Position numbers and translations under genes: made by a program
In this document: piece after piece, positions 1 to 64,000 of the stretch
Layout: every line of letters begins with the position of its first letter
Position numbering within the stretch: position 1 is the stretch's first letter
Assembly: GCF_900129445.1 (NCBI RefSeq)
Contig: NZ_FQVT01000002.1
Location: forward strand, 372,001 to 436,000
Source of the DNA: Salegentibacter echinorum
GTDB lineage: Bacteria; Bacteroidota; Bacteroidia; Flavobacteriales; Flavobacteriaceae
Reading direction: 5' to 3'
Length of the DNA: 64,000 nucleotides
Notes under the pieces: model-generated
What the model was told of the DNA's origin: nothing
Databases searched by the model: none
What the model saw: the letters and a program-made list of their open reading frames with translations, nothing else

Positions 1-56
1 TGTAGAAACTGTAATAAGGGCTACTAAGTCTTTAGAGCGTAAAAAAGAGCTAAAAA

Positions 57-1277
57 TTAAGTCCCGAAAGGTTTATCGCTAACCTTCTTTCTGAAATTTG
101 CGATTAATAACCACCCAATCCCAATAGGAAATAAACAACTTGCTGCAAATAAGTAATTGAGCAGCTGTTCTGGTATGGGTAGTGCCTGCCAGATGGCGAG
201 GCCGCGGTAAAAAATAATAGCCTCGGTTAATATAAAAGCGGTAAAGAAAAACCAAAAGCCGCCTTTTGAAAGATAAATTAGCTTGAAATGGCTAAGCAAA
301 GCGAGTAAACTTACGCTAATTAAACCTAAAAATGTGAGGTGTAAATAACCAATGACAAAGTCTTGCGACTGGTAGGCGAGTTTTGCAAAATAGGGCAGGG
401 CAGAAATTAATTGCATTAAAACCTTCAGGATGAGAACAATGACGGCTATTTTTAGTAATAACCCGGTAAATCGATCAAAGCCCAAAGCTTTAAAATTCGG
501 TCTTATTATTCCGAAGAATTTTAGGAAAGCGAACACTTGTACCACGGCTCCTATTCCCGCTAGATAATAAAAAACGGTGGGAGGTTGCGTCCAGAGTACT
601 GAAAGGAAAAGCGTGAGTATAGCCGAAATATTAAAAAGATAGAAGAATCTTTGAAAAACCTTTTTATCGATTTCAATATTCCGACTTTCCAGGATAAAAA
701 ATAAAAATCCGCATAAAGCTAAAATAAACCAGGCATTGTATTGAAAATGCAGGTAAAAATAGATCGCCAGCTTATACCAAATAGAGGTTTTGCCCAGGGT
801 AGCCATAACGCCACCAACAGCCCAGGGTCCAATACTGGAAAATACCATATAAATTAATGAGGTTTTTACGCAGGTATAAGAATTCCTGTTTCTAAATTTT
901 TTTGGGGTGTGCTTTAAGACCATCCACGTAAAAAAGTAAGTAGCGATAAGAAAAAGTGTCGAGAAAATTATAGAAAATAAAGCATATCCCTGAAAAGGAA
1001 AACTAAATAACATCCCCAGGATGGTAATTTGTGTAAACCAGAAAATTCGCCGGTACAAAGCATCTATAGCTGCCGACTTTAAATAAAGCAGATAAATTAT
1101 ACTGGTAAGGGCTATATAAACCCAACCTAATAATGCAATATGGGAATGGGTGTGCACCAAAAACCTGTAAGTAGCCGGGACATCGACGATAACAAAAAAC
1201 CTAAGTAAAAGCCCTAGAAGAGCTACCAATAGAAAATATCCTAAAGCCAGGATAGTATGCTTTTTAATCGCAATCAT
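57..1277 (-). CDS. Heme-copper-oxidase-subunit-I-like multi-pass membrane protein
   Basis: A strongly hydrophobic protein of about 406 residues with roughly twelve membrane segments. A histidine-rich stretch (His42, His44, His46, in HTHSHIALLGW) starts the second membrane segment. Further His-containing segments (HFQYNAWF and GYLHLTFLG) resemble the heme-ligand helices of cbb3-type oxidase subunit I. I chose the ATG at 1277 because the 24 extra upstream codons are not hydrophobic and the Met there opens the first membrane helix. It lies downstream of a denitrification block, which fits a role in NO or oxygen respiration or sensing. No HPEVY-type motif of a full catalytic subunit is apparent, so catalytic function is not assured. 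The left neighbour is cut off by the window edge. Confidence 0.55.
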   Translation of the reverse strand: MIAIKKHTILALGYFLLVALLGLLLRFFVIVDVPATYRFLVHTHSHIALLGWVYIALTSIIYLLYLKSAAIDALYRRIFWFTQITILGMLFSFPFQGYALFSIIFSTLFLIATYFFTWMVLKHTPKKFRNRNSYTCVKTSLIYMVFSSIGPWAVGGVMATLGKTSIWYKLAIYFYLHFQYNAWFILALCGFLFFILESRNIEIDKKVFQRFFYLFNISAILTLFLSVLWTQPPTVFYYLAGIGAVVQVFAFLKFFGIIRPNFKALGFDRFTGLLLKIAVIVLILKVLMQLISALPYFAKLAYQSQDFVIGYLHLTFLGLISVSLLALLSHFKLIYLSKGGFWFFFTAFILTEAIIFYRGLAIWQALPIPEQLLNYLFAASCLFPIGIGWLLIANFRKKVSDKPFGT

Positions 1278-1444
1278 GCTTTGCAAGTTAGAAAAAATAT
1301 CAGATTTGTAGGGTGAGTGAACGGAGGTTGCGAGACTTGTAAAAAGCAAATAAAAAAACCAACCTCATTTATTGAATAAGAGCGTTTTTTGGATGTTAAC
1401 TAATATTGAAAATGACTTTTTGAAAAATTCATAAAATAGTCTTT

Positions 1445-1747
1445 CTAATGTTGCCTGGGTTCTTTACCAGAATAGCGCACTCTTATTATTCGAATAGTAT
1501 GTGTTAAAATGCGATATGATATCTGGTAAGTCCGAATTTCATAGGACCTATAGCTGCCATCATTTTTAATTTTATTATCATCTAAGGTGTAAATATCAGG
1601 TTGAGAAATTAGAATATCGGTACTTTTTATAATATCATCAATGAACCCATCTGCAATCTTTAAAGATTTGCTGAGTTGTAGAATATCCTGGTGGATAATT
1701 TCTAGTTGACGCAATGAGCTTGGTGACCATATTATTTTTTTCCCCAT
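1445..1747 (-). CDS. RelE/ParE-family toxin
   Basis: A 100-residue protein with the RelE/ParE toxin layout: an N-terminal strand (KIIWSPSSLRQLE), two helices, then strands carrying the typical YEIRTYQISYRI and IIRVRY segments. Such proteins are ribosome-dependent mRNA interferases (RelE) or gyrase poisons (ParE); the sequence alone does not decide which. Its start overlaps the end of the upstream small gene by 16 bp, the usual translational coupling of an antitoxin-toxin operon. Conserved basic residues near the C terminus (R92, K94, R98 region) fit a toxin active site. Confidence 0.75.
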   Translation of the reverse strand: MGKKIIWSPSSLRQLEIIHQDILQLSKSLKIADGFIDDIIKSTDILISQPDIYTLDDNKIKNDGSYRSYEIRTYQISYRILTHTIRIIRVRYSGKEPRQH

Positions 1748-1968
1748 TGAGCTGCAATCTGCTTAACCTCTTCTTGTGTATAGAAATTACCTGATTCTAT
1801 TTCATTTTCAGAAGCATCAATCTCTTTATTATATTGCTCAACACTAATACGCTCTGATGTTACGCTTTTTCTATACTGCAATATGTTCTTGATAGCCTGT
1901 ACCAGAGTGGGGTCTTGAACCGTTTCCAACTCTTTGTGTATCCAGTCTAAATCTGTTTGTATATTCAT
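1732..1968 (-). CDS. Antitoxin of the RelE/ParE-type module
   Basis: A 78-residue, strongly acidic, mostly helical protein encoded immediately before the RelE/ParE-like toxin and overlapping its start by 16 bp. Short acidic antitoxins of this build precede such toxins in many Bacteroidota. The C-terminal part (YTQEEVKQIAAQWGKK) is the expected toxin-wrapping tail. No clear ribbon-helix-helix or Phd DNA-binding signature can be named, so the assignment rests mainly on gene position, size and charge. Autoregulation of the operon is expected for the class but no operator was identified. Confidence 0.65.
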   Translation of the reverse strand: MNIQTDLDWIHKELETVQDPTLVQAIKNILQYRKSVTSERISVEQYNKEIDASENEIESGNFYTQEEVKQIAAQWGKK

Positions 1969-2154
1969 GACTTCTACTTTTTATTAAGGTAAATATACAA
2001 TTTCTGTGATACTGAAAGTTTATAGGACTATTTAAAGATATGGTTTCCAACCTAAAAAAAGGCCATTCTAATAATACTTCTCAAATAAAAATGGGGACGA
2101 CTTGAAGCAGGTTTTTAAAACAGCTCATTTTAGAGGGATAAAACTAAGTTTTAA

Positions 2155-2877
2155 TTATCCCATTACTTCTTGTTCCAATTTTAAAGCTTTTGGGAATAAG
2201 ATGTTGTTTTCTAGATGAATATGTAAATGCAGGTCTTGCTCAAACTCATCTAATTTTGCATACATCGCTCTAAAAGTGTTGCAGGCGCCCATAGGTGGCG
2301 TGTAATTATTGGTTAGTTGAGCAATTTTACTAAAAATAGCCCCTGCACTTTCGTGCTCGTCTTTCATCATCTCCACAGGGTTTTCTGCCGATCCAAAGGA
2401 GGGACGCTCAAGGGCGCTATTTTCTTCCGAGGCAATCACCAGTTTCTTGATGTAAGGAAAGAGAATAAGTTCTTCTTTTTTTAAATGTGCCGCCAGTTCA
2501 TCTGCTACCTGATGAAATAGATCTTCAACCTCTACTACTTCGGGATGGGTGTTGCCGTGTACTTTGGCAACCCGTGTAGAATATTGTCTTAATAAGGGAA
2601 TATTTTCCTCTACATACTGGTGGTGAATATTTACAATATGATCTATAAGAAAAGGAAGTTTCCAGTTTTTATAATCGTAATTTCTTTCATTGCTGTCATT
2701 AGCAGCTAATAATTCCTGCTCAAGAATATTTAAATCTACGCTTTTGCGATTACAGGCCTTTTCTATACTTTGTCCACCTCCGCAGCAAAAGTCAATCCCG
2801 TATTTCTTAAAAATATGGGCAGTTTTAATATTTTCGGTCACCATTTGTGCCACGGTCTTTTCTCTTAATTGTTCCAT
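2155..2877 (-). CDS. ric: Iron-sulfur cluster repair di-iron protein (Ric/ScdA/YtfE)
   Basis: A 240-residue protein with an N-terminal ScdA/DUF542 segment (about residues 1-60) holding the CC pair in DFCCGGG, followed by a hemerythrin-like four-helix domain with the di-iron ligands (HHQYVEEN, HLKKEELILFPYI, DEHE, HLHIHLENNILFP). The family uses a di-iron centre to restore iron-sulfur clusters damaged by nitric oxide or oxidants. Its place beside the nitrous-oxide reductase operon is consistent with handling nitrosative stress in denitrification. It is full length for the family and is separated from nosY by about 160 bp, so it may have its own promoter. Confidence 0.9.
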   Translation of the reverse strand: MEQLREKTVAQMVTENIKTAHIFKKYGIDFCCGGGQSIEKACNRKSVDLNILEQELLAANDSNERNYDYKNWKLPFLIDHIVNIHHQYVEENIPLLRQYSTRVAKVHGNTHPEVVEVEDLFHQVADELAAHLKKEELILFPYIKKLVIASEENSALERPSFGSAENPVEMMKDEHESAGAIFSKIAQLTNNYTPPMGACNTFRAMYAKLDEFEQDLHLHIHLENNILFPKALKLEQEVMG

Positions 2878-3038
2878 AATTATGGGCTTTTGGTTATTCG
2901 CAAGCTCAATGTTAAGCTAAGTGCTGCGTAAATTTTATTTTTAAAATTTTGTGGTTAACTAAGAATTAGTGTATTACAAAAAGTAAAGTTGAGGTTTTAT
3001 ATAGCTAAAATTTATGAGCCTGCGCATAAAGCTTCTTT

Positions 3039-3821
3039 TTAGAAATCTTTTTTTCCTGAAAGTTTTACAATGCGCCAAACCGGAAAAATAACCCATAGAA
3101 TAAGTACTCCAAAGGAGGTAATACTTCCCAAACTGGTGCCAAAGAAATCTTTAAAAACAGCCCCGGTATAGCCTAAAAGTGCAGAAATATCTAGTTTCAA
3201 TAGAATTAAAATACGGGATAGGTCTATAGGATTAAGCATACTGGCCACCAAAGAAAATTTGTCTAAAGGATAATCCTGAAAATAGACCAGGGACAATAAA
3301 AATAGCCCATCGTAAATTACCGCGAGAAAAAGCCAAAGTAAAATAGCCATTCCAAAACCTTTAATTTTATTTTCCTGTGAAAGGGCAATATTAAAGGCGA
3401 GGGCAGTGAAAATAAAAGTTAGAAATCCGCCCGATACTAATAAAGAAAAGAAATCCCATATCGCCGCCGATTGGAATATACCATAAGCCACAAACGGGAT
3501 TCCCAGCCCTAAAATAAGACTGGCAGAGAGTGAAATAGCTACCCCAAGATATTGGCCCAAAAAGATACTGCTGCGTTTTACCGGCTGGGCAAGCAATAGC
3601 TCGGTGAATTCCCTGGAATTGTAAAAATACATCACCCCAAAAATAGTCCCAATTAATGGTACCAGGATTATAATCACATTCATAAGCGTGATTACAGCAT
3701 TGGAGAGGTCGTTGTTTAAAAACAATAAAACAATGCCCAGTAAAAGATAGAAGAAAAAATATACATAACTCCAACGGCTACGGGACAAATCTTTAAAACT
3801 ATATTTTAAAATTTTAAGCAT
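3039..3821 (-). CDS. nosY: NosY, ABC transporter permease of the nitrous-oxide reductase maturation system
   Basis: A 260-residue protein with six or so membrane helices and the ABC-2 permease pattern (MYFYNSREFTELLLAQPVKRS after the second helix). It pairs with the NosF ATPase encoded just upstream and with NosD to deliver sulfur and copper for NosZ cofactor assembly. I chose the ATG at 3821, which overlaps the last codons of nosF by 8 bp and starts MLKILKYSFKDL; the longer reading from 3857 adds 12 residues inside nosF and is less likely. It is the last gene of the nos operon. Confidence 0.85.
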   Translation of the reverse strand: MLKILKYSFKDLSRSRWSYVYFFFYLLLGIVLLFLNNDLSNAVITLMNVIIILVPLIGTIFGVMYFYNSREFTELLLAQPVKRSSIFLGQYLGVAISLSASLILGLGIPFVAYGIFQSAAIWDFFSLLVSGGFLTFIFTALAFNIALSQENKIKGFGMAILLWLFLAVIYDGLFLLSLVYFQDYPLDKFSLVASMLNPIDLSRILILLKLDISALLGYTGAVFKDFFGTSLGSITSFGVLILWVIFPVWRIVKLSGKKDF

Positions 3822-4521
3822 GATTTTCTGATAAAATGTTAGCAATAGCGTGTTCAAAATCCTGTTGGTTGGTAGCCTTTTTTAACTCGGCTACTGTCCC
3901 GTTGAAGTAAATTTTGCCTTCCAGTAAAAAGACGATCCTATCTGAAATTTCTTCCACAAAACTCATAATATGGGAGGTGATAAGAATGGTTTTTCCTTTT
4001 TCCTTCTCGTTTTGTATTAACTTTCTAAGCCTAATAAGAGAAACGGGGTCCAGGCCGGTGGTAGGTTCGTCTAAAATAATAAGTGGGCTGTTAAACATAA
4101 AGCACAACACCAGGTTTACTTTTTGTTTGCTTCCGCCAGAAAGGTTATTCAGTTTTTTATCTAAAAAAGGTTCCAGTTTAAAAAGTGAAATCAATTCTTT
4201 GTCCCTGGCCGGTTTACAGCGTAAGTCTTTGATCATTTTAATAAGCTCGGTCACGCTTAGATTGCCGGGGAAATTAGCAATTTGAGGTAGGTAATCTATG
4301 TCTTTACGATAATCCCAGTGCTTTATTATTTTTTTACCGTTAATTTTTATTTCTCCTTTTTGAGGTACTACCATCCCTAAAATGCTTTTAATAAGCGTGG
4401 TCTTACCGGAGCCATTTGGGCCTAAAACCGCAATAATCCCGTTTTCTGGAGTTTCTAGGTTGAGGCCGTTAAGTACTTGTAGGGAACCAAATTTTTTATG
4501 TAGATTTTGTATGTTTACCAT
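3814..4521 (-). CDS. nosF: NosF, ABC transporter ATP-binding protein
   Basis: A 235-residue ABC ATPase with Walker A GPNGSGKT (34-41), signature LSGGSKQ (127-133), Walker B IILDEPT (148-154) and a switch histidine (ITSH). In nos operons NosF energises the NosFYD complex that acts in maturation of the copper centres of nitrous-oxide reductase. The gene overlaps nosD by 7 bp upstream and nosY by 8 bp downstream, indicating tight translational coupling. Confidence 0.92.
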   Translation of the reverse strand: MVNIQNLHKKFGSLQVLNGLNLETPENGIIAVLGPNGSGKTTLIKSILGMVVPQKGEIKINGKKIIKHWDYRKDIDYLPQIANFPGNLSVTELIKMIKDLRCKPARDKELISLFKLEPFLDKKLNNLSGGSKQKVNLVLCFMFNSPLIILDEPTTGLDPVSLIRLRKLIQNEKEKGKTILITSHIMSFVEEISDRIVFLLEGKIYFNGTVAELKKATNQQDFEHAIANILSENHA

Positions 4522-5753
4522 GATACTTTTTTCATTAAAGGTTGGGAATCCATAAGGTTGGCCGGTGTGAAAACGGGAGAAACTTTTTCAGAAAAATCTA
4601 ATAGATCTATAAATAAGCTTCTAAGTAGTATAATAGCTTCCGGCGTTCGGTTTACCAGGTAAGAAAATAATTTTACCGGTCGATAAGGTACATCTCCAAT
4701 ACCATTTTTATCCAGGTCATAACCCGTATAAGCACTCCAGTAGTTCTCGGTAAATTCATTATTGTTCAATCTGCCGGTATAACCAATATCAAAAGAGTTG
4801 TATAGGAAGTTGTTTTCTTTAAAAAAGTTATCATAACAAGCACCGCGTATTCTAACAGCATAACCGTTATTTTTAAAATCATTCTTTAAATACTCTATCC
4901 GGTTAGTGTTATCGGCACTTATGGCGATGGTATTTTCCTCAAAAATATTATTTTCTAATTTAGAATCTGTTATTTCTTTAAGCAGGAGACCATAAGAGGC
5001 ACTTCCCCAATTTTTTCTGAAATGATTCCCCCGCATTTCTATAAATTTTGAATACATCACCGCCACGCCGGCGCCGTTATTTTCAAAAATATTATCGGTA
5101 TAAATATCTTCATCAGAAAACATAAAATGTAGCCCATAACGCAGGTTATCCTTACAGAAATTCCCCGAAATTTCCGAGTTATTTACAAATTCCAGGTAAA
5201 TCCCATCCCTTAAGCCAACAATTTTATTGTTTCTAATCTCAACCTTATTGGTGTTCCATAAGTGAATTCCATTGCCACTATTGGACTGGGAACGGGCATT
5301 ACTGGTAATGTGATTTCCAGAAATCACGCCTTCATTAGATTTCTCCAATAGAATTCCGAAGAAAACATTGTCCAGTTTATTATTCAGAATTTTAAAATTT
5401 CTGGATTGTGATACGAGGATGCCAGCGAATTCTTCAGTATGACTTTTTCCTACATTTATAATTTTTAAACCTTCAATAGAAAAATTATTTGCACTTATGC
5501 TTAAGGCAGTACCTTGCATTTCTGCATCAATTACCGGGTAATTCTCACCAATTATTTTCAGGGATTTATTTAAAATCTGGATTCCATTTTCTTTATAAAT
5601 TCCGCTTTTAATTCGAATAAGATCGCCGTCCTCAGCAAAATCTATCGCCTTCTGAATACTACTGATTTCACAGGTTTTACAAACTTCAATTTCTGAAGCA
5701 TGCCCCGCGAAAACCGCGAGGAACAACACTAATATGATAAAAAGTCGTTCCAT
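4515..5753 (-). CDS. nosD: NosD, periplasmic beta-helix protein for NosZ copper-site assembly
   Basis: A 412-residue exported protein: signal peptide in residues 1-19, an N-terminal CxxC (CKTC), then a long right-handed beta-helix made of repeated N-x-F/I-x-x-N-x-I rungs (CASH/NosD type) over roughly residues 40-340. NosD works with the NosFY transporter in building the CuZ sulfide-bridged cluster of nitrous-oxide reductase. The stop overlaps the start of nosF. The size is normal for the family. Confidence 0.9.
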   Translation of the reverse strand: MERLFIILVLFLAVFAGHASEIEVCKTCEISSIQKAIDFAEDGDLIRIKSGIYKENGIQILNKSLKIIGENYPVIDAEMQGTALSISANNFSIEGLKIINVGKSHTEEFAGILVSQSRNFKILNNKLDNVFFGILLEKSNEGVISGNHITSNARSQSNSGNGIHLWNTNKVEIRNNKIVGLRDGIYLEFVNNSEISGNFCKDNLRYGLHFMFSDEDIYTDNIFENNGAGVAVMYSKFIEMRGNHFRKNWGSASYGLLLKEITDSKLENNIFEENTIAISADNTNRIEYLKNDFKNNGYAVRIRGACYDNFFKENNFLYNSFDIGYTGRLNNNEFTENYWSAYTGYDLDKNGIGDVPYRPVKLFSYLVNRTPEAIILLRSLFIDLLDFSEKVSPVFTPANLMDSQPLMKKVSW

Positions 5754-5885
5754 GAATTGATACTTGTATGATAGGAAAGGTTTTTTTCTAATGCGAATAA
5801 CCCCGTTTCATTATTCCTTAAGAAAGGTAAATCGAGTTAATTATCGCTCTTAAAAGGTTAAAATAAAAACTTAAACTGGCTTTGT

Positions 5886-6296
5886 TTATTCTTTAAATTT
5901 AAGCTGTAATTCCTGCCAGGTATAAATTCCTGCTTTTTTAGCTTGAGGATTTTTGGTGCTAAAGGCTGCCAGATGACCTCCCATAGGACTGTTTATAGAA
6001 TCGTTTTGTACAAACTTTGCATGATCTACCTCTAGCATCTTTCCCGGGTCATGAAAGTTAGCCACCAATTTTACCGCCATTTTTGTATCCTTTTGCAGGT
6101 GATCATTCAGCATACATTCTATGGCATCATACTTAAATTGCTTGCCTTTATCACTAACGCTTTGGGCTGCAAATTCTTTATCAACAATAGTCATTTCGCA
6201 AAAATCACACGCGTCACTACCATAGACAATTGGTTCTGGTTCTGTACTACAAGCTACCAATAGCAAACTCACAAATAAGAAAATATAATTTTTCAT
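5886..6296 (-). CDS. nosL: NosL, copper-binding lipoprotein
   Basis: A 136-residue lipoprotein with signal peptide and lipobox LVAC (Cys16). The NosL copper motif is visible as C30-D-F-C33-E-M35. NosL is an outer-leaflet Cu(I) chaperone that supplies copper to NosZ. It sits between the membrane protein gene and nosD inside the nos operon. It is somewhat short but contains the full conserved core, ending in YTWQELQLKF. Confidence 0.88.
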   Translation of the reverse strand: MKNYIFLFVSLLLVACSTEPEPIVYGSDACDFCEMTIVDKEFAAQSVSDKGKQFKYDAIECMLNDHLQKDTKMAVKLVANFHDPGKMLEVDHAKFVQNDSINSPMGGHLAAFSTKNPQAKKAGIYTWQELQLKFKE

Positions 6297-6402
6297 CTTT
6301 TATAATTTTAATCTCAACATAATTCTAAACTTGCTTAAAATCATTGCCTGTTTTTTGCTAAATAACATCAAGGCGGGTTTAAAGCGTTTCTCTATATGCA
6401 GT

Positions 6403-7020
6403 CTATGATTTTCTGGCCGCAACCGAATTTCTACCGGTGATCCACGCCACCAAAGTGAGCAGCATTCCTGCAAACATTAAGTAAGCTCCCGTCTCGGGAT
6501 AGGAGTGAGCAGTAAAATTGAGTATTTTTTGAGAACCAAATAATGGTGGTTTGTAATTGAGCGGATTACCCTCGGCATCGGTTAATTTCATAATAGCTTT
6601 GGGATCAAGATCGGTACCGTACTCCAATAACCAGCTATTAAAATCGTACATTCCAAGAATCCCAAGTACGCTCATTAAAATGAGCCAGGCTAAAAACCAA
6701 TTTGGACTAATTATTTTAAAGAACCCCAGCACACCAAGTAAGATTCCCAACGCAGCCATCCCACCTATTACGAGTGGAAAAGTTTGAAATTCCCACATTT
6801 CTACCGGTTTTGGAATTTTTTTCATCCCAATATAATGGTTAATCCCGTCTATATTCTGAATATCAAATTCTTCTTCCCCCTGTATTCCTCCAATGAAAAT
6901 ATTCATTCCCAAAGGATCTGGGTATTGTGGGGCTTCCAGTTCAATATTCCAAAGCGGAAAGATAAAAAGTCCCAACAAAAGTGCTGAACCAATTATCATT
7001 AATACTCCTGATTTTTTCAT
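6403..7020 (-). CDS. Membrane protein of the clade II nos operon, function unknown
   Basis: A 205-residue protein with about four membrane helices (an N-terminal one, two around residues 80-125, one near 180-200) and two extracytoplasmic segments that are rich in aromatic residues and prolines. It lies between nosZ and nosL in the same direction, with short gaps, so it is probably co-transcribed. Unnamed membrane proteins at this place recur in nos operons of Bacteroidota. I cannot assign a biochemical role; electron delivery or copper-site maturation are guesses from context. No heme-binding CxxCH motif is present. Confidence 0.75.
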   Translation of the reverse strand: MKKSGVLMIIGSALLLGLFIFPLWNIELEAPQYPDPLGMNIFIGGIQGEEEFDIQNIDGINHYIGMKKIPKPVEMWEFQTFPLVIGGMAALGILLGVLGFFKIISPNWFLAWLILMSVLGILGMYDFNSWLLEYGTDLDPKAIMKLTDAEGNPLNYKPPLFGSQKILNFTAHSYPETGAYLMFAGMLLTLVAWITGRNSVAARKS

Positions 7021-7126
7021 AACGTATTTTATTTTTTAAAAAGAAGGCGGGCAGATACAATCTTACCCGCCTTCAACCATCTAAAAACAACCAGTATTAA
7101 AAATAAATCAACTAATTAACCAATTG

Positions 7127-9088
7127 CTATTCCCCGTCTAATGTCCATTTTAGAGGTACCTTAGCATTTTTACTGGAGACTCTTACATAACCTTGCATCT
7201 CCTGGTGAAGTGCGGAGCAGAAATCTGTACAATAGAATGGCCAGATACCTTCTCTTTTAGGTTCCCAGGTAATGGTTTTGGTTTGTCCCGGCATAATCAA
7301 TAATTCCGAGGTATTTGCACCAATCATCGCAAACCCGTGAGGAACATCAAAGTCCTGTTCTAAGTTGGTAACGTGAAAGTAAACCTTGTCCCCAACTTTA
7401 ATTCCTTCCAGGTTATCTGGGGAGAAGTGACTTCTTACCGTAGTCATATACACGTGTACTTCATTACCTTCCCGCACCATTTTAGTTTCATCTTCACTGG
7501 TAGCGGCATATTTATGTTCGTTTTCATCCAGTCTATAGATTTTCCTTGAATTTGGCTTAACCTTATCTGCTCTAATTGCGGCTGCATAATGAGGCTCTCC
7601 GTGTGTTGGGAAGTCTAAAAGTAATTCCATTTTATCACCAGAGATGTCATAAAGCTGCGCAGAGTGCTCCAATTCTGGACCGGTTGGCAGGTAACGGTCT
7701 TTGGTAATTTTATTCATAGAAATCATATACTTACCATCGGGTTTTCTGGAGTTTCCGCCGGGAATCATATTGTGTCCCACAGAATAATAAGCTGGTTGAC
7801 GATCTAATACCTCCCAGGTTCCTAATTTCCATTTTACAACTTCCGAAGAAATAAAGAATGTAGTATAAGCATTTCCTTTACCATCAAACTCGGTGTGCAG
7901 TGGTCCCAGGCCTCCTTCTTTTACTGTACCGCCAAGCGTAGATTCGAAGCTAAGAATGGGAATATCGTATGCTTCTCCTTCAAAATCTTCATTTTCGATA
8001 GCTTTTATCATCTTGGAGAAAGAGTGTACAGTTAAATCTGTAGATAATTTCCCGTTCCCTATAATATATTCGCCAGATGGATCTACATCACAACCGTGTG
8101 GTGATTTTGGGGTTGGCATAAAGAAAACTGCGCCTTCAACTTCTCTTGGATCTACCGTTAACACCTTTTTCTTCATTGTAGAAGTGGCATTATGGGTTTT
8201 ATGGTCAAACACATTGTGAGCGTACTCTGCATCTATCTCTTTTCCACCACCGTTTTTCACATATTCCTGAATTTTTTTCCAGTTTACTGCTGCGATAAAG
8301 TCTTTGTCGTTTTGAGAAGCATTTACTTCTTGCATAGTGTGGGCTTCCTCGGTATTATAGGTAGTAAAGAAGAACCAGCCGTGTGAATCACCACGTCCCG
8401 GGTGAGAAAGATCATAGTTAAAACCTGGCATTTTCAATTGAAAATCTATACTCATACCCCCTTTATCATCTACAGCAATAAAAGTAAGAGGGCCTTTAAA
8501 ATTACCTTTCATTTCTTCAATAGGCATATCTTTTTGTGGATATGGCACAGAAAAACGGGTTCCTGCCACAACATATTCAGTATTTTCGGTCACAAAAGAT
8601 GAAGAGTGGTTCCCCGCGCTGTGTGGGATCTCAATAATCTCTTCGGTCTCAAAAGTTTCCAGGCTAATACGAGCTATTCGTGGTGTATTATTTTCATTGA
8701 TAAAAACCCAACGACCATCGGTCTCCCCATTTGTTTGAGAAATATCTGGGTGGTGGGCATCTCCCCAGGGAATGAATCCGTGGGAGGTGTTTAGCATAGG
8801 AGTAGTTTCTTCAGAATAACCATACCCGTTGGTAGGAAACTGCGAAAATACTGGGATCTCTTTAAACATCCTTCCAGAGGGAAGACCGTAAACCAGGAGG
8901 TTACCGCTATATCCACCAGATAGGAATGCGTAGAACTCATCGTGCTCACCGGGAGCTACATATACACGTTCTGCAACGTTAGAAGCCAGTGCACCCGATT
9001 TCTTTCCCTGGGAATTATCGCTGTTGTTGCACGCCTGGGTTAGAATGCCCAGAATGGCTAAACTAAAGATTCTAAAAAAGTTTTTCAT
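7127..9088 (-). CDS. nosZ: NosZ, nitrous-oxide reductase (clade II)
   Basis: A 653-residue enzyme that reduces N2O to N2 in the periplasm. The N terminus is a Sec-type signal with a Cys at position 20 (lipoprotein-like, ILTQAC) and no twin-arginine motif, as in clade II NosZ. The beta-propeller carries the CuZ ligand motif D110-A-H112-H113. The C-terminal cupredoxin domain has the CuA site: His in FDVPHGF and C620-x3-C624-x3-H628-x2-M631. A cytochrome c gene precedes it and the accessory genes nosL, nosD, nosF and nosY follow on the same strand, forming a complete operon; nosR is absent, as usual in this clade. Confidence 0.97.
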   Translation of the reverse strand: MKNFFRIFSLAILGILTQACNNSDNSQGKKSGALASNVAERVYVAPGEHDEFYAFLSGGYSGNLLVYGLPSGRMFKEIPVFSQFPTNGYGYSEETTPMLNTSHGFIPWGDAHHPDISQTNGETDGRWVFINENNTPRIARISLETFETEEIIEIPHSAGNHSSSFVTENTEYVVAGTRFSVPYPQKDMPIEEMKGNFKGPLTFIAVDDKGGMSIDFQLKMPGFNYDLSHPGRGDSHGWFFFTTYNTEEAHTMQEVNASQNDKDFIAAVNWKKIQEYVKNGGGKEIDAEYAHNVFDHKTHNATSTMKKKVLTVDPREVEGAVFFMPTPKSPHGCDVDPSGEYIIGNGKLSTDLTVHSFSKMIKAIENEDFEGEAYDIPILSFESTLGGTVKEGGLGPLHTEFDGKGNAYTTFFISSEVVKWKLGTWEVLDRQPAYYSVGHNMIPGGNSRKPDGKYMISMNKITKDRYLPTGPELEHSAQLYDISGDKMELLLDFPTHGEPHYAAAIRADKVKPNSRKIYRLDENEHKYAATSEDETKMVREGNEVHVYMTTVRSHFSPDNLEGIKVGDKVYFHVTNLEQDFDVPHGFAMIGANTSELLIMPGQTKTITWEPKREGIWPFYCTDFCSALHQEMQGYVRVSSKNAKVPLKWTLDGE

Positions 9089-9150
9089 TGGATTGAGTTT
9101 TGCTAATTGTTGAATGAATTGTTTAAAATTCTAGGGAGAACAAGACAGGT

Positions 9151-9681
9151 TTAATTCTCTTGGTCATACTGCCTAAAGTATTCTAAAATAGACCTGGTTT
9201 CTTCTTCCGAAAGTCCCTGGTTTGCCATTACCGCCATATTAGATTCTATCAATAATTTTTTGGCAATCGGATCTTTTTTAATCATCTCGGTTGGATTAAG
9301 GATCATATTCATAATCCATTCTGGAGATCTTCTTTCTGTAACTCCGGCTAATTGGGGGCCAACAAACTTTTTATCCATTTTATGGCAGGCAGAACATAGC
9401 TTTTTAAAGACATCGGCCCCGCTGCTAGCCATATCGCTGTTTATACCTTCGGGGAGCTCTAAATTTTTTACCGGCCCAATTCCTTTATTAGAAAGCGCAT
9501 CTTCTGTACTGGTTTCTTCTTTTTCACTTGAAGGAGCTTTATCGGTATCCTGTTTTTCGGTTTGTTGTGAGGATTCGTTATAATCTTCCAGCCTAATGTT
9601 ATCTTTTTTTTCTGAATTTCCGCAGGAAGATAAAATGAGCAGTGTAGCAAATAGAACTACCGATTTTATTACATTTTTCAT
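9151..9681 (-). CDS. Monoheme c-type cytochrome lipoprotein, likely electron donor to NosZ
   Basis: A 176-residue protein with signal peptide and lipobox LSSC (Cys20), a linker of about 50 residues rich in Ser, Glu and Lys, and a C-terminal cytochrome c domain. The heme motif is C96-S-A-C99-H100, with candidate axial Met149 or Met152. Being the first gene of the nos operon and 62 bp before nosZ, it probably carries electrons to the CuA site. The charged linker looks like a tether that keeps the heme domain near the membrane. It is in the common size range for such donors. Confidence 0.85.
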   Translation of the reverse strand: MKNVIKSVVLFATLLILSSCGNSEKKDNIRLEDYNESSQQTEKQDTDKAPSSEKEETSTEDALSNKGIGPVKNLELPEGINSDMASSGADVFKKLCSACHKMDKKFVGPQLAGVTERRSPEWIMNMILNPTEMIKKDPIAKKLLIESNMAVMANQGLSEEETRSILEYFRQYDQEN

Positions 9682-10437
9682 AATTAATAGGTTTGATTGT
9701 AAATTCAGGGTAAAATTAAGTTTCAGGCTGAAGCTATTTTATGACCCCAATCATAAAGAAAAAATTAAGAAAACTTCTATGTTGGTGGAAACCGGGAAGA
9801 AGTGGTTCTGGCAGGCCTTATAAAGATTTTATGTAGAATTAAATCTTAAAAAATTAAGAATAATTTTAAGCTGAAATCTTTAAATTTAGTATTGCCTGGT
9901 TAAAGATCAATTTTCAGCAAAAATCGAGACGTTTCTACAAGAAAAAAGAGAACACACCAGGCTATGATAGATCTGAAAACTTTTCTTTTTCAGAAATAAG
10001 ATTTTTCAATAAGGCTTAATATGAAAATTTCAAATTATTGATGTCCGATAAAAATATAGCGATTTTGCATGTTCTTTTTTATAGTAAAGCTTAAAAGCGA
10101 TTTCATAATTATTCTCCTTGCTATGTGAAATCTTCACGAAAAAGAGTTAATTGTAGAATATTACCTATGAAAAAGCAGGATGCTCAGTTAGTTAAGGTTT
10201 AGTCTTTTCTCTTTTTTCTTGCAGCGAAGCGATCTTGTTTCTTTACCGTACAATAGTGATTTCAAATAGTAAGAAGTAAACCTAAAAATGCTCTTATCTC
10301 TTCTCTAGAGAAAATTTGGTAATAATTATGCTCTTTTCGCACAGTATTTACATAGAAGGGTAATACTTTTGACTCGATTCGTTACTAAATTTTAAAAAAC
10401 GAGAAAAAGCTTAACTTTAATTTTTTCCGGAGAAACT
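9682..10437. other. Intergenic region with no recognised gene
   Basis: About 756 bp between the divergently transcribed nos operon and the symporter gene. It must hold the promoters of both. I see no convincing coding frame; the longest frames are short, lack a plausible start and overlap the signal peptide region of the cytochrome. TTGAT half-sites reminiscent of FNR/CRP boxes occur near 9693 and 10038, but neither has a good second half, so no operator is called. The symporter start is preceded by a modest GGAGA. Confidence 0.5.
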
Positions 10438-11322
10438 ATGCAACAATTTGCAGATATTTTTATGCCCTTATCCATTGCCCTAATTATGTTTGGGATTGGT
10501 TTAGAACTGAGTTTTAAAGATTTCAGAAGAGTTTTTATAGACCCCAGGGCTATAATTACCGGGCTGGCCAGTCAATTATTTATCCTGCCACTTTTCGCTT
10601 TTGCTCTTGTTTTTTTCTGGCCAATAGCACCGGTTTATAAAATTGCGATTATGCTTTTAGCTGCCTGTCCGGGAGGTACGACATCTAATCTGGTAACGAA
10701 GATGCTTGGCGGCAGGGTGGCGCTTTCTGTTTCTTTAACAGCCTTTAATAGCTTTATTATTTTAATGAGTATTCCTTTAATAATACAATTTAGCTATGCT
10801 GTTTTTGGAAATGATAATTTGACAGTAACCTTAAACTTTTTACAGACCGTAAAAAACGTTTCTTATACTGTGCTTTTTCCAGTAATATCTGGGGTTTTGT
10901 TAAACCAATATTTTGGACATAAATTTGGAAGAAACCTGCACAAAGCTTTACGGTTTATCTTACCCGGAATTATGATCCTGGCATTTTTAGTGGTGATTTT
11001 TATTGATGATTCTCAACAAAACATCAATTATCTATCTCACGTAAACTTATTAATTCCTTTGTTTATTTTAAATATTGGAACGATTATTTGTGGATATGCC
11101 CTGGCAAGAAAACTATATTTAAAACATACTTCTTCCTATACTATTGCCATAGAAATGGGCTTGCAAAACAGTGTTTTGGCGCTCTTTATTGCCAATTCTA
11201 TTTTGGAGGATAGAAATATTAGCCTTGTAGCTATTTTATACAGCGGCTTTTCCCTGGTAAGTACGTTTATCTTAGCCTGGATCTTAAAAAGATATTTTGG
11301 AAAAGGAAGGTTTGAAAAATAA
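10438..11322 (+). CDS. Bile acid:sodium symporter family transporter
   Basis: A 294-residue membrane protein with nine to ten predicted helices and the family hallmark CPGGTTSNLVT in the fourth segment and a late EMGLQNSVLA segment, both part of the crossed-helix sodium site. Members move bile acids, other organic anions or small metabolites with sodium; in a marine bacterium bile acids themselves are unlikely, so the substrate is open. The start has a GGAGA just upstream. It stands alone, divergent from the nos operon and convergent with the sulfatase. Confidence 0.85.
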   Translation: MQQFADIFMPLSIALIMFGIGLELSFKDFRRVFIDPRAIITGLASQLFILPLFAFALVFFWPIAPVYKIAIMLLAACPGGTTSNLVTKMLGGRVALSVSLTAFNSFIILMSIPLIIQFSYAVFGNDNLTVTLNFLQTVKNVSYTVLFPVISGVLLNQYFGHKFGRNLHKALRFILPGIMILAFLVVIFIDDSQQNINYLSHVNLLIPLFILNIGTIICGYALARKLYLKHTSSYTIAIEMGLQNSVLALFIANSILEDRNISLVAILYSGFSLVSTFILAWILKRYFGKGRFEK

Positions 11323-11430
11323 CGTTTAAACATTATCTTATTTTTTATTAAAACGATTTGAAAAAACGCCCTGATTTTTAGGTTAAAAAAGTAAGTCATA
11401 TTTTCTTGGAATCTGTTGGTTAAGTTCGCT

Positions 11431-13041
11431 TTAGTTCTCAACGGCTTCTAAATAGTCTTCTAGAAACTTTTCATCTTTAACTTTAGAGTCTCCATACTTA
11501 TCCCTTAAATCCTGTAGGCGTGCTTTTAATTCTTTAATTAAGTCGGCATATTGTGGATCGTTGTAAAGGTTTTTCATTTCACGCGGATCTTCTTTTAGAT
11601 CATAGAGTTCCCACTCGTTTATATCATAATAAAAGTGAATCAATTTATAGCGCGGGGTTCTAATGCCATAATGCCGCTTAACCATATGAATAGAAGGATA
11701 TTCATAATAGGTATAGTAGATTTCATCCCGCCATTCAGCATTATTGTTTTCAAGTAAAGGCTTCATAGATTTTCCCTGAATATCCCCGGGGATATCAACC
11801 CCGGCATAATCTAAAAGCGTAGGAGCATAATCTATATTTTGCACCATTTTATCTACTGTGGTATTTGGCATTATTTCTTTGGGATAACGAATTAGTAGTG
11901 GTGTTTTTAAAGAAGGTTCATACATAAAACGCTTGTCGAACCAACCGTGTTCTCCCAGGTAGAACCCCTGGTCTGATGTGTAAACAACTATCGTGTTTTC
12001 TTCCAGGTTGTTCTCCTTAAGGAAATTGAGGATATCTCCCACGCCTTCATCTACCCCGGCGATACTCGCTAAATAGTCCTGCATATATCTTTGGTAGCGC
12101 CATTGCATCAACTCTTTTTTGTTCATATTTGGGTATTCGGCTATAAAATCTTCAATCATTTTGTCATAGGTTTTATCCCAGGTCGCTCTTTGAGTAGAAT
12201 CCATACGACCTAAATTACTTTTATAAGCATTTTTACCCCAATCTGTACGTTCTTCAATTCCCAATTGTTCCATCACTTCTGGTGGAATTTTAGAATCTCC
12301 TGCCCAGTTCATATCTTCCAGGATGTTCATTTCGGCAGTTTTGGCTGCGGTGCCACGACCTTTATAATCGTCGAACAGAGTTTCCGGTAATGGAAATTCC
12401 TTATCGCTATAAGCCTGAAAATGTTTGGGCATGGGTAGCCACTCACGGTGTGGTGCTTTCTGGTGATATAAAAGCAAGAAAGGTTTATCCTGTTCACGAT
12501 CTTTAAGCCAGTCTAAAGCTAACTGCGTAGTGATTTCTGTGACATGCCCGTGAATTTGCTGTTTTTTATCATCTATAATAAAATTCGGATTATAATAGCG
12601 TCCCTGTCCCGGTAAAACAGCCGAATAGTCAAATCCCTGCGGGGTGCCATCCAAATGAATTTTTCCTACCAGTGCGGTTTGGTATCCATTTTCCTGTAAA
12701 AGTTTAGGGAACATTTGTTGGTCCCAATTAAAAGGTTGAACATTATCTACTTTCCCGTTTATAAAACTATGTTTTCCTGTGAGCATTACCGCCCTACTTG
12801 GCGCACAAATAGAATTGGTGACAAAAGAGTTGTTAAATATGGCACCTTCATCTGCAATTCTATCAATATTTGGAGTTTGAATTAATTCATCGTTGTAAGC
12901 GCTAATAGCCTGGTAGCCGTGATCATCGCTCATGATAAAAATAATATTGGGCAGATTTTCTTTAGACGCGTTTTCCTGCGAAAATGAGCCGTGGGGAATT
13001 AGGTAAATAAGTAAAACGGGGAGAAACCAAATGATTTTCAT
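11431..13041 (-). CDS. Type I (formylglycine) sulfatase, exported
   Basis: A 536-residue protein from the ATG at 13041, which opens a clean signal peptide (MKIIWFLPVLLIYLIPHG). A longer frame back to 13206 runs into a terminator hairpin and is rejected. The alkaline-phosphatase-fold metal site begins IIFIMSDDHG, and the active-site motif C79-A-P-S-R83 is the Cys-type formylglycine signature, which needs a maturation enzyme. GKIHLDG and SDQGFYLGEHG supply further active-site residues. The family desulfates algal or host glycans; the polysaccharide substrate cannot be inferred because no glycosidase or SusCD neighbours are present. Confidence 0.9.
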   Translation of the reverse strand: MKIIWFLPVLLIYLIPHGSFSQENASKENLPNIIFIMSDDHGYQAISAYNDELIQTPNIDRIADEGAIFNNSFVTNSICAPSRAVMLTGKHSFINGKVDNVQPFNWDQQMFPKLLQENGYQTALVGKIHLDGTPQGFDYSAVLPGQGRYYNPNFIIDDKKQQIHGHVTEITTQLALDWLKDREQDKPFLLLYHQKAPHREWLPMPKHFQAYSDKEFPLPETLFDDYKGRGTAAKTAEMNILEDMNWAGDSKIPPEVMEQLGIEERTDWGKNAYKSNLGRMDSTQRATWDKTYDKMIEDFIAEYPNMNKKELMQWRYQRYMQDYLASIAGVDEGVGDILNFLKENNLEENTIVVYTSDQGFYLGEHGWFDKRFMYEPSLKTPLLIRYPKEIMPNTTVDKMVQNIDYAPTLLDYAGVDIPGDIQGKSMKPLLENNNAEWRDEIYYTYYEYPSIHMVKRHYGIRTPRYKLIHFYYDINEWELYDLKEDPREMKNLYNDPQYADLIKELKARLQDLRDKYGDSKVKDEKFLEDYLEAVEN

Positions 13042-13203
13042 AGGATTAGATAGTTTAATGGTCGCTGTTGTTTCAGGATTTTTAATATTCAGTAAAAACC
13101 CAGCGCTGAAGCTATGTAAAAGCTTTCCACAAATTACAAAAGAAAATTTAGAAGTTTGTGTAAGAATTACGTGGGATAATATTTTCCCAAAATAGCCATA
13201 AAA

Positions 13204-13233
13204 CAAAAAACCCGCTAAAAATAGCGGGTTTCC
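13204..13233 (-). terminator. Intrinsic terminator, probably the original tRNA-Phe terminator
   Basis: An inverted repeat (AACCCGCTA / TAGCGGGTT) with an AT loop, followed on the minus strand by a run of T. It lies just outside the left attachment repeat. Before the element inserted it would have been directly downstream of the tRNA-Phe gene on the minus strand, so it is most likely the displaced native terminator. Confidence 0.8.
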
Positions 13234-13235
13234 TG

Positions 13236-13249
13236 GGTGGTGCCTCCAG
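13236..13249. repeat. Left attachment site (attL), 14-bp direct repeat
   Basis: GGTGGTGCCTCCAG, identical to 35377-35390, where it forms the 3' end of tRNA-Phe (acceptor stem and part of the T stem) plus two bases beyond. This isolated copy marks the left boundary of the integrated element. Confidence 0.88.
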
Positions 13250-13373
13250 TACTATACTTCCATTTTTCTATATATAATATTCTTTATCAAAACACCTCTT
13301 AAATCCTTTAGTAATAGGGGTTTTATAGGTATTTCAGTTAGGTTTGATTATCTACAATATATGTATTTAAACG

Positions 13374-13400
13374 TTTATGTTGCACCCTATGTAGCACCCT
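13374..13400 (+). repeat. Left subterminal repeat, probable integrase arm-type site
   Basis: A 27-bp sequence matching 35306-35332 at 26 positions in the same orientation. Each copy contains two (G/A)CACCCT units, separated by ATGTA. It lies about 125 bp inside the left attachment repeat and just before the integrase gene, where arm-binding sites of tyrosine recombinases are expected. Confidence 0.65.
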
Positions 13401-13429
13401 TTTTGTATTTTTAGAGAAATAATAAAACA

Positions 13430-14743
13430 ATGAGCAACAGGGTTGAAAGGTCTCGGGGAACCATTCGATTTGGTTTTAAAACTCCACAAAAAGAGCTTGA
13501 AAAAGATACAAAAAAAGAACATTTACTTTATATGTTCTTTTCCTATGGTCGCGGTAAAAGATTAAAATATTCTACCGGATTTAAAACTTCCTGGCATAAT
13601 TGGGATGCCGGTAAAAATAAAATTAGAAAACGAGCAGATATTTTAAATAGTGATGCTGTAAATATTCATTTAAGAGATTTAGAGAATAAATTTTCTGATC
13701 GATTCGAGGAGTTGCAGCTTACTGATCCCAATATCACCCCAAAACAATTAAAGCGGGAATTAGATATTATTACCGATAAAATAAAAGTCACAGATCAACC
13801 TGAATACCTTTCATTTTTTGAAGTTATTGATAGGTTTTTAGAAGAAAAGAAAGGACGTGTAACCAATGTAACCTTAAGATCCTATAAACAAACAAAGAAA
13901 CGATTAGAGGAGTTTGAGAAAGCTGAGAATACCACTCTGGATTGGTCTAGCTTTGATATGGGTTTCTATTCCAAATTCACCCGATTTATGGAAAGTGAGA
14001 ATTACTCACTTAATACTATTGGGAAACATATAAAATCGCTAAAGACCTTCCTTAATTATTCAGTAGATGAAGGTTTTAATAATAACCTGAAATTCAGAAA
14101 TAACTCTTTTAAAGCTACAAAAGAAATTACCACCGAAATTTATCTTACCGAAGATGAAATTGAAGCTTTTAGACAAAAAGATTTAAGCAAGTACCCAAAT
14201 TTAGAAAAGGCCAGGGATATATTCTTAATAGGTTGCTACACAGGTCAAAGAGTTAGTGATTATAATAGCTTTAAAGAAGAAGATATTGTAAGCATTGATG
14301 GGGTAGATTACTTTAAAATTGTACAAAAGAAAAACCGAAAATCTGGCAGAAAGGTTTTATGCCCTATAACAAAGGAAATTCGTGAAATTATGGATAAACG
14401 TTATGAAGGGAAGCCGCCAAAACGAATACCCGATAAAGACCTCAACGATTATATTAAACAAGTAGGGCAGATGTTGGAAATGGATTCCCTAAACCAAAAA
14501 ATAAAATGCGAATACACCAAAGGTGGAGAATTTCAAACAGAATATATCGAGAAATACAACCTTATAAAATCGCATACCGCTCGTAGAAGTTTTTGCACCA
14601 ATAAATATAAAGCCGGTATGTCAGTGTACGATATTATGCTATTTTCCGGCCATACCACCGAAAAAGAATTCTATAAATACATTAGAATTAAGGAAGAAGA
14701 AAGAGCAACGCATATTGCTAAAAACGGCTATTTTAACTTGTAG
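13430..14743 (+). CDS. Tyrosine site-specific integrase
   Basis: A 437-residue recombinase of the Bacteroidota phage/conjugative-transposon type. After an N-terminal arm-binding region comes a SAM-like core-binding domain (about 125-225) and the catalytic domain (about 235-430). The catalytic set is visible: Arg274 in TGQRVSD, a Lys in the KNRKSGRK hairpin, His382-x-x-Arg385, His408, and Tyr417 nine residues later. It should cut and rejoin the tRNA-Phe 3' end and so drive integration and, with an excisionase, excision. It lies next to attL, whereas the tRNA gene is at the opposite end. Confidence 0.95.
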   Translation: MSNRVERSRGTIRFGFKTPQKELEKDTKKEHLLYMFFSYGRGKRLKYSTGFKTSWHNWDAGKNKIRKRADILNSDAVNIHLRDLENKFSDRFEELQLTDPNITPKQLKRELDIITDKIKVTDQPEYLSFFEVIDRFLEEKKGRVTNVTLRSYKQTKKRLEEFEKAENTTLDWSSFDMGFYSKFTRFMESENYSLNTIGKHIKSLKTFLNYSVDEGFNNNLKFRNNSFKATKEITTEIYLTEDEIEAFRQKDLSKYPNLEKARDIFLIGCYTGQRVSDYNSFKEEDIVSIDGVDYFKIVQKKNRKSGRKVLCPITKEIREIMDKRYEGKPPKRIPDKDLNDYIKQVGQMLEMDSLNQKIKCEYTKGGEFQTEYIEKYNLIKSHTARRSFCTNKYKAGMSVYDIMLFSGHTTEKEFYKYIRIKEEERATHIAKNGYFNL

Positions 14744-14897
14744 ATAGCTGAAATTCAAATTTGTAATTGTACAATTTAAAATTCTTTATTTATATTTACT
14801 CTTACCCTACCCGTAGCTAATTCCAAATAGCTCAGTCAATTTTATAATGATAGTCGGTGTTTTCAGCTGGCGTTTTAATTATTGAATATACTAATCT

Positions 14898-15791
14898 ATG
14901 GAGTCTAAAAACCTGGCTAATTCTATAGCTTTTCAACTTTTTAAGGTACGTGAGAATAAAATTAAGGTACACGAAATTATAGGTGTCAAACAATTTACAG
15001 ATGATGATTCCTGGATCGTTGAAGAGAATAAATTAAATGAAAGCCTTGAGGCTATGAGGCTCATTTTTCAAAAAGATTTATTAGAACTTAAAAGAAAATC
15101 TCTCGAAGACGATTATTATTTCTTTGACTGTAGCTTTCAGGTATACACTAATACTTATCAACATCGTTTCCGAGAATTTCAGGATCAAAATTATGATGCA
15201 GAACAAGAAGATTTTCTTAAGTATGAGATAGAAAAACATTTTAGGCCTTTTCAAAATAGATTCTTTTGGCATAAAGAGGAAAAAATGGACTATTCTGAAT
15301 ACGCGGAAGATATTAATTGCTTCAATATTACTTTGCGTAAAAAACAACATTACCTGGTTAATCTATTAAAAGATAAAGGCTGGTCTACCAAAGTTGAAAT
15401 TTTAAAACCTTCCGAAACTGAATTAATTAATAACTCTTTAGATCCTGTAACTATCACTTTTAGTCCTTTAGAATTAGAAAACTTTTCTGCAAAGACTCTA
15501 AGTAACGACTCCATTTTAAGTGATAAAATTAAATGGAATGGCGGCCCGGCACAATTAGGTTTTATTTTCAGAAACCTGGTCGAAGAAGGTTATATCGATT
15601 CCCCGGTAACTAAAGAGGGGGAAGTGAATTGTAGTGCTTTTGCCAGGCAATTAATAGAACACTTTAATTTAAAAACTACACCGGCTTCTCTTGCCAAATA
15701 CTTAAACCTGCAAAATTCAAAGTTTGAAGAAGCTTCTCGTAACTTTTTAAGCGAAGATTTTAATCTTCCAGATATTAGAAGGGTTAGTTGA
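14898..15791 (+). CDS. RteC-like regulatory protein, copy 1
   Basis: A 297-residue protein sharing clear similarity with the next gene, strongest in the C-terminal part (KIKWNGGPAQLGFIF versus KLKWTGGTAQLGLII, and SLAKYLNL versus SLSKYLNI). The overall plan, with a helical N-terminal half, an FFD-x-F-x-x-Y/IYENTY segment and a C-terminal K-W-x-G-x-x-x-Q-L region, resembles RteC, which controls excision of Bacteroides conjugative transposons. The resemblance is by pattern only, so function is inferred. It follows the integrase by 154 bp and precedes its paralogue by 15 bp. Confidence 0.45.
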   Translation: MESKNLANSIAFQLFKVRENKIKVHEIIGVKQFTDDDSWIVEENKLNESLEAMRLIFQKDLLELKRKSLEDDYYFFDCSFQVYTNTYQHRFREFQDQNYDAEQEDFLKYEIEKHFRPFQNRFFWHKEEKMDYSEYAEDINCFNITLRKKQHYLVNLLKDKGWSTKVEILKPSETELINNSLDPVTITFSPLELENFSAKTLSNDSILSDKIKWNGGPAQLGFIFRNLVEEGYIDSPVTKEGEVNCSAFARQLIEHFNLKTTPASLAKYLNLQNSKFEEASRNFLSEDFNLPDIRRVS

Positions 15792-15806
15792 TTTAATATA
15801 AATAGT

Positions 15807-16679
15807 ATGTCTGTAAATGAAATTTTAAAGAATATTGATAAAGAAATTAAGGAGCTGCAGGAATTAAAGCAGCAAGTAGAAAATAATAAGGTTTTAGTAG
15901 ACCACGGTATTGAAGATTACGATGAAAATTTACATAATGAGTTTAATCGAGAAACTCAATGGAAGAATTTTACAATCACCACAAATATAGAAAAGCTGCA
16001 AAAAGAAGCCATAGAGGCTAATTTCTTATTTTTTGATGCACCTTTTATTATCTATGAAAACACATATTCCAAAAAGTTAGAGTCTTTTATTGAAGAAAAT
16101 CCAGATGCTATTGAAAGTGATTTTATAAGAGAAGAGCTTGTTGATATTTTCAATCCAAAATTAAATCGGACTCTGGAGTATAATGGGATAACCTTGTTCT
16201 ACCATCGCTTCATAAATGATGAAAGTAAATTAAAATTTGCTGCAGCTAGAAAAATTGAATTTCTAGCAAATCGCCTTCAGGAATTAGGTAAAGATTACGA
16301 ATTAATTGTACCGGAACCTGAAGCCAGGGGCGGGAGTGAATTAGCCCAGGTCTATCTTATGCCTTCAAAAAATCCTACGAAAACTAGCCAGGAGATAATA
16401 TCTGAAAACGAAAAATTAAAATGGACGGGTGGTACAGCCCAATTAGGTTTAATTATTGGCCATTTAGCCGAAAGCGGATTTATAGAAGCTCCTAAAAAAC
16501 CAAATGGAGAAATCAATTATGCTAAGTTTAGCAAACTTGTTTTGAAAAATTTTGAAAGTAATTCTAAGGCGGATTCTCTTTCAAAATATCTAAATATTCA
16601 TTCAGATAAAGCCCAGGAAACTCAAGGAAAATTAGATGCTGAGAACTTCTATATACCTCACATTAAGTTAATAAGTTAG
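15807..16679 (+). CDS. RteC-like regulatory protein, copy 2
   Basis: A 290-residue paralogue of the preceding gene, 15 bp downstream and surely co-transcribed. A predicted coiled coil occupies about residues 5-30 (IDKEIKELQELKQQVENNK). The C-terminal third carries the shared KLKWTGGTAQLGLII motif typical of the RteC-like winged-helix region. The two proteins may act as a heteromer. Function in excision or replication control is inferred from position between the integrase and the excisionase-like genes. Confidence 0.45.
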   Translation: MSVNEILKNIDKEIKELQELKQQVENNKVLVDHGIEDYDENLHNEFNRETQWKNFTITTNIEKLQKEAIEANFLFFDAPFIIYENTYSKKLESFIEENPDAIESDFIREELVDIFNPKLNRTLEYNGITLFYHRFINDESKLKFAAARKIEFLANRLQELGKDYELIVPEPEARGGSELAQVYLMPSKNPTKTSQEIISENEKLKWTGGTAQLGLIIGHLAESGFIEAPKKPNGEINYAKFSKLVLKNFESNSKADSLSKYLNIHSDKAQETQGKLDAENFYIPHIKLIS

Positions 16680-16759
16680 AACGCGTTCCAGAACTTAGCG
16701 GAACGGATAACCCCACATAACCAGCTTAGTTTAGCCATCATAAATCATTAAAAACGTAT

Positions 16760-17059
16760 ATGATGGAACAAACAAAAGTTACTCAGGTTTTCGGTATTAC
16801 TCCCGAAGAATTAAAAGCAAGCATCGTGAATGATGTTAGAGCTGAATTAAGTCAGTTAGCTTCAAATTTTCAGGCACCAGATCCTGAAGAATACATTACG
16901 CGCCAGGAAGCCGCCGAAATTCTTAAGGTTTCTATTATCACTCTTTCCGATTGGAATAAAAAGGGAATTCTTAATCCCTATCGATTAGGTACGCTGGTAC
17001 GTTATAAAAGAAGTGAGTTAGATAAAGCACTTATTCAAATTAATCAAAATAAAAAATAG
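16760..17059 (+). CDS. Excisionase/MerR-type helix-turn-helix protein
   Basis: A 99-residue protein whose C-terminal half is a winged helix of the excisionase/MerR type: ITRQEAAEILKVSIITLSDW, then GILNPYRLGTLVRYKRSELDKAL. Such proteins bend DNA at attachment sites as recombination directionality factors or regulate element genes. The N-terminal 45 residues are helical and may mediate oligomerisation. It lies four bases before another helix-turn-helix gene. Two close ATG codons (16760 and 16763) are possible starts. Confidence 0.8.
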   Translation: MMEQTKVTQVFGITPEELKASIVNDVRAELSQLASNFQAPDPEEYITRQEAAEILKVSIITLSDWNKKGILNPYRLGTLVRYKRSELDKALIQINQNKK

Positions 17060-17063
17060 AGCT

Positions 17064-17369
17064 ATGGCACCAAAAGATCAATTTAGCATAGCTCAATGGG
17101 AGCAAATAAATAAGCGCTTAGACCAAATAATTGAGAAACTGGAAACCAAACCAAGTTTTGGTAGTGTGTTGTCTTTACTTGATAATGCCGATATTCTTCA
17201 GCTTTTTAAAATTAGCGCTAAAACCGCCCAACGCTGGCGAGACGAACATCAAATAGCTTATTCCCAAATTGGAAATAAAATCTATTATAAAATCGAAGAT
17301 ATTCAGGCCTTTTTAGACCGAAATTATCATAAGGTTCAAATAAGTAACGGGGACTCAAAACGTAAGTAG
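17064..17369 (+). CDS. Small helix-turn-helix protein
   Basis: A 101-residue protein with an N-terminal helix (QWEQINKRLDQIIEKLE) and a C-terminal excisionase-like domain (NADILQLFKISAKTAQRWRD, then YSQIGNKIYYKIEDIQAFL). In Bacteroidota elements two such proteins often lie in tandem between the integrase and the primase gene. One of the pair probably acts as excisionase and the other as a regulator, but the sequence does not say which. It is two bases before the primase-like gene. Confidence 0.75.
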   Translation: MAPKDQFSIAQWEQINKRLDQIIEKLETKPSFGSVLSLLDNADILQLFKISAKTAQRWRDEHQIAYSQIGNKIYYKIEDIQAFLDRNYHKVQISNGDSKRK

Positions 17370-17370
17370 G

Positions 17371-19587
17371 ATGGAAGCTGTATCAGTATATAAGAAATTC
17401 TCCTATGTGAAAGATTTGTCTTTAGAGGAAATGATTTCAAAAATAAAAACGGGGGAATATAAAGAGCAAATTATTCAAATTAGAGAGTGTATGCAAAAGG
17501 GAGAGGAGGATAAAGCAGACCGTTTAAAGGCTGCTTTACCCGCCTTTACCGCCTCGGGTACTTTTGTGGGTAGACGAATTGCAAAAAACTTAAACCAATA
17601 TTCTGGTTATTTAATACTCGATTTAGACCATATAAATAAATCGGCTTATAAAGAAAAGTGGGATTTAGTATGCCTGGCACCTTATACCTATTTCGCCTTT
17701 CGAAGCCCGAGAGGGGAGGGTATTAAAATTCTTGTGCCTGTAAATTCAGGACCAGAAGTTCATAAAAAAGCCTTTGAACAGGTGGTTAAGTATTATGAGC
17801 AATGCTTGCAGTTGGAAATTGATACTTCTGGCAGTGATATTAATAGATTGTGTTATGTGTCTTATGATGAAGATTGTTTTTTAAAGGAAAATGGTGAAAT
17901 TTTTGAAGTAGAAATAACACCCGAAATAACTAAAAATTCCAATAAATCTATTCCGGAAAATATAGTACCTACCGGTAACTTAATAGAGGACTGTGTGGCA
18001 TTTACTGAAAACTGTATTTCCTATCAGGAAGGTAGTAGAAACAATTTTATTCATCAATTAGCCTGTAATACGAATCGAAGAGGCATTCCTGAACAGGAAC
18101 TATTAGAATTTTGCTTACAGAGCTATGATTTACCTCAACGCGAAATAAGCAATACAATAAATAGCGCTTATAAAAATAATACTGCAGACTTTGCAAAGTT
18201 TGCAAAGCTTGCAAGCCCTGCAGGAAATCAGGAAAAAGAAAACGAAGAAGAAAATCTTCTAAATATGCCTTATTTACCCGATGAGGTTTTTGATGATTTA
18301 CCTGAAATTTTAAAAGAAGGAGCCAGGGTATTTAAAGATCGCAGGGAAAGAGATGTTTTTCTAACTAGTGCTATCGCTATTTTAAGCGGATGTCTCCCTT
18401 GTATCTCGGGCACCTATGATGGTAAAGAACATTCGGCTAATTTGTTCTCTTTTGTAATAGCTCCAGCTGCTAGTGGAAAAGGTTCTATAACCTATGCAAA
18501 AGATTTAGCGCAACAGCATCATAAACGTTTGGTGGCAGAAAGTCAGGAAGCTTATCGCAATTATCAGATGGAAGAAAAAGAGTATAAACGAAAGTTAGCC
18601 GATAAAAAAATAGACACCGCCAATCTCGAACCACCGGTAGAACCACCATTTAAAGTTTTATACATACCGGCAAATAATAGTAGTGCAAGGGTTATTCAAC
18701 AACTTCACGAAAGTGAAAATAAGGGTATTTTTTGTGAAACCGAAGCCGATACAATGGGTAATGTCTTAAAACAGGATTGGGGCGGCTATTCCGATTTACT
18801 TAGAAAAGCCTTTCATCACGAATCTATTTCCTATAGCCGAAAAACCGATAAAGAATGGGTAGAAATTGAAGGTCCAAAATTATCTATTTGTTTGGCCGGT
18901 ACTCCAAGCCAGGTAAAAAGCCTTATCGCCACTGCCGAAGATGGTTTATTTAGTCGTTTTCTCTTTTACACGTTTAAAAATGAAATTAAATGGCGGGAAA
19001 TTGGGCCAACTTCAAATGGCGTTAATCTCACTACTCATTTTTCTGAATTAGGTAAACAGGTATTAGAATTAATAGATTTTCACGAAACCCAGGCCGATGT
19101 TACTTTTGAACTTACCGAAGTACAATGGGCTAAACTCAATGTTTTTGGAAGTAAAGGTTTAAATTACCTGGCTACGTTTATTAGTGAAGATCTTAGCAGT
19201 ACTTCAAAACGTTTAGGTTTAATTCTATACAGAATTGCGATGGTATTTACCGTATTAAGATATTACGAGAATGCAGAAGTAAGTTTAAACTATACCTGTG
19301 AAGATCGCGATTTTGATAATGCTTTAAAATTAGTTGAGGTTTACCAGGAACACGCGGTAACTATCTTTAAAAATCTACCCAAAGAAAGTGCTATTACGAA
19401 TACCGCAATGAAAAATTTCTATCTAAAATTACCGGTGAAATTTAAAAGAAAAGAAGCTATAAAACTTGCTGAGAAAATGGGTATAAAAGAAAGAACTGCA
19501 GATTATTACCTTTCTAAATTAACTAAAACCTGTTTCCTTAAGAAGGAAAAAGAAGGGGTATATGAGAAAGAAAGTCATAACATCTAA
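17371..19587 (+). CDS. BT4734-like/DUF3987 primase-helicase-like protein
   Basis: A 738-residue protein. The N terminus (about 1-180) matches the BT4734/VirE-N family, with the acidic pair in YLILDLDHI and the downstream GEGIKILVPV that belong to a primase-polymerase-like fold. The remainder (about 300-690) is DUF3987, with a P-loop-like APAASGKG near residue 365. Such proteins accompany tyrosine integrases in Bacteroidota mobile elements and probably serve element replication, like PrmN1 of NBU elements. It is the last gene of the integrase-proximal module; the following 181 bp are non-coding. Confidence 0.8.
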   Translation: MEAVSVYKKFSYVKDLSLEEMISKIKTGEYKEQIIQIRECMQKGEEDKADRLKAALPAFTASGTFVGRRIAKNLNQYSGYLILDLDHINKSAYKEKWDLVCLAPYTYFAFRSPRGEGIKILVPVNSGPEVHKKAFEQVVKYYEQCLQLEIDTSGSDINRLCYVSYDEDCFLKENGEIFEVEITPEITKNSNKSIPENIVPTGNLIEDCVAFTENCISYQEGSRNNFIHQLACNTNRRGIPEQELLEFCLQSYDLPQREISNTINSAYKNNTADFAKFAKLASPAGNQEKENEEENLLNMPYLPDEVFDDLPEILKEGARVFKDRRERDVFLTSAIAILSGCLPCISGTYDGKEHSANLFSFVIAPAASGKGSITYAKDLAQQHHKRLVAESQEAYRNYQMEEKEYKRKLADKKIDTANLEPPVEPPFKVLYIPANNSSARVIQQLHESENKGIFCETEADTMGNVLKQDWGGYSDLLRKAFHHESISYSRKTDKEWVEIEGPKLSICLAGTPSQVKSLIATAEDGLFSRFLFYTFKNEIKWREIGPTSNGVNLTTHFSELGKQVLELIDFHETQADVTFELTEVQWAKLNVFGSKGLNYLATFISEDLSSTSKRLGLILYRIAMVFTVLRYYENAEVSLNYTCEDRDFDNALKLVEVYQEHAVTIFKNLPKESAITNTAMKNFYLKLPVKFKRKEAIKLAEKMGIKERTADYYLSKLTKTCFLKKEKEGVYEKESHNI

Positions 19588-19768
19588 ATTCATTATTTTA
19601 AAAGTTTATTAAATTCTTATCTTGGCTTCCTACAGTAATCCCTACAATGCTGTTGATAAACCCCACAAATTTAGTGGTGTTTATGTAAACAAATGTGCTT
19701 TTACAATGGTAGAAATACTAATATTGAAATTTATTGGTATCAAATACTCCTAAAATAAAATACGACAC

Positions 19769-22474
19769 GTGAAATCAGCAGAGATAAAAAATAACGTTCA
19801 AGACCTCATTGATAACTTCTCAAAAGAAGAGTTTATTTTTGATTTATTAAGAGCCTATGGCATTTCAAAAACCTCTGTAACACGTTTGAAAAAGGGAGAT
19901 TACAATCTCTCTAAAGTGGATGGCGAAATACTTTACAAAAAGAAAATTTTCTTTAAAGTAGAAGCCACTGATAGACTGTTGAGTAGTATTGATTCGATTT
20001 CAAATAACGAGCAAATTTTAAAGCAGAAACCTAGGTTCGCTGTTCTTACCGACTATAAGCAATTAGTAGCCAGGGATCTAAAATTAGGCAAGAATCTGGA
20101 TATTAAATTAAAAGAATTATCCAATTACTTCGATTTCTTTTTGCCTTTGGCAGGCAGCGAAGTTTATAATGCTACCAACAATAATGAAGCCGATAGAAAT
20201 GCCTCGTATAAGATGGCAGAATTGTATGATCTATTGGTGGAAGAAAACCCCAATGTTTATAATTCAAAAGAAAGCGTTCACGAACTTAATATTTTTCTGT
20301 CCCGTCTCTTATTTTGCTTCTTTGCTGAAGATACCGATATCTTTGAACAAGACAGTATTTTTACGAATACCTTAGCACAACACACCACTGAAAATGGTAA
20401 AGACACCCATACGTTTTTAGATGAGTTATTTGACCGCTTAAATAGCGAAAGTGGAAAGGACTATCCTGCGTTTCTGGCAAAATTCCCTTATGTTAATGGT
20501 GGTTTATTTGGTCAAAAAATATACTCACCAAAATTTAATACTAAGACTAGAAAAATTTTAATTGATTTAGGTGATCTCAAATGGTCCGAGATCAACCCTG
20601 ATATTTTTGGGTCTATGATTCAGGCGGTAGTGGATAAAGATTACCGCAGCGATCTAGGGATGCACTACACTTCTGTAGAAAACATCAAAAAATTGATAAA
20701 ACCACTGTTTTTGGATGAACTCTATGAAGCCTACGAGAATGCCAGAACAGTTAAACAACTCAACGCGCTTATTCAACGAATCTCAAAAATAAAATTCTTT
20801 GACCCTGCCTGCGGTAGCGGAAATTTTTTAATTATTACCTACAAGGAAATCCGCTTGTTGGAAATTAAGATTCTACAAAAAATAACCGATTTAGAAACAA
20901 ACCCAAGTTTTAAATGGACCTCTATACAGCTGTCCCAATTTTACGGCATAGAAATAGACGACTTTGCCCACGAAATGGCAATTCTCTCGCTATGGCTGGC
21001 AGAACACCAAATGAATAAAGTGTTTGAAGAAATGCTTTTTGATTATGGGAAAACAAAACCCATTCTACCACTTAAAGAAGCGGGTCAAATACAACAAGGA
21101 AATGCCACCAGAAAAGATTGGAGTAAGATATGCCCTATTTCTAAAAAGGATGAAGTTTATATTATTGGAAATCCACCTTATTTAGGTTATAGCCGACAAG
21201 ATGAAAGTCAAAAAGAAGATATGAAAAATGTCTTCTCTCGCATCAATAATTATAAAAAGCTAGATTATATCGCTTGTTGGTTTTATAAAGCAACGAAGTA
21301 CATTGAAAATAGGTTTTCAAAATACGCTTACGTTACTACCAATTCAATCACGCAAGGTGAGCAAGTGGCTTTACTTTGGCCACTTATTTTAAACAAAGGA
21401 CAAGAAATTGAATTTGCTCATCAATCTTTCAAATGGACCAACAACGCCAAAGGAAATGCAGGTGTAGCTGTAGTAATTATTGGTATTAGAAATAATGATA
21501 CAACAGACAAATTCCTTTATAATCAAAACCTGAAGCAAAGTGTAAAAAATATCAGTCCTTATATAACTAACACTTCCAACGTTTACGTTTCGCCAAGAAC
21601 AAATCCTCTAAGCAATTTACCTTCAATGATTAAAGGGAGTTCACCAGGCGACAATGGCAATTTACTTTTAGACCAGGACGAGAAAAACGAAATAATTTCT
21701 AAGTATCCTGAAGCCGAAAAATTCATTAAAAAATACATTGGTGCATCTGAGTTTATAAAAGGCACAAGCAGGTATTGTATTCACATTACAGATGAGAATG
21801 TAAAGGAAGCTTACAAGGTTAAAGCACTTGAAGAACGCTTTGAAAAAGTTGAAATTTTTAGGCTAAACAGTAAAAAAGTAGCCACACAGAAAAAAGCTGA
21901 AACACCTCACTTTTTTGATGAAGATAAACATCAAAAAGGCGAATTTATTTTAGTTCCTCAAACAGGTTCAGAAAGGAGAAACTATGTTCCGATTGGATAT
22001 TTTGATGAATCGTATGTTCCTTCAAACGCAACAAGAGTTATTTACAAAGTTCAACCTTGGCTTTTCGGTGTAATATCTTCAAGAATGCATATTGTTTGGG
22101 TAAAAGCTGTTGCAGGGCGATTAAAAATGGATATGCAATATTCAAACACGCTTTGCTACAACACCTTCCCTTTTCCAGACATCACGACCAAGCAAAAGGA
22201 GAACTTGAATCAATACGTGTTTGATATTTTGGATGAGCGCGCCAAACACCCCAGCAAAACAATGGCACAATTGTACAATCCAAGTACAATGCCCAAAGGT
22301 TTGCTACAAGCCCATCAAGAATTAGATACCGCCATAGAGCAATGTTACCGTTTGCAACCTTTTAAAAACGATACTGAGCGTTTGGAGTATTTATTTAAAT
22401 TGTATGAAAAGATGGTAAAGGAAGATACGCTATTTTCTAAGCAAAAGAAAACGAGAAAAAAGAAAGTGAAATGA
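19769..22474 (+). CDS. MmeI-family N6-adenine DNA methyltransferase with a degenerate nuclease domain
   Basis: A 901-residue protein, GTG start, matching MmeI-type (type IIL) enzymes throughout: N-terminal nuclease-like domain, spacer (FLSRLLFCFFAEDT, FPYVNGGLFG, HYTSVENI), methyltransferase core with DPACGSGN (345-352, AdoMet) and NPPY (468-471, adenine catalysis), then a target-recognition region (YIGASEFIKG, GRLKMDMQYS, YNTFPFP). In MmeI the N-terminal PD-(D/E)xK motif contains E-x-K; at the matching place here I read FFKVEATD, which breaks it. The protein should therefore modify but probably not cut DNA. Two separate genes downstream encode a helicase and a nuclease, suggesting cleavage in trans. 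Confidence 0.9.
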   Translation: MKSAEIKNNVQDLIDNFSKEEFIFDLLRAYGISKTSVTRLKKGDYNLSKVDGEILYKKKIFFKVEATDRLLSSIDSISNNEQILKQKPRFAVLTDYKQLVARDLKLGKNLDIKLKELSNYFDFFLPLAGSEVYNATNNNEADRNASYKMAELYDLLVEENPNVYNSKESVHELNIFLSRLLFCFFAEDTDIFEQDSIFTNTLAQHTTENGKDTHTFLDELFDRLNSESGKDYPAFLAKFPYVNGGLFGQKIYSPKFNTKTRKILIDLGDLKWSEINPDIFGSMIQAVVDKDYRSDLGMHYTSVENIKKLIKPLFLDELYEAYENARTVKQLNALIQRISKIKFFDPACGSGNFLIITYKEIRLLEIKILQKITDLETNPSFKWTSIQLSQFYGIEIDDFAHEMAILSLWLAEHQMNKVFEEMLFDYGKTKPILPLKEAGQIQQGNATRKDWSKICPISKKDEVYIIGNPPYLGYSRQDESQKEDMKNVFSRINNYKKLDYIACWFYKATKYIENRFSKYAYVTTNSITQGEQVALLWPLILNKGQEIEFAHQSFKWTNNAKGNAGVAVVIIGIRNNDTTDKFLYNQNLKQSVKNISPYITNTSNVYVSPRTNPLSNLPSMIKGSSPGDNGNLLLDQDEKNEIISKYPEAEKFIKKYIGASEFIKGTSRYCIHITDENVKEAYKVKALEERFEKVEIFRLNSKKVATQKKAETPHFFDEDKHQKGEFILVPQTGSERRNYVPIGYFDESYVPSNATRVIYKVQPWLFGVISSRMHIVWVKAVAGRLKMDMQYSNTLCYNTFPFPDITTKQKENLNQYVFDILDERAKHPSKTMAQLYNPSTMPKGLLQAHQELDTAIEQCYRLQPFKNDTERLEYLFKLYEKMVKEDTLFSKQKKTRKKKVK

Positions 22475-22592
22475 TAAAGGTTTTACATTTTTTATGTTTC
22501 CAGATGAATATTGAGTTTTTCAAAAATGATGATGTAAAATAATTTTGATAAACTTTACATAAACTTAATTAAGAGTTTTAAAAAAAAATATA

Positions 22593-24566
22593 ATGCCAAA
22601 TTTAGTAGAAGTAAACTATAAGCAAACCGGTAAAAGTAAAAGTACTAATGCCTTTGGAATGCGGGAAATGCAACAAAAAGCTTACGAAGGCAGAACAGCA
22701 CAATATTTATTAATCAAAGCCCCACCAGCATCAGGTAAATCAAGGGCTTTAATGTTTATTGCTTTAGATAAACTGAAAAATCAGGGCATTAAAAAAGTGA
22801 TTGTTGCCGTTCCTGAAAGATCCATTGGTGCTTCTTTTGGAGAAACAGAACTTAAGAAATTTGGCTTTTTTGAAGACTGGATTCCTAATCCCAAATACAA
22901 TTTGTGTACACCGGGCGAAGAAAAAAGTAAAGTAAAAACATTTCAGAAATTTTTAGAATCTCAAGAACAAATTTTGGTTTGTACGCATTCCACATTACGC
23001 TCTGCTTTTGAAGGCCTGGATCCAAAAAAACTGGATGACTCATTAGTTGCTATTGATGAATTTCATCACGTTTCAGCTGAAGGTGACAATATATTAGGTC
23101 GGGTACTAAAAAGTATTATGGCAAATTCAAATGCTCATATAGTGGCTATGACAGGCTCTTATTTTAGAGGCGACAGTGTTCCAGTATTAATGCCGGAAGA
23201 TGAAGCAAAATTTACCAAGGTAACTTATACCTATTACCAGCAATTAAACGGCTATGATTATTTAAAATCTTTGGGTATAGGTTATCACTTTTACACGGGG
23301 AAATATTTTAAAAAGAATCCGGAAACCGGTATTTCTGCACTGGCAGAAATATTAAATGAAGACCAAAAGACCATTATTCATATCCCTAGTGTAAACTCTG
23401 CTGAATCTTCTAAAGAGAAATACGAAGAAGTAAACCATATCATTGATGTTTTGGGTGAGTTGGAATATCAGGATGAAACCACAGGCGTATTACATATTAA
23501 AAGCCATAAGACAGGCAAAATGTTGAAAGTTGCTGATTTGGTAAATGACAATCCAAAGTCAAGAGACAAAATAAGTGCCTTCCTGCGAACTGTAAAATCA
23601 GCAAGCGATATAGATATCATTATAGCTCTAGGTATGGCAAAAGAAGGTTTTGATTGGCCCTATTGTCAACACGCCTTAACCATCGGATACAGAGGTTCTT
23701 TAACTGAAATTATTCAAATTATTGGTAGAGCTACCCGAGATAGTAATAATAAAAGCCACGCACAGTTTACCAATCTTATTGCTGAACCGGATGCAGAGAG
23801 TGATGAGGTTAAATTATCGGTAAATAATATGCTTAAAGCTATTACGGCTTCTTTATTAATGGAGCAGGTTTTGGCACCAAACTTTAAATTTAAGCTCAAA
23901 AAAGACGATGATGAAGAGAATGATGAGGAAGATGAAGAAGATGATAACACGATTAAAATAAGAGGTTTTAAGTTGCCTACTTCACAAAGAGCTAAAGATA
24001 TTATTGATACAGATTTAAATGATTTAAAAGCTAAAATTCTTCAAGATCCTCAAATGCTCAAAGCTATGCCGGGTAATATCGAACCGGAAGTAATAAACAC
24101 TGTTTTAATTCCGAAAATTATTCGAGAGGTCTATCCAGACCTGGAAGATGAAGATGTTGAAGCAGTAAGACAGCACGTGGTCGTAGATTCAGTTATTAAG
24201 AATGGGACCATTGAAGAACAAGGTGATAAAAAATTTATTAGAATGGCTGGAAGCTTTGTGAATATAGATGATATTCATATAGATTTAATAGACCAGGTGA
24301 ATCCATTTCAAAAAGCATTTGAAATATTGTCCAAATCCGTAACGACACAGGTTTTAAAATTAATTGATGAACATATTCAATCGACTAAGATTGAAATGAC
24401 CGAAGAAGAAGCCATTTTACTTTGGCCTAAAATAAAAGAATGGGTTAAGAATAATAATGGTGAGCAGCCAAACATCCAGGCATTTGACCATAAAGAAAAA
24501 AGAATGGCGGAAGCATTAGTGTTTTTAAGGGAATTGAAACGTAAAAGAGCACTTGAAAATGGGTAA
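22593..24566 (+). CDS. DEAD/DEAH-box superfamily 2 helicase/translocase
   Basis: A 657-residue ATPase with Walker A APPASGKS (43-50), Walker B DEFH (155-158), an SAT-like MTGS motif, and motif VI QIIGRATR (375-382). An acidic linker (about 430-450, mostly Asp/Glu) separates the motor from a C-terminal domain without recognised family. It resembles motor subunits of restriction systems. It follows the methyltransferase by 118 bp, which contains TTTACAT repeats, and overlaps the nuclease gene by 8 bp, so helicase and nuclease are coupled while the methyltransferase may be expressed separately. Confidence 0.88.
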   Translation: MPNLVEVNYKQTGKSKSTNAFGMREMQQKAYEGRTAQYLLIKAPPASGKSRALMFIALDKLKNQGIKKVIVAVPERSIGASFGETELKKFGFFEDWIPNPKYNLCTPGEEKSKVKTFQKFLESQEQILVCTHSTLRSAFEGLDPKKLDDSLVAIDEFHHVSAEGDNILGRVLKSIMANSNAHIVAMTGSYFRGDSVPVLMPEDEAKFTKVTYTYYQQLNGYDYLKSLGIGYHFYTGKYFKKNPETGISALAEILNEDQKTIIHIPSVNSAESSKEKYEEVNHIIDVLGELEYQDETTGVLHIKSHKTGKMLKVADLVNDNPKSRDKISAFLRTVKSASDIDIIIALGMAKEGFDWPYCQHALTIGYRGSLTEIIQIIGRATRDSNNKSHAQFTNLIAEPDAESDEVKLSVNNMLKAITASLLMEQVLAPNFKFKLKKDDDEENDEEDEEDDNTIKIRGFKLPTSQRAKDIIDTDLNDLKAKILQDPQMLKAMPGNIEPEVINTVLIPKIIREVYPDLEDEDVEAVRQHVVVDSVIKNGTIEEQGDKKFIRMAGSFVNIDDIHIDLIDQVNPFQKAFEILSKSVTTQVLKLIDEHIQSTKIEMTEEEAILLWPKIKEWVKNNNGEQPNIQAFDHKEKRMAEALVFLRELKRKRALENG

Positions 24567-25770
24567 AAAGAAATTGACCATAGACGATATTTTTGATGAT
24601 GATGATTTTGGATTGTTAGATTCTAATGTCAAAACTTCAACTGTAAAAACAGATGAACAAAGATTAATAGAATCATTTGAAGAAATAAACATTTTTATAG
24701 ATAAGAATGGTAGGGAGCCGGGCAAATCCAGTATGTCGGAATATGGTTTACAGGCTAAACTAAAAAACTTCAGAGAGAATGAAGTCCAGAAAAAGATACT
24801 AAAACCATATGATAAACATAATTTATTAGGGTATGTAGAAATTGAAAAGAAATCAATCGATGATATTTTAAATGATGATGAGTTAGGTTTATTGGATGCA
24901 GAAAATGATTTAGATATTTTCAAATTTAATCACACCCCAAAAATAGAAGATAGGCAGGAAACAGATTTCGTGGCTCAAAGAAAACCAATTAAAGAAAAGG
25001 ACTTTGATAAATATGAAAAAATGTTTTTACAGGTTCATAGGGAAATAAAAGATGGAAAGCGTAAGATTAAACCATTTACCAACATTGAAAAGAATCTACA
25101 CGTTGGCGATTTTTATCTTATGAATGGAATTATGCTGTATTTAGAATCAGCTAACTTAAAAAAAGAAGAGTGGGAGCAGAAATCAGGTAATAGAATTAGA
25201 GTGGAAGGGCGTACTAGAACCGTTTTTGAAAATGGAACTTACAGCAATATGCTTTATCGATCTTTAGGTAAACAAATTCAAAAAGAAGGTAAATTAATTA
25301 CCAATACTAAAGATAAAATTGAAGAAGATTTGTTTGTGAATTCGGGATTGGTAAAAGAAGAAGATGTGCAGTCTGGTTGGATTTACGTTTTAAAAAGTAA
25401 GTCTTCCAGAAAAGAAATAGCCGGAATTCAAAATCTTTACAAGATTGGTTTTGCAAGTGAATCTGTAGATTTAAGAATAAAAAATGCAAAAAAAGAAGCT
25501 ACCTATTTGTATGCCGATGTTCAAAAATTTGCTACTTACAAAGTATATAATAGAAATGCCGATAAGTTAGAAGCTCTTTTACACCGGTTTTTCGCTAAGG
25601 CCTGCTTAGACATCGATTTATTTAATGACAAAGGACAAAGATTAAATCCTAGAGAATGGTTTGTAGTACCTTTTGAAGCCATAGAGCAAGCAATTCAATT
25701 AATTTTGAATGAGAATATTATCCACTATGAATATGACCCTTCCCAGGAGAAGGTTATATTAAAAGGTTAA
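24559..25770 (+). CDS. GIY-YIG nuclease (T5orf172/MUG113 type) with repeated acidic N-terminal motifs
   Basis: A 403-residue protein from the ATG at 24559, overlapping the helicase stop by 8 bp. The C-terminal domain (about 272-390) is a GIY-YIG nuclease: GWIYVLKS (Tyr276), YKIG (Tyr294), the catalytic Arg in DLRIKNA, Glu in LEALLHRFF and the late REWF. The N-terminal half is not recognised but holds two copies of a short acidic motif, TIDDIFDDDDFGLLD near residue 6 and SIDDILNDDELGLLD near residue 98, likely binding peptides. It probably supplies the DNA-cutting activity of the methyltransferase-helicase system. Confidence 0.85.
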   Translation: MGKKKLTIDDIFDDDDFGLLDSNVKTSTVKTDEQRLIESFEEINIFIDKNGREPGKSSMSEYGLQAKLKNFRENEVQKKILKPYDKHNLLGYVEIEKKSIDDILNDDELGLLDAENDLDIFKFNHTPKIEDRQETDFVAQRKPIKEKDFDKYEKMFLQVHREIKDGKRKIKPFTNIEKNLHVGDFYLMNGIMLYLESANLKKEEWEQKSGNRIRVEGRTRTVFENGTYSNMLYRSLGKQIQKEGKLITNTKDKIEEDLFVNSGLVKEEDVQSGWIYVLKSKSSRKEIAGIQNLYKIGFASESVDLRIKNAKKEATYLYADVQKFATYKVYNRNADKLEALLHRFFAKACLDIDLFNDKGQRLNPREWFVVPFEAIEQAIQLILNENIIHYEYDPSQEKVILKG

Positions 25771-25883
25771 AATAGAAATCGTATAAAAATAAACGTTTTC
25801 TAATTTTGCCATCGTGTTGAGGTTGCTTTAATCAAGTACCATTTTTCACTAAAATAGGAAAGAATTATACTCGAAGAAATTAT

Positions 25884-25944
25884 TATATTTGTCTGAAAAC
25901 GTGGTTACCCTGCCTCTTCGCAATGCACACTGGGTAACCCTTTT
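25884..25944 (+). promoter_or_regulatory. TAnnTTTG promoter box followed directly by a terminator-like hairpin
   Basis: TATATTTG at 25884-25891 fully matches the flavobacterial -7 box. Twelve bases later a perfect 8-bp stem GGTTACCC/GGGTAACC (25903-25910 and 25932-25939) with a 21-nt loop is followed by CTTTTT. This could be the terminator of the nuclease gene, or a very short transcript. No clear -33 TTG is seen. Confidence 0.45.
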
Positions 25945-26025
25945 TAATTAAAGTCATAATTAGTTAATTCTTTTGAGCTTTCCTTCATCGTTTATAAAAT
26001 GTAAACTATTCCTTAGCTGGTACCA

Positions 26026-26033
26026 TATATTTG
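26026..26033 (+). promoter_or_regulatory. Candidate promoter -7 box for the CoiA-like gene
   Basis: TATATTTG, an exact TAnnTTTG match, 21 bp before the start codon. It sits within a palindrome-like ACCATATATTTGGT, so an overlapping operator is possible. A -33 TTG at good spacing is not obvious. Confidence 0.4.
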
Positions 26034-26054
26034 GTATTCTAAAAAAGTTCAGCA

Positions 26055-26981
26055 ATGCGCTACGCACTTAATTTAAATAAAGATGAGGATGAGGTTGAAG
26101 TTTCACATTCAGGAGAAATTGGATGGTGTGGGATTTGTAACTCTAAAGTACAGGGGAAAAAAGGTGATGAAAGGGTTGCCCACTGGGCCCATATAAATTC
26201 CAAAAATTGTGATAGTTGGTATGAACCAATAACCGAATGGCATTTATGGTGGCAAAATCAATTTCCGAAGATAAATAGAGAAGCTATTGTAGAAAAAGCA
26301 GGTAAAAAACACCGTGCTGATATCTTACTTCAAAAGGATAATAAAGAGATTGTCATTGAAGTACAAAATTCATCCATTCCAATTTCACAAATCCAAAAAA
26401 GAGAAGCTTTTTACCAAAATTTAATATGGATTTTAAACGGTAAAAGTTTAGCAAATTCATCTCGTTTAGTACGAATAGGGGTAGACCGCTTATATACCTG
26501 GAAGATAAAATTTCCGCTGCTATTGCGAAGTAGGTCAGAATACCTTAAAACTGAGTTTATTGAAGACATTGTAGATCTTATCAAAAATAGGTTCTACGAT
26601 AACAACTATCACGATTATAAATTCCAGGACACCACCTTAGAGATATACTTCTACCATCATAATGATATAGATTTGCAAATGGATATACCTCAATTAAAAT
26701 ATAATATAGTTGGATACTTTGAAATGCATAACGACTACGATAATATTGATAATGATGAATTACATCATAAATTGCAGATTTCCTATACCGAAACTAAGGT
26801 TGATTTACAAAGCCATTATTTGACAAAAAGCTACTGGAGAAAGTTTATAGATAAAATGAAATGCAATGTTTTTTTCGATAAATTAAATGGCCTTGAGAGT
26901 GATGAATTATATTGGTACACTAAGGATAAAATAGTGAAAAAGGATCGGTTTATTAGTAAATACCAAAAAATGGCAAAGTAA
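26055..26981 (+). CDS. CoiA-like nuclease-domain protein
   Basis: A 308-residue protein with the CoiA competence-protein layout: an N-terminal zinc-ribbon-like start (CGICNSK), the HWAH motif followed by Cys, ITEWHLWWQ, then a PD-(D/E)xK-type core RADIL...IVIEVQNS and a downstream QIQKREAFY helix. CoiA-like proteins act on DNA in natural transformation and also occur as lone genes in mobile elements. Residues 150-308 are not recognised. It is a single gene between the restriction-like system and the FtsZ-like unit, with its own likely promoter, so a defence or DNA-processing role is plausible but unproven. Confidence 0.72.
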   Translation: MRYALNLNKDEDEVEVSHSGEIGWCGICNSKVQGKKGDERVAHWAHINSKNCDSWYEPITEWHLWWQNQFPKINREAIVEKAGKKHRADILLQKDNKEIVIEVQNSSIPISQIQKREAFYQNLIWILNGKSLANSSRLVRIGVDRLYTWKIKFPLLLRSRSEYLKTEFIEDIVDLIKNRFYDNNYHDYKFQDTTLEIYFYHHNDIDLQMDIPQLKYNIVGYFEMHNDYDNIDNDELHHKLQISYTETKVDLQSHYLTKSYWRKFIDKMKCNVFFDKLNGLESDELYWYTKDKIVKKDRFISKYQKMAK

Positions 26982-27089
26982 AATTGTAACAAAAAAATTA
27001 CTTAAGCTATTCCTAAATATTAAATTCATAGATTAAAATGCCATATTACTAATAAATTATTATATTTATTATTCATTCAATTGATAAAT

Positions 27090-27632
27090 ATGGATAATCT
27101 ATACGAATTAATAGCTAATCCCAAGTATAGTCTTAAAATTTTTGCAAAAGCAAGGGGAAAGAATAGGGCAAGAAAAGCTGTAAATGATGTCTACAAGAAA
27201 ATTTACAACGGCGGTTATGATGTCTTGGATTCAAAAATAGTTTTTCTAAAAATTTCTACTGGTAGTGAGGAAATAACAGTAGATGAAATTAGTGCTATAA
27301 ATGATTCTATTCTTAATAGTATGAGAGCGGGCGTGAGCGTTCATATGGAAATTGATGAAAAAAATTTAGATGATGAAATTGAATTACAGCTGATTTTTTC
27401 AAAATTAAATATAGATACAGACAAACTCGATTTTAAGTTATTATTTAATTCTTTAGCCCCTACAGTAGAAAGTTTACCTATTTATTTTTTAGAAGATGAG
27501 TATGACCCGGAAGAAATGAGTGCGATGATCTCTTGCCTGTCTGATCTCTATAAAGAAATTGGTGGCGATGCTTTAAGAATAAAAGGCTTTTCAAAGGTTC
27601 AGTTAGAAAAGTATTTTGAACCATCAATTTAG
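27090..27632 (+). CDS. Stand-alone FtsZ C-terminal-domain-like protein
   Basis: A 180-residue protein from the ATG at 27090 (an upstream TTG at 27081 is also in frame). Residues about 12-104 read like the FtsZ C-terminal domain that follows the T7 loop: ARGKNRARKAV aligns by eye with FtsZ GENRA-x-x-A, and ISTGSEEITVDEISAINDSI with the FtsZ strand-helix segment of Bacteroidota, continuing to DEKNLDDEIELQLI. The GTP-binding domain and T7 loop are absent. A C-terminal tail (about 125-175, LPIYFLEDEYDPEEM...GGDALRIKG) is unassigned. It could cap or poison FtsZ filaments, or be a domesticated regulator. It is coupled to the next gene. Confidence 0.6.
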   Translation: MDNLYELIANPKYSLKIFAKARGKNRARKAVNDVYKKIYNGGYDVLDSKIVFLKISTGSEEITVDEISAINDSILNSMRAGVSVHMEIDEKNLDDEIELQLIFSKLNIDTDKLDFKLLFNSLAPTVESLPIYFLEDEYDPEEMSAMISCLSDLYKEIGGDALRIKGFSKVQLEKYFEPSI

Positions 27633-27636
27633 TCCT

Positions 27637-28110
27637 ATGGAAGAGACAAAGCAGAATTTTATAAAGATAGACTTGATAGGTTTAAATGAAACGCTTTTTG
27701 AAAATTTACGTGGCCATTTAATAGCAAAAATTAACGATGTATTAGATTGCTCTACCAGGGATGATAAGGGAGTATCTATTAAAAGCCTAATGGAAAAACA
27801 TATTTCATCGGGCAGTAACAATTCAACTCCATCTCAATATAGTCCTGGGGTTAGTAATTATAAAGTTTTCTCAGAAATAAAAGAGAAATTCTCTAAAATA
27901 GAAAGAAGTAAGGCAGAAGCAAGAAAGATAAATGCCGAAGCCAAATCATTAGAATTTGAGCAAAAACTTAAAGAACTAAAATTAACTTTTAAAATGACCA
28001 AATCTCTTTTAATCGGTCAGCAAGGAGAAGAAGCAATTGCCTTTACAAAACAATTAGAATCTTTTGTGGAAATAATTGATAGTTTACAGGAATCTCAAAA
28101 GCTAAACTAA
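27637..28110 (+). CDS. Coiled-coil protein partnered with the FtsZ-like gene
   Basis: A 157-residue protein starting at the ATG four bases after the upstream stop. An N-terminal alpha/beta stretch (about 1-45) is followed by a flexible Ser/Asn/Pro region (50-75) and a long charged coiled coil (about 80-135, EIKEKFSKIERSKAEARKIN and onward). No family is recognised. The close spacing shows it works with the FtsZ-like protein, perhaps as an adaptor or effector. Confidence 0.6.
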   Translation: MEETKQNFIKIDLIGLNETLFENLRGHLIAKINDVLDCSTRDDKGVSIKSLMEKHISSGSNNSTPSQYSPGVSNYKVFSEIKEKFSKIERSKAEARKINAEAKSLEFEQKLKELKLTFKMTKSLLIGQQGEEAIAFTKQLESFVEIIDSLQESQKLN

Positions 28111-28410
28111 ACAAGCGCCTTCAGCCGTATTGCACTCGGTACTAACCTCGTGCATACCGCTTTCGGCTAAGGAGGCAAATTTACTCATTCGCTCACTTCC
28201 GGCTCCGCCTGCTCTTCGCTCATTCCTAAAATTGCCCTGTTTTTACGGCTTTCCACATTTTAATTAATAGAATATTCTTAAATTGCTAAAGCAAGCGGCC
28301 TATCCCTACATCGGTTGCTTGTTTTTTCAGCCGATACATTTCAGTTTTATAATTCACAATTAACGACCAGAAATACCAGGCTTAATCCTATTAACTTCAA
28401 ACATACTCCA
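28111..28410. other. Intergenic GC-rich stretch with a nested hairpin
   Basis: About 300 bp between the coiled-coil gene and a lipoprotein gene. The first part is much richer in G+C than its surroundings and folds as CCTT-c-AGCCG (28118-28127) with CGGCT-AAGG (28164-28172), enclosing CGGTA/TACCG (28137-28141 with 28155-28159). It lacks an open frame of convincing length; the lipoprotein frame extends upstream of its true start without family support. It may be a terminator or structured RNA. Confidence 0.45.
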
Positions 28411-28878
28411 ATGAACAAATTTTTACTTTTTTTATCACTAATTAGTGTTTCCTTTTTAACAAGTTGCGGTAGTCTTACCACCTCTGATAATACTCCAATT
28501 ACCAAAGTAGTCCCCGTTGAAAATACATCCAAAAATGAATTGTATGTAAGGGCTAATAACTGGATGGTAGAAGCCTTCAATGATGCTGAATCGGTAGTTC
28601 AATTTACCGATAAAGAATCAGGAACTATTACGGGAAAATATTATTTGAGCCCCATTACATCAGCTAACCAATATGGTCCGGGTCAGGATGCCTATGCAAT
28701 AATTAATATCCAGGTTAAAGATGATGCCAGTAAAATTACTGTTACTCCCGAGGAATTTCAGTATATGAAAGGAAATATGTACACCTTGTACAAAGAAGAA
28801 GATGCGAAGAACAAAATCAACAATTTGATTTCCTCATTTGAAGAAAGTATCGTGGAAAAGGATAATTCAGATTGGTAA
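28411..28878 (+). CDS. DUF4468-domain lipoprotein
   Basis: A 155-residue lipoprotein from the ATG at 28411, which begins the signal peptide MNKFLLFLSLISVSF and lipobox LTSC (Cys at about 18). The mature part matches DUF4468 (SKNELYVRANNWMVEAFNDA, then FTDKESGTITGKYYL), a small alpha/beta domain of unknown function common in Bacteroidota envelopes. The frame stays open to 28315, but those residues are not a signal sequence. It is a single gene. Confidence 0.7.
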   Translation: MNKFLLFLSLISVSFLTSCGSLTTSDNTPITKVVPVENTSKNELYVRANNWMVEAFNDAESVVQFTDKESGTITGKYYLSPITSANQYGPGQDAYAIINIQVKDDASKITVTPEEFQYMKGNMYTLYKEEDAKNKINNLISSFEESIVEKDNSDW

Positions 28879-28929
28879 ACTCTATCCGAAATTTATTCTA
28901 AAAAAATAATTAAAAATTACATATTAACT

Positions 28930-28966
28930 GGCGAGACGGCGCTCTCGCTTCGCAACGCCGTCCGCC
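28930..28966 (+). terminator. Strong GC hairpin between two lipoprotein genes
   Basis: GGCG-a-GACGGCG pairs with CGCCGTC-CGCC (28930-28941 with 28956-28966): eleven base pairs with one bulged A, then TTTAATTAATT. It probably ends the upstream transcript, though the T tract is interrupted. It may equally belong to the series of structured spacers in this cargo region. Confidence 0.5.
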
Positions 28967-28979
28967 TTTAATTAATTAA

Positions 28980-29519
28980 ATGAAAATATATAATATTATT
29001 AAAAAGACAATACTACTAGTTATCGCAATATTTAGTTTTATTATTACATCGTGTTCAAGTGAGGATGCGAATAATGAGAAAAATTCTAATGAGAGTAAGA
29101 TAAATGTTACTATCAATGGGACTGAATACAGGTTTAATACTTTTACTTTTGAAAAGCATTTTGAAGATCCAAATGATAAATATTATTACGTTACAGCTAA
29201 GATCGACAATAAAGATGATTTAGTTATTGAGTTTGATGTCACACTTGGATTAACTGCGGATCAAGGTGATAATATTATCGGTGAATTTAACCTTCACACC
29301 CGTGAGAATAATAATGATTGCTCTTACTATGCTCCTGACACTCCTTACCCTGATATAAATGTAACAGCAAATAATGAAGAGGAATTCATTGCTACACTTG
29401 CTTTTTCAAATGGTTATGGAGTATACTGCAATGGTTTGTATTACAGTGAGGATGCTCCAGATGCTCCTTTTGGAAATGAGGTTACTTATACCAATGGTTC
29501 GATCTATTTAGATTTATAA
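28980..29519 (+). CDS. Hypothetical lipoprotein
   Basis: A 179-residue protein with signal peptide and lipobox ITSC (Cys about 24), followed by an acidic Asn/Glu-rich linker and a beta-rich domain starting KINVTINGTEYRFNTF. Two late cysteines (CSYY and YCNG) may form a disulfide. The domain begins like small surface lipoproteins of Flavobacteriia but I cannot name a family. It is a lone gene; the DNA is very AT-rich, which fits recent acquisition. Confidence 0.65.
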   Translation: MKIYNIIKKTILLVIAIFSFIITSCSSEDANNEKNSNESKINVTINGTEYRFNTFTFEKHFEDPNDKYYYVTAKIDNKDDLVIEFDVTLGLTADQGDNIIGEFNLHTRENNNDCSYYAPDTPYPDINVTANNEEEFIATLAFSNGYGVYCNGLYYSEDAPDAPFGNEVTYTNGSIYLDL

Positions 29520-29678
29520 ATTTTCTCAATATAGTGACCTAATGGATATTGAAACTATAAACCCAATTAGTAATGCACTTATGTTTTTTTAACATAAACC
29601 ACTCGCAACGTACTCCGGTTTTGCTTGAGATATTCTTTTATATTAGGATACTATAACGAGTTGCAAACATTTTAAAAA

Positions 29679-30443
29679 ATGTTAAACCAAAAATTGAAGG
29701 GAGAAATAGTTTACTTTTTTGAAGGTAAGCATCAGTATTCAAAGTTAAATGAGAGCAAATCTTTTTTAAAACAAAGAATTGTAATTGACGCAGACGGGGA
29801 GAAATTAACTATCTCATTTTATGACAAGTATATCGATCTTTTGAGATTCTGCAAAATAGGGTCAGAAATTGCAATTGATGTCAAATTAAAAGGCAGTATG
29901 TGGAAATACGGTCAAAAGCAATATTCTGCTAATGAACTTATTTGTAAATCCCTTGAGATTGTAAAGAATACAAGAATTGATAATTGGATTAGGTATAAAG
30001 AAGGTATTTATAACCTAAGGAAATACTATCGTGACAATAATCTTCTTATAGAATTAGTAAATACCAGTAATCATAAGAGTTTAATTCTTTGCATAAACCA
30101 TTCATTCCCGAATAAAGAATTAAACAAAGATCACATTTTGCTGTGGGATATAGTGGACGATGAATTAATACGACTTCTAGAAAATAAAGGCATTATAACT
30201 AAACAAAGATTTTTAAGAAGCAAAGATGGTTATTCGGGGTATATCTGTAAAGTACTAGTTTTAGACTTGTTCAGCGATAACGAATTTTTATTTGATGGTA
30301 TTCCTGACGAAAACAATAAAATCCACCATCAACCGGAAAATAGATCCATCAATCACAAATTTACGGATATTACAGACTATACCCATTACAATGAAGATCT
30401 AGATAAAGACCAACAAAGCGAAGATTTTTGGAATCAGTTTTGA
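29679..30443 (+). CDS. OB-fold-like (DUF3127-type) protein with unknown C-terminal part
   Basis: A 254-residue protein. Its first 95 residues resemble the DUF3127 single-strand-DNA-binding-like OB fold: KGEIVYFFEG, FLKQRIVIDADGEKLTISFY, IGSEIAIDVKLKGSMW, then KSLEIV. The C-terminal 150 residues are unassigned and end in an acidic tail (DLDKDQQSEDFWNQF), a feature of ssDNA-binding proteins that dock partners. A nucleic-acid-binding role is inferred. It is a single gene preceded by cassette-like inverted sequences. Confidence 0.5.
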   Translation: MLNQKLKGEIVYFFEGKHQYSKLNESKSFLKQRIVIDADGEKLTISFYDKYIDLLRFCKIGSEIAIDVKLKGSMWKYGQKQYSANELICKSLEIVKNTRIDNWIRYKEGIYNLRKYYRDNNLLIELVNTSNHKSLILCINHSFPNKELNKDHILLWDIVDDELIRLLENKGIITKQRFLRSKDGYSGYICKVLVLDLFSDNEFLFDGIPDENNKIHHQPENRSINHKFTDITDYTHYNEDLDKDQQSEDFWNQF

Positions 30444-30596
30444 AATAAAATATTTGCTAAAACAATATAAAAATAATGCTAAATCTGTCTCAAATCTTGA
30501 GTCTTTGCTTGCTGCGGCTAGTAGGCCTAGGCTCAACCAAACTCAACAACTCGAATTGTTATTATACGAGACATTAGCTGCAAGCCTAAACAAATT

Positions 30597-31679
30597 ATGA
30601 GTGATTTATGTAAATTATGTCAAACAAATAAATTAGAAAATGTAGGATCACACATTTTCACTGAAAGTATTATTCGAACTGCTTTAAATGAAGACGGATT
30701 TACAAAAAGAGAAGATAAGGAATTGATTTATGAAATTTCAACTGAAAATATTGGATTAGATTATTTTGGAAATGGAGTTCTTCCTGAAAAACTTCAACAA
30801 ATATTAGGAAGAGAAGCTAGTGAAGATGAAATTAAGAAAAATAAAAATCCATTCATTAATAGAGATTTAGTATGTAGAGATTGCGAAAAAAAATTTGGCC
30901 CCATTGAAACAAGCTTCGCACAAGATATCTATGCCAAAATTATCAAGAAAAAAGATGAAGAGCTAGAGAGTGATAGTTGCAATTATGTTTCATTTGCAAA
31001 TCAAAAAACCCTGGGCCTTCAATTTTCAATAATTAATATTTGGAGGGCATCAGCTTCGAAATATGATAATTGGTCTTTGAAAGAAGATGATGAGGAGTAT
31101 TTAAGAAAGTTTATTTTAAAAACTGCTGATTTAGATATTCAATCCATTATTAAGAAAACTCAGGAAAATTTAGAGGAAATAGAAAGATTTGATTTTGCTT
31201 TAAATTATTTTATATCATCTGGAAACCAACTTTCTGATAATGGGGTATTAATTGATAATTCTGCAGAGCCATTTTTTATTCTGTTAAATAGGCTATCTAT
31301 CATTTTTGATTTTAAAATCTTAGATTCTAAAAAAATGCCGGATTTAACTAAGGGCACGATTGAATCAAATATAGGTTGCATAATTTCAAGCAATTTGGAT
31401 GATGAGTTGAGAATTGGGATTAATACAGATGAAGAAAGAAAAAAATTGTTCAATAAAATCGCTTTAATACAACTTGAGCAGATTAGACAAAAATTCACAG
31501 ACACATTCTTCCAACTTCATCGTGCTTTTTTCGGATTTTTTCCTTCTCAAGAAGCAATCAACTATTTCAACCAAAAGATGATTGAATATATAAAAAGTAG
31601 GGATGGAGAAATCATCATATCTGAGATGTTAAATGTCGTGACAAATGTTATTATGGACTGTGGTAGAAGTTACGTTTAA
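30597..31679 (+). CDS. Zinc-binding HNH-like protein, function unknown
   Basis: A 360-residue protein with CKLCQ at residues 5-9, a SHIF segment near residue 18, and a second CRDCEKKFGPIE knuckle near residue 98. The C-x2-C, S-H-I, C-x2-C-E arrangement recalls HNH-type zinc nucleases and related proteins found in mobile and defence regions, but a full HNH catalytic triad is not clear. The rest is helical and unassigned. It is a single gene with an imperfect palindrome just upstream and a long structured non-coding region downstream. Confidence 0.5.
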   Translation: MSDLCKLCQTNKLENVGSHIFTESIIRTALNEDGFTKREDKELIYEISTENIGLDYFGNGVLPEKLQQILGREASEDEIKKNKNPFINRDLVCRDCEKKFGPIETSFAQDIYAKIIKKKDEELESDSCNYVSFANQKTLGLQFSIINIWRASASKYDNWSLKEDDEEYLRKFILKTADLDIQSIIKKTQENLEEIERFDFALNYFISSGNQLSDNGVLIDNSAEPFFILLNRLSIIFDFKILDSKKMPDLTKGTIESNIGCIISSNLDDELRIGINTDEERKKLFNKIALIQLEQIRQKFTDTFFQLHRAFFGFFPSQEAINYFNQKMIEYIKSRDGEIIISEMLNVVTNVIMDCGRSYV

Positions 31680-32561
31680 AAGCCAGTAACAAGCAGCAAT
31701 TCCTGTAAAAAGTAATAAGTTTTTTTTAGAATATAGTATCGAAGTTAAGAATCTGTAGTGCTAATCAACAACGGGGGCAGGTAAATCGGTGTTCGTCAGT
31801 CGTTCCATTTTGTTCCATAAAACATAATTGCAAAATAGGTTTGTCTTCCCCACGAAGGTGGGGAACTCTTTGGAGAAACCCACTTCTTTCTAAACCCCAA
31901 CTCCTAAGCATTTTGCACTTACCGTTCCCACGGCCTAAAAACCTTCCGCCCTCAGGTTTTTAAACCTGGTCACTTGCTTTATTTCACACATTCCACTCCA
32001 TCCTCACGCGTTGCTATCTTTTGCCCTTAAAATCCAATAAAGTTTCACGCTACCGCGTGAGTAATCTGAATTAAGGGCAAACCGCAACTTCACTTTGTGC
32101 GAGCCTGCGAGGTCACAACGGCGTAGGTGCTGTCATATTTTTTGAGTTAATTTTCCATAAGAAACTTGTAGTTCAATTGAAGCATCTGAACTCAGGGCAT
32201 AACAGCTTTGCAGTTTAAACACAAATTATAGGTATTTTAAAATAAAAATGGACATAGAGTAAGGCTGAGGTTAAATCAACAGGCAAAGCCCTTATTTGCC
32301 CTCACACAGGCATAAGTCGGCACACTACGCCCGACGCTACCGCGCCGTTCTTCGTTGGCCCCTCCTTAAGCCTGTAAATCTCAACTAAAAAGGTCAAAAA
32401 ATCCGCCAGCCGTGTATGCTACATAGCTGTGGGACGCACTCCGCCGCCGCTACGTGCTTTCCCCACACCACCGTTGTTCCTACTCGCAACGGCACGCGCC
32501 TTTTGGTTTACCTGCCCCGATAATTCAACAGATTTTAGTAAATTGATATAAATTTTAAACA
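31680..32561. other. 880-bp non-coding region with many hairpins
   Basis: No believable coding frame. The composition is unusually GC-rich and the region is full of perfect short stems: TTCCCCAC/GTGGGGAA (31846-31865), CAGGTTT/AAACCTG (31953-31968), an 11-bp outer stem TTTGCCCTTAA/TTAAGGGCAAA (32020-32030 with 32071-32081) enclosing TCACGC/GCGTGA (32045-32060), ACAGGCATAAG/CTTAAGCCTGT with one mismatch (32306-32316 with 32365-32375), TGTGGG/CCCACA, and CCGTTG/CAACGG (32471-32492). It could be structured RNA, an origin of transfer or replication, or decayed repeat DNA. Confidence 0.55.
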
Positions 32562-33182
32562 ATGTGCTACCGAACCAAACTCAATTCCAAACTAAGTGAT
32601 ATAGAACGTACTTTAGAAGCACGATTTATTGACCCAGATGAATATAAGCCACAACTGGAAATTAATGCATTTACATTTTCAAAAACACCGGTAATTGCTG
32701 ATGAGAACCAGGGTGAAATTCAAATGTTTAATTGGGGGTTAATTCCATTTTGGGCAAAAGATGATAAAATCAAAAAAATGACCCTGAATGCCAAAATTGA
32801 AACCATAGCCGAAAAACCTTCCTTTCGAAATTCAGTAAAAAAACGTTGTTTAATTATAGCTGATGGTTATTACGAATGGCAATGGAAAGATCCTAAAGGA
32901 AAAGAGAAACAGAAATATTTAATTACTCCAACAGATCAGGAGATTTTTGCCTTCGCCGGTATTTATTCTACCTGGATAAATCCGGAAACCGATGAAACCC
33001 TAAACACTTATTCCATCGTAACCACAGAGGCCAATGAATTAATGGCTGAGATCCACAATAACAAAAAGAGAATGCCGGTGGTTTTAAAAGCCCAGGATCA
33101 TCAAAGCTGGCTTAATGGCACCGATCATTCAAATTTTGCTTTTCCTTATGAAGTGCCTTTAATAGCTTCAGAAGTTGCTTAG
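32562..33182 (+). CDS. SRAP-family protein (YedK/HMCES type)
   Basis: A 206-residue protein with the SRAP catalytic Cys2 directly after the initiator Met (MCYRTKL), which forms a covalent bond with abasic sites in single-stranded DNA. Other conserved blocks are FNWGLIPFWAKD, NAKIETIAEKPSFRNSVKKR with the active-site Asn and Glu, CLIIADGYYEWQW, and the late HNNKKRMPV that provides the catalytic His. It protects replicating DNA from strand breaks at abasic lesions. SRAP genes are common passengers of mobile elements. Full length. Confidence 0.93.
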   Translation: MCYRTKLNSKLSDIERTLEARFIDPDEYKPQLEINAFTFSKTPVIADENQGEIQMFNWGLIPFWAKDDKIKKMTLNAKIETIAEKPSFRNSVKKRCLIIADGYYEWQWKDPKGKEKQKYLITPTDQEIFAFAGIYSTWINPETDETLNTYSIVTTEANELMAEIHNNKKRMPVVLKAQDHQSWLNGTDHSNFAFPYEVPLIASEVA

Positions 33183-33183
33183 T

Positions 33184-33573
33184 TTAATGATTACTTTTCA
33201 TTTTAGCCTTTAAGTCCAGGAACTTTTGCTCAAACTTTTCAACCGGTAGGTGTTTTTCTTTTTCTACTTCAAAAAAACGTAATTCGCTGGTAATAAAAGT
33301 TGCTCCAACAGAAATATCTGCCATCAATTCGCGCATTTGTTTCTCTACCACCATTTTCCAGGTTTTCCCATCACCATAATAATTACAATAGCGAATAAAT
33401 AAATTTTCAGCTGCGTCCATAACCCAGGTTACTACGAAGAAATCGATAATATGGGATTTTTTATGTGTTCGTTTTCCAGTAAAAAAATAATCAAATTTAA
33501 ATTCTACTAGATCATCTGCAATACTTGAAGCATCAAATAAATCGGTTCGGGAGTGTTCTCTCAGTTTAGACAT
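33184..33573 (-). CDS. Conserved-looking hypothetical protein
   Basis: A 129-residue protein, convergent with the SRAP gene with only one base between stops. It contains strands and helices (FKFDYFFTGKRTHKKSHIIDFF, cut here for length, then WVMDAAENLFIRYCNYYG) and a charged C-terminal helix. No signal peptide or family is recognised. Codon use and good length suggest it is real. Confidence 0.5.
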   Translation of the reverse strand: MSKLREHSRTDLFDASSIADDLVEFKFDYFFTGKRTHKKSHIIDFFVVTWVMDAAENLFIRYCNYYGDGKTWKMVVEKQMRELMADISVGATFITSELRFFEVEKEKHLPVEKFEQKFLDLKAKMKSNH

Positions 33574-33618
33574 AGTTTTAAGATATGAAATAAAAAATCT
33601 AAAAAAGAAAACAAGGAT

Positions 33619-33761
33619 AAAATGCTCCGCGGGCGCAGGCTAAGCTCAAGCCCTACGGGTTTCAACGGAAATCTCCAACCAAAACAAAATACTTCTTATC
33701 TCTAATACTTTAGATCGGATGGTATTTCCGCTGAAAAGCTTGCCTGCTGGCTTCGCATTTT
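33619..33761. repeat. 143-bp imperfect inverted repeat with three nested stems
   Basis: Outer stem AAAATGC/GCATTTT (33619-33625 with 33755-33761), middle stem GCAGGC-t-AAGCT/AGCTTGCCTGC (33635-33646 with 33737-33747), inner 13-bp stem with one mismatch, TTTCAACGGAAAT/ATTTCCGCTGAAA (33660-33672 with 33724-33736), and a 51-nt loop. It lies in the 405-bp gap before the DUF6266 gene. No terminal-repeat transposase is near. Possible structured RNA, recombination site or small non-autonomous repeat. Confidence 0.6.
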
Positions 33762-33978
33762 GAAACAACGGCTTTCTTTTTTCTCTTTTTTTCTTTTGAA
33801 AAATATATTAAAGGGAAAAACGAGGTAATCAGGCGCAAACTATGTCAATCGGTTCCCAGGATTAGAAAAAGTGGCTTTTCAATAGTTATTTTATATGCAA
33901 ATGGACAGGTGCTTCCTTAATTCAAGTCCGTACCAAGTCCGAATAAACTGAATATTTAACCCCAAAAAACAAACTGCT

Positions 33979-34620
33979 ATGGGAAAGATTTCACAAGGCA
34001 TATTAGGAGGAATCTCTGGAAAAGTTGGTAACGTAGTTGGAGCCAGCTGGAAGGGAATTGATTATCTAAGGATAATGCCCTCTAAAGTTGCAAACCCCCG
34101 AACCGTTGGCCAGGTAAACCAAAGAACAAAGTTTACTGCCGTTTTAGAATTTTTACAACCTAATCTTGATTTTCTAAAAAAAGGTTATAAAAACCTTGCT
34201 ATTAAAAAGACTGCCTTTAACGCGGCTATGTCTTATGTGCTTAACAATGCCATTACTGGTAGTGCCCCTAACTTTACTGTAGATTACGCTTTAGCTTTAG
34301 TTAGTAAAGGCACACTGCTTGGCGTTTCAAATGGAGCAATGGATGATTCCACTTCGGGTCAGGTAGATTTTACCTGGGATGATAACTCGGGTGAAGCTAA
34401 TGCCAGTACAACCGATAAAGCAATGGTTTTAGTATATAATCCATCCAAGAAAGAATCGGTTTATATCCTGGAAGGAGCCGATAGGAGTACTGGAGCTGAA
34501 AGCGTTTCAATTCCGGCATCTTTTGCAGGTGATACGATTGAAACTTATTTAGCTTTTATTTCAGAAGATGGAAGTAAAGTTTCAAACAGTGCATACTTAG
34601 GATCTGGTACAGCTTCTTAG
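33979..34620 (+). CDS. DUF6266-family protein
   Basis: A 213-residue protein with the characteristic DUF6266 opening (MGKISQGILGGISGKVGNVV, GIDYLRIMPSKVANPRT, QRTKFTAVLEFLQP) and a C-terminal Ig-like beta domain (VDFTWDDNSG, FISEDGSKVSNSAY). The family is widespread in Bacteroidota, often near mobile elements, and has no established function. No signal peptide is visible. It is followed by a strong terminator shared with the convergent neighbour. Confidence 0.8.
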   Translation: MGKISQGILGGISGKVGNVVGASWKGIDYLRIMPSKVANPRTVGQVNQRTKFTAVLEFLQPNLDFLKKGYKNLAIKKTAFNAAMSYVLNNAITGSAPNFTVDYALALVSKGTLLGVSNGAMDDSTSGQVDFTWDDNSGEANASTTDKAMVLVYNPSKKESVYILEGADRSTGAESVSIPASFAGDTIETYLAFISEDGSKVSNSAYLGSGTAS

Positions 34621-34644
34621 TGCCCCGCACCTTTTTTTGCCCTG

Positions 34645-34673
34645 AAAACCGCCTTCCCCGGGGCGGTTTTTTT
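34645..34673 (+). terminator. Intrinsic terminator after the DUF6266 gene
   Basis: AAACCGCC and GGCGGTTT form a stem with a CCCC/GGGG extension, followed by seven T. It is bounded by A residues on the other side, so it may act in both directions for the two convergent genes. Confidence 0.85.
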
Positions 34674-35274
34674 ATGGCTTTAATTCTCCCTTCAGAAGTT
34701 TTTGTTCAAACGACCAATCATCAATAAACCAGTCTTTTAAATGCAATTCTTTTAAAGTGTCCGCTTTATCTCTTCTAAATTTAAAATATGAATTGAATTT
34801 CCCATTCTTTAAAGCTATAAATATTTTTTGAGTATCTAATTCCAGAGAGTGGTAAATATGATCTACATAGAATTGCCTACAATCCATTTTACCTTTGGTA
34901 AAAGAAATTTCAAAAGATTCTCCAACCCTGGGTATTACGGGTAAATGCTTTACAGAAAACTGGAACCTGCGGTCAAGGTAGGAGAGATGAAATATAACTT
35001 TAGTTTTTTTGAAGTTTAATAGTGGTTCTTCGTGATCTAAAATATATTCATACAAATCTTTAATTAGTTTTCGCAGAGTGTGAGATTTAATTCCTAATTT
35101 ATTTTGAACTTCTAAAAGGCGTGGGTAGGGAATATCTTCATCATAATAAAAGTCCTTTGATAGGATGAACTTTATTAAGGTTTCAAATTCGGGTCTTTCT
35201 TGCGGTACGTTTTTAAGTTGGGGAGCAATAGAGAATAGATCGTAAAGCGCATTTTTAGCTGAAAAAGTTTTCAT
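34672..35274 (-). CDS. Hypothetical protein at the tRNA-proximal end of the element
   Basis: A 200-residue protein. The N-terminal half is helical with a possible helix-turn-helix (YPRLLEVQNKLGIKSHTLRK, about residues 48-67), then a beta-rich half (VIFHLSYLDRRFQFSVKHLP and GKMDCRQFYVDHIYHSLEL). It is transcribed away from the tRNA-Phe gene toward the interior. A regulator of the element is plausible given the DNA-binding-like segment and position beside the right attachment region, but no family is recognised. Confidence 0.55.
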   Translation of the reverse strand: MKTFSAKNALYDLFSIAPQLKNVPQERPEFETLIKFILSKDFYYDEDIPYPRLLEVQNKLGIKSHTLRKLIKDLYEYILDHEEPLLNFKKTKVIFHLSYLDRRFQFSVKHLPVIPRVGESFEISFTKGKMDCRQFYVDHIYHSLELDTQKIFIALKNGKFNSYFKFRRDKADTLKELHLKDWFIDDWSFEQKLLKGELKP

Positions 35275-35305
35275 TTTCCTTTAAAGATAAGAAATAAAAG
35301 AAAAA

Positions 35306-35332
35306 TTTATGTTGCACCCTATGTAACACCCT
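35306..35332 (+). repeat. Right subterminal repeat, probable integrase arm-type site
   Basis: Partner of 13374-13400, in the same orientation and with a single G-to-A difference. It lies about 45 bp inside the right attachment repeat. The paired (G/A)CACCCT units suggest two bound integrase monomers at each end. Confidence 0.65.
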
Positions 35333-35338
35333 GAAATT

Positions 35339-35373
35339 AAAAAAGCCCGAAAACACTAAGTGTATCGGGCTTC
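35339..35373 (-). terminator. Element-borne terminator for tRNA-Phe
   Basis: AGCCCGA and TCGGGCT form a stem with an AT-rich loop, followed on the minus strand by six T. It sits a few bases after the tRNA-Phe 3' end and inside the element, so it serves the tRNA in place of the displaced hairpin at 13204-13233. Confidence 0.82.
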
Positions 35374-35376
35374 TAA

Positions 35377-35390
35377 GGTGGTGCCTCCAG
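35377..35390. repeat. Right attachment site (attR), 14-bp direct repeat
   Basis: GGTGGTGCCTCCAG overlapping the tRNA-Phe 3' end and identical to 13236-13249. It leaves the tRNA gene intact after integration. Confidence 0.88.
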
Positions 35391-35451
35391 GAATCGAACC
35401 AGGGACACAAGGATTTTCAGTCCTTTGCTCTACCAACTGAGCTAAGGCACC
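35379..35451 (-). tRNA. tRNA-Phe (GAA)
   Basis: A 73-nt cloverleaf: acceptor stem GGTGCCT/AGGCACC, D arm GCTC/GAGC, anticodon loop CTGAAAA with GAA, and T arm CCTGG-TTCGATT-CCTGG. The discriminator is A and CCA is not encoded. It is the integration target of the element to its left. A near-consensus promoter lies upstream. Confidence 0.97.
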
Positions 35452-35473
35452 AGTTGCTTGTGATAAGCGGGTG

Positions 35474-35506
35474 CAAATATATATTCATTTTTATAATCTC
35501 ACAAAA
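35474..35506 (-). promoter_or_regulatory. tRNA-Phe promoter
   Basis: On the minus strand, TTTTG, a 20-bp spacer and TATATTTG match the flavobacterial TTTG/TAnnTTTG promoter. The -7 box ends about 22 bp before the mature tRNA 5' end. Confidence 0.75.
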
Positions 35507-35556
35507 GAAATTTTAAAAAAATGCTTTTGTACATTAGCCGGCAGAACGATTTTTAT

Positions 35557-36288
35557 ATGAATTTAATTGTTGATGTAGGTAATTCTTTGGTGAAAATCGC
35601 TGTATTTCAGCGGTATAAACACCTAAAAACCTTTTGGGCGAGTTTAGAGGAATTTCCGAAGAAATTTCAGGAAATAAAAAAAGAATATCCAGAAATAAGG
35701 TTTTCTATCCTGGCTTCGGTAGTAAAAGATACTTTTCACATCGAAAAAGTGCTTAAAAATGAGACCCAGCTTTTTGTCCTCGATGAAAAAATAGATTTGC
35801 CTTTTACCAATAAATACGCAACCCCAAACACTTTGGGGAAAGACAGGATTGCTCTGGTTGCGGCAGGAGCAAAACAGTTTAAAGAAAACAATTTGCTGGT
35901 AATCGACGCGGGAACCTGTATTACTTTCGATTTTAAGAATGATCAAAATGAGTATTTGGGAGGTGCTATTTCCCCGGGTATTGAGATGCGTTTTAAAGCT
36001 TTGCATAATTTTACAGATAATTTACCGTTTGTAGAATTTGTGGGGGAAGCACATTTAATTGGTGATTCTACTCATAGTAGCATCCTCTCTGGAGTAGTAA
36101 ATGGGGTGGTGGCAGAAATTGATGGGCTGGTAGATCGCTACAAGACTGAGAATAAATATTTAACAGTTATTTTAACAGGTGGAAATGCTCAATTTTTGTT
36201 AAAGCGGGTAAAAAATAGCATATTTGCCAACCCTAATTTTCTTTTAGAGGGATTGAACTACATTTTAGAATCTAATAAGACTCAATGA
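35557..36288 (+). CDS. coaX: Type III pantothenate kinase
   Basis: A 243-residue enzyme from the ATG at 35557, which opens the nucleotide-binding motif MNLIVDVGNSLVKIAVF; a longer frame from 35521 adds 12 unlikely residues. The GKDRIALVAA and DAGTCITFDF motifs and SPGIEMRFKAL are those of CoaX, which phosphorylates pantothenate as the first step of coenzyme A synthesis. It overlaps the next gene by 4 bp (ATGA), starting a plus-strand run. Confidence 0.93.
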   Translation: MNLIVDVGNSLVKIAVFQRYKHLKTFWASLEEFPKKFQEIKKEYPEIRFSILASVVKDTFHIEKVLKNETQLFVLDEKIDLPFTNKYATPNTLGKDRIALVAAGAKQFKENNLLVIDAGTCITFDFKNDQNEYLGGAISPGIEMRFKALHNFTDNLPFVEFVGEAHLIGDSTHSSILSGVVNGVVAEIDGLVDRYKTENKYLTVILTGGNAQFLLKRVKNSIFANPNFLLEGLNYILESNKTQ

Positions 36289-37535
36289 TTAAACGATTTA
36301 CAGTAATCGTCGCTGTTTTCTTTACAGTTGTTGCTACTGCGCAGGAGAACGTGGCATCTCCATATTCTTACTACGGGATTGGACTTACCTCATTTAAAGG
36401 AACCGTAGAAAACAGATCTATGGGAGGCTTAAGTGTGTTTTCAGACAGTATTCACGTTAACTTAAGAAACCCCGCAGGATACGGTAGGTTGCGAAGAACA
36501 ACTTATGCGGTTGGCGGTTCTCATACCCGTACCAATTTAGAATCAAATAGCGGTGAAGATAATGCTAAAACCACTTCCTTAGATTACCTGGCTATTGGGG
36601 TTCCCGTGAGTGATAAATTAGCTTTTGGAATTGGGCTTACACCATACACCTCAGTAGGTTATCAAATTCTTGACATTCGGGAAGATGTCGCGAGCCGGCT
36701 GGAAGGTCGTGGCGGGATGAATAAAGTATTTGCTTCTGCAGGTTATCAAATTATCCCGGCTTTAAGTATTGGGGTTGACGCGAATTATAACTTCGGAAAT
36801 CTTCAAAATCGAAGAACCCTGGTGCGGGAAGAGGTGCAATTGGGGACCCGCGATGTAAGTAGGTCTGATCTTAGCGGATTTACCTTTAACTTTGGAGCAG
36901 ATTTTCAGAAAAAATTAAAGAGTGGATTAAAGCTACATGCTGCCGCAAGTTACACGCCAACAACAAATATAGACGCCGAGAATTCAAGAGAATTGGCAAC
37001 TATTGCATTTTCTGCCTTAGGTGAGCGCGTTGTAAAGGAACGGGATGTAGATGTGCCCGAGTCTGAATTAACTTTACCCTCCAGGTATTCCCTGGGTGCA
37101 GGAGTTGGAAGACCTAATAATTGGTTTTTGGGAGCAGAATATACCAGCACAGACAATAATTCTTATCTTGCCGTAAATACGAGTGGAGGACAGAATTCAG
37201 ATTTTGCAAAAGCTTCACAGTATAAAATAGGTGGGTATTTTATTCCACAGTACAATTCTTTAACAAATTACTTTAAACGAATAGTTTACCGGGCTGGATT
37301 CCGGTATGAGGAGACCGGGCTTAACCTTCGGGATGAAGCAGTTAATGAGTTTGGCATTACTTTTGGAGTTGGATTACCAGTAGGACCTGGGTTCTCAAAT
37401 ATAAATCTGGGATTGGAGTATGGACAGCGCGGTACAACTGCTTCCGGATTAATACAGGAGGACTACTTTAGAGTTTCAGTGGGACTTTCTTTAACTGAAG
37501 CAAGAAGATGGTTCGAAAGAAGAAAATTTAATTAA
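36285..37535 (+). CDS. Outer-membrane beta-barrel protein
   Basis: A 416-residue protein with a signal peptide (cleavage after VVATAQ) and many alternating amphipathic strands with aromatic belts, ending in VSVGLSLTEARRWFERRKFN. The N-terminal SPYSYYGIGLTSFKGTVENR and the N-P-A-G-Y-G segment are typical of a FadL-like family of Bacteroidota membrane proteins. Its conserved position between coaX and a TPR gene near lptC suggests a role in envelope biogenesis. Its substrate is unknown. Confidence 0.75.
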   Translation: MIKRFTVIVAVFFTVVATAQENVASPYSYYGIGLTSFKGTVENRSMGGLSVFSDSIHVNLRNPAGYGRLRRTTYAVGGSHTRTNLESNSGEDNAKTTSLDYLAIGVPVSDKLAFGIGLTPYTSVGYQILDIREDVASRLEGRGGMNKVFASAGYQIIPALSIGVDANYNFGNLQNRRTLVREEVQLGTRDVSRSDLSGFTFNFGADFQKKLKSGLKLHAAASYTPTTNIDAENSRELATIAFSALGERVVKERDVDVPESELTLPSRYSLGAGVGRPNNWFLGAEYTSTDNNSYLAVNTSGGQNSDFAKASQYKIGGYFIPQYNSLTNYFKRIVYRAGFRYEETGLNLRDEAVNEFGITFGVGLPVGPGFSNINLGLEYGQRGTTASGLIQEDYFRVSVGLSLTEARRWFERRKFN

Positions 37536-37555
37536 CAACAACAATAAACAAACAA

Positions 37556-38929
37556 ATGAAAGCGAGATTTATAGCATTACTTACAGGAGCCGTTTTAGGT
37601 TCGAGTGTTTTAAGTGCACAGTCTAATGATTGTGCTACCATGGCAGCGTTAGCTTATGATGATGCCAAGGCAAAAAATTATGACGCAGCTTATGAACCCT
37701 TAATGAAGGTTAGAGAGAAATGTCCAGAATATAGTCTTGCTACCTTTCAATATGGAGAACGCGCACTTGAGTACAAAATTGATAATACTGAAGGTGCCGA
37801 AAAAAAGGAGTTTATTAAAGAACTTATAGGGCTTTGGGAAGAGCGTTTAGAATTGTTCCCGGCAAAAACTTCTAAAGGAAAGGTGTATTCTGATATCGCA
37901 CAGTTAAAATTTGATAATAAGATTGGCACTACCGAAGAGCTTTATAATGCTTTTGATAAAGTTTATAAGGAAGACAAGGAAAACTTTACCAGTCCTAAAG
38001 GTCTTTATTCTTATTTCCAATTGATGGTAGATATGCAAGATGCTGGTGACAGGGAATTACAGGATGTTTTTGACAGCTATGATAAAGTGATGGAGAAGAT
38101 TGAAGAGGAGGAGAACAAAGCTGCCGAGAATTTAGCTCCCTTGTTGAAAAAACAGGAGGCCGGAGAAGATCTTACTAAAAAAGAGGAGAAGAAAATAAAA
38201 TATGCTGAGATTAATTTGAATAACTATAACAGCGTAAAAAAGGCTTTAAACGCCAAACTTGGTGCCAGGGCAGATTGTGATAATTTGATCCCACTTTATA
38301 AGAAAGATTTCGAAGCAAAGAAATCAGATGTGAATTGGTTGCAGAATGCTAACGCGAGGTTGTCTGCTAAAGATTGTACTGAAGATCCATTATTCTTTCA
38401 GGTTTCAGAAGCACTTCACCAGTTAGAACCTTCTGCGAAATCTGCGTATTCTTTAGGTCAGTTGGCAGAAGCCGACGGGGATAGAGCTAAAGCTTTAGAC
38501 TATTATAACGAAGCAGCCGAGTTGGAGCAGGATCCTAACGATAGAGCTAGAATTTATTATAGAATTGCTTCTAACTATAAAGATAGAGGAAGTTTTTCTC
38601 AAGCGAGAAATTTCTATAGAAAAGCTTTAAAAGCCAAACCATCCTTAGGTACTGCTTATTTACAAATCGCTAATATGGTTGCTAAAAGTGCTAATAACTG
38701 TGGAGAAGATTCTTTTAGTAAAAGAGCTGTATATTGGTTAGCGGCAGAATATGCTGCCAGAGCTGCAAGGGTAGATCCTTCTATTGCTTCAAATGCAAAT
38801 GAATCTGCTACAGCTTACCGAGGTAGAGCTCCCCAAAAGACTGATGTTTTCCAAAAAGGTAAGAAAGCCGGGGAAGCGATAAAGATTGGATGTTGGATTG
38901 GGGAAACCGTTCGTATCCCACAAATGTAA
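37556..38929 (+). CDS. Exported tetratricopeptide-repeat protein
   Basis: A 457-residue protein with a signal peptide (about residues 1-21, ending SAQ) and TPR-like helical repeats, clearest at about 290-360 (AYSLGQLAEADGDRAKALDYYNE and RIYYRIASNYKDRGSFSQAR, each quoted in part). A charged, coiled-coil-like section lies in the middle (EEEENKAAENLAPLLKKQEA). It probably acts as a scaffold in the periplasm or at the outer membrane. It follows the beta-barrel gene by 20 bp and directly precedes lptC. Confidence 0.85.
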   Translation: MKARFIALLTGAVLGSSVLSAQSNDCATMAALAYDDAKAKNYDAAYEPLMKVREKCPEYSLATFQYGERALEYKIDNTEGAEKKEFIKELIGLWEERLELFPAKTSKGKVYSDIAQLKFDNKIGTTEELYNAFDKVYKEDKENFTSPKGLYSYFQLMVDMQDAGDRELQDVFDSYDKVMEKIEEEENKAAENLAPLLKKQEAGEDLTKKEEKKIKYAEINLNNYNSVKKALNAKLGARADCDNLIPLYKKDFEAKKSDVNWLQNANARLSAKDCTEDPLFFQVSEALHQLEPSAKSAYSLGQLAEADGDRAKALDYYNEAAELEQDPNDRARIYYRIASNYKDRGSFSQARNFYRKALKAKPSLGTAYLQIANMVAKSANNCGEDSFSKRAVYWLAAEYAARAARVDPSIASNANESATAYRGRAPQKTDVFQKGKKAGEAIKIGCWIGETVRIPQM

Positions 38930-38930
38930 T

Positions 38931-39503
38931 ATGAGTTTAACATATAAGGAAATAATAACAAGCATTGTCACGCTAATAGGGGTGACAATGCTTTTTTCAT
39001 GCCAGGGTAAGCTTAGTGAATTAAGAGCATTAGATATAGAAGGTGATGCGCCCCAGGCAATCGCTAAGGGTGTGAATTTAAAATATACCGATTCGGGAAG
39101 GATGGTAGCGAATTTAAAAAGCCCTAAAATGAAAGACTTTACCAATAAGGATTTTCCTTACCGGGAATTTCCCGATGGGCTTGAAGTAGAGTTCTTTGAT
39201 GAGAATAATGAGAAAAGTACGGTAACCGCAGACTATGGCATCGTTTACGAAGATACAAAGTTGATAGACCTGCAGGGTAATGTCGTGATTTTTACAGCCG
39301 ATAGTTTGCGGCTTGAAGCTTCGCAACTCTACTGGGACCAAACTTTAAACTGGGTTTTTACCGATAGGCCCAATAAAATTAAATTTCCTAATGGAGCACT
39401 CAATGAGGGGAAAGGTTTTGATGCTAATCAAAATTTCGGTAATTTTCGCTCTCGTACCAATATTGGAGTTCAAGTCATAGAAGATAAAAAACCAGATGAG
39501 TAA
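38931..39503 (+). CDS. lptC: LptC, LPS export ABC transporter periplasmic protein
   Basis: A 190-residue protein from the ATG at 38931, two bases after the previous stop. It has a signal/lipoprotein-like N terminus (TMLFSC) and a single OstA-like domain: MKDFTNKDFPYREFPDGLEV, STVTADYGIVYEDTKLIDLQ, GNVVIFTADSLRLEAS. LptC bridges the inner-membrane LptBFG exporter to LptA in lipopolysaccharide transport. A longer upstream reading overlaps the TPR gene and is rejected. It overlaps the next small gene by 8 bp. Confidence 0.88.
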   Translation: MSLTYKEIITSIVTLIGVTMLFSCQGKLSELRALDIEGDAPQAIAKGVNLKYTDSGRMVANLKSPKMKDFTNKDFPYREFPDGLEVEFFDENNEKSTVTADYGIVYEDTKLIDLQGNVVIFTADSLRLEASQLYWDQTLNWVFTDRPNKIKFPNGALNEGKGFDANQNFGNFRSRTNIGVQVIEDKKPDE

Positions 39504-39693
39504 ATATTTTAAATACTTCGAATACGCCTATTTATTTTTAGCTGCCTTCTTTCTATTTGAAGCTGTGCGAATATGGAATACAGAGCGTAACCGGGCTTAT
39601 TTATTTCTATTTTTTGTCTTAATTTCAATATTTATGTTTTTCTTCAAAAGGCGCTTTAGGCGTAAAATTGAAGAGCGCAATAAGCCCAAGTAA
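39496..39693 (+). CDS. Small two-helix membrane protein
   Basis: A 65-residue protein with two membrane helices (about 8-25 and 33-50) and a very basic C-terminal tail (KRRFRRKIEERNKPK). It overlaps lptC upstream by 8 bp and the next gene by one base, so it is part of the operon. It is conserved in position in relatives as far as I can judge, but its function is unknown. Confidence 0.8.
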   Translation: MSKYFKYFEYAYLFLAAFFLFEAVRIWNTERNRAYLFLFFVLISIFMFFFKRRFRRKIEERNKPK

Positions 39694-40982
39694 TGGAAAT
39701 TAATATTCTTATTATTGTTCTATCCCTCCTGTTTTCTGCCTTTTTTTCCGGGATGGAAATTGCTTATATTTCTTCTAACAAGATTTATATTGAAATAGAG
39801 AAACGCCAGGACGATTTTCTGGCTACCATCCTTAAGAAACTTACCAAAAAACCGTCTAAGTTTATTGCTACCATGCTGGTGGGAAATAATATTGCATTGG
39901 TAGTTTATGGTTTTTTTATGGGGGATTTACTCATGACCTGGTTGGAAGGTCTTCAACCTGTAGATAGTGCTTTCTTAGAATATTTTATTGTAGATCTTAA
40001 CCTGTTTACCCAAACCGTAATTTCTACGCTGGTAATTTTACTTACTGCCGAATTTCTTCCAAAGGTGTTCTTTCAAATCTATGCGAATTCTATGCTGAAG
40101 TTTTTCGCAATTCCGGCCTATATATTTTATATACTTTTTAGTTTTATTTCCAGTTTTGTGATTTGGGTGTCAGATTTTATTCTGAAGCGATTCTTTAAAA
40201 CCGAAGGTGATGAAGTGCAACTGGCGTTTAGTAAAGTAGAGCTGGGGAACTTTATAAATGAGCAAATGGAAACGGTTGAAGATGATGAAGAAGTAGATTC
40301 TGAAATACAAATCTTTCAAAATGCACTGGAATTTTCCGATATAAAAGCCAGGGAAGTGATGATTCCCAGAACCGAGATTATTGGAGTAAATCAAGATTTA
40401 GCGCCCAAAGACCTGGTACAAACTTTTACTGAAACAGGGCTTTCAAAATTGCTTATCTATAATGAAACCATAGACGATATTATTGGCTATGTACATTCTT
40501 TTGAGCTTTTTAAAAAGCCTGAATCCATAAAATCTATTTTGTTGCCCGTAGTTTTTGTTCCAGAAACGATGTGGGTAAAAGATGTACTAAACAACCTAAC
40601 CAAACGGCATAAAAGTATAGCGGTAGTGATAGACGAATATGGCGGCACTAGTGGGATGATTACTATAGAAGATATTGTAGAAGAACTTTTTGGGGAGATA
40701 GAAGATGAACACGACCCGGTAGTCCTTACCGAAGAAGAGGTAGAAGACGATCACTATAAATTCTCGGCCCGGCTGGAAATAGATTATTTAAATGAAAACT
40801 ACAAGCTCAATATCCCAGACGGGGAGAATTACGAAACTTTAGGTGGTTATATTGTAAACCATACCGAAGAAATTCCGCAGCAAAACGAGGAATTGGAAAT
40901 AGATGATTTTCAATTTAAGATCCTGGAAGTGTCCAATACCAAAATCGAATTAGTTGAATTAAAAATAAAACCTGAAGAATAA
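39693..40982 (+). CDS. CNNM/CBS-domain (HlyC/CorC family) membrane protein
   Basis: A 429-residue protein: DUF21/CNNM transmembrane domain (about 1-170, with FSGMEIAYISSNK and the MLVGNNIALVVYG segment), two CBS domains (about 205-330, starting REVMIPRTEI; SIAVVIDEYGGTSGMITIED), and a C-terminal CorC/HlyC transporter-associated domain. Such proteins are linked to magnesium or other divalent cation export. In gliding flavobacteria a paralogue is called GldE; this could be that or the general homologue. Confidence 0.88.
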   Translation: MEINILIIVLSLLFSAFFSGMEIAYISSNKIYIEIEKRQDDFLATILKKLTKKPSKFIATMLVGNNIALVVYGFFMGDLLMTWLEGLQPVDSAFLEYFIVDLNLFTQTVISTLVILLTAEFLPKVFFQIYANSMLKFFAIPAYIFYILFSFISSFVIWVSDFILKRFFKTEGDEVQLAFSKVELGNFINEQMETVEDDEEVDSEIQIFQNALEFSDIKAREVMIPRTEIIGVNQDLAPKDLVQTFTETGLSKLLIYNETIDDIIGYVHSFELFKKPESIKSILLPVVFVPETMWVKDVLNNLTKRHKSIAVVIDEYGGTSGMITIEDIVEELFGEIEDEHDPVVLTEEEVEDDHYKFSARLEIDYLNENYKLNIPDGENYETLGGYIVNHTEEIPQQNEELEIDDFQFKILEVSNTKIELVELKIKPEE

Positions 40983-41073
40983 CGTCGGGTAGTTAATATT
41001 TTGCTAATTATAAGTTTTATAATTAGCTTAAAAGCACTATTTTCGCCCACTATATTTTGATAAATAATTAAAA

Positions 41074-43194
41074 ATGGCAGTATTAAATAAAATCAGACAG
41101 CGTTCTGTTTTCTTGATCATTATCATCGCTTTGGCCTTGTTTTCTTTCGTTTTGGCCGATGTGATTCGTAACGGTGGCTTCTCTTCGCAAAAAGACCAAA
41201 ACACCATAGCTACTATAAACGGTGAGGATATAGACCGTGAAGGTTTTGCCCGCCAGGTAGAAGCTTACCAACGTAATATGGGAGCTAACGCGAGCACAAC
41301 CCAGGCGGTAAGTCAGGTTTGGGAGCAAACACTTAGAGAAACAATCCTTCAGGAAGAACTGGAGAAATTGGGAATTAGAGCAGAAAAAGCTCAAATTAGA
41401 GAAGTGATGAAAACTCAAATGGCAAATAATCCAGCTTTTACGAACCAGGCGGGAATGTTTGATGAAAACCGACTTAGGGAATATGTTGCTAATTTAAAAG
41501 CCAGCTCACCACAAGCTTACCAACAATGGTTGCAAATGGAAGATAACATGGGGAACATGGCGCGCCAAAACACCTACTTTAATATGGTAACTGCCGGGGT
41601 TGGTGCTACACTTACCGAGGCCGAACAAGCTTATAAGTTAGAGAATAATAGTGTAGATTTAAAATATGTTCAAATTCCTTATTCTTCTGTTTCAGATGAT
41701 GAGGTAGATGTTTCTAAAGATGAAATAAGATCTTACATAAAAGATCACGCTTCAGAATTTGAAACTGAAGCTTCCAGAAATATTAGATATGTTTACTTTG
41801 AAGAAACGGCTTCTAAAGAAGACATTAAAGCTACCGAAGACGAGCTTAATTCCATGAAGGATAGCCGTGTAGAATTTAACGCCGTGACCAACGCAAACGA
41901 TACTTTGCCCGGCTTTAATAATACAGAGGATTATGAGGATTTTGTAGAATCTAATTCAGATTTACCTTATGAAGGTCGGTTTAAGTTCAAAAACGAACTT
42001 CCTTCAGAATTTGCCGAAGAATTATTTAGCTTAAATGAAGGAGAGACTTTTGGTCCTTATAAAGACCAGGGGTATTACAAGATTTCTAAACTGGTAGAAA
42101 CTAAAAAGATCCCAGATTCTATTAAAGCCAGTCATATTTTGGTGGCTTATAAAGGGCAGCAATTTGCTCCAGATGTTACCAGGACTAAGGAAGAAGCAAG
42201 AAATTTAGCAGATAGTCTTTTGAACGTGATTAAAGCCGATAAATCTAAATTTGATGAATTAGCTGCTGAATTTTCATCAGACCGTTCCAACAGTGAAGAA
42301 GGTGGTGATCTTGGATATTTTGGTCCTGGAATGATGGTTGCTGAAGTAGATAATTTTGTGCTAAATAATAACGAAGGAGATATAGATGTAGTTGAAACCG
42401 ATTTTGGTTACCACGTAGTAAAAATTAAAGAGCAGAGCGAAAAACAAAAAGCGGTTAAAATAGCAACTATTGCCAGGGAATTAGAAGCTTCTGAAACCTC
42501 AAGAAATAACCTGTTCAATAAAACTACTAAATTTGAAATTGCCGCTAAAGATGGGGATTTTAATGAAATTGCCAAGGAGGGGAATTATCAGGTTAGAACG
42601 GTAAAAGAAATGAAAGCGCTTGATGAGAATATTCCCGGTGTAGGTGCACAAAGAAGAATTGTGCAGTGGGCTTTTGAAGATGGTGTTAAAACGGGAGATG
42701 TAAAGCGTTTTGATATTCCGTCTGGATATGTGGTTGCGCAATTGACCGCAAAAAATAAAGCCGGACTTTCCACTGCGGAAAACGCTTCTTCTAAAGTGAT
42801 TCCAATTCTTACCAAACAGAAAAAAGCAGAAATTATTAAGAAGAAAATTAATAGTAATGATCTTCAAAAAATAGCTTCTGAAAATAATACTATGGTGCAA
42901 TCTGCCAACGCCGTAACATTGGCCAGTCCTACTTTACCGGGCGCTGGAAGAGAACCAGAGGTTGTAGGTTCTGTCTTTGCATTGGAAGCGGGAGCTGTAA
43001 GTAAGCCAATTGCTGGTGAGAAAGGAGTCTATGTGGTGGAACTGGAAAATAAAAATGAGGTTCCAGAAATGAATTCTTATAAAGGCATAGCTGAGCAGGA
43101 AACTGTTAAAAGAAGACAGAATGTATCACAACGCTTATTTTCTGCCCTGCGTGAAAAAGCAGAAATTGAAGATAATAGAGCAAGATTTTACTAA
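41074..43194 (+). CDS. PpiD-like periplasmic peptidyl-prolyl isomerase
   Basis: A 706-residue protein with one N-terminal membrane anchor (about 12-30, SVFLIIIIALALFSFVLADV), a SurA/PpiD-like chaperone domain, a parvulin domain at about 347-445 (SIKASHILVAYKGQQ; GGDLGYFGPGMMV; ETDFGYHVVKI), and further helical and parvulin-like sections. It assists folding of exported and outer-membrane proteins. It is followed by a strong terminator, so it ends the plus-strand run from coaX. Confidence 0.9.
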   Translation: MAVLNKIRQRSVFLIIIIALALFSFVLADVIRNGGFSSQKDQNTIATINGEDIDREGFARQVEAYQRNMGANASTTQAVSQVWEQTLRETILQEELEKLGIRAEKAQIREVMKTQMANNPAFTNQAGMFDENRLREYVANLKASSPQAYQQWLQMEDNMGNMARQNTYFNMVTAGVGATLTEAEQAYKLENNSVDLKYVQIPYSSVSDDEVDVSKDEIRSYIKDHASEFETEASRNIRYVYFEETASKEDIKATEDELNSMKDSRVEFNAVTNANDTLPGFNNTEDYEDFVESNSDLPYEGRFKFKNELPSEFAEELFSLNEGETFGPYKDQGYYKISKLVETKKIPDSIKASHILVAYKGQQFAPDVTRTKEEARNLADSLLNVIKADKSKFDELAAEFSSDRSNSEEGGDLGYFGPGMMVAEVDNFVLNNNEGDIDVVETDFGYHVVKIKEQSEKQKAVKIATIARELEASETSRNNLFNKTTKFEIAAKDGDFNEIAKEGNYQVRTVKEMKALDENIPGVGAQRRIVQWAFEDGVKTGDVKRFDIPSGYVVAQLTAKNKAGLSTAENASSKVIPILTKQKKAEIIKKKINSNDLQKIASENNTMVQSANAVTLASPTLPGAGREPEVVGSVFALEAGAVSKPIAGEKGVYVVELENKNEVPEMNSYKGIAEQETVKRRQNVSQRLFSALREKAEIEDNRARFY

Positions 43195-43217
43195 GCTTTA
43201 GAAAAACTATACTTACT

Positions 43218-43247
43218 AAAAAGCCCGGATATTTTCCGGGCTTTTTT
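43218..43247 (+). terminator. Intrinsic terminator after the PpiD-like gene
   Basis: AGCCCGGA/TCCGGGCT stem with a short loop, preceded by A and followed by six T. Its symmetry allows use by the convergent GHMP kinase gene as well. Confidence 0.88.
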
Positions 43248-43270
43248 GTGTTTTAACTCAGTAATTTCAG

Positions 43271-44182
43271 TTAAAAAATAAGTTTATTATACTCAAAAAT
43301 AGTATGGAAGCCTTTTTGGTTGAAATATTGAAAAACTTCCTCTTTATTTCCGGTAACAAGAATAAAATCTCCACCCCAGGCCCCCAGGCTTTTAATTGCT
43401 CCCGGGAAATCTGAAAAGCGCACTTGTTTTATCTTTGGTAACTGTAAGGTTTTGGCAATAAGGGTCTCGTGAACATTTATTAACAGCTCAAATTCGGTTA
43501 GGGTCTCGCAGGCAATAAATTGTTGGGTTAATGCCGAAGTTTTATCGATTAGCCCATTTTTATTGGATTGGGGTAATTCCCGATAGTGTTTTATGGCATT
43601 GCGACTATTCTTTTTTTCATTAAGATATACAAAGAAGATTTCATTAGAAAACCCCGGATTAAAATCGGTTTTTAGTATCGAAGGGCCAGATGAGGTGATT
43701 TGGTAAGTTATAGGTTGTTTATGCTGCGCTGCGGCGATATCATAACCACTACCTCCAAAAGTCTTTTTAAGTAATCGATAGGCGTCTATTTTAAACCAGT
43801 TTGCAAGATTATTTACCAGGGTAGAAGAAGTGCCCAGTCCCCAATCGCGGTTAAAATCCAGGCGGGTAACAACATCAAAACCTTGCTGCTCATTGAAAAT
43901 TTCAGGATTTAGTTGGTGGGCTTCCTGTAATAGTTTTTCCAACCGTTTTCCAACCTCATTTCCTTCATTTAAAAGCTTAAAATTTCCCGCTGCAAACTCA
44001 AAATTTCCTTCAAACCATAATTCCCCAGCTTCGTCTAAACTTTTCCAATTTAACTTGTTAGAATTATTGTTTTTCACTTCCAGGGACTGGCCTTGTTTTG
44101 TGGGTAGAGCCAAGCCTTTTGCACCATCTAAAACTGCATATTCACCCGTGATTAATAGTTTTCCGTTGCTGTGAAATTTCAT
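43271..44182 (-). CDS. GYDIA-family GHMP kinase
   Basis: A 303-residue kinase with the GHMP fold: the N-terminal GKLLITGEYAVLDGAKGLAL, an ATP-binding loop (WGLGTSSTLVNNL), the diagnostic GSGYDIAAA and a late GAWGGDFILV. The family is the Bacteroidota replacement for mevalonate or phosphomevalonate kinase. The gene starts within the last codons of HMG-CoA reductase, so both serve the mevalonate route to isoprenoids. Confidence 0.9.
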   Translation of the reverse strand: MKFHSNGKLLITGEYAVLDGAKGLALPTKQGQSLEVKNNNSNKLNWKSLDEAGELWFEGNFEFAAGNFKLLNEGNEVGKRLEKLLQEAHQLNPEIFNEQQGFDVVTRLDFNRDWGLGTSSTLVNNLANWFKIDAYRLLKKTFGGSGYDIAAAQHKQPITYQITSSGPSILKTDFNPGFSNEIFFVYLNEKKNSRNAIKHYRELPQSNKNGLIDKTSALTQQFIACETLTEFELLINVHETLIAKTLQLPKIKQVRFSDFPGAIKSLGAWGGDFILVTGNKEEVFQYFNQKGFHTIFEYNKLIF

Positions 44183-45498
44183 AGCGACCTAATTTTTTTA
44201 AGTTGTGCAACGGCGCTGCTATGAGTGACCGTATTTTTAGTAAAATATTCTATTAAAACTTTCTTTTCCTCTTCTGTGGCCTGGTGTTGATTTAAGATAT
44301 TCATAAGGTGCATTTTCATGTGTCCTTGCTGAATTCCGGTTGTGGTTAAGGAATTTAGTGCGGCAAAATTTTGTGCAAGCCCAGCGACGGCGACAATTTT
44401 CATTAACTCCTGTGCGTTGGGTTTTTGTAGAATATCCATCGCTAATTTCACCAAAGGATGTAAGCTGGTTAATCCGCCAACGGTGCCCAGTGCCAGGGGT
44501 ATTTCTATCCAAAATTTAAAGATCCCATCTTCCAGGCCGGCATGAGTTAAGCTGGAATATTGACCATTTCTTGCGGCATAAGCATGCACCCCGGCTTCTA
44601 CGGCCCTAAAATCGTTCCCCGTAGCCAGTACTACGGCATCTATACCGTTCATAATCCCTTTGTTATGTGTGACTGCACGATAAGGCTCCACTTCGGCAAT
44701 TTTTACAGCTTCTATAAATTTTTTGGCAAACTCTTTACCTTCAATGTCTTTATTTTCGTTTAATTCTTCTACCGGGCATGAAACTTCGGCCCGCACTAAA
44801 CATTCTGGTACATAGTTGGAAAGAATACTCATAATGATATCCAGTGTTTTTCCTTCCGAAGTAATATGAGGATCTTTATTGGCTTCATTTTCAAAAACTT
44901 CTGCGAACTTCTCGAGACAGGAGTTTATAAAATTAGCACCCATGGAATCCCGGGTTTCAAACTCGCAATGCAATTGGTAGTATGCTTCGATTGCTGCGGT
45001 TTTATCCTTTAATTGAATATCCAACACCCCGCCACCTCGTTTTTCCATATTTGAGGTGATGGGTTTTACCGCTTGAAGAAGCTTTGGTTTAACGCTGGTA
45101 AAAAATCTATTTAATAGTTCTTTGTTGCCATTGTATTTAAAATGGACCTGCCCTATTTTTTTGGTATCAATTACCCGGGCTTTAAATCCGCCTCGTGTAC
45201 CCCAAAACTTTGCAGCTTTACTGGCTGCCGCGATGACCGAGCTTTCTTCAATAGCCATAGGAATGGCCATAAGATCGCCGTTAATTAAAAAATTTGGTGC
45301 CAATCCAAAAGGCAGGTAGAAATTGGAAAGGGTATTTTCTGTAAATTCGTCGTGTAGTCGTTGTAAGTGGGAATCTTCGTTCCAGTATTGCCTTAACACC
45401 GCCACGTCTTCCGGCTGATTTTTTAAATATGTTTTAGCCAGCCAATCTATTTTTTCTTTTTTGCTTAGCCGGGAGAAGCCGCTAATGGGTTTTATCAT
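44179..45498 (-). CDS. Class II hydroxymethylglutaryl-CoA reductase
   Basis: A 439-residue enzyme with class II HMGR blocks: an early LPFGLAPNFLINGD, EESSVIAAASKAAKFW with a catalytic Glu, the VTHNKGIMNGIDAVVLATGN nucleotide-site segment, the DFRAVEAG motif, and a C-terminal catalytic His (TVTHSS). It reduces HMG-CoA to mevalonate. It overlaps the GHMP kinase gene by 4 bp, forming a two-gene mevalonate operon. Coenzyme preference (NADH or NADPH) cannot be judged. Confidence 0.93.
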   Translation of the reverse strand: MIKPISGFSRLSKKEKIDWLAKTYLKNQPEDVAVLRQYWNEDSHLQRLHDEFTENTLSNFYLPFGLAPNFLINGDLMAIPMAIEESSVIAAASKAAKFWGTRGGFKARVIDTKKIGQVHFKYNGNKELLNRFFTSVKPKLLQAVKPITSNMEKRGGGVLDIQLKDKTAAIEAYYQLHCEFETRDSMGANFINSCLEKFAEVFENEANKDPHITSEGKTLDIIMSILSNYVPECLVRAEVSCPVEELNENKDIEGKEFAKKFIEAVKIAEVEPYRAVTHNKGIMNGIDAVVLATGNDFRAVEAGVHAYAARNGQYSSLTHAGLEDGIFKFWIEIPLALGTVGGLTSLHPLVKLAMDILQKPNAQELMKIVAVAGLAQNFAALNSLTTTGIQQGHMKMHLMNILNQHQATEEEKKVLIEYFTKNTVTHSSAVAQLKKIRSL

Positions 45499-45906
45499 TT
45501 TTTATCCTGGTTTTAACCTGTAAAGATACAATTGTTATCGCAAGCAGCCTTAATCGTTAAATAAGATATTCGGCTGTTAGTTCTCGTTAGCGGATTATCG
45601 GTTGTCAGTTTTATACTTGACCTTGCCTCCGAAGTTTGAAGTTCCAGGTTCGAGGGTTATCAAGTGTCATCGCGAGGACGCAGGACGTGGCGATCTCTTG
45701 TTTGTTTTGGAAACTGTTTGGTGTTTATGGTTTATTGTTAAGACTATGAATAACGCGACTGCCCACTGCCACTGCCACTGATTTACCGCTACTGCCAACT
45801 GAACAAAATTATCCTTTAACAAATCCTTAGTTTTTAACACTCAAAACCGGCATTTTTTGCTGAAAATTTAGTAAACTTGGCAATCAAAATTCATGCTATA
45901 AATTTT
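45499..45906. repeat. Intergenic region with flavobacterial dispersed-repeat-like sequence
   Basis: About 408 bp with no gene. It contains TGTCATCGCGAGG and a following ACGTGGCGATCTC (45665-45696), which resembles a dispersed repeat common in Bacteroidota genomes and can pair ATCGC with GCGAT. A short ACTGCC tandem run lies at about 45758-45780. The promoter of the downstream peptidase gene should lie near its 3' end; no clear box was found. Confidence 0.5.
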
Positions 45907-48078
45907 ATGAAGTTCTCTAAAATATTTGTTGGCTTGCTAATTACAGCAAGCTCAGTAATTTATGCTCAAGACAAGGAAATAAGCCTGGAAGAAATTTATG
46001 ATGGCACTTTTAGGCAGGAGCGTTTACAATCGCTTCAGTCTTTAAATAACGGGGAGGAATATGTTGTTCTAAACCGTAATCAGGACACCAACACCAGCAG
46101 TATAGATGTATATTCCTACGAAACCGGTAAAAAGTTAAGAAGTCTTCTGGATAGTGAAAATTTAGCAGAAATTTCGGGCTTTCAGGGCTTTCAGTTGAGT
46201 GATGATGAAAGTAAGATCCTACTTTCTACCAAAGTAGAGCAAATTTATAGACGCTCTTCCCGGGCGGTTTATTACATCTATAATGTAAAGGATCGAAATC
46301 TTACCAAATTGAGCGATAAAAAAGTACAGGAGCCTACCTTTTCTCCCGATGCTTCTAAAATCGCCTATGTGTTTGAAAATAATATTTATACCTACAATCT
46401 GACTTCAGGAGAAGAAACCCAAATCACTACAGATGGTGAGAAAAATAAAATTATAAACGGGGTTACCGATTGGGTTTATGAAGAAGAGTTTGCGTTTGTA
46501 AGGGCTTTTGCCTGGAATAAAACCGGAACTCACATTGCTTACCTTAAGTTTGATGAATCTGAAGTGCCAGAATTTTCCATGGATATTTTTGGAAAAGACC
46601 TGTACCCAACTCAACAGGTTTTTAAATACCCAAAAGCCGGAGAGAAAAACTCTGAAGTAGCTTTGTATATGTATGAACTATCTTCAGAAAAAAATGAGAA
46701 AGTTAAACTGGGAGATTACCAGGATTTCTATATTCCGCGAATAAAATGGACCCAGGATCCCGAAATATTAAGTGTACAGGTGCTTAACAGACACCAAAAT
46801 AATTTAGATCTTATTTTTGTAGATGCCACTAATAACGAAGCTAATGTGGTAATGAACGAAACCGACGATGCCTATATAGATATTACCGACAATCTTACTT
46901 TTCTGGAAGATAATAGCTTTATTTGGACCAGTGAAAAAGATGGCTGGAACCATATTTATCTGTACAACAAAAAAGGTAAACTGAAGAATCAGGTGACAAA
47001 AGGAAATTGGGAAGTAACCAATTATTATGGTTATGATAAAAATGCCAATCGCATTTTTTATCAAAGTACCGAAAACGGAAGCGTTAACCGCGATGTTTAT
47101 TCCATTAAACCCAATGGGAAACGCAAAACCAGACTTACCCAAAAAGAAGGGATGAATAGCGCCGATTTTAGTGCAGACTTCACCTACTTTATCAATTCTT
47201 ACACCAGTACAGAAACACCTTATGAGTTTACATTGCACAATGCTAAAAACGGCAAATTAGTTAGGAAAATTAAGGATAATTCGGCCTTATTAGAAAAGGA
47301 AGCTGCCTATAATTTTTCTGCGAAGGTGTTGAGCACAATAGAAGTAAATGGCAATGAATTAAACATGTGGATGATCAAACCAAAAGATTTTGATCCGAAG
47401 AAAAAATATCCATTACTTATGTTCCAATATTCAGGACCCGGTTCCCAATCGGTTTCTAATTCATATTTTGGAACAAATGATTACTGGTACCAGCTACTTG
47501 CTAACGAAGGTTATATAATCGCGACAGTAGATGGACGTGGCACCGGATTTAAAGGCGCAGCTTTCAAAAAAGTAACTCAAAAAGAATTGGGTAAATATGA
47601 AGTTGAAGATCAAATTGATGCTGCGAAAAAATTAGGGGCAAGAGATTATATAGACGAAGATCGCATTGGTATTTGGGGTTGGAGCTACGGTGGTTTTATG
47701 TCTTCTAACGCTATTCTTAAAGGAAACGATACCTTTTCTATGGCAATTGCTGTGGCCCCGGTAATTAGCTGGAGGTTTTACGACTCTATTTATACTGAAA
47801 GATATATGACTACCCCACAGGAAAACCCTTCCGGTTATGATGAGAATTCACCAATTAATCACGTGGAGAAATTAAAAGGCGATTACCTGTTAATTCACGG
47901 GGGTGGAGACGATAATGTGCATCTGCAAAATACGATGCGAATGGTAGAGGCGCTGGTGCAGGCCAATAAACAATTTGATTGGGCCATTTATCCCGATAGA
48001 AATCACGGTATTTACGGTGGCAATACAAGATTGCACTTATACACGCTAATGACGAATTTTATTAAAGAAAAATTATAA
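45907..48078 (+). CDS. Dipeptidyl-peptidase IV (S9 family), exported
   Basis: A 723-residue protein from the ATG at 45907, which starts a clean signal peptide (MKFSKIFVGLLITAS). An N-terminal DPP-IV beta-propeller is followed by an alpha/beta-hydrolase domain with Ser593 in GWSYGGFMS, an Asp in HGGGDDNVH and a His in DRNHGIYGG. The enzyme removes X-Pro dipeptides. The POT peptide transporter gene lies 8 bp downstream, so the pair degrades and imports small peptides. Confidence 0.93.
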   Translation: MKFSKIFVGLLITASSVIYAQDKEISLEEIYDGTFRQERLQSLQSLNNGEEYVVLNRNQDTNTSSIDVYSYETGKKLRSLLDSENLAEISGFQGFQLSDDESKILLSTKVEQIYRRSSRAVYYIYNVKDRNLTKLSDKKVQEPTFSPDASKIAYVFENNIYTYNLTSGEETQITTDGEKNKIINGVTDWVYEEEFAFVRAFAWNKTGTHIAYLKFDESEVPEFSMDIFGKDLYPTQQVFKYPKAGEKNSEVALYMYELSSEKNEKVKLGDYQDFYIPRIKWTQDPEILSVQVLNRHQNNLDLIFVDATNNEANVVMNETDDAYIDITDNLTFLEDNSFIWTSEKDGWNHIYLYNKKGKLKNQVTKGNWEVTNYYGYDKNANRIFYQSTENGSVNRDVYSIKPNGKRKTRLTQKEGMNSADFSADFTYFINSYTSTETPYEFTLHNAKNGKLVRKIKDNSALLEKEAAYNFSAKVLSTIEVNGNELNMWMIKPKDFDPKKKYPLLMFQYSGPGSQSVSNSYFGTNDYWYQLLANEGYIIATVDGRGTGFKGAAFKKVTQKELGKYEVEDQIDAAKKLGARDYIDEDRIGIWGWSYGGFMSSNAILKGNDTFSMAIAVAPVISWRFYDSIYTERYMTTPQENPSGYDENSPINHVEKLKGDYLLIHGGGDDNVHLQNTMRMVEALVQANKQFDWAIYPDRNHGIYGGNTRLHLYTLMTNFIKEKL

Positions 48079-48085
48079 ATAGGAA

Positions 48086-49996
48086 ATGGCAACAGCAAAA
48101 AACAGAGTTCCACAAAAAGAACTATTTGGACATCCAATAGGATTATACATTTTATTTATGACCGAAATGTGGGAACGCTTTTCCTATTATGGAATGCGTG
48201 CCATTTTGGTGCTATACCTGGTAAGTGCCACTACCGGTGGAAATGCAGGTTTGGGCTGGACAAGAGCTGAAGCTCTTGCACTCTATGGATGGTATACAAT
48301 GTTGGTGTATGTAGCTTCTATTCCCGGCGGAATGATTGCAGATAAACTCCTGGGGCAGAAAAAAACCGTGTTATGGGGTGGAGTTGTCCTGGTAGCCGGC
48401 CACGGAATCCTGGCCGTAGAACAGATGTGGGCTTTTTACTCTGGGCTTGTGTTAATAATTATTGGTGTGGGAATGTTGAAAGCAAATATTTCTACCATGG
48501 TTGGCGGACTTTACAAACCGGGTGACATAAGAAGGGACAAAGGTTTTACCATTTTTTATATTGGGATTAACCTGGGGGCGCTATTATCCAGTTTAATTGT
48601 TGGTTATGTTGGGGAAAATATTGGTTGGCACTATGGCTTTGGAATTGCCGGAATTGCCATGGCACTTGGTCTTATTATCTATTGGTGGGGGCAAAAATAC
48701 CTAACAAATGTTGGGAACCTCCTTTCTAAAGCCGAAAGGGACGAAGGTGCTTCGCTTGGAAATATGTTTAGCGATTTGTTAAAATCACCACTGCAGTTAA
48801 TAATTACTTCTGTTTTAATGCTTGGTTCTATATATTATCTAATATTCGAATCGATCCCTTACGGGCTATTGTTTATTTTCCTAACCCTTGTGACCGCCCT
48901 TATGCTTATGGTATATAAAGAAATCACCACCCAGGTGATGAAAGACCGGTATGTGGTTATGGTGCTTTCATTCTTGCTGGTAGTTGTTTTCTGGGGTGCA
49001 TTCGAGCAGGCGGGAGGATTAATGAATATCTATGCCGCAGATAAAACAGACCGAACCTTATCGTTTAGTCTTCCATTAATAGGCAATGAAGTTCCTGCCA
49101 CCTGGTTTCAATCGCTAAATGCCCTGTTTATTATCATCTTTGGGGTTATAATAGCCAATTTCTGGGCTCGCCGAAAGTTAAAAAATAAAGAGGCTTCTTC
49201 CATCTTTAAAATGGCAACCGGGGTAATTATAATGGGACTTGGTTTTATCTTTATGGCTTTCGCGGCAAGCGAATATGTGCCGTTTGATAGTAAAGGAGCT
49301 ATGTACTGGTTGTTATTGGCTTATTTACTGCATACCATTGGGGAATTGTGTTCTTCGCCGGTAGCGCTTTCTTTTATTACTAAACTGGCTCCTGTGAAAT
49401 ATGCTTCATTAATGATGGGGGTTTATTTTGCAGCCACGGGTCTTGGAAATAAGATGGCAGGTGTGATTGGTGAGTTTTCACAGGGTGATCCTATTACCGT
49501 AGAATTGGCAACTTCAGAAACTCAAATTTCCAATCATTTTTTAATTGACAATAGCATCTTTGAGAATAAAGAAAATTTTTCTATAAACGCTCAAATATAT
49601 ACTGAAAATGGAGATTTAAAAGTGGTAGATATGGAAACAGGGGAGCCTGTTCTAGACTATTTGAATTTTACTAATAAGAAGGGAATCAATGATATGAAAG
49701 AAACCCTGGCTGAAGAAGGAGCAACCGCCCAGGATCCTTATCACGTGATGGTGAAATTTAGACAGAATGATGAAAACACCGGTTATGTGGGTGATTTTAT
49801 TGTAGATGAAGTGCAAACCGATAGGGAGTTTAGTACGTTTATTGGCATTACAATTTTTACAACTGCGTTTGGTCTTATTGTAATATTTATGCTGAAACCT
49901 TTAAAACGTCTTACCCACGGTGTAGAAGACGAGGAAGTTGAAATGCGGGAACAAGAGCAATATGAAATTTCCGATACAGAATCTGATAAAATGTAA
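48086..49996 (+). CDS. POT-family proton-coupled peptide transporter
   Basis: A 636-residue MFS transporter with the POT signature (FLTEMWERFSYYGMRAIL near the N terminus, starting FMTEMWERFSYYG here, and GINLGALLSS). Twelve to fourteen helices are present. A hydrophilic insertion of about 90 residues near position 475-575 precedes the last helix, as in many Bacteroidota members. It imports di- and tripeptides, matching the upstream DPP-IV. The C-terminal tail is acidic. Confidence 0.93.
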   Translation: MATAKNRVPQKELFGHPIGLYILFMTEMWERFSYYGMRAILVLYLVSATTGGNAGLGWTRAEALALYGWYTMLVYVASIPGGMIADKLLGQKKTVLWGGVVLVAGHGILAVEQMWAFYSGLVLIIIGVGMLKANISTMVGGLYKPGDIRRDKGFTIFYIGINLGALLSSLIVGYVGENIGWHYGFGIAGIAMALGLIIYWWGQKYLTNVGNLLSKAERDEGASLGNMFSDLLKSPLQLIITSVLMLGSIYYLIFESIPYGLLFIFLTLVTALMLMVYKEITTQVMKDRYVVMVLSFLLVVVFWGAFEQAGGLMNIYAADKTDRTLSFSLPLIGNEVPATWFQSLNALFIIIFGVIIANFWARRKLKNKEASSIFKMATGVIIMGLGFIFMAFAASEYVPFDSKGAMYWLLLAYLLHTIGELCSSPVALSFITKLAPVKYASLMMGVYFAATGLGNKMAGVIGEFSQGDPITVELATSETQISNHFLIDNSIFENKENFSINAQIYTENGDLKVVDMETGEPVLDYLNFTNKKGINDMKETLAEEGATAQDPYHVMVKFRQNDENTGYVGDFIVDEVQTDREFSTFIGITIFTTAFGLIVIFMLKPLKRLTHGVEDEEVEMREQEQYEISDTESDKM

Positions 49997-50014
49997 CCAC
50001 AATATATATAACTC

Positions 50015-50046
50015 AAAAAACGTTCTTAATTTAGGAACGTTTTTTG
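50015..50046 (+). terminator. Intrinsic terminator after the POT gene
   Basis: AAAAAACGTTC and GAACGTTTTTT pair around an AT-rich loop. It closes the DPP-IV/POT operon. Confidence 0.88.
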
Positions 50047-50074
50047 TTTATTAGAGTTCCAAAGAAAAAACACA

Positions 50075-50614
50075 ATGATTAGAATAATTACGATTGCATT
50101 TTTGTTTATTGGAATAGGTAACCTACAAGCTCAGGAAATAGAGTGGATGACGATGAATGAGGCGCTGGAAGCCCAGGAAAAAGAACCTAAAAAGATTTTT
50201 ATGGACGCCTACACACATTGGTGCGGCCCCTGCAAGATGTTAGATAAGAATACCTTTAGCCATAAAGATGTGATTGCTTATATCAATAAGCATTATTACC
50301 CGGTTAAATTTAATGCAGAGGGTAATGAAAAGATCGACTTTAAAGGACAGGTTTTTGAAAATCCGCAGTATGATTCCAATCGCAAGGGACGTAATTCACC
50401 ACACCAATTAACCAGGGCGCTAAAGATTAAAGGCTATCCCAGTTTGGTGTTTTTTGATGAAGAAGCGAATTTGCTGGCGCCGGTTTCTGGGTATAGAACC
50501 CCCAAGCAATTGGAACTTTATTTAAAATTGTTTGCCAAAGAAGAATATAAAAAAATGACTTCTCAGGAAGCTTTTGCAAATTATGAGAAGAATTTTGAAG
50601 GTACATTTGAATAA
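50075..50614 (+). CDS. Exported thioredoxin-fold protein
   Basis: A 179-residue protein with a signal peptide (about 1-20, ending LQAQ) and a thioredoxin-like domain with the redox motif W-C50-G-P-C53. The cis-proline segment is KGYPSLVFFD. It probably acts as a thiol-disulfide reductase in the periplasm. It stands alone between the POT operon and comEC. Confidence 0.9.
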   Translation: MIRIITIAFLFIGIGNLQAQEIEWMTMNEALEAQEKEPKKIFMDAYTHWCGPCKMLDKNTFSHKDVIAYINKHYYPVKFNAEGNEKIDFKGQVFENPQYDSNRKGRNSPHQLTRALKIKGYPSLVFFDEEANLLAPVSGYRTPKQLELYLKLFAKEEYKKMTSQEAFANYEKNFEGTFE

Positions 50615-50694
50615 ATTCCTTTTTAAATTGTAAGAATTGAAAATATTAGAACCTCGTTTAATGAGTAAGATTTAAGTGTTAGTTGATCTTGAGC

Positions 50695-52746
50695 CTAAGG
50701 TTCAATTGAGATGCGAAAAGCCCCGTTTTTAGCCGTATGGTGAAAAGGGGTTTTTTGTTGTTTAGCGGTTTGCCTCCAGCGCTCAACATACGAATAATAA
50801 TTACTCCCATCTGCAATAATTTGTTTTGGAGCTAATTGTTCGATAAGTCGGTTTAAATTAAGCTTGGGCGAATTTCTTAACAGGATATAATCTGGTTTAA
50901 GATGTGGGATTTTATAAACTGCAGCGCTGTCTATAATTAGTAATTCTCTACTCCCAAAGCCTAATATATTGGGAACCGAATCTTCATCAATTTCCTTGAT
51001 ATTCGTAGCGACTTTATAATCCTTCAAACTGTTTTTTGTGACTACTGATGTTTCTATATTATGATATAATTTAAATTCCCTATCAGCTTTTACGCCCAGC
51101 ATCGTTTTTCTGGATTTGTGAAATATAATTAACTCTGAAGAAAACTGTTTTGCTTTGCTAAAGAGCATACCCGTTTGGAAGAGCACTATTCCGAAGAGAA
51201 AAAATAAAAGACTTCTGAAGCTTTTGCGGTAGATCAAAATAATAAAAGCCAGGATAACGAGATATGCGCCTAAACTTTGCCAAATTGTAAAATGGATTTC
51301 GGTAAAAACAAAATCTTCTTTTGTTGCGATCCAGCTTATAAAGGTGTTTAGTATGCTTATTAGTGAGCCATAGGCTTCTGCCAGAAAATGAGGTAATAGG
51401 TTTAATAAAGATAATACAATCACGAGGATACCTGCGCCCAGAATAATTCCCAGTACGGGGAGGATGACTAAATTCGAGATAAAGAATAGCCCTGGAAATT
51501 GATGAAAGTAAAACAAGCTTAAGGGCAACACGCCAATTTGGGCGGCGATACTTGCGCTTAAAATCCCCCATAAATATTTAATCGGTTTAAACTTTGGTTG
51601 CCATAGTTTAAAAAGCTTAGGTTGCAGGCATACAATAGCGAAAACCGCGACATAGCTTAATTGAAAACCAACCTGGAAAATAAAATAAGGGTTAATGAGT
51701 AGTAAGAAGAACAGCGAGGTAAAAAGACTGTTTAAAACGCTTGTTTTTCGTCTCATTTGCATTCCAACGGCAACAAAGGAAAACATCGTTACAGCGCGGG
51801 TCACCGAGGGTGATAACCCCGCCAGCAGTGCAAAACCCCACATAAGTAAGATGAGTAATGTGGTCTTTATATATCGTCCATTTTTAAAGTGCTCCAAAGG
51901 TTTTAAAACCCAGGACAATAACAATAAAATAATACCCACGTGCAAGCCCGATACCGCTAAAATATGAATCACGCCTGCTGCGGCATAACTGTCTCGTAAT
52001 TCCTTTGAAATATCCTGCCGCTTTCCAAGAAGTAAAGCCTGGATAATACCAAGTTCTGTTTTTGAAAACGATTCTTGCTTAAGCTTTTCAATAATTTTGT
52101 TCCGGTAGGTTTCAGCATAAGTTCTTAAGTTGTACTTAGGCCTGAAAAGGATAGAAATTTCTGCTGGATTTAGGCTAAGTTGACTTTCTACTCGTTGGTT
52201 GTGCATATATTCCCGGTAATTAAATCTATAGGGGTTTAGAGGTTCCCGAATTGTCGATAAGCGAAAACGTACCAGCGCCTTCATTCCCGGTTTTAGTTTA
52301 TCCACGGCAGAATCCCGATCAATATTCAGTAAGATTTTTCCTGAAATTTGCTTTTCTGAATTTTCAAAAATCAATTTTTCGGCTTCTACGAGGTAGGGTA
52401 GGGTGTAGGCATTTTCTTTTAGGCTTTCGGTAATGCTTATTTGAAGGAATTTCGCTTCGGTATTTTTAAAATTTAGATAATGCCTGGGAATATTTTGCGG
52501 TTTGTTTAGATGAGCAGTCATAATTCCCAAAACGAATACTAAAACCCAGGTATTTATTCCGAAGAATATATCTTCTAAAATTTGCCGCCTGGCTCTAAAA
52601 AAAGCGAAAGAAAAACTGATGAATACAAAGCCGGTAAGAATCCATAGATAAGCACCTGGGATTTGAAGGCTGAATCCCGTAAAGATTCCCAATGTGAGAA
52701 AAATAGCAAGTTTTACTAAAAAACCGTTTAAAAATTGCATACCCAA
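50695..52746 (-). CDS. comEC: ComEC/Rec2-family competence membrane protein
   Basis: A 683-residue polytopic protein: an N-terminal DUF4131/OB-like segment, then the Competence domain (about 215-490, with AGVIHILAVSGLHVGIILLL, AGLSPSVTRAVTMF and QIGVLPLSLFYF). It forms the inner-membrane DNA-uptake channel. The C-terminal 150 residues stand where the beta-lactamase-like domain of longer ComECs occurs, but no HxHxDH motif is visible, so that part appears degenerate. Single gene, minus strand. Confidence 0.88.
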   Translation of the reverse strand: MGMQFLNGFLVKLAIFLTLGIFTGFSLQIPGAYLWILTGFVFISFSFAFFRARRQILEDIFFGINTWVLVFVLGIMTAHLNKPQNIPRHYLNFKNTEAKFLQISITESLKENAYTLPYLVEAEKLIFENSEKQISGKILLNIDRDSAVDKLKPGMKALVRFRLSTIREPLNPYRFNYREYMHNQRVESQLSLNPAEISILFRPKYNLRTYAETYRNKIIEKLKQESFSKTELGIIQALLLGKRQDISKELRDSYAAAGVIHILAVSGLHVGIILLLLSWVLKPLEHFKNGRYIKTTLLILLMWGFALLAGLSPSVTRAVTMFSFVAVGMQMRRKTSVLNSLFTSLFFLLLINPYFIFQVGFQLSYVAVFAIVCLQPKLFKLWQPKFKPIKYLWGILSASIAAQIGVLPLSLFYFHQFPGLFFISNLVILPVLGIILGAGILVIVLSLLNLLPHFLAEAYGSLISILNTFISWIATKEDFVFTEIHFTIWQSLGAYLVILAFIILIYRKSFRSLLFFLFGIVLFQTGMLFSKAKQFSSELIIFHKSRKTMLGVKADREFKLYHNIETSVVTKNSLKDYKVATNIKEIDEDSVPNILGFGSRELLIIDSAAVYKIPHLKPDYILLRNSPKLNLNRLIEQLAPKQIIADGSNYYSYVERWRQTAKQQKTPFHHTAKNGAFRISIEP

Positions 52747-52801
52747 AGCTTTACAATTACACTTTTTTGGGGCGTGCAGGGACTGTTAAGTTACTTAAAA
52801 A

Positions 52802-53359
52802 TTACAAAACACGTCTTGCCATTACAAAATGTTCATTCCAGTAATTCTCTGAAAGGGAAGAAATTATGACACCACTGGAGGTGGAAGCGTGAATAAAAAA
52901 GATTTGTTGGGCATATACATCTACCACCAAGCCCACGTGATTAATCACTTTTTTATTTTTATTGGTCTCAAAAAAAAGTAAATCCCCCGGTTCAACTTCT
53001 TTAATATGAAGACGTTCACCTTCTAAAGACATGGCACGTGAAGTTCGGGGCATAGAAATATCTTCTTCTATAAATGCGGTATAAATAAGCCCCGAGCAGT
53101 CCATTCCCCGTTTTGTGGTACCACCATATTTATAGCGAGTGCCCTCAAACTGTTTTGCGGTGGTGATAATATTTGCAATTTTAGGACTTGCTAATGGTAT
53201 TTCGTTGTTATACGTTTCAGTTGCATCCTTTTCTTCTGCATTAGAATAACGCTTCTCTATGGTGCGGCTATCATCTTTCTTTGTGACTACCCGGGAACCG
53301 CCACAGGAAGTTAGGGTAAAAGCTGTGATAGAAAATAGGTATATAAACTTACGTATCAT
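52802..53359 (-). CDS. NlpC/P60 (C40) peptidase lipoprotein
   Basis: A 185-residue protein from the ATG at 53359, opening a signal peptide with lipobox LTSC. The NlpC/P60 catalytic residues are visible: Cys in GMDCSGLIYTAF, His in INHVGLVVD, and a late His in FFIHASTSSG. It cleaves peptidoglycan stem peptides at the cell envelope. The six residues upstream in the longer frame are not part of the signal and are left out. Confidence 0.92.
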   Translation of the reverse strand: MIRKFIYLFSITAFTLTSCGGSRVVTKKDDSRTIEKRYSNAEEKDATETYNNEIPLASPKIANIITTAKQFEGTRYKYGGTTKRGMDCSGLIYTAFIEEDISMPRTSRAMSLEGERLHIKEVEPGDLLFFETNKNKKVINHVGLVVDVYAQQIFFIHASTSSGVIISSLSENYWNEHFVMARRVL

Positions 53360-53458
53360 TATTCTTGTTTTGCTCAATAATCGAGATTAAATGTCCCCGG
53401 GCTTGTCGCGTAATCAACATAATTTTTTCAGTTTAATGCTGATTAGGCGTGAGCCGGG

Positions 53459-54571
53459 TTATCTTATGGCTGCCACAATAAGATCTGCAGTCTTTTGGCT
53501 GGCTCCTTTTCCTCCCAGTTTTTGTTCCAGGGCATAATAATCTTCAAAAATTTGTTTGCGGCGATCTTTATCCAGGATTTTATCAAGTTCGGTTTTAAGC
53601 GTTTTCTTATTAAAATCTTCCTGGATTAGTTCTTTTACCACTTCCCGGTCCATAATGAGATTTACCAACGAAATATAACTAAGGTTTATTATACGCTTGG
53701 CAATGTGATAGGAGATAAAGCTACCTTTATAACAAACAACTTCAGGCACTTTAAACAATGCAGTTTCTAAAGTAGCAGTACCAGAGGTAACCAGGGCAGC
53801 GGTAGAAAGACTCAAAATATTGTAGGTTTGGTTCATTACCAGTTTTATATTCTTCTTTTTTATAAAAGTGGCATAGAATTCTGTCTCCTGGCTTGGAGCG
53901 CCGGCAATGATGAATTGATATTCAGGGAAGTCTTGAGTAATGCTTAACATCACTTCCAGCATTTTGGAGATTTCCTGTTTTCGGCTTCCCGGTAAAACCG
54001 CAATTATTGGCCTATCGTCTATCTGGTGTTCCTTTTTAAAGGTAGCGATATCTGGCAGGTCTTTTTGCGCAATTGCATCTATTAATGGATGACCTACAAA
54101 ATGTACCGGGAAATTATGTTTTTCTTCATAAAATTCTTTTTCAAACGGAAGGATGACATACATGTGATCTACATCGCGTTTAATGGCTTTGATTCTATTT
54201 TCCTTCCAGGCCCATATTTGGGGAGAAATATAATAATGGGTTTGAAGTTTTTTCTCTTTAGCCCATTTTGCAATACGCAAATTAAAGCCGGGATAATCTA
54301 TAAAAATAAGCGCATCTGGTTTAAACTTTAGAATATCCTTCTTGCAAAAAGAAATATTTCTTAGAATGGTTTTAAGGTTAAAAAGCACTTCTACAAAACC
54401 CATAAATGCCAGTTCCCGATAGTGTTTTACCAAAGTACCACCCTGTTCTTGCATAAGATCACCACCCCAAAACCGAAATTCGGCATTTGGATCGGTTTTT
54501 TTTAGGGCACGCATTAAATTGGATGCGTGCAAATCCCCAGAAGCTTCTCCTGCAATAATATAATACTTCAT
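53459..54571 (-). CDS. lpxB: Lipid-A-disaccharide synthase
   Basis: A 370-residue glycosyltransferase with LpxB blocks: YYIIAGEASGDLHASNLMRA, YISPQIWAWKENR, VLPGSRKQEI and SGTATLETAL. It joins UDP-diacylglucosamine and lipid X in lipid A synthesis at the inner membrane. The C-terminal segment GGKGASQKTADLIV is typical. It shares the minus strand with surE, separated by a repeat-bearing gap of about 215 bp. Confidence 0.95.
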   Translation of the reverse strand: MKYYIIAGEASGDLHASNLMRALKKTDPNAEFRFWGGDLMQEQGGTLVKHYRELAFMGFVEVLFNLKTILRNISFCKKDILKFKPDALIFIDYPGFNLRIAKWAKEKKLQTHYYISPQIWAWKENRIKAIKRDVDHMYVILPFEKEFYEEKHNFPVHFVGHPLIDAIAQKDLPDIATFKKEHQIDDRPIIAVLPGSRKQEISKMLEVMLSITQDFPEYQFIIAGAPSQETEFYATFIKKKNIKLVMNQTYNILSLSTAALVTSGTATLETALFKVPEVVCYKGSFISYHIAKRIINLSYISLVNLIMDREVVKELIQEDFNKKTLKTELDKILDKDRRKQIFEDYYALEQKLGGKGASQKTADLIVAAIR

Positions 54572-54574
54572 CTC

Positions 54575-54780
54575 TTTTTATATTTCAAGGTTCAAAGTTC
54601 AAATTTTAGAGGTTAGAAGTTTGAGGTTAACACATAATTCAGACTTTAATATTGCATTTTTGAAAATGAGCAATCTATGTGTCCCAACTGATAACCGACA
54701 ACTCAAAACCGACTAATAGTTTTCAGTCTCGGTATTCAAGATGCAAAAGTACATCAAACTCTAAGTCACAAACCATAAAC
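54575..54780. repeat. Degenerate GTTCAAA and ACCGACAACT short-repeat stretch
   Basis: The gap between lpxB and the small membrane gene contains GGTTCAAAGTTCAAA-like and AACCGACAACTCAAAACCGA-like short repeats seen dispersed in flavobacterial intergenic DNA. The DNA at 45.55-45.66 kb has similar tracts. No gene is seen here. Confidence 0.45.
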
Positions 54781-54786
54781 GTTCTA

Positions 54787-55068
54787 TTACAAAATTTTGG
54801 AAACGAAAATAGCAATAGCTGCGATGATTGAAGCGAAAAGTACGCCTCTTGCGCGATAAATTTCTTTCTTCCGAAGAAAAAGAAAAAATGGTAAAAAGTT
54901 TAAAATCGCGCCCAAAGCAATAATCTTCCCAATATAGCCATTGGTTATGGCATCGTCTAAAGTCTCGTCTATTCCCATAGTTGAAAATATAAGGATATAG
55001 AGAAAAACCCCACCTATATTTGACGCTATCCCGGTTAGAAAACCAATAAAAATATGCTGTTTAATCAT
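54787..55068 (-). CDS. Small three-helix membrane protein
   Basis: A 93-residue protein with three membrane helices (about 5-28, 45-63, 72-91). Its start overlaps the last codons of surE by 8 bp, so it is co-translated. No family is recognised. The coupling to surE suggests envelope or nucleotide metabolism context but gives no function. Confidence 0.75.
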   Translation of the reverse strand: MIKQHIFIGFLTGIASNIGGVFLYILIFSTMGIDETLDDAITNGYIGKIIALGAILNFLPFFLFLRKKEIYRARGVLFASIIAAIAIFVSKIL

Positions 55069-55846
55069 CCTGAAACTCCCAATTGTTTAAGCGGTCGAGA
55101 AAGTGGTGGGCGGTAAGATCAAATTGCACCGGAACTACAGACACATAACCATTACTAAGCGCCCACTCATCGGTATCCTGCCCGTCGTCTTTATTTACAA
55201 ATTTCCCAGAAAGCCAATAATAATCGCGCCCCTGCGGATTTGTCCTCTTATCGAAAGCTTCTTCCCAATGGGCATTTGCCTGCCGGCATACTTTAATTCC
55301 CTTAATTTTTGAAGCCGGTAATTTAGGTAGGTTTACATTGAGTACCACGCCTTTGGGCAAACCGTTTTTAAGTACGTTCTTTGTTATCGCTTTTACATAT
55401 TTTTTAGTCGGTTCAAAATCGGCATTTAGGGAGTAGTCCAGTAAAGAAAATCCTATTGCAGGAATTCCTTCTATTCCGGCTTCAACTGCAGCACTCATGG
55501 TTCCGGAATAAATCACGTTTATAGAACTGTTAGAACCATGGTTTATTCCGCTCACGCAAAGGTCTGGCTTGCGTCCCAATATCTCTTGTGTTGCGATCTT
55601 TACACAATCTGTAGGCGTGCCAGAACAGCTGTATTCTTTATGCTTGTAACTTTCTTTAATGACCACCTGTTCACAGAATAAGGCGTCGCTAATGGTGATC
55701 GCGTGCCCCATGCCACTTTGAGGGCTATCTGGCGCTACTACCACAACATCTCCCAGTTCTTTCATTACCTCAATTAAACTGCGTATTCCCGGTGCCGTAA
55801 TGCCATCATCATTGGTTACCAAAATTAACGGCTTTTTATTTTCCAT
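55061..55846 (-). CDS. surE: SurE 5'/3'-nucleotidase
   Basis: A 261-residue enzyme with the SurE metal site LVTNDDGITAPGI, the VVAPDSPQSGMGHAIT loop and SGINHGSNSSINVIYSGTMS. SurE is a metal-dependent survival-protein phosphatase acting on nucleoside monophosphates. It heads a two-gene unit with a small membrane protein and is divergent from the tail-specific protease gene. Confidence 0.95.
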   Translation of the reverse strand: MENKKPLILVTNDDGITAPGIRSLIEVMKELGDVVVVAPDSPQSGMGHAITISDALFCEQVVIKESYKHKEYSCSGTPTDCVKIATQEILGRKPDLCVSGINHGSNSSINVIYSGTMSAAVEAGIEGIPAIGFSLLDYSLNADFEPTKKYVKAITKNVLKNGLPKGVVLNVNLPKLPASKIKGIKVCRQANAHWEEAFDKRTNPQGRDYYWLSGKFVNKDDGQDTDEWALSNGYVSVVPVQFDLTAHHFLDRLNNWEFQDD

Positions 55847-55983
55847 AACTTTATTTTTTCTTTGAGCTAAAATACTAATTTCCGCAAGAAAGCTTAACTT
55901 AGTAGTTTAACAAATTATTAGTGCTAATTAAACTTAATGGCACAATTTTTAATGTACTTTGGTTGCCCTTAATGACGAAATAT

Positions 55984-58128
55984 ATGCGATTTATGAAAAG
56001 GAATTTTAAACTTTTAGTGGTTTTAGTGCTAATGGCCGCCACTGCCTGTAGTTTTACAACAAAAAATTTTGATGATCCCAATAAAGATAAGCTTTTAATA
56101 GACCTAATTACTTATGTACTTAATGAAGGTCACTATGACGCTAAAAATATAGATGATGAGTTTTCTAAAGGTGTTTATGATAAGTACCTTTCCAGCCTGG
56201 ATGGTTCTAAGCGCTTTTTTTATCAAAAAGATATAGAAGAATTTGATAAATATAAAGAAAAAATAGACGACCAGATTAAAAATAAGGAGATAAGCTTTTT
56301 CGATCTTACTTACCAACGCTTGCTAAAACGCTCCAAAGAAGCGCAGGATATTTATAAAAAGATTCTCGCCGAGCCTTTTGATTTTTCAAAAGATGAAACA
56401 ATTAGGACCGATTATTCGGAGCTGCCCTATGTTTCTTCTAAAAAGGAATTGAAGGAGCGCTGGAAGCAACAGTTAAAATTCTCCACGCTTATTACCTATC
56501 ACGATAAGAAAGAAGATGAGAAGAAAAAGAAAGAAGAAGATCCCGATTATGAGATGAAATCTGATGAAGAGCTGGAAAAAGATGCGCGTGACGTGACCTT
56601 AACTTCGTTAAATGAATACTACGATTTTACAGATGATTTGGAGCGTAAAGATTATTTCGCTTTATACATCAATTCTATTGTAGAACGCTTTGATCCCCAT
56701 ACTTTTTATTTTGCGCCGCAGGATAAAGATCGCTTCGATATCGCGATGTCTGGAAAACTGGAGGGTATTGGTGCGAGGCTTCAAAAGAAGAGTGACAATA
56801 TTACCGTAATGGAAGTAATTTCTGGCGGTCCCGCCTGGAGAGGAGAAGAACTTGCTGAAGGAGACCAGATATTAAAAGTAAAACAGGAAGATGAAGAAGA
56901 GCCGGTAAGTATTGTTGGGATGCGTTTGGCAGATGCAGTAGAGCTTATTAAAGGGCCTAAAGACTCTAAAGTAACTCTTACCGTAAGAAAAAAATTGATG
57001 GGTAATATTGAAGAAATTACCATTACGCGGGATGTTGTAGAGATTGAAGAAACTTATGCAAAAACTGCTATGGTAGATCAAGGTGACCAGAGGTTTGGAG
57101 TGATAAATCTGCCAAAATTCTATTTTGACATGGAAGATTATGATGCGCGTAACGCGGCTTCAGATATCAAAAAAGACATTATTCGTTTAAAAGAGCAGAA
57201 TATGGACGGCCTGGTATTAGACCTTAGAAATAACGGGGGTGGTTCGCTTAAAACCGTGGTAGATATCGCAGGACTTTTTATCGAAGAAGGACCTATTGTA
57301 CAGGTGAAATCGAACGGAAAGCGTCAGGAAGTACTTTCAGACGAAGATCCTTCAATTTTATGGGATGGTCCACTTGTGATTTTGGTAAATGAACTTTCGG
57401 CTTCCGCTTCAGAAATACTAGCAGGGGCAATGCAGGATTATAAACGAGCGATCATTATTGGTAGCAAACAAACCTATGGAAAAGGAACCGTTCAAAATGT
57501 AATAGACCTAAATAGATGGTTGAGAAGTAATGAGTTTGGAGATGTAGGTGCATTAAAATTAACCACGCAAAAATTTTACCGGGTTAACGGGGGATCCACC
57601 CAGTTAGAAGGTGTGAAAAGTGATGTGGTGGTGCCAGATAGGTATAGCTTTGTTGATATTGGGGAGAAAGACCAGGACAACCCTTTGCCCTGGGATAAAA
57701 TTGAACCTGCAAATTATAATGAATGGGAAGGTTTAACCAATTATGAAGGGGTAATCTCCAGTAGTAAACAACGAATGGAATCTAACAAACAACTGCAATT
57801 AATAGAAGATCATGCGCGTTGGATCAAGAAACAAAGTGAGGACGATAGTCATTCTTTAAACTTTGAGGAATATGCCGAGACAGCACTTAGAAATAAGGAA
57901 CTGGCAAAACGCTTTGATTCTATTAAGAATTATAAAACAAACTTAACTTATAGATCCCTGCCTTATGAAAAAGAGCTTTTTGTAAATGACACTATTTTAG
58001 AAGAGAAAAGAGATCGTTGGCATAGTAATTTAAGTAAGGATGTATATATGGAAGAGGCACTACACGTCCTTTCTGATATGATGAACAGTAAAAAAGAGAA
58101 TGGTAAGTTGGCAAAAGTAGAAGATTAA
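55984..58128 (+). CDS. Tail-specific C-terminal processing protease (S41)
   Basis: A 714-residue protein from ATG 55984 (55993 is also possible), giving a signal peptide with an AATAC lipobox-like end. After a helical N-terminal part come a PDZ domain (about 250-340, GIGARLQKKSDNITVMEVIS) and the S41 protease core with the Ser in ELSASASEILAGAM and the Lys in KQTYGKGTVQ forming the Ser-Lys dyad. It trims periplasmic proteins (Prc/Tsp type). The extra upstream residues of the longer frame are not signal-like. Confidence 0.92.
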   Translation: MRFMKRNFKLLVVLVLMAATACSFTTKNFDDPNKDKLLIDLITYVLNEGHYDAKNIDDEFSKGVYDKYLSSLDGSKRFFYQKDIEEFDKYKEKIDDQIKNKEISFFDLTYQRLLKRSKEAQDIYKKILAEPFDFSKDETIRTDYSELPYVSSKKELKERWKQQLKFSTLITYHDKKEDEKKKKEEDPDYEMKSDEELEKDARDVTLTSLNEYYDFTDDLERKDYFALYINSIVERFDPHTFYFAPQDKDRFDIAMSGKLEGIGARLQKKSDNITVMEVISGGPAWRGEELAEGDQILKVKQEDEEEPVSIVGMRLADAVELIKGPKDSKVTLTVRKKLMGNIEEITITRDVVEIEETYAKTAMVDQGDQRFGVINLPKFYFDMEDYDARNAASDIKKDIIRLKEQNMDGLVLDLRNNGGGSLKTVVDIAGLFIEEGPIVQVKSNGKRQEVLSDEDPSILWDGPLVILVNELSASASEILAGAMQDYKRAIIIGSKQTYGKGTVQNVIDLNRWLRSNEFGDVGALKLTTQKFYRVNGGSTQLEGVKSDVVVPDRYSFVDIGEKDQDNPLPWDKIEPANYNEWEGLTNYEGVISSSKQRMESNKQLQLIEDHARWIKKQSEDDSHSLNFEEYAETALRNKELAKRFDSIKNYKTNLTYRSLPYEKELFVNDTILEEKRDRWHSNLSKDVYMEEALHVLSDMMNSKKENGKLAKVED

Positions 58129-58146
58129 TTTTTCTGCGGAAATAAT

Positions 58147-58178
58147 AAAAAAGCGTTTCAGGAATGAAGCGCTTTTTT
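58147..58178 (+). terminator. Intrinsic terminator after the tail-specific protease gene
   Basis: AAGCGTTTCA and TGAAGCGCTT pair with one G-T wobble around GGAA, flanked by A and T runs. Confidence 0.85.
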
Positions 58179-58348
58179 ATTATTAATATACGACTGTTTA
58201 TGATCTGTAACTAAGCACGTGATTTTCCTATAGGATTTTTCTGAGTATTTATTTTTATATTGTAAAAAATACACCGACAAATGAACGAGTCTGATTGAGT
58301 CCTTACTTGACTTGGTTAATTTGTATAATTATTCAATTCTAAAAAAAT

Positions 58349-58567
58349 ATGCGATTTTTGCCTTACCTAAAATATTTATTTTTTGCCATAGGTGTTATTA
58401 TTACGGCATTGTATATATGGGACAATAATTATATAAATAAATATATTCTTGCTGGTAGTTACTTTTTATTTTTCCTCGTAACTATCTTAGATAAGTATGA
58501 AAAGCGACGGATTTCTATATCACGCGAAGAAAAAAGAGAAATTGCAAAAAGCGACCGATTCAGATAA
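58349..58567 (+). CDS. Small membrane protein
   Basis: A 72-residue protein with two membrane helices (about 5-25 and 32-50) and a basic cytoplasmic tail (EKRRISISREEKREIAKS). No family is recognised. The 220-bp gap upstream follows a terminator, so it should have its own promoter. Confidence 0.55.
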   Translation: MRFLPYLKYLFFAIGVIITALYIWDNNYINKYILAGSYFLFFLVTILDKYEKRRISISREEKREIAKSDRFR

Positions 58568-58722
58568 ATAATGAGCTTGTAAAAGATAAGATATCTAGCT
58601 AGAAGCTTTGATTTCTGCTGCTATCAGATTTAAAAGTTAGAACATTCAGTTTCATTAAAAAAGATTGGTTATACATATAAGAACTTTTGATCTAGGATCT
58701 TCAAAAATCCAAACGCCATATT

Positions 58723-58803
58723 ATGCTAAAAAGAAAATACATTTATCCTTTGTTGATTTTAATTGTAGCTGCGATCCTGTTACTGGTAGATCGCTGTAAT
58801 TAA
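58723..58803 (+). CDS. Possible 26-residue membrane peptide
   Basis: ATG at 58723 opens a 26-codon frame, MLKRKYIYPLLILIV then AAILLLVDRCN, ending in TAA. It has a basic start and one hydrophobic helix, like many bacterial membrane microproteins. The stop region overlaps the stop codon of the convergent rodA gene. No ribosome site is obvious. Real status is uncertain. Confidence 0.3.
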   Translation: MLKRKYIYPLLILIVAAILLLVDRCN

Positions 58804-60047
58804 TGGGCCATTCTATCGGCGTCCAGTTTTATAAAAATAAACAAAAGAATGGTAAAGGCCCATAATCCTGAGCCGCCATAACTTAAAAAGGGGAGAGGAA
58901 TACCTACGGTGGGGAATATACCTATAACCATGCCTATATTTACCATAAAGTGGATAAAGAGAATACCTACCACACTATAACCATAAACACGGTTAAAAGT
59001 AGAACGCTGCCTTTCAGAAAGGTAAATGAGCCGTAATAGAAGGACGATAAAGAGTGCCAGGATAAAAACGCTCCCAACAAACCCCCATTCCTCACCTACG
59101 GTACTAAAAATATAATCTGTGTGTTGCTCTGGTACAAAATGACCTTTTGTTTGAGTGCCTTCTGTCCAGCCTTTTCCAAACCATCCCCCACTACCAATGG
59201 CAATCTCACTCTGGTTGGTATTATAACCAATCCCGCGGGCATCTACTTCTTTTCCCAGTACAATATTAAAGCGGTCTCTGTGATGCTGCTTAAAAACGTT
59301 CTCAAAGACATAATTTACCGATAAAGAAAAACCTACCGCTACACCTGCAAAAAACAGGTATTTAATAATATTTGGTCTTCTTTTTAAATTCTTGAGATAC
59401 ACTAAAATAGCAATTAGCACAATCCCTGCAATTACCCATATTGGACCAAAAGCCAGTGTAGCCACAAATAAACTGGCTGCAAAGAAACCGAGTAATAAAT
59501 AGGCAAAATGTAGACCTTCCCGGTAAAGTGCGAAGGCAAAAGAAAAATAAATAAGGGCGCTACCGGCATCTGGTTGAAGGAGTACCAAAATCATGGGTAG
59601 TGCGATAATCACAAATACTCCCATTTGATGCTTAAAATCCCTAATATCGGTTTGTATTCCGCTTAAATATTTAGCTACAGCAAGCGCTGTGGCAGCTTTG
59701 GCAAATTCTGCCGGTTGAATACTTACAGGGCCAATTTGATACCAGGCCGTTTGTCCCGCAATAGTACTTCCAAAAATAAATAGTCCTGCCAGGCTTACCA
59801 GGCTAATGGCGTAGATCACACTGGAAAAACGCTGATAAAACTTGGCCTCTATAGAAAGTAAAATGACTATAAGAATTACGCTTAAGACAATCCAAAGTCC
59901 CTGTTTACTATAAATTTGATTGAATTCAAAGAAATCCTGGGAAGATTGTGCCGAAGAAGCAGAGTATATATTTGCCCAGCCAAAGCCTACCAGTAAAAAA
60001 TAAATAAAAATAGTTGTCCAGTCGAAACTTGCGTTGCTTCTGCTCAT
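58800..60047 (-). CDS. rodA: RodA, SEDS peptidoglycan glycosyltransferase
   Basis: A 415-residue membrane protein with about ten helices and SEDS motifs: QPAEFAKAATALAVAKYLS, LLQPDAGSALIYF, the HTDYIFSTVGEEWGFVGS loop and PFLSYGGSG near the end. It polymerises glycan strands for lateral wall growth together with PBP2. The start is one base after the PBP2 stop, so it is the last gene of the mre operon. Confidence 0.96.
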   Translation of the reverse strand: MSRSNASFDWTTIFIYFLLVGFGWANIYSASSAQSSQDFFEFNQIYSKQGLWIVLSVILIVILLSIEAKFYQRFSSVIYAISLVSLAGLFIFGSTIAGQTAWYQIGPVSIQPAEFAKAATALAVAKYLSGIQTDIRDFKHQMGVFVIIALPMILVLLQPDAGSALIYFSFAFALYREGLHFAYLLLGFFAASLFVATLAFGPIWVIAGIVLIAILVYLKNLKRRPNIIKYLFFAGVAVGFSLSVNYVFENVFKQHHRDRFNIVLGKEVDARGIGYNTNQSEIAIGSGGWFGKGWTEGTQTKGHFVPEQHTDYIFSTVGEEWGFVGSVFILALFIVLLLRLIYLSERQRSTFNRVYGYSVVGILFIHFMVNIGMVIGIFPTVGIPLPFLSYGGSGLWAFTILLFIFIKLDADRMAH

Positions 60048-61916
60048 TTATTGATTTATTATAAAAGGTTCCCCACTTAATGGCTTGGCATATTCATCTT
60101 CCAGACTGTGACTTAAGATCCAGTCTTCCAAATCTGTTCGGGTTATCTCTCTTTTTATATATTTCTCAATCATTAAGCTGGCTATCTTACCGGCATAGCG
60201 GCTTCCCCAATAACCGTTTTCTACAAAAACGGCCAGGGCTATTTTTGGATTTTCCACTGGTGCAAAAGCAACAAAGATAGAATGATCGGTAAGCTGTACA
60301 CGTTTTCCGTCAATTCTGGTAAAATTCTCAGCAGTTCCTGTTTTTCCGGCAATTTCTATATCGGGAATCTGCATCCTGCTGGCAGTACCGCTTTTATAAA
60401 CCTTGTGCATTCCTTCTACTACCGGTTTAAAATTTTCTGGATCTATCGTAGTATGATTTTTTACCGTAAAGCGCTCTTCTTTGATGGGGTCACCTTCAAT
60501 TTTCTTTAAAATATGCGGAGTGTAGTACCAGCCGTGATTGGCAATAGTAGCCGTCATGTTAGCTAATTGAATGGGCGTCATTAAAACTTCGCCCTGGCCA
60601 ATCGCATTAGAGAGGGTTGCCGTAGAATACCATTTATAAGTGGGATAATTATAAATTTTATTATAATAATCGGCATCGGGGATTTTTCCCGGCCTGCCGG
60701 TACTTAAGTCATTCCCTAAATATTGACCAAACCCAAAACTTTCCAAATGGTCGTGCCACGTATTCATTCCTTCTTGTGGGGTGGGGTATTTTTCAATAAC
60801 CTTTCTATACACATTGGCAAAATAGGCATTACAGGATTGGGCAATCCCATCTACCATCGCTAAAGGACTACGATGGGCATGACAACCCATTCTTCTTCCT
60901 CTTCCGTAGGAATAACCGTGGTTGCATTGAAAACTATCAGTAGTATCTACTACGTTTTCCTGTAAGGCTATTAAAGCATTTACGGCTTTAAAAGGTGAAC
61001 CGGGAGGATATTCAGCTAAAAGTCCGCGATCATAAAGTGGGCGGGCAATAGAGTCGTAATAAAGTTTGGTGTAATTTGGGGATCTTTTCCTTCCCACCAA
61101 TAAAGAAGGATCATAACTCGGTGCCGTGATCATAGAAAGGATTTCACCGGTTCCCGGTTCTATAGCGACAATTCCACCGCGTTTATTTTCCATTAATTTT
61201 TCACCATAAGCCTGTAGCTCTGCATCTATAGTAATATTAATATCTTTTCCTTTGGTTGGAAGCGTGTCATAAATCCCGTCTTTGTAACTACCTATATCCC
61301 TGTTAAACCTATCCTTCTGAATATATTTTACCCCTTTTTCTCCGCGTAACAGCTCTTCGTAAGTTTTCTCTACCCCGCTACGGCCAATAAGGTCTCCTGA
61401 AATATAATAAGGATTGTCATTTATAATTTGCTGATTTACCTGTGCGATATAGCCTAAAACATTGGCACTGTGGTCCACCTGGTAGTCACGTAGCGATCGT
61501 TTTTGTATGTAAAAGCCTTCATATTTACGCATTTTTTCCTGCAAAATTGCATATTCAGCTTTGGTAAGTTGCGGTATAATTACCGAAGGCAATAACGGGG
61601 AGTAAATCTTCGCCTTATCTAAGCGTTTTGCCAATTCATTGGGCTCAATACTTAAAATCTCACAAAACTCGGTGGTATCAAAAGGTTTTAAATTTCGCGG
61701 AATTGCCATGACATCATAAGAAGGCTGGTTAGAGACCATTAAGCTGTCGTTTCTATCGTAAATATAACCCCGCTGCGGGTAATCGTAAACTATTTCAATA
61801 GCATTATCCTGCGATCGCACCGAAAAGGACTCATCCATGATTTGCAGGTAGAATAAACGCGCCAGAAAAGCAATTCCCGTGGTTATGATAATAATGTAAA
61901 GCAGTAATTTTCTCAT
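60048..61916 (-). CDS. mrdA: Penicillin-binding protein 2, elongation transpeptidase
   Basis: A 622-residue class B PBP with an N-terminal membrane anchor, dimerisation domain and transpeptidase domain. The active-site motifs are S307-P-F-K310, S-C-N near 360 and K-T-G near 524-526. It crosslinks new peptidoglycan in the Rod complex. The start overlaps mreD by 4 bp. Confidence 0.95.
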   Translation of the reverse strand: MRKLLLYIIIITTGIAFLARLFYLQIMDESFSVRSQDNAIEIVYDYPQRGYIYDRNDSLMVSNQPSYDVMAIPRNLKPFDTTEFCEILSIEPNELAKRLDKAKIYSPLLPSVIIPQLTKAEYAILQEKMRKYEGFYIQKRSLRDYQVDHSANVLGYIAQVNQQIINDNPYYISGDLIGRSGVEKTYEELLRGEKGVKYIQKDRFNRDIGSYKDGIYDTLPTKGKDINITIDAELQAYGEKLMENKRGGIVAIEPGTGEILSMITAPSYDPSLLVGRKRSPNYTKLYYDSIARPLYDRGLLAEYPPGSPFKAVNALIALQENVVDTTDSFQCNHGYSYGRGRRMGCHAHRSPLAMVDGIAQSCNAYFANVYRKVIEKYPTPQEGMNTWHDHLESFGFGQYLGNDLSTGRPGKIPDADYYNKIYNYPTYKWYSTATLSNAIGQGEVLMTPIQLANMTATIANHGWYYTPHILKKIEGDPIKEERFTVKNHTTIDPENFKPVVEGMHKVYKSGTASRMQIPDIEIAGKTGTAENFTRIDGKRVQLTDHSIFVAFAPVENPKIALAVFVENGYWGSRYAGKIASLMIEKYIKREITRTDLEDWILSHSLEDEYAKPLSGEPFIINQ

Positions 61917-62419
61917 CTATATTTTTTGCTGAAGACCGCCAGGCTTAGAATAATTGTTAGGACACTAAAGATACTTGAAAATAACGTCTTCTTTAGCACT
62001 ATTATTATATGATTTAAGCTGAACATTTCCAAAGAAAAAAGAATAAAATGATGAATTAAAATGCTTAGAAAAATGTAAGTGAGTCTTGCCCCAAATGGGG
62101 TAGTGGACAATCTAAGATTTTGGTGATCATAGCTTATCCCAAAAGAAAAGCGCAATAAGTGCGGTCTAACAAAAGCAATAACCACACAAGCTGCGGCGTG
62201 AATCCCCCCGCTATCTTCAAAAAGATCTATGCTGAACCCCAGTAAAAATGCAAGTACTAGAAAAAGGCTATGATTGCTGTTAAAAGGATATAATAACAGA
62301 AAGAGCACGTATAAATAGGGGTTTATATATCCTAAAAAATTAATGTTATTTAGAATAAGTACCTGTATGAGGACCAGCCCCACAAACCTAATGATATTTT
62401 TAAAGATACTACTGTTCAT
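61913..62419 (-). CDS. mreD: MreD, rod-shape-determining membrane protein
   Basis: A 168-residue protein with five or so membrane helices and the MreD-like FSIDLFEDSGGIHAAACVVIA segment. It stabilises the MreBCD-RodA-PBP2 complex. It overlaps mreC by 11 bp upstream and PBP2 by 4 bp downstream. Sequence conservation in MreD is low, so the call rests partly on position. Confidence 0.9.
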   Translation of the reverse strand: MNSSIFKNIIRFVGLVLIQVLILNNINFLGYINPYLYVLFLLLYPFNSNHSLFLVLAFLLGFSIDLFEDSGGIHAAACVVIAFVRPHLLRFSFGISYDHQNLRLSTTPFGARLTYIFLSILIHHFILFSLEMFSLNHIIIVLKKTLFSSIFSVLTIILSLAVFSKKYR

Positions 62420-63233
62420 TCTCGGCTTCTAAAGATCGTATTTCTTCCTTTTCCCGGTTTTCAATCACATATACGTAACCAATATTGGTCATATCATTGA
62501 AAAGCTTCACGTTAATTTGATAATAGCTCTCGCTTTGGTCCAGTGTAAAGTCCTGGATGCTTCCAATGGGAATTCCTGCCGGGAAAATGAGTGATCTTCC
62601 ACCGGTAACGATGGTGTCGCCTTCTTTTACAGGAGCCTGTCTTGGCACGTCTATAAGTTGTACCAGGTTGGGGTTTTTGCCATTCCAAACAAGGCTGCCA
62701 AAATGATTCGTTTTATTTAATTGCGCATTAATTCGGGATTCTGAATTAAGAATAGAAATTACCCGGGAAAATTTATTGTTAACCCTATCTACAATGCCTA
62801 TTACACCTTTACTGGTAATTACACCAAACTCTGATTCTATGCCGTTTGCAGCCCCTTGATTTAAAGTGAGGTAATTATTGGGCTTGGCATAATTGTTATT
62901 GATTACCCTGGCGGTCCTAAAATAATATGTGCCTTCAAAACTACTGGTATCACTATGATTTTCTACCGAAATGGTATCACTAAGATTCGTGAGTGTATTG
63001 CGCAACTTTTTGTTTTCCTCCAGCAGGCGTTTATTGTATTCATCTAAATGCATATAAGTATCAAAATCATTGGCCCAGGAATAGATGCCCCCGGTAAGGC
63101 CATTGGCAGAACTTATAAATTTGCTTTTGTGAAAAGAATGGGTCTGGATGGTAAAAAAAATAGCTAATGCGAGCAGAAACAAGAATAGGATATTATTCTT
63201 ATTTCGGATAAGAAAATTAAAAATTTGCTGCAT
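62409..63233 (-). CDS. mreC: MreC, rod-shape-determining protein
   Basis: A 274-residue protein with an N-terminal membrane helix (about 14-29), a coiled coil (about 55-85, LDEYNKRLLEENKKLRNTL) and the beta-barrel MreC domain with GVIGIVDRVNNKFSRVISIL and VVTGGRSLIFPAGIPIGSI (first residue read as IVTGG). It links cytoplasmic MreB to wall synthases. It starts about 14 bp after mreB. Confidence 0.95.
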   Translation of the reverse strand: MQQIFNFLIRNKNNILFLFLLALAIFFTIQTHSFHKSKFISSANGLTGGIYSWANDFDTYMHLDEYNKRLLEENKKLRNTLTNLSDTISVENHSDTSSFEGTYYFRTARVINNNYAKPNNYLTLNQGAANGIESEFGVITSKGVIGIVDRVNNKFSRVISILNSESRINAQLNKTNHFGSLVWNGKNPNLVQLIDVPRQAPVKEGDTIVTGGRSLIFPAGIPIGSIQDFTLDQSESYYQINVKLFNDMTNIGYVYVIENREKEEIRSLEAENEQ

Positions 63234-63246
63234 AAAACTACCTCTC

Positions 63247-64000
63247 CTACTTTATCAAAATTCCCTTATAACGGTTTATGGTTTTTAAACATATTCCGGT
63301 TCCTCTTACTACTGCTCTCAAAGGATCTTCAGCAATGTAAACGGGCAAATCTGTTTTTTGCGATAATCTCTTGTCAAGACCTCTTAACATAGAACCTCCC
63401 CCGGCAAGATATATACCGGTATTATAAATATCGGCAGCGAGTTCTGGTGGAGTTTGTGATAAGGTTTCCATCACGGCATCCTCAATCCTTAAGATAGATT
63501 TATCTAAAGCTTTGGCGATTTCCCGATAGGAGATATTTACCTGTTTTGGTTTTCCGGTTAACAGGTCACGTCCCTGAACGCTCATTTCTTCTGGTGGGAC
63601 TTCTAGATCTTCAGTCGCAGCACCAATCTGTATTTTAATTTTTTCAGCAGTACGCTCTCCTACATATAGGTTATGCTGGGTGCGCATGTAATAAACAATA
63701 TCGTTGGTAAAGACATCGCCGGCAATTTTAACCGATTTATCGCAAACAATTCCGCCCAGCGCAAGTACTGCAATCTCTGTAGTACCACCACCTATATCTA
63801 CAATCATATTTCCTTTAGGCTGCATAATATCTACCCCAATACCAATTGCAGCAGCCATAGGTTCGTGAATTAAGTAAACCTCTTTTCCATTTACCCTTTC
63901 GGCACTTTCCTTTACCGCACGCATTTCTACCTCGGTAATTCCAGAAGGGATACAAATAACCATTCTAAGGGCCGGAGTGAACATTTTCTTTTTTAGCGCC
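63247..64000 (-). CDS. mreB: MreB, actin-like rod-shape protein (partial, cut by window edge)
   Basis: The C-terminal 251 or so residues of MreB. The frame stays open through the right edge (upstream codons read ALKKK before MFTPALRM), so the Met at 63984 is internal and the true start lies beyond the window. Actin-fold motifs are present: VICIPSGITEVEMRAV, EPMAAAIGIG, DIGGGTTEIAVL and AGGGSMLRGL. MreB filaments direct lateral wall synthesis; mreC, mreD, PBP2 and rodA follow. Confidence 0.96.
   Translation of the reverse strand, partial: ALKKKMFTPALRMVICIPSGITEVEMRAVKESAERVNGKEVYLIHEPMAAAIGIGVDIMQPKGNMIVDIGGGTTEIAVLALGGIVCDKSVKIAGDVFTNDIVYYMRTQHNLYVGERTAEKIKIQIGAATEDLEVPPEEMSVQGRDLLTGKPKQVNISYREIAKALDKSILRIEDAVMETLSQTPPELAADIYNTGIYLAGGGSMLRGLDKRLSQKTDLPVYIAEDPLRAVVRGTGICLKTINRYKGILIK

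Follow-up and report, generated by a model that had tools for sequence, protein, structure and literature searches.

The closest described counterpart of the three genes studied here is the dnmA (yeeA)-yeeB-yeeC cluster of Bacillus subtilis, in which an MmeI homologue without the endonuclease motif is followed by a helicase and then by a nuclease (PMC9973331, PMC7261158). The passages of these papers that deal with the cluster report that DnmA methylates GACGAG (PMC7261158), that neither three phages (PMC9973331) nor plasmid uptake (PMC7261158) were restricted, and that phage genomes show no depletion of the motif; the cluster is called a relic by the authors (PMC9973331, PMC7261158). The B. 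subtilis YeeB and YeeC proteins are also said to lack C-terminal stretches. Deletion of dnmA is described as leaving growth unslowed (PMC7261158), which fits nuclease action that depends on DnmA and, equally, a dead nuclease. In V. crassostreae, deletion of dnmA or yeeB reportedly raises sensitivity to some phages (via PMC9973331).

We analysed a stretch of 64,000 nucleotides from Salegentibacter echinorum, hereafter the window, in which the initial annotation had proposed a methyltransferase, a helicase and a GIY-YIG nuclease gene lying in one direction. The coordinates of the three open reading frames proved correct, all of them are open and on the plus strand, and the 8-bp overlap between the helicase and nuclease genes is exact if the nuclease starts at the ATG given in Table 1. 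Among 79 related loci, 39 also permit such an overlap, which may couple the translation of the two proteins. The methyltransferase carries no D-x9-ExK motif, the helicase gene is the first one downstream (after a gap of 118 bp), and the T5orf172/GIY-YIG gene is the second. On the basis of these sequence features and of the published description, which gives the same three families in the same order and direction, the trio is a member of the DnmA-YeeB-YeeC group, differing in that the window copy is carried by an element with tRNA-Phe repeats on either side. The original suggestion that this composition matches no named system thus had to be given up, since the trio is published from B. subtilis under the above gene names (PMC9973331, PMC7261158). 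In the PADLOC 2023 library, no model for the whole set was found, with REase_MTase_IIG as the best label for the methyltransferase and weak matches only for the helicase and nuclease, and a literature search, with most subscription journals outside its reach, yielded no later formal name.

Table 1 Features of the trio and of the element that carries it (positions in the window)
Feature	Position	Strand	Remarks
14-bp direct copy of the tRNA-Phe 3' end, left flank	13236..13249		
27-bp direct repeat, left copy	13374..13400		
Tyrosine-recombinase integrase of the element	13430..14743	+	Phage_integrase E 1e-8, Phage_int_SAM_5 E 1e-12
Two small HTH_17 genes of the element	16760..17369	+	Domain matches
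Element primase (BT4734-like_N, PriCT_1, DUF3987)	17371..19587	+	Pfam
MmeI-family N6-adenine DNA methyltransferase (DnmA/YeeA-like)	19769..22474	+	901 aa, GTG start; Pfam, phmmer
Remnant of the MmeI N-terminal nuclease domain	19769..20242	+	Residues 1-158
Target recognition domain	21572..22183	+	Residues 602-805; Pfam
SF2 helicase/translocase (YeeB-like)	22593..24566	+	657 aa; Pfam
Helicase/nuclease gene overlap, 8 bp	24559..24566	+	ATG at 24559, helicase stop at 24566
GIY-YIG (T5orf172/MUG113) nuclease (YeeC-like)	24559..25770	+	403 aa from ATG 24559
Short acidic motif, first copy	24583..24618	+	DDIFDDDDFGLL, from nuclease residue 9
Short acidic motif, second copy	24859..24894	+	DDILNDDELGLL, from nuclease residue 101
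27-bp direct repeat, right copy	35306..35332		
tRNA-Phe	35377..35451	-	3' 14 bp (35377-35390) repeated at 13236-13249

Pfam detected all five MmeI domains (MmeI_N, hel, Mtase, TRD and C) in the methyltransferase in the order found in MmeI, with the TRD at E 2e-78, and phmmer matched MmeI itself (5hr4_C) at E 2e-181, the homology spanning residues 85 to 899. This N-hel-Mtase-TRD-C order is that of the type IIL enzymes; MmeI, however, cuts by means of its own N-terminal PD-ExK domain and uses no motor, whereas in the window protein the D of the D-x9-ExK motif is replaced by E53 and the E by K63, and the last K falls into a gap. Type IIL membership was rejected for this reason. The motif is retained in all 23 MmeI-like enzymes without partners, versus none of the 65 with helicase and nuclease partners (the window protein, 60 proteins longer than 850 aa from 80 loci, and four from the phylum loci), and in the tree these 65 form one clade on one side of a branch with a support of 100/100. 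The proposed split of recognition/modification, motor and nuclease over separate proteins is borne out by this distribution: the MmeI nuclease motif is absent exactly where the helicase and GIY-YIG partners are present. The remnant of the nuclease domain is nevertheless retained, with class-specific conserved residues of its own, and may serve as a docking platform.

The helicase contains DEAD, ResIII and Helicase_C domains, and its Walker A GKS and DEFH motifs are invariant in an alignment of 37 hand-picked helicases from which one shortened protein (locus L071) was excluded. Its structural model is of low confidence (pLDDT 68.3, pTM 0.48), and its fold search returned general SF2 matches, HsdR included. 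In the nuclease, Pfam recognised T5orf172 (approximately residues 273-382) and MUG113, and Y276, K295-I296-G297, R306 and E338 are invariant in 44 hand-picked aligned sequences. When the nuclease model was compared with PDB structures, nothing matched at E 0.001 or lower; therefore, the GIY-YIG assignment rests on Pfam.

With its methyltransferase, motor and cutter, the trio probably restricts foreign DNA, and we consider it probable that it does so in a type I-like manner, with the methyltransferase reading and marking the site, the motor translocating DNA and the GIY-YIG protein cutting DNA that is unmethylated. The target recognition domain of the MmeI-like protein would read an asymmetric six-base site, in which the same protein would methylate one adenine. 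At an unmethylated site, it would recruit the SF2 motor into a complex, probably through what is left of its own, catalytically dead nuclease domain; this motor would then translocate DNA and the GIY-YIG protein would cut, which may protect the cell against phages. Like type I (HsdRMS) systems, the trio has a separate motor and a recognition module whose exchange leaves the motor in place. Type I operons and the trio are also alike in that many operons carry similar accessory genes. The two differ in that the trio combines recognition and methylation in one MmeI-like chain and has a separate GIY-YIG nuclease; no HsdS-type specificity subunit was matched among the nine proteins scanned (17371-31676).

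The exchange of the recognition module was assessed in 58 complete trios. Among pairs with helicases at least 88% identical, 38 of 43 (18 sequences) have recognition domains less than 60% identical, and the less alike of the two methyltransferase parts flanking this domain averages 80% in the same pairs. The stretch that differs between close relatives extends approximately from residue 440 to 795 (about 21086-22153). Since the motor stays while the recognition module changes, the most likely role of the methyltransferase is that of an exchangeable specificity subunit within a type I-like restriction complex. What appears to be new here is this swapping of the recognition part among relatives with the motor and cutter unchanged.

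These data bear on the view put forward for B. subtilis, according to which the cluster is a restriction relic: the methyltransferase alone would be functional, acting as an orphan epigenetic regulator, and the helicase and nuclease would be dispensable leftovers. The failure of the B. subtilis cluster to restrict phages (PMC9973331) or plasmids (PMC7261158) speaks for it, but the window genes are all open and lie on a mobile element, the signature residues of the motor and nuclease are invariant in aligned homologues from many phyla, which is unexpected for leftovers, and the exchange of recognition domains points to continuing selection for new specificity. We therefore regard the relic explanation as unlikely.

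The target of the methyltransferase can be approached through the residue-to-base code given, in partly deciphered form, in the section of the MmeI structure paper that treats recognition (PMC4833311). The window enzyme has K786/D788 at the sites of MmeI residues 806/808 and K622/S625 at the sites of 642/645. By this code, the K786/D788 pair predicts G at position 6, and K622/S625 predicts, with less certainty, a purine at position 2, so the predicted site is roughly N-R-N-N-m6A-G, which would include the GACGAG of DnmA. In one pair of loci (L078 and L079), the recognition domains are 98% identical and the position-6 pair is different (KD versus ER).

The expectation that the three genes co-occur in other genomes was confirmed for close relatives of the window helicase, namely the best 80 of 554 confirmed: where a locus had over 3.5 kb of upstream sequence, the methyltransferase was always present (62 of 62), and where it had over 1.5 kb of downstream sequence, so was the nuclease (75 of 75). 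Under a looser rule, the same 80 loci gave 68 of 68 for the methyltransferase (12 not scorable) and 79 of 79 for the nuclease (one not scorable), although some of these methyltransferases are broken or cut by contig ends, and 60 of the 80 loci have one longer than 850 aa. Of 63 proteins from the methyltransferase-helicase gaps, 53 were scanned. The trio methyltransferases in the tree come from Bacteroidota, Pseudomonadota, Campylobacterota, Spirochaetota, Planctomycetota, Chlamydiota, Lentisphaerota, Saccharimonadota and others, together with one archaeal record; many entries are MAGs, and single placements may be contamination. A search of 72,556 plasmid records with the helicase yielded 263 matching records at E values of 1e-20 or lower, of which 153 span 80% or more of the protein; neighbouring genes were examined in three records. 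A Bacillaceae plasmid bears the trio (annotated as DNA methyltransferase, DEAD/DEAH box helicase and GIY-YIG nuclease), and its helicase is 55% identical to that of the window. Only two of 50,697 phage records match, each over 25% of the helicase, and a search of 5,426 E. coli genomes restricted to near matches found none to a Proteus plasmid helicase. One helicase-nuclease pair is flanked by SIR2-HerA and Septu genes.

In the phylum sample, two of seven helicase-bearing genomes have no intact adjoining MmeI-like methyltransferase: L070 has none, and L071 has a 123-aa fragment and a helicase that also lacks the Walker A end. The first of these raises the question of whether the helicase-nuclease pair is a self-standing effector aimed by various readers, of which the MmeI-like methyltransferase is merely the commonest. 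L070 (genome G238) possesses the pair with no MmeI-like methyltransferase in the 19 kb examined, G238 is not one of the 46 genomes for which a PF20466 match is listed (phylum sample; presumably the same draw of 296), and the C-terminal tail of its nuclease shows a sub-cut-off ASCH match (E 0.0093, 17.1 versus 21.2 bits). PF20466 matches were found in the B. subtilis control genome. The evidence comes from one genome, however, and genome G411 has a related tail yet an adjoining methyltransferase with all five MmeI domains, so simple loss of the methyltransferase in G238 is as likely; we consider a self-standing effector very improbable. An extended version of the type I-like reading can be proposed more tentatively, as a possibility that we do not favour outright: the trio may represent a restriction class of its own, where a type IIL nuclease domain that has lost its activity docks a shared motor-nuclease pair, and where strains exchange the recognition module (about residues 440-795) as a cassette and adjust it by paired residue changes. 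It would then be a widespread type I-like immune system whose specificity is naturally programmable and predictable, with a motor-nuclease pair that may even be re-aimed by other readers, as in G238.

Adenine methyltransferases combined with a helicase or ATPases are also found in BREX and DISARM, whose methyltransferases (PADLOC DrmMI, PglX) are distant matches of the window enzyme. The partners of class 1 DISARM are DrmA, DrmB and DrmD. No DISARM partner was present among the nine proteins, and only DrmMI-type methyltransferase models matched, at best with 132.5 bits versus 1005 for the type IIG model; DISARM was thus rejected. BREX itself was rejected as well: the nine scanned proteins (17371-31676) include no PglZ or BrxC partner, and with the BREX-1 PglX model of NCBIfam the score was 37.6 bits, the cut-off being 500. 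A BREX-like block, in which the methyltransferase marks self, the helicase and its partner stop replication of unmarked DNA without double-strand cuts, and the GIY-YIG domain only binds or nicks, would accord with the methylation of non-palindromic six-base sites that BREX also uses, as the GACGAG reported for DnmA is such a site (PMC7261158). The same missing partners and low PglX score argue against it, as does the retention of the invariant Arg and Glu in the nuclease, and it seems to us quite unlikely. The anti-phage protein PD-T4-3, as described in part of PMC12409345, shares a GIY-YIG domain with the trio, but it is a single gene without methyltransferase or helicase.

The trio was initially taken for cargo of an integrated element, and the surrounding sequence agrees with this: an integrase, two HTH_17 genes and a primase lie upstream, and the region is enclosed by direct repeats, of which there are two pairs (Table 1). 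The copies of the 27-bp repeat are 96% alike, and their 21-bp core occurs twice in the window (0.00 expected). Each pair, the 14-bp tRNA-Phe one and the 27-bp one, is a candidate attachment site of the element. In an empty-site look-up in relatives, the left-flank transporter and the tRNA-Phe locus were 2.9 Mb apart on one contig of genome G304. Neighbouring genes were rejected as parts of the system, 11 of the 15 genes at 13.4-34.6 kb (the CoiA-like one included) being unmatched in 146 loci; in these loci, the integrase was matched in two, the first HTH_17 gene in one, the second in two and the primase in two.

The trio belongs to a family that is broad across bacterial phyla and also occurs on plasmids, published but poorly understood. 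The B. subtilis copy appears inactive according to the relevant part of PMC9973331, and open copies such as the window trio allow the restriction activity of the family to be tested. If the proposed mechanism is true, the targets of a restriction complex that uses an MmeI-like protein as its exchangeable specificity subunit would be predictable in part, because the residue-to-base code of MmeI-like enzymes is, in the portion described, partly deciphered (PMC4833311).

The three genes that the initial annotation had placed in one direction, for an MmeI-like methyltransferase, an SF2 helicase and a GIY-YIG nuclease, are all open and co-directional in the window. The methyltransferase aligned with the solved MmeI chain 5hr4_C (E 2e-181), and the T5orf172 and MUG113 families matched by the nuclease are taken here as a branch of the GIY-YIG superfamily. 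The helicase/nuclease overlap of 8 bp was also confirmed, being given by an ATG at 24559 from which the nuclease can start; 39 of 79 related loci would allow an overlap of this length too.

Features of the trio, its carrying element and the surroundings (window positions)
Feature	Position	Strand	Details
Propeller repeat gene	7127-9681		Nitrous-oxide-reductase type, E 1e-35
14-bp direct repeat	13236-13249 and 35377-35390		tRNA-Phe 3' end
27-bp direct repeat	13374-13400 and 35306-35332		
Phage-integrase-family gene	13430-14743		Upstream of trio
MmeI-family methyltransferase	19769-22474	+	901 aa; all five Pfam MmeI domains
Helicase	22593-24566	+	657 aa; DEAD, ResIII, Helicase_C
Nuclease	ATG 24559	+	T5orf172, MUG113
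Acidic motif copies in nuclease	24583-24618 and 24859-24894		DDI(F/L)xDDxxGLL
CoiA nuclease-like gene	26055-26981		E 4e-10
SRAP-family gene	32562-33182		SOS response associated peptidase, E 1e-54
tRNA-Phe	35377-35451		

The proposal that this composition has no named counterpart was not borne out, as the trio has already been published as dnmA(yeeA)-yeeB-yeeC of Bacillus subtilis. According to PMC9973331 and PMC7261158, DnmA is an MmeI homologue that lacks the endonuclease motif, as does the window enzyme, and produces m6A in GACGAG; YeeB is an SF2 helicase and YeeC a T5orf172 protein. The same papers state that the gene order is kept across other genomes, that the second neighbour usually belongs to the T5orf172/GIY-YIG families, that YeeB and YeeC homologues are on the list of putative anti-phage genes of Makarova et al., and that earlier work had proposed an RM system resembling type I. 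In B. subtilis, the cluster blocked neither the uptake of plasmids nor any of three phages (same sources); in V. crassostreae, deletion of dnmA or yeeB led to greater sensitivity to some phages (reported in PMC9973331).

Upstream of the trio, the integrase gene is accompanied by two HTH_17 genes and a DUF3987/PriCT primase, and the region of 13.2-35.4 kb is flanked by two pairs of direct repeats. The 21-bp core of the longer repeat occurs twice in the window (≤3 mismatches; 0.00 expected). Since homology of the window to nine same-genus loci begins at 35310-35335, the right end of the element lies there or slightly rightward. The SRAP-family gene is close to this end, and the propeller repeat gene, left of the element, adjoins a cytochrome c gene. 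The tRNA-Phe site looks like an integration hotspot, because its 3' side holds differing genes in same-genus relatives (L156-L163, five loci read).

Named genomes held 554 confirmed relatives of the helicase. Among the best 80, the methyltransferase was present in all 62 loci with >3.5 kb upstream and the nuclease in all 75 with >1.5 kb downstream; the three genes thus co-occur in other genomes, among close relatives of this helicase. When 15 further genes of the region were compared with 146 loci, four gave one or two matches and eleven gave none, which limits the unit to the three genes. The CoiA-like gene, 285 bp 3' of the trio, had no match beside the trio in these loci. The methyltransferase-helicase gap was at least 400 bp in 33 of 67 loci, <100 bp in 33 and intermediate in 1, and genes of the RhuM, AlbA_2/Schlafen, Fic and other types are nested in about half of the operons (33/67; loci L078-L150). 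The 53 gap proteins scanned included 12 RhuM, 9 SLFN_AlbA_2 and 5 Fic; none of these three types is present in the window's 118-bp gap. Similar accessory genes are found in type I RM operons.

In a sample of 296 genomes from the window's phylum (treated as Bacteroidota because of the closest named tree rows), MmeI_TRD was matched in 46 and the helicase in seven. Of these seven, locus L070 has no MmeI-like methyltransferase beside the helicase and L071 only a fragment, which speaks against a strictly obligate trio. The L070 helicase-nuclease pair (L070:3635-14048, genome G238) is flanked by SIR2-HerA genes (PADLOC E 2e-86 and 1.7e-168) on one side and by the Septu genes PtuA/PtuB on the other; an AlbA_2 gene immediately precedes the pair, and the C-terminal tail of the nuclease has a sub-threshold ASCH match.

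Among 28 full-length MmeI-like enzymes of the phylum sample, the D-x9-ExK nuclease motif was present in all 23 without helicase and nuclease partners in the fetched stretch, whereas it was missing in all five with them, one of which (L068) has a match farther along the chain. In a wider alignment, the D-E-K columns were kept in 23/23 lone enzymes versus 0/65 trio enzymes; nine trio rows match a loose pattern, but at other columns. A tree built from residues 165-590 sets the 65 trio enzymes apart by a branch with 100/100 support, which is consistent with a single split.

The dead nuclease domain is kept in the window enzyme (158 residues matched to 180 of the Pfam model), and positions conserved in trio enzymes and different in lone ones include L125 (63/65), P126 (65/65), R39 (60/65), N46 (61/65), R89 (63/65) and D142 (65/65). 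Where two helicases were at least 90% identical (36 pairs), mean identity was 85% for this domain versus 48% for the recognition domain. From these sequence comparisons we infer that the dead domain has taken on another function, most likely to dock the motor and nuclease.

Another question is whether the recognition domain diverges by fast drift alone or is exchanged as a cassette. Among 58 complete trios, 43 pairs had helicases at least 88% identical (18 sequences, the pairs not being independent); the recognition domain was <60% identical in 38 and at least 75% identical in five, with no pair between 60% and 75%. Sliding identity between the window enzyme and L077 was 82-95% in windows at residues 281 to 421, 38-69% at 481 to 761 and 98% at 801; with L080 it was 60-100% over the whole length. 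Between L078 and L079, the recognition domain (98% identical) exceeds the three remaining parts (85, 93 and 90%). Cassette exchange fits this pattern better than fast drift alone. The position-6 pair (MmeI 806/808 sites) is KD in L078 and ER in L079; PMC4833311 links this pair to G:C versus C:G reading. For the window enzyme, this code makes predictions at positions 6 and 2 only: G at the former and, less surely, a purine at the latter.

All 37 aligned helicase rows share the Walker A stretch P44-P45-A46-S47-G48-K49-S50 as well as D155-E156-F157-H158, and all 44 aligned nuclease rows share Y276, K295-I296-G297, R306 and E338, which we take to correspond to the GIY-YIG catalytic positions. The nuclease model (pLDDT 81.5, pTM 0.40) comprises a helical N-terminal part, a strand and helix middle and a C-terminal domain, with no Foldseek match in the PDB at E ≤0.001. 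The acidic motif, present twice in the window nuclease, occurs at least once in 32/44 aligned homologues and twice in 16/44, and could be a docking motif. In L138, L146 and L175, the GIY-YIG part of the nuclease and a short N-terminal part have separate ORFs, through either a natural split or a frameshift. The weak helicase model (pLDDT 68.3) matched general SF2 proteins, including the type I subunit HsdR of EcoR124I.

The trio composition and the nuclease motif loss are already known; a partial literature search found no earlier report of the one-clade result or of cassette exchange in this family. The trio is best read as a type I-like restriction system of three chains, in which specificity and modification lie with one exchangeable subunit derived from MmeI, and we infer that the trio restricts phage.
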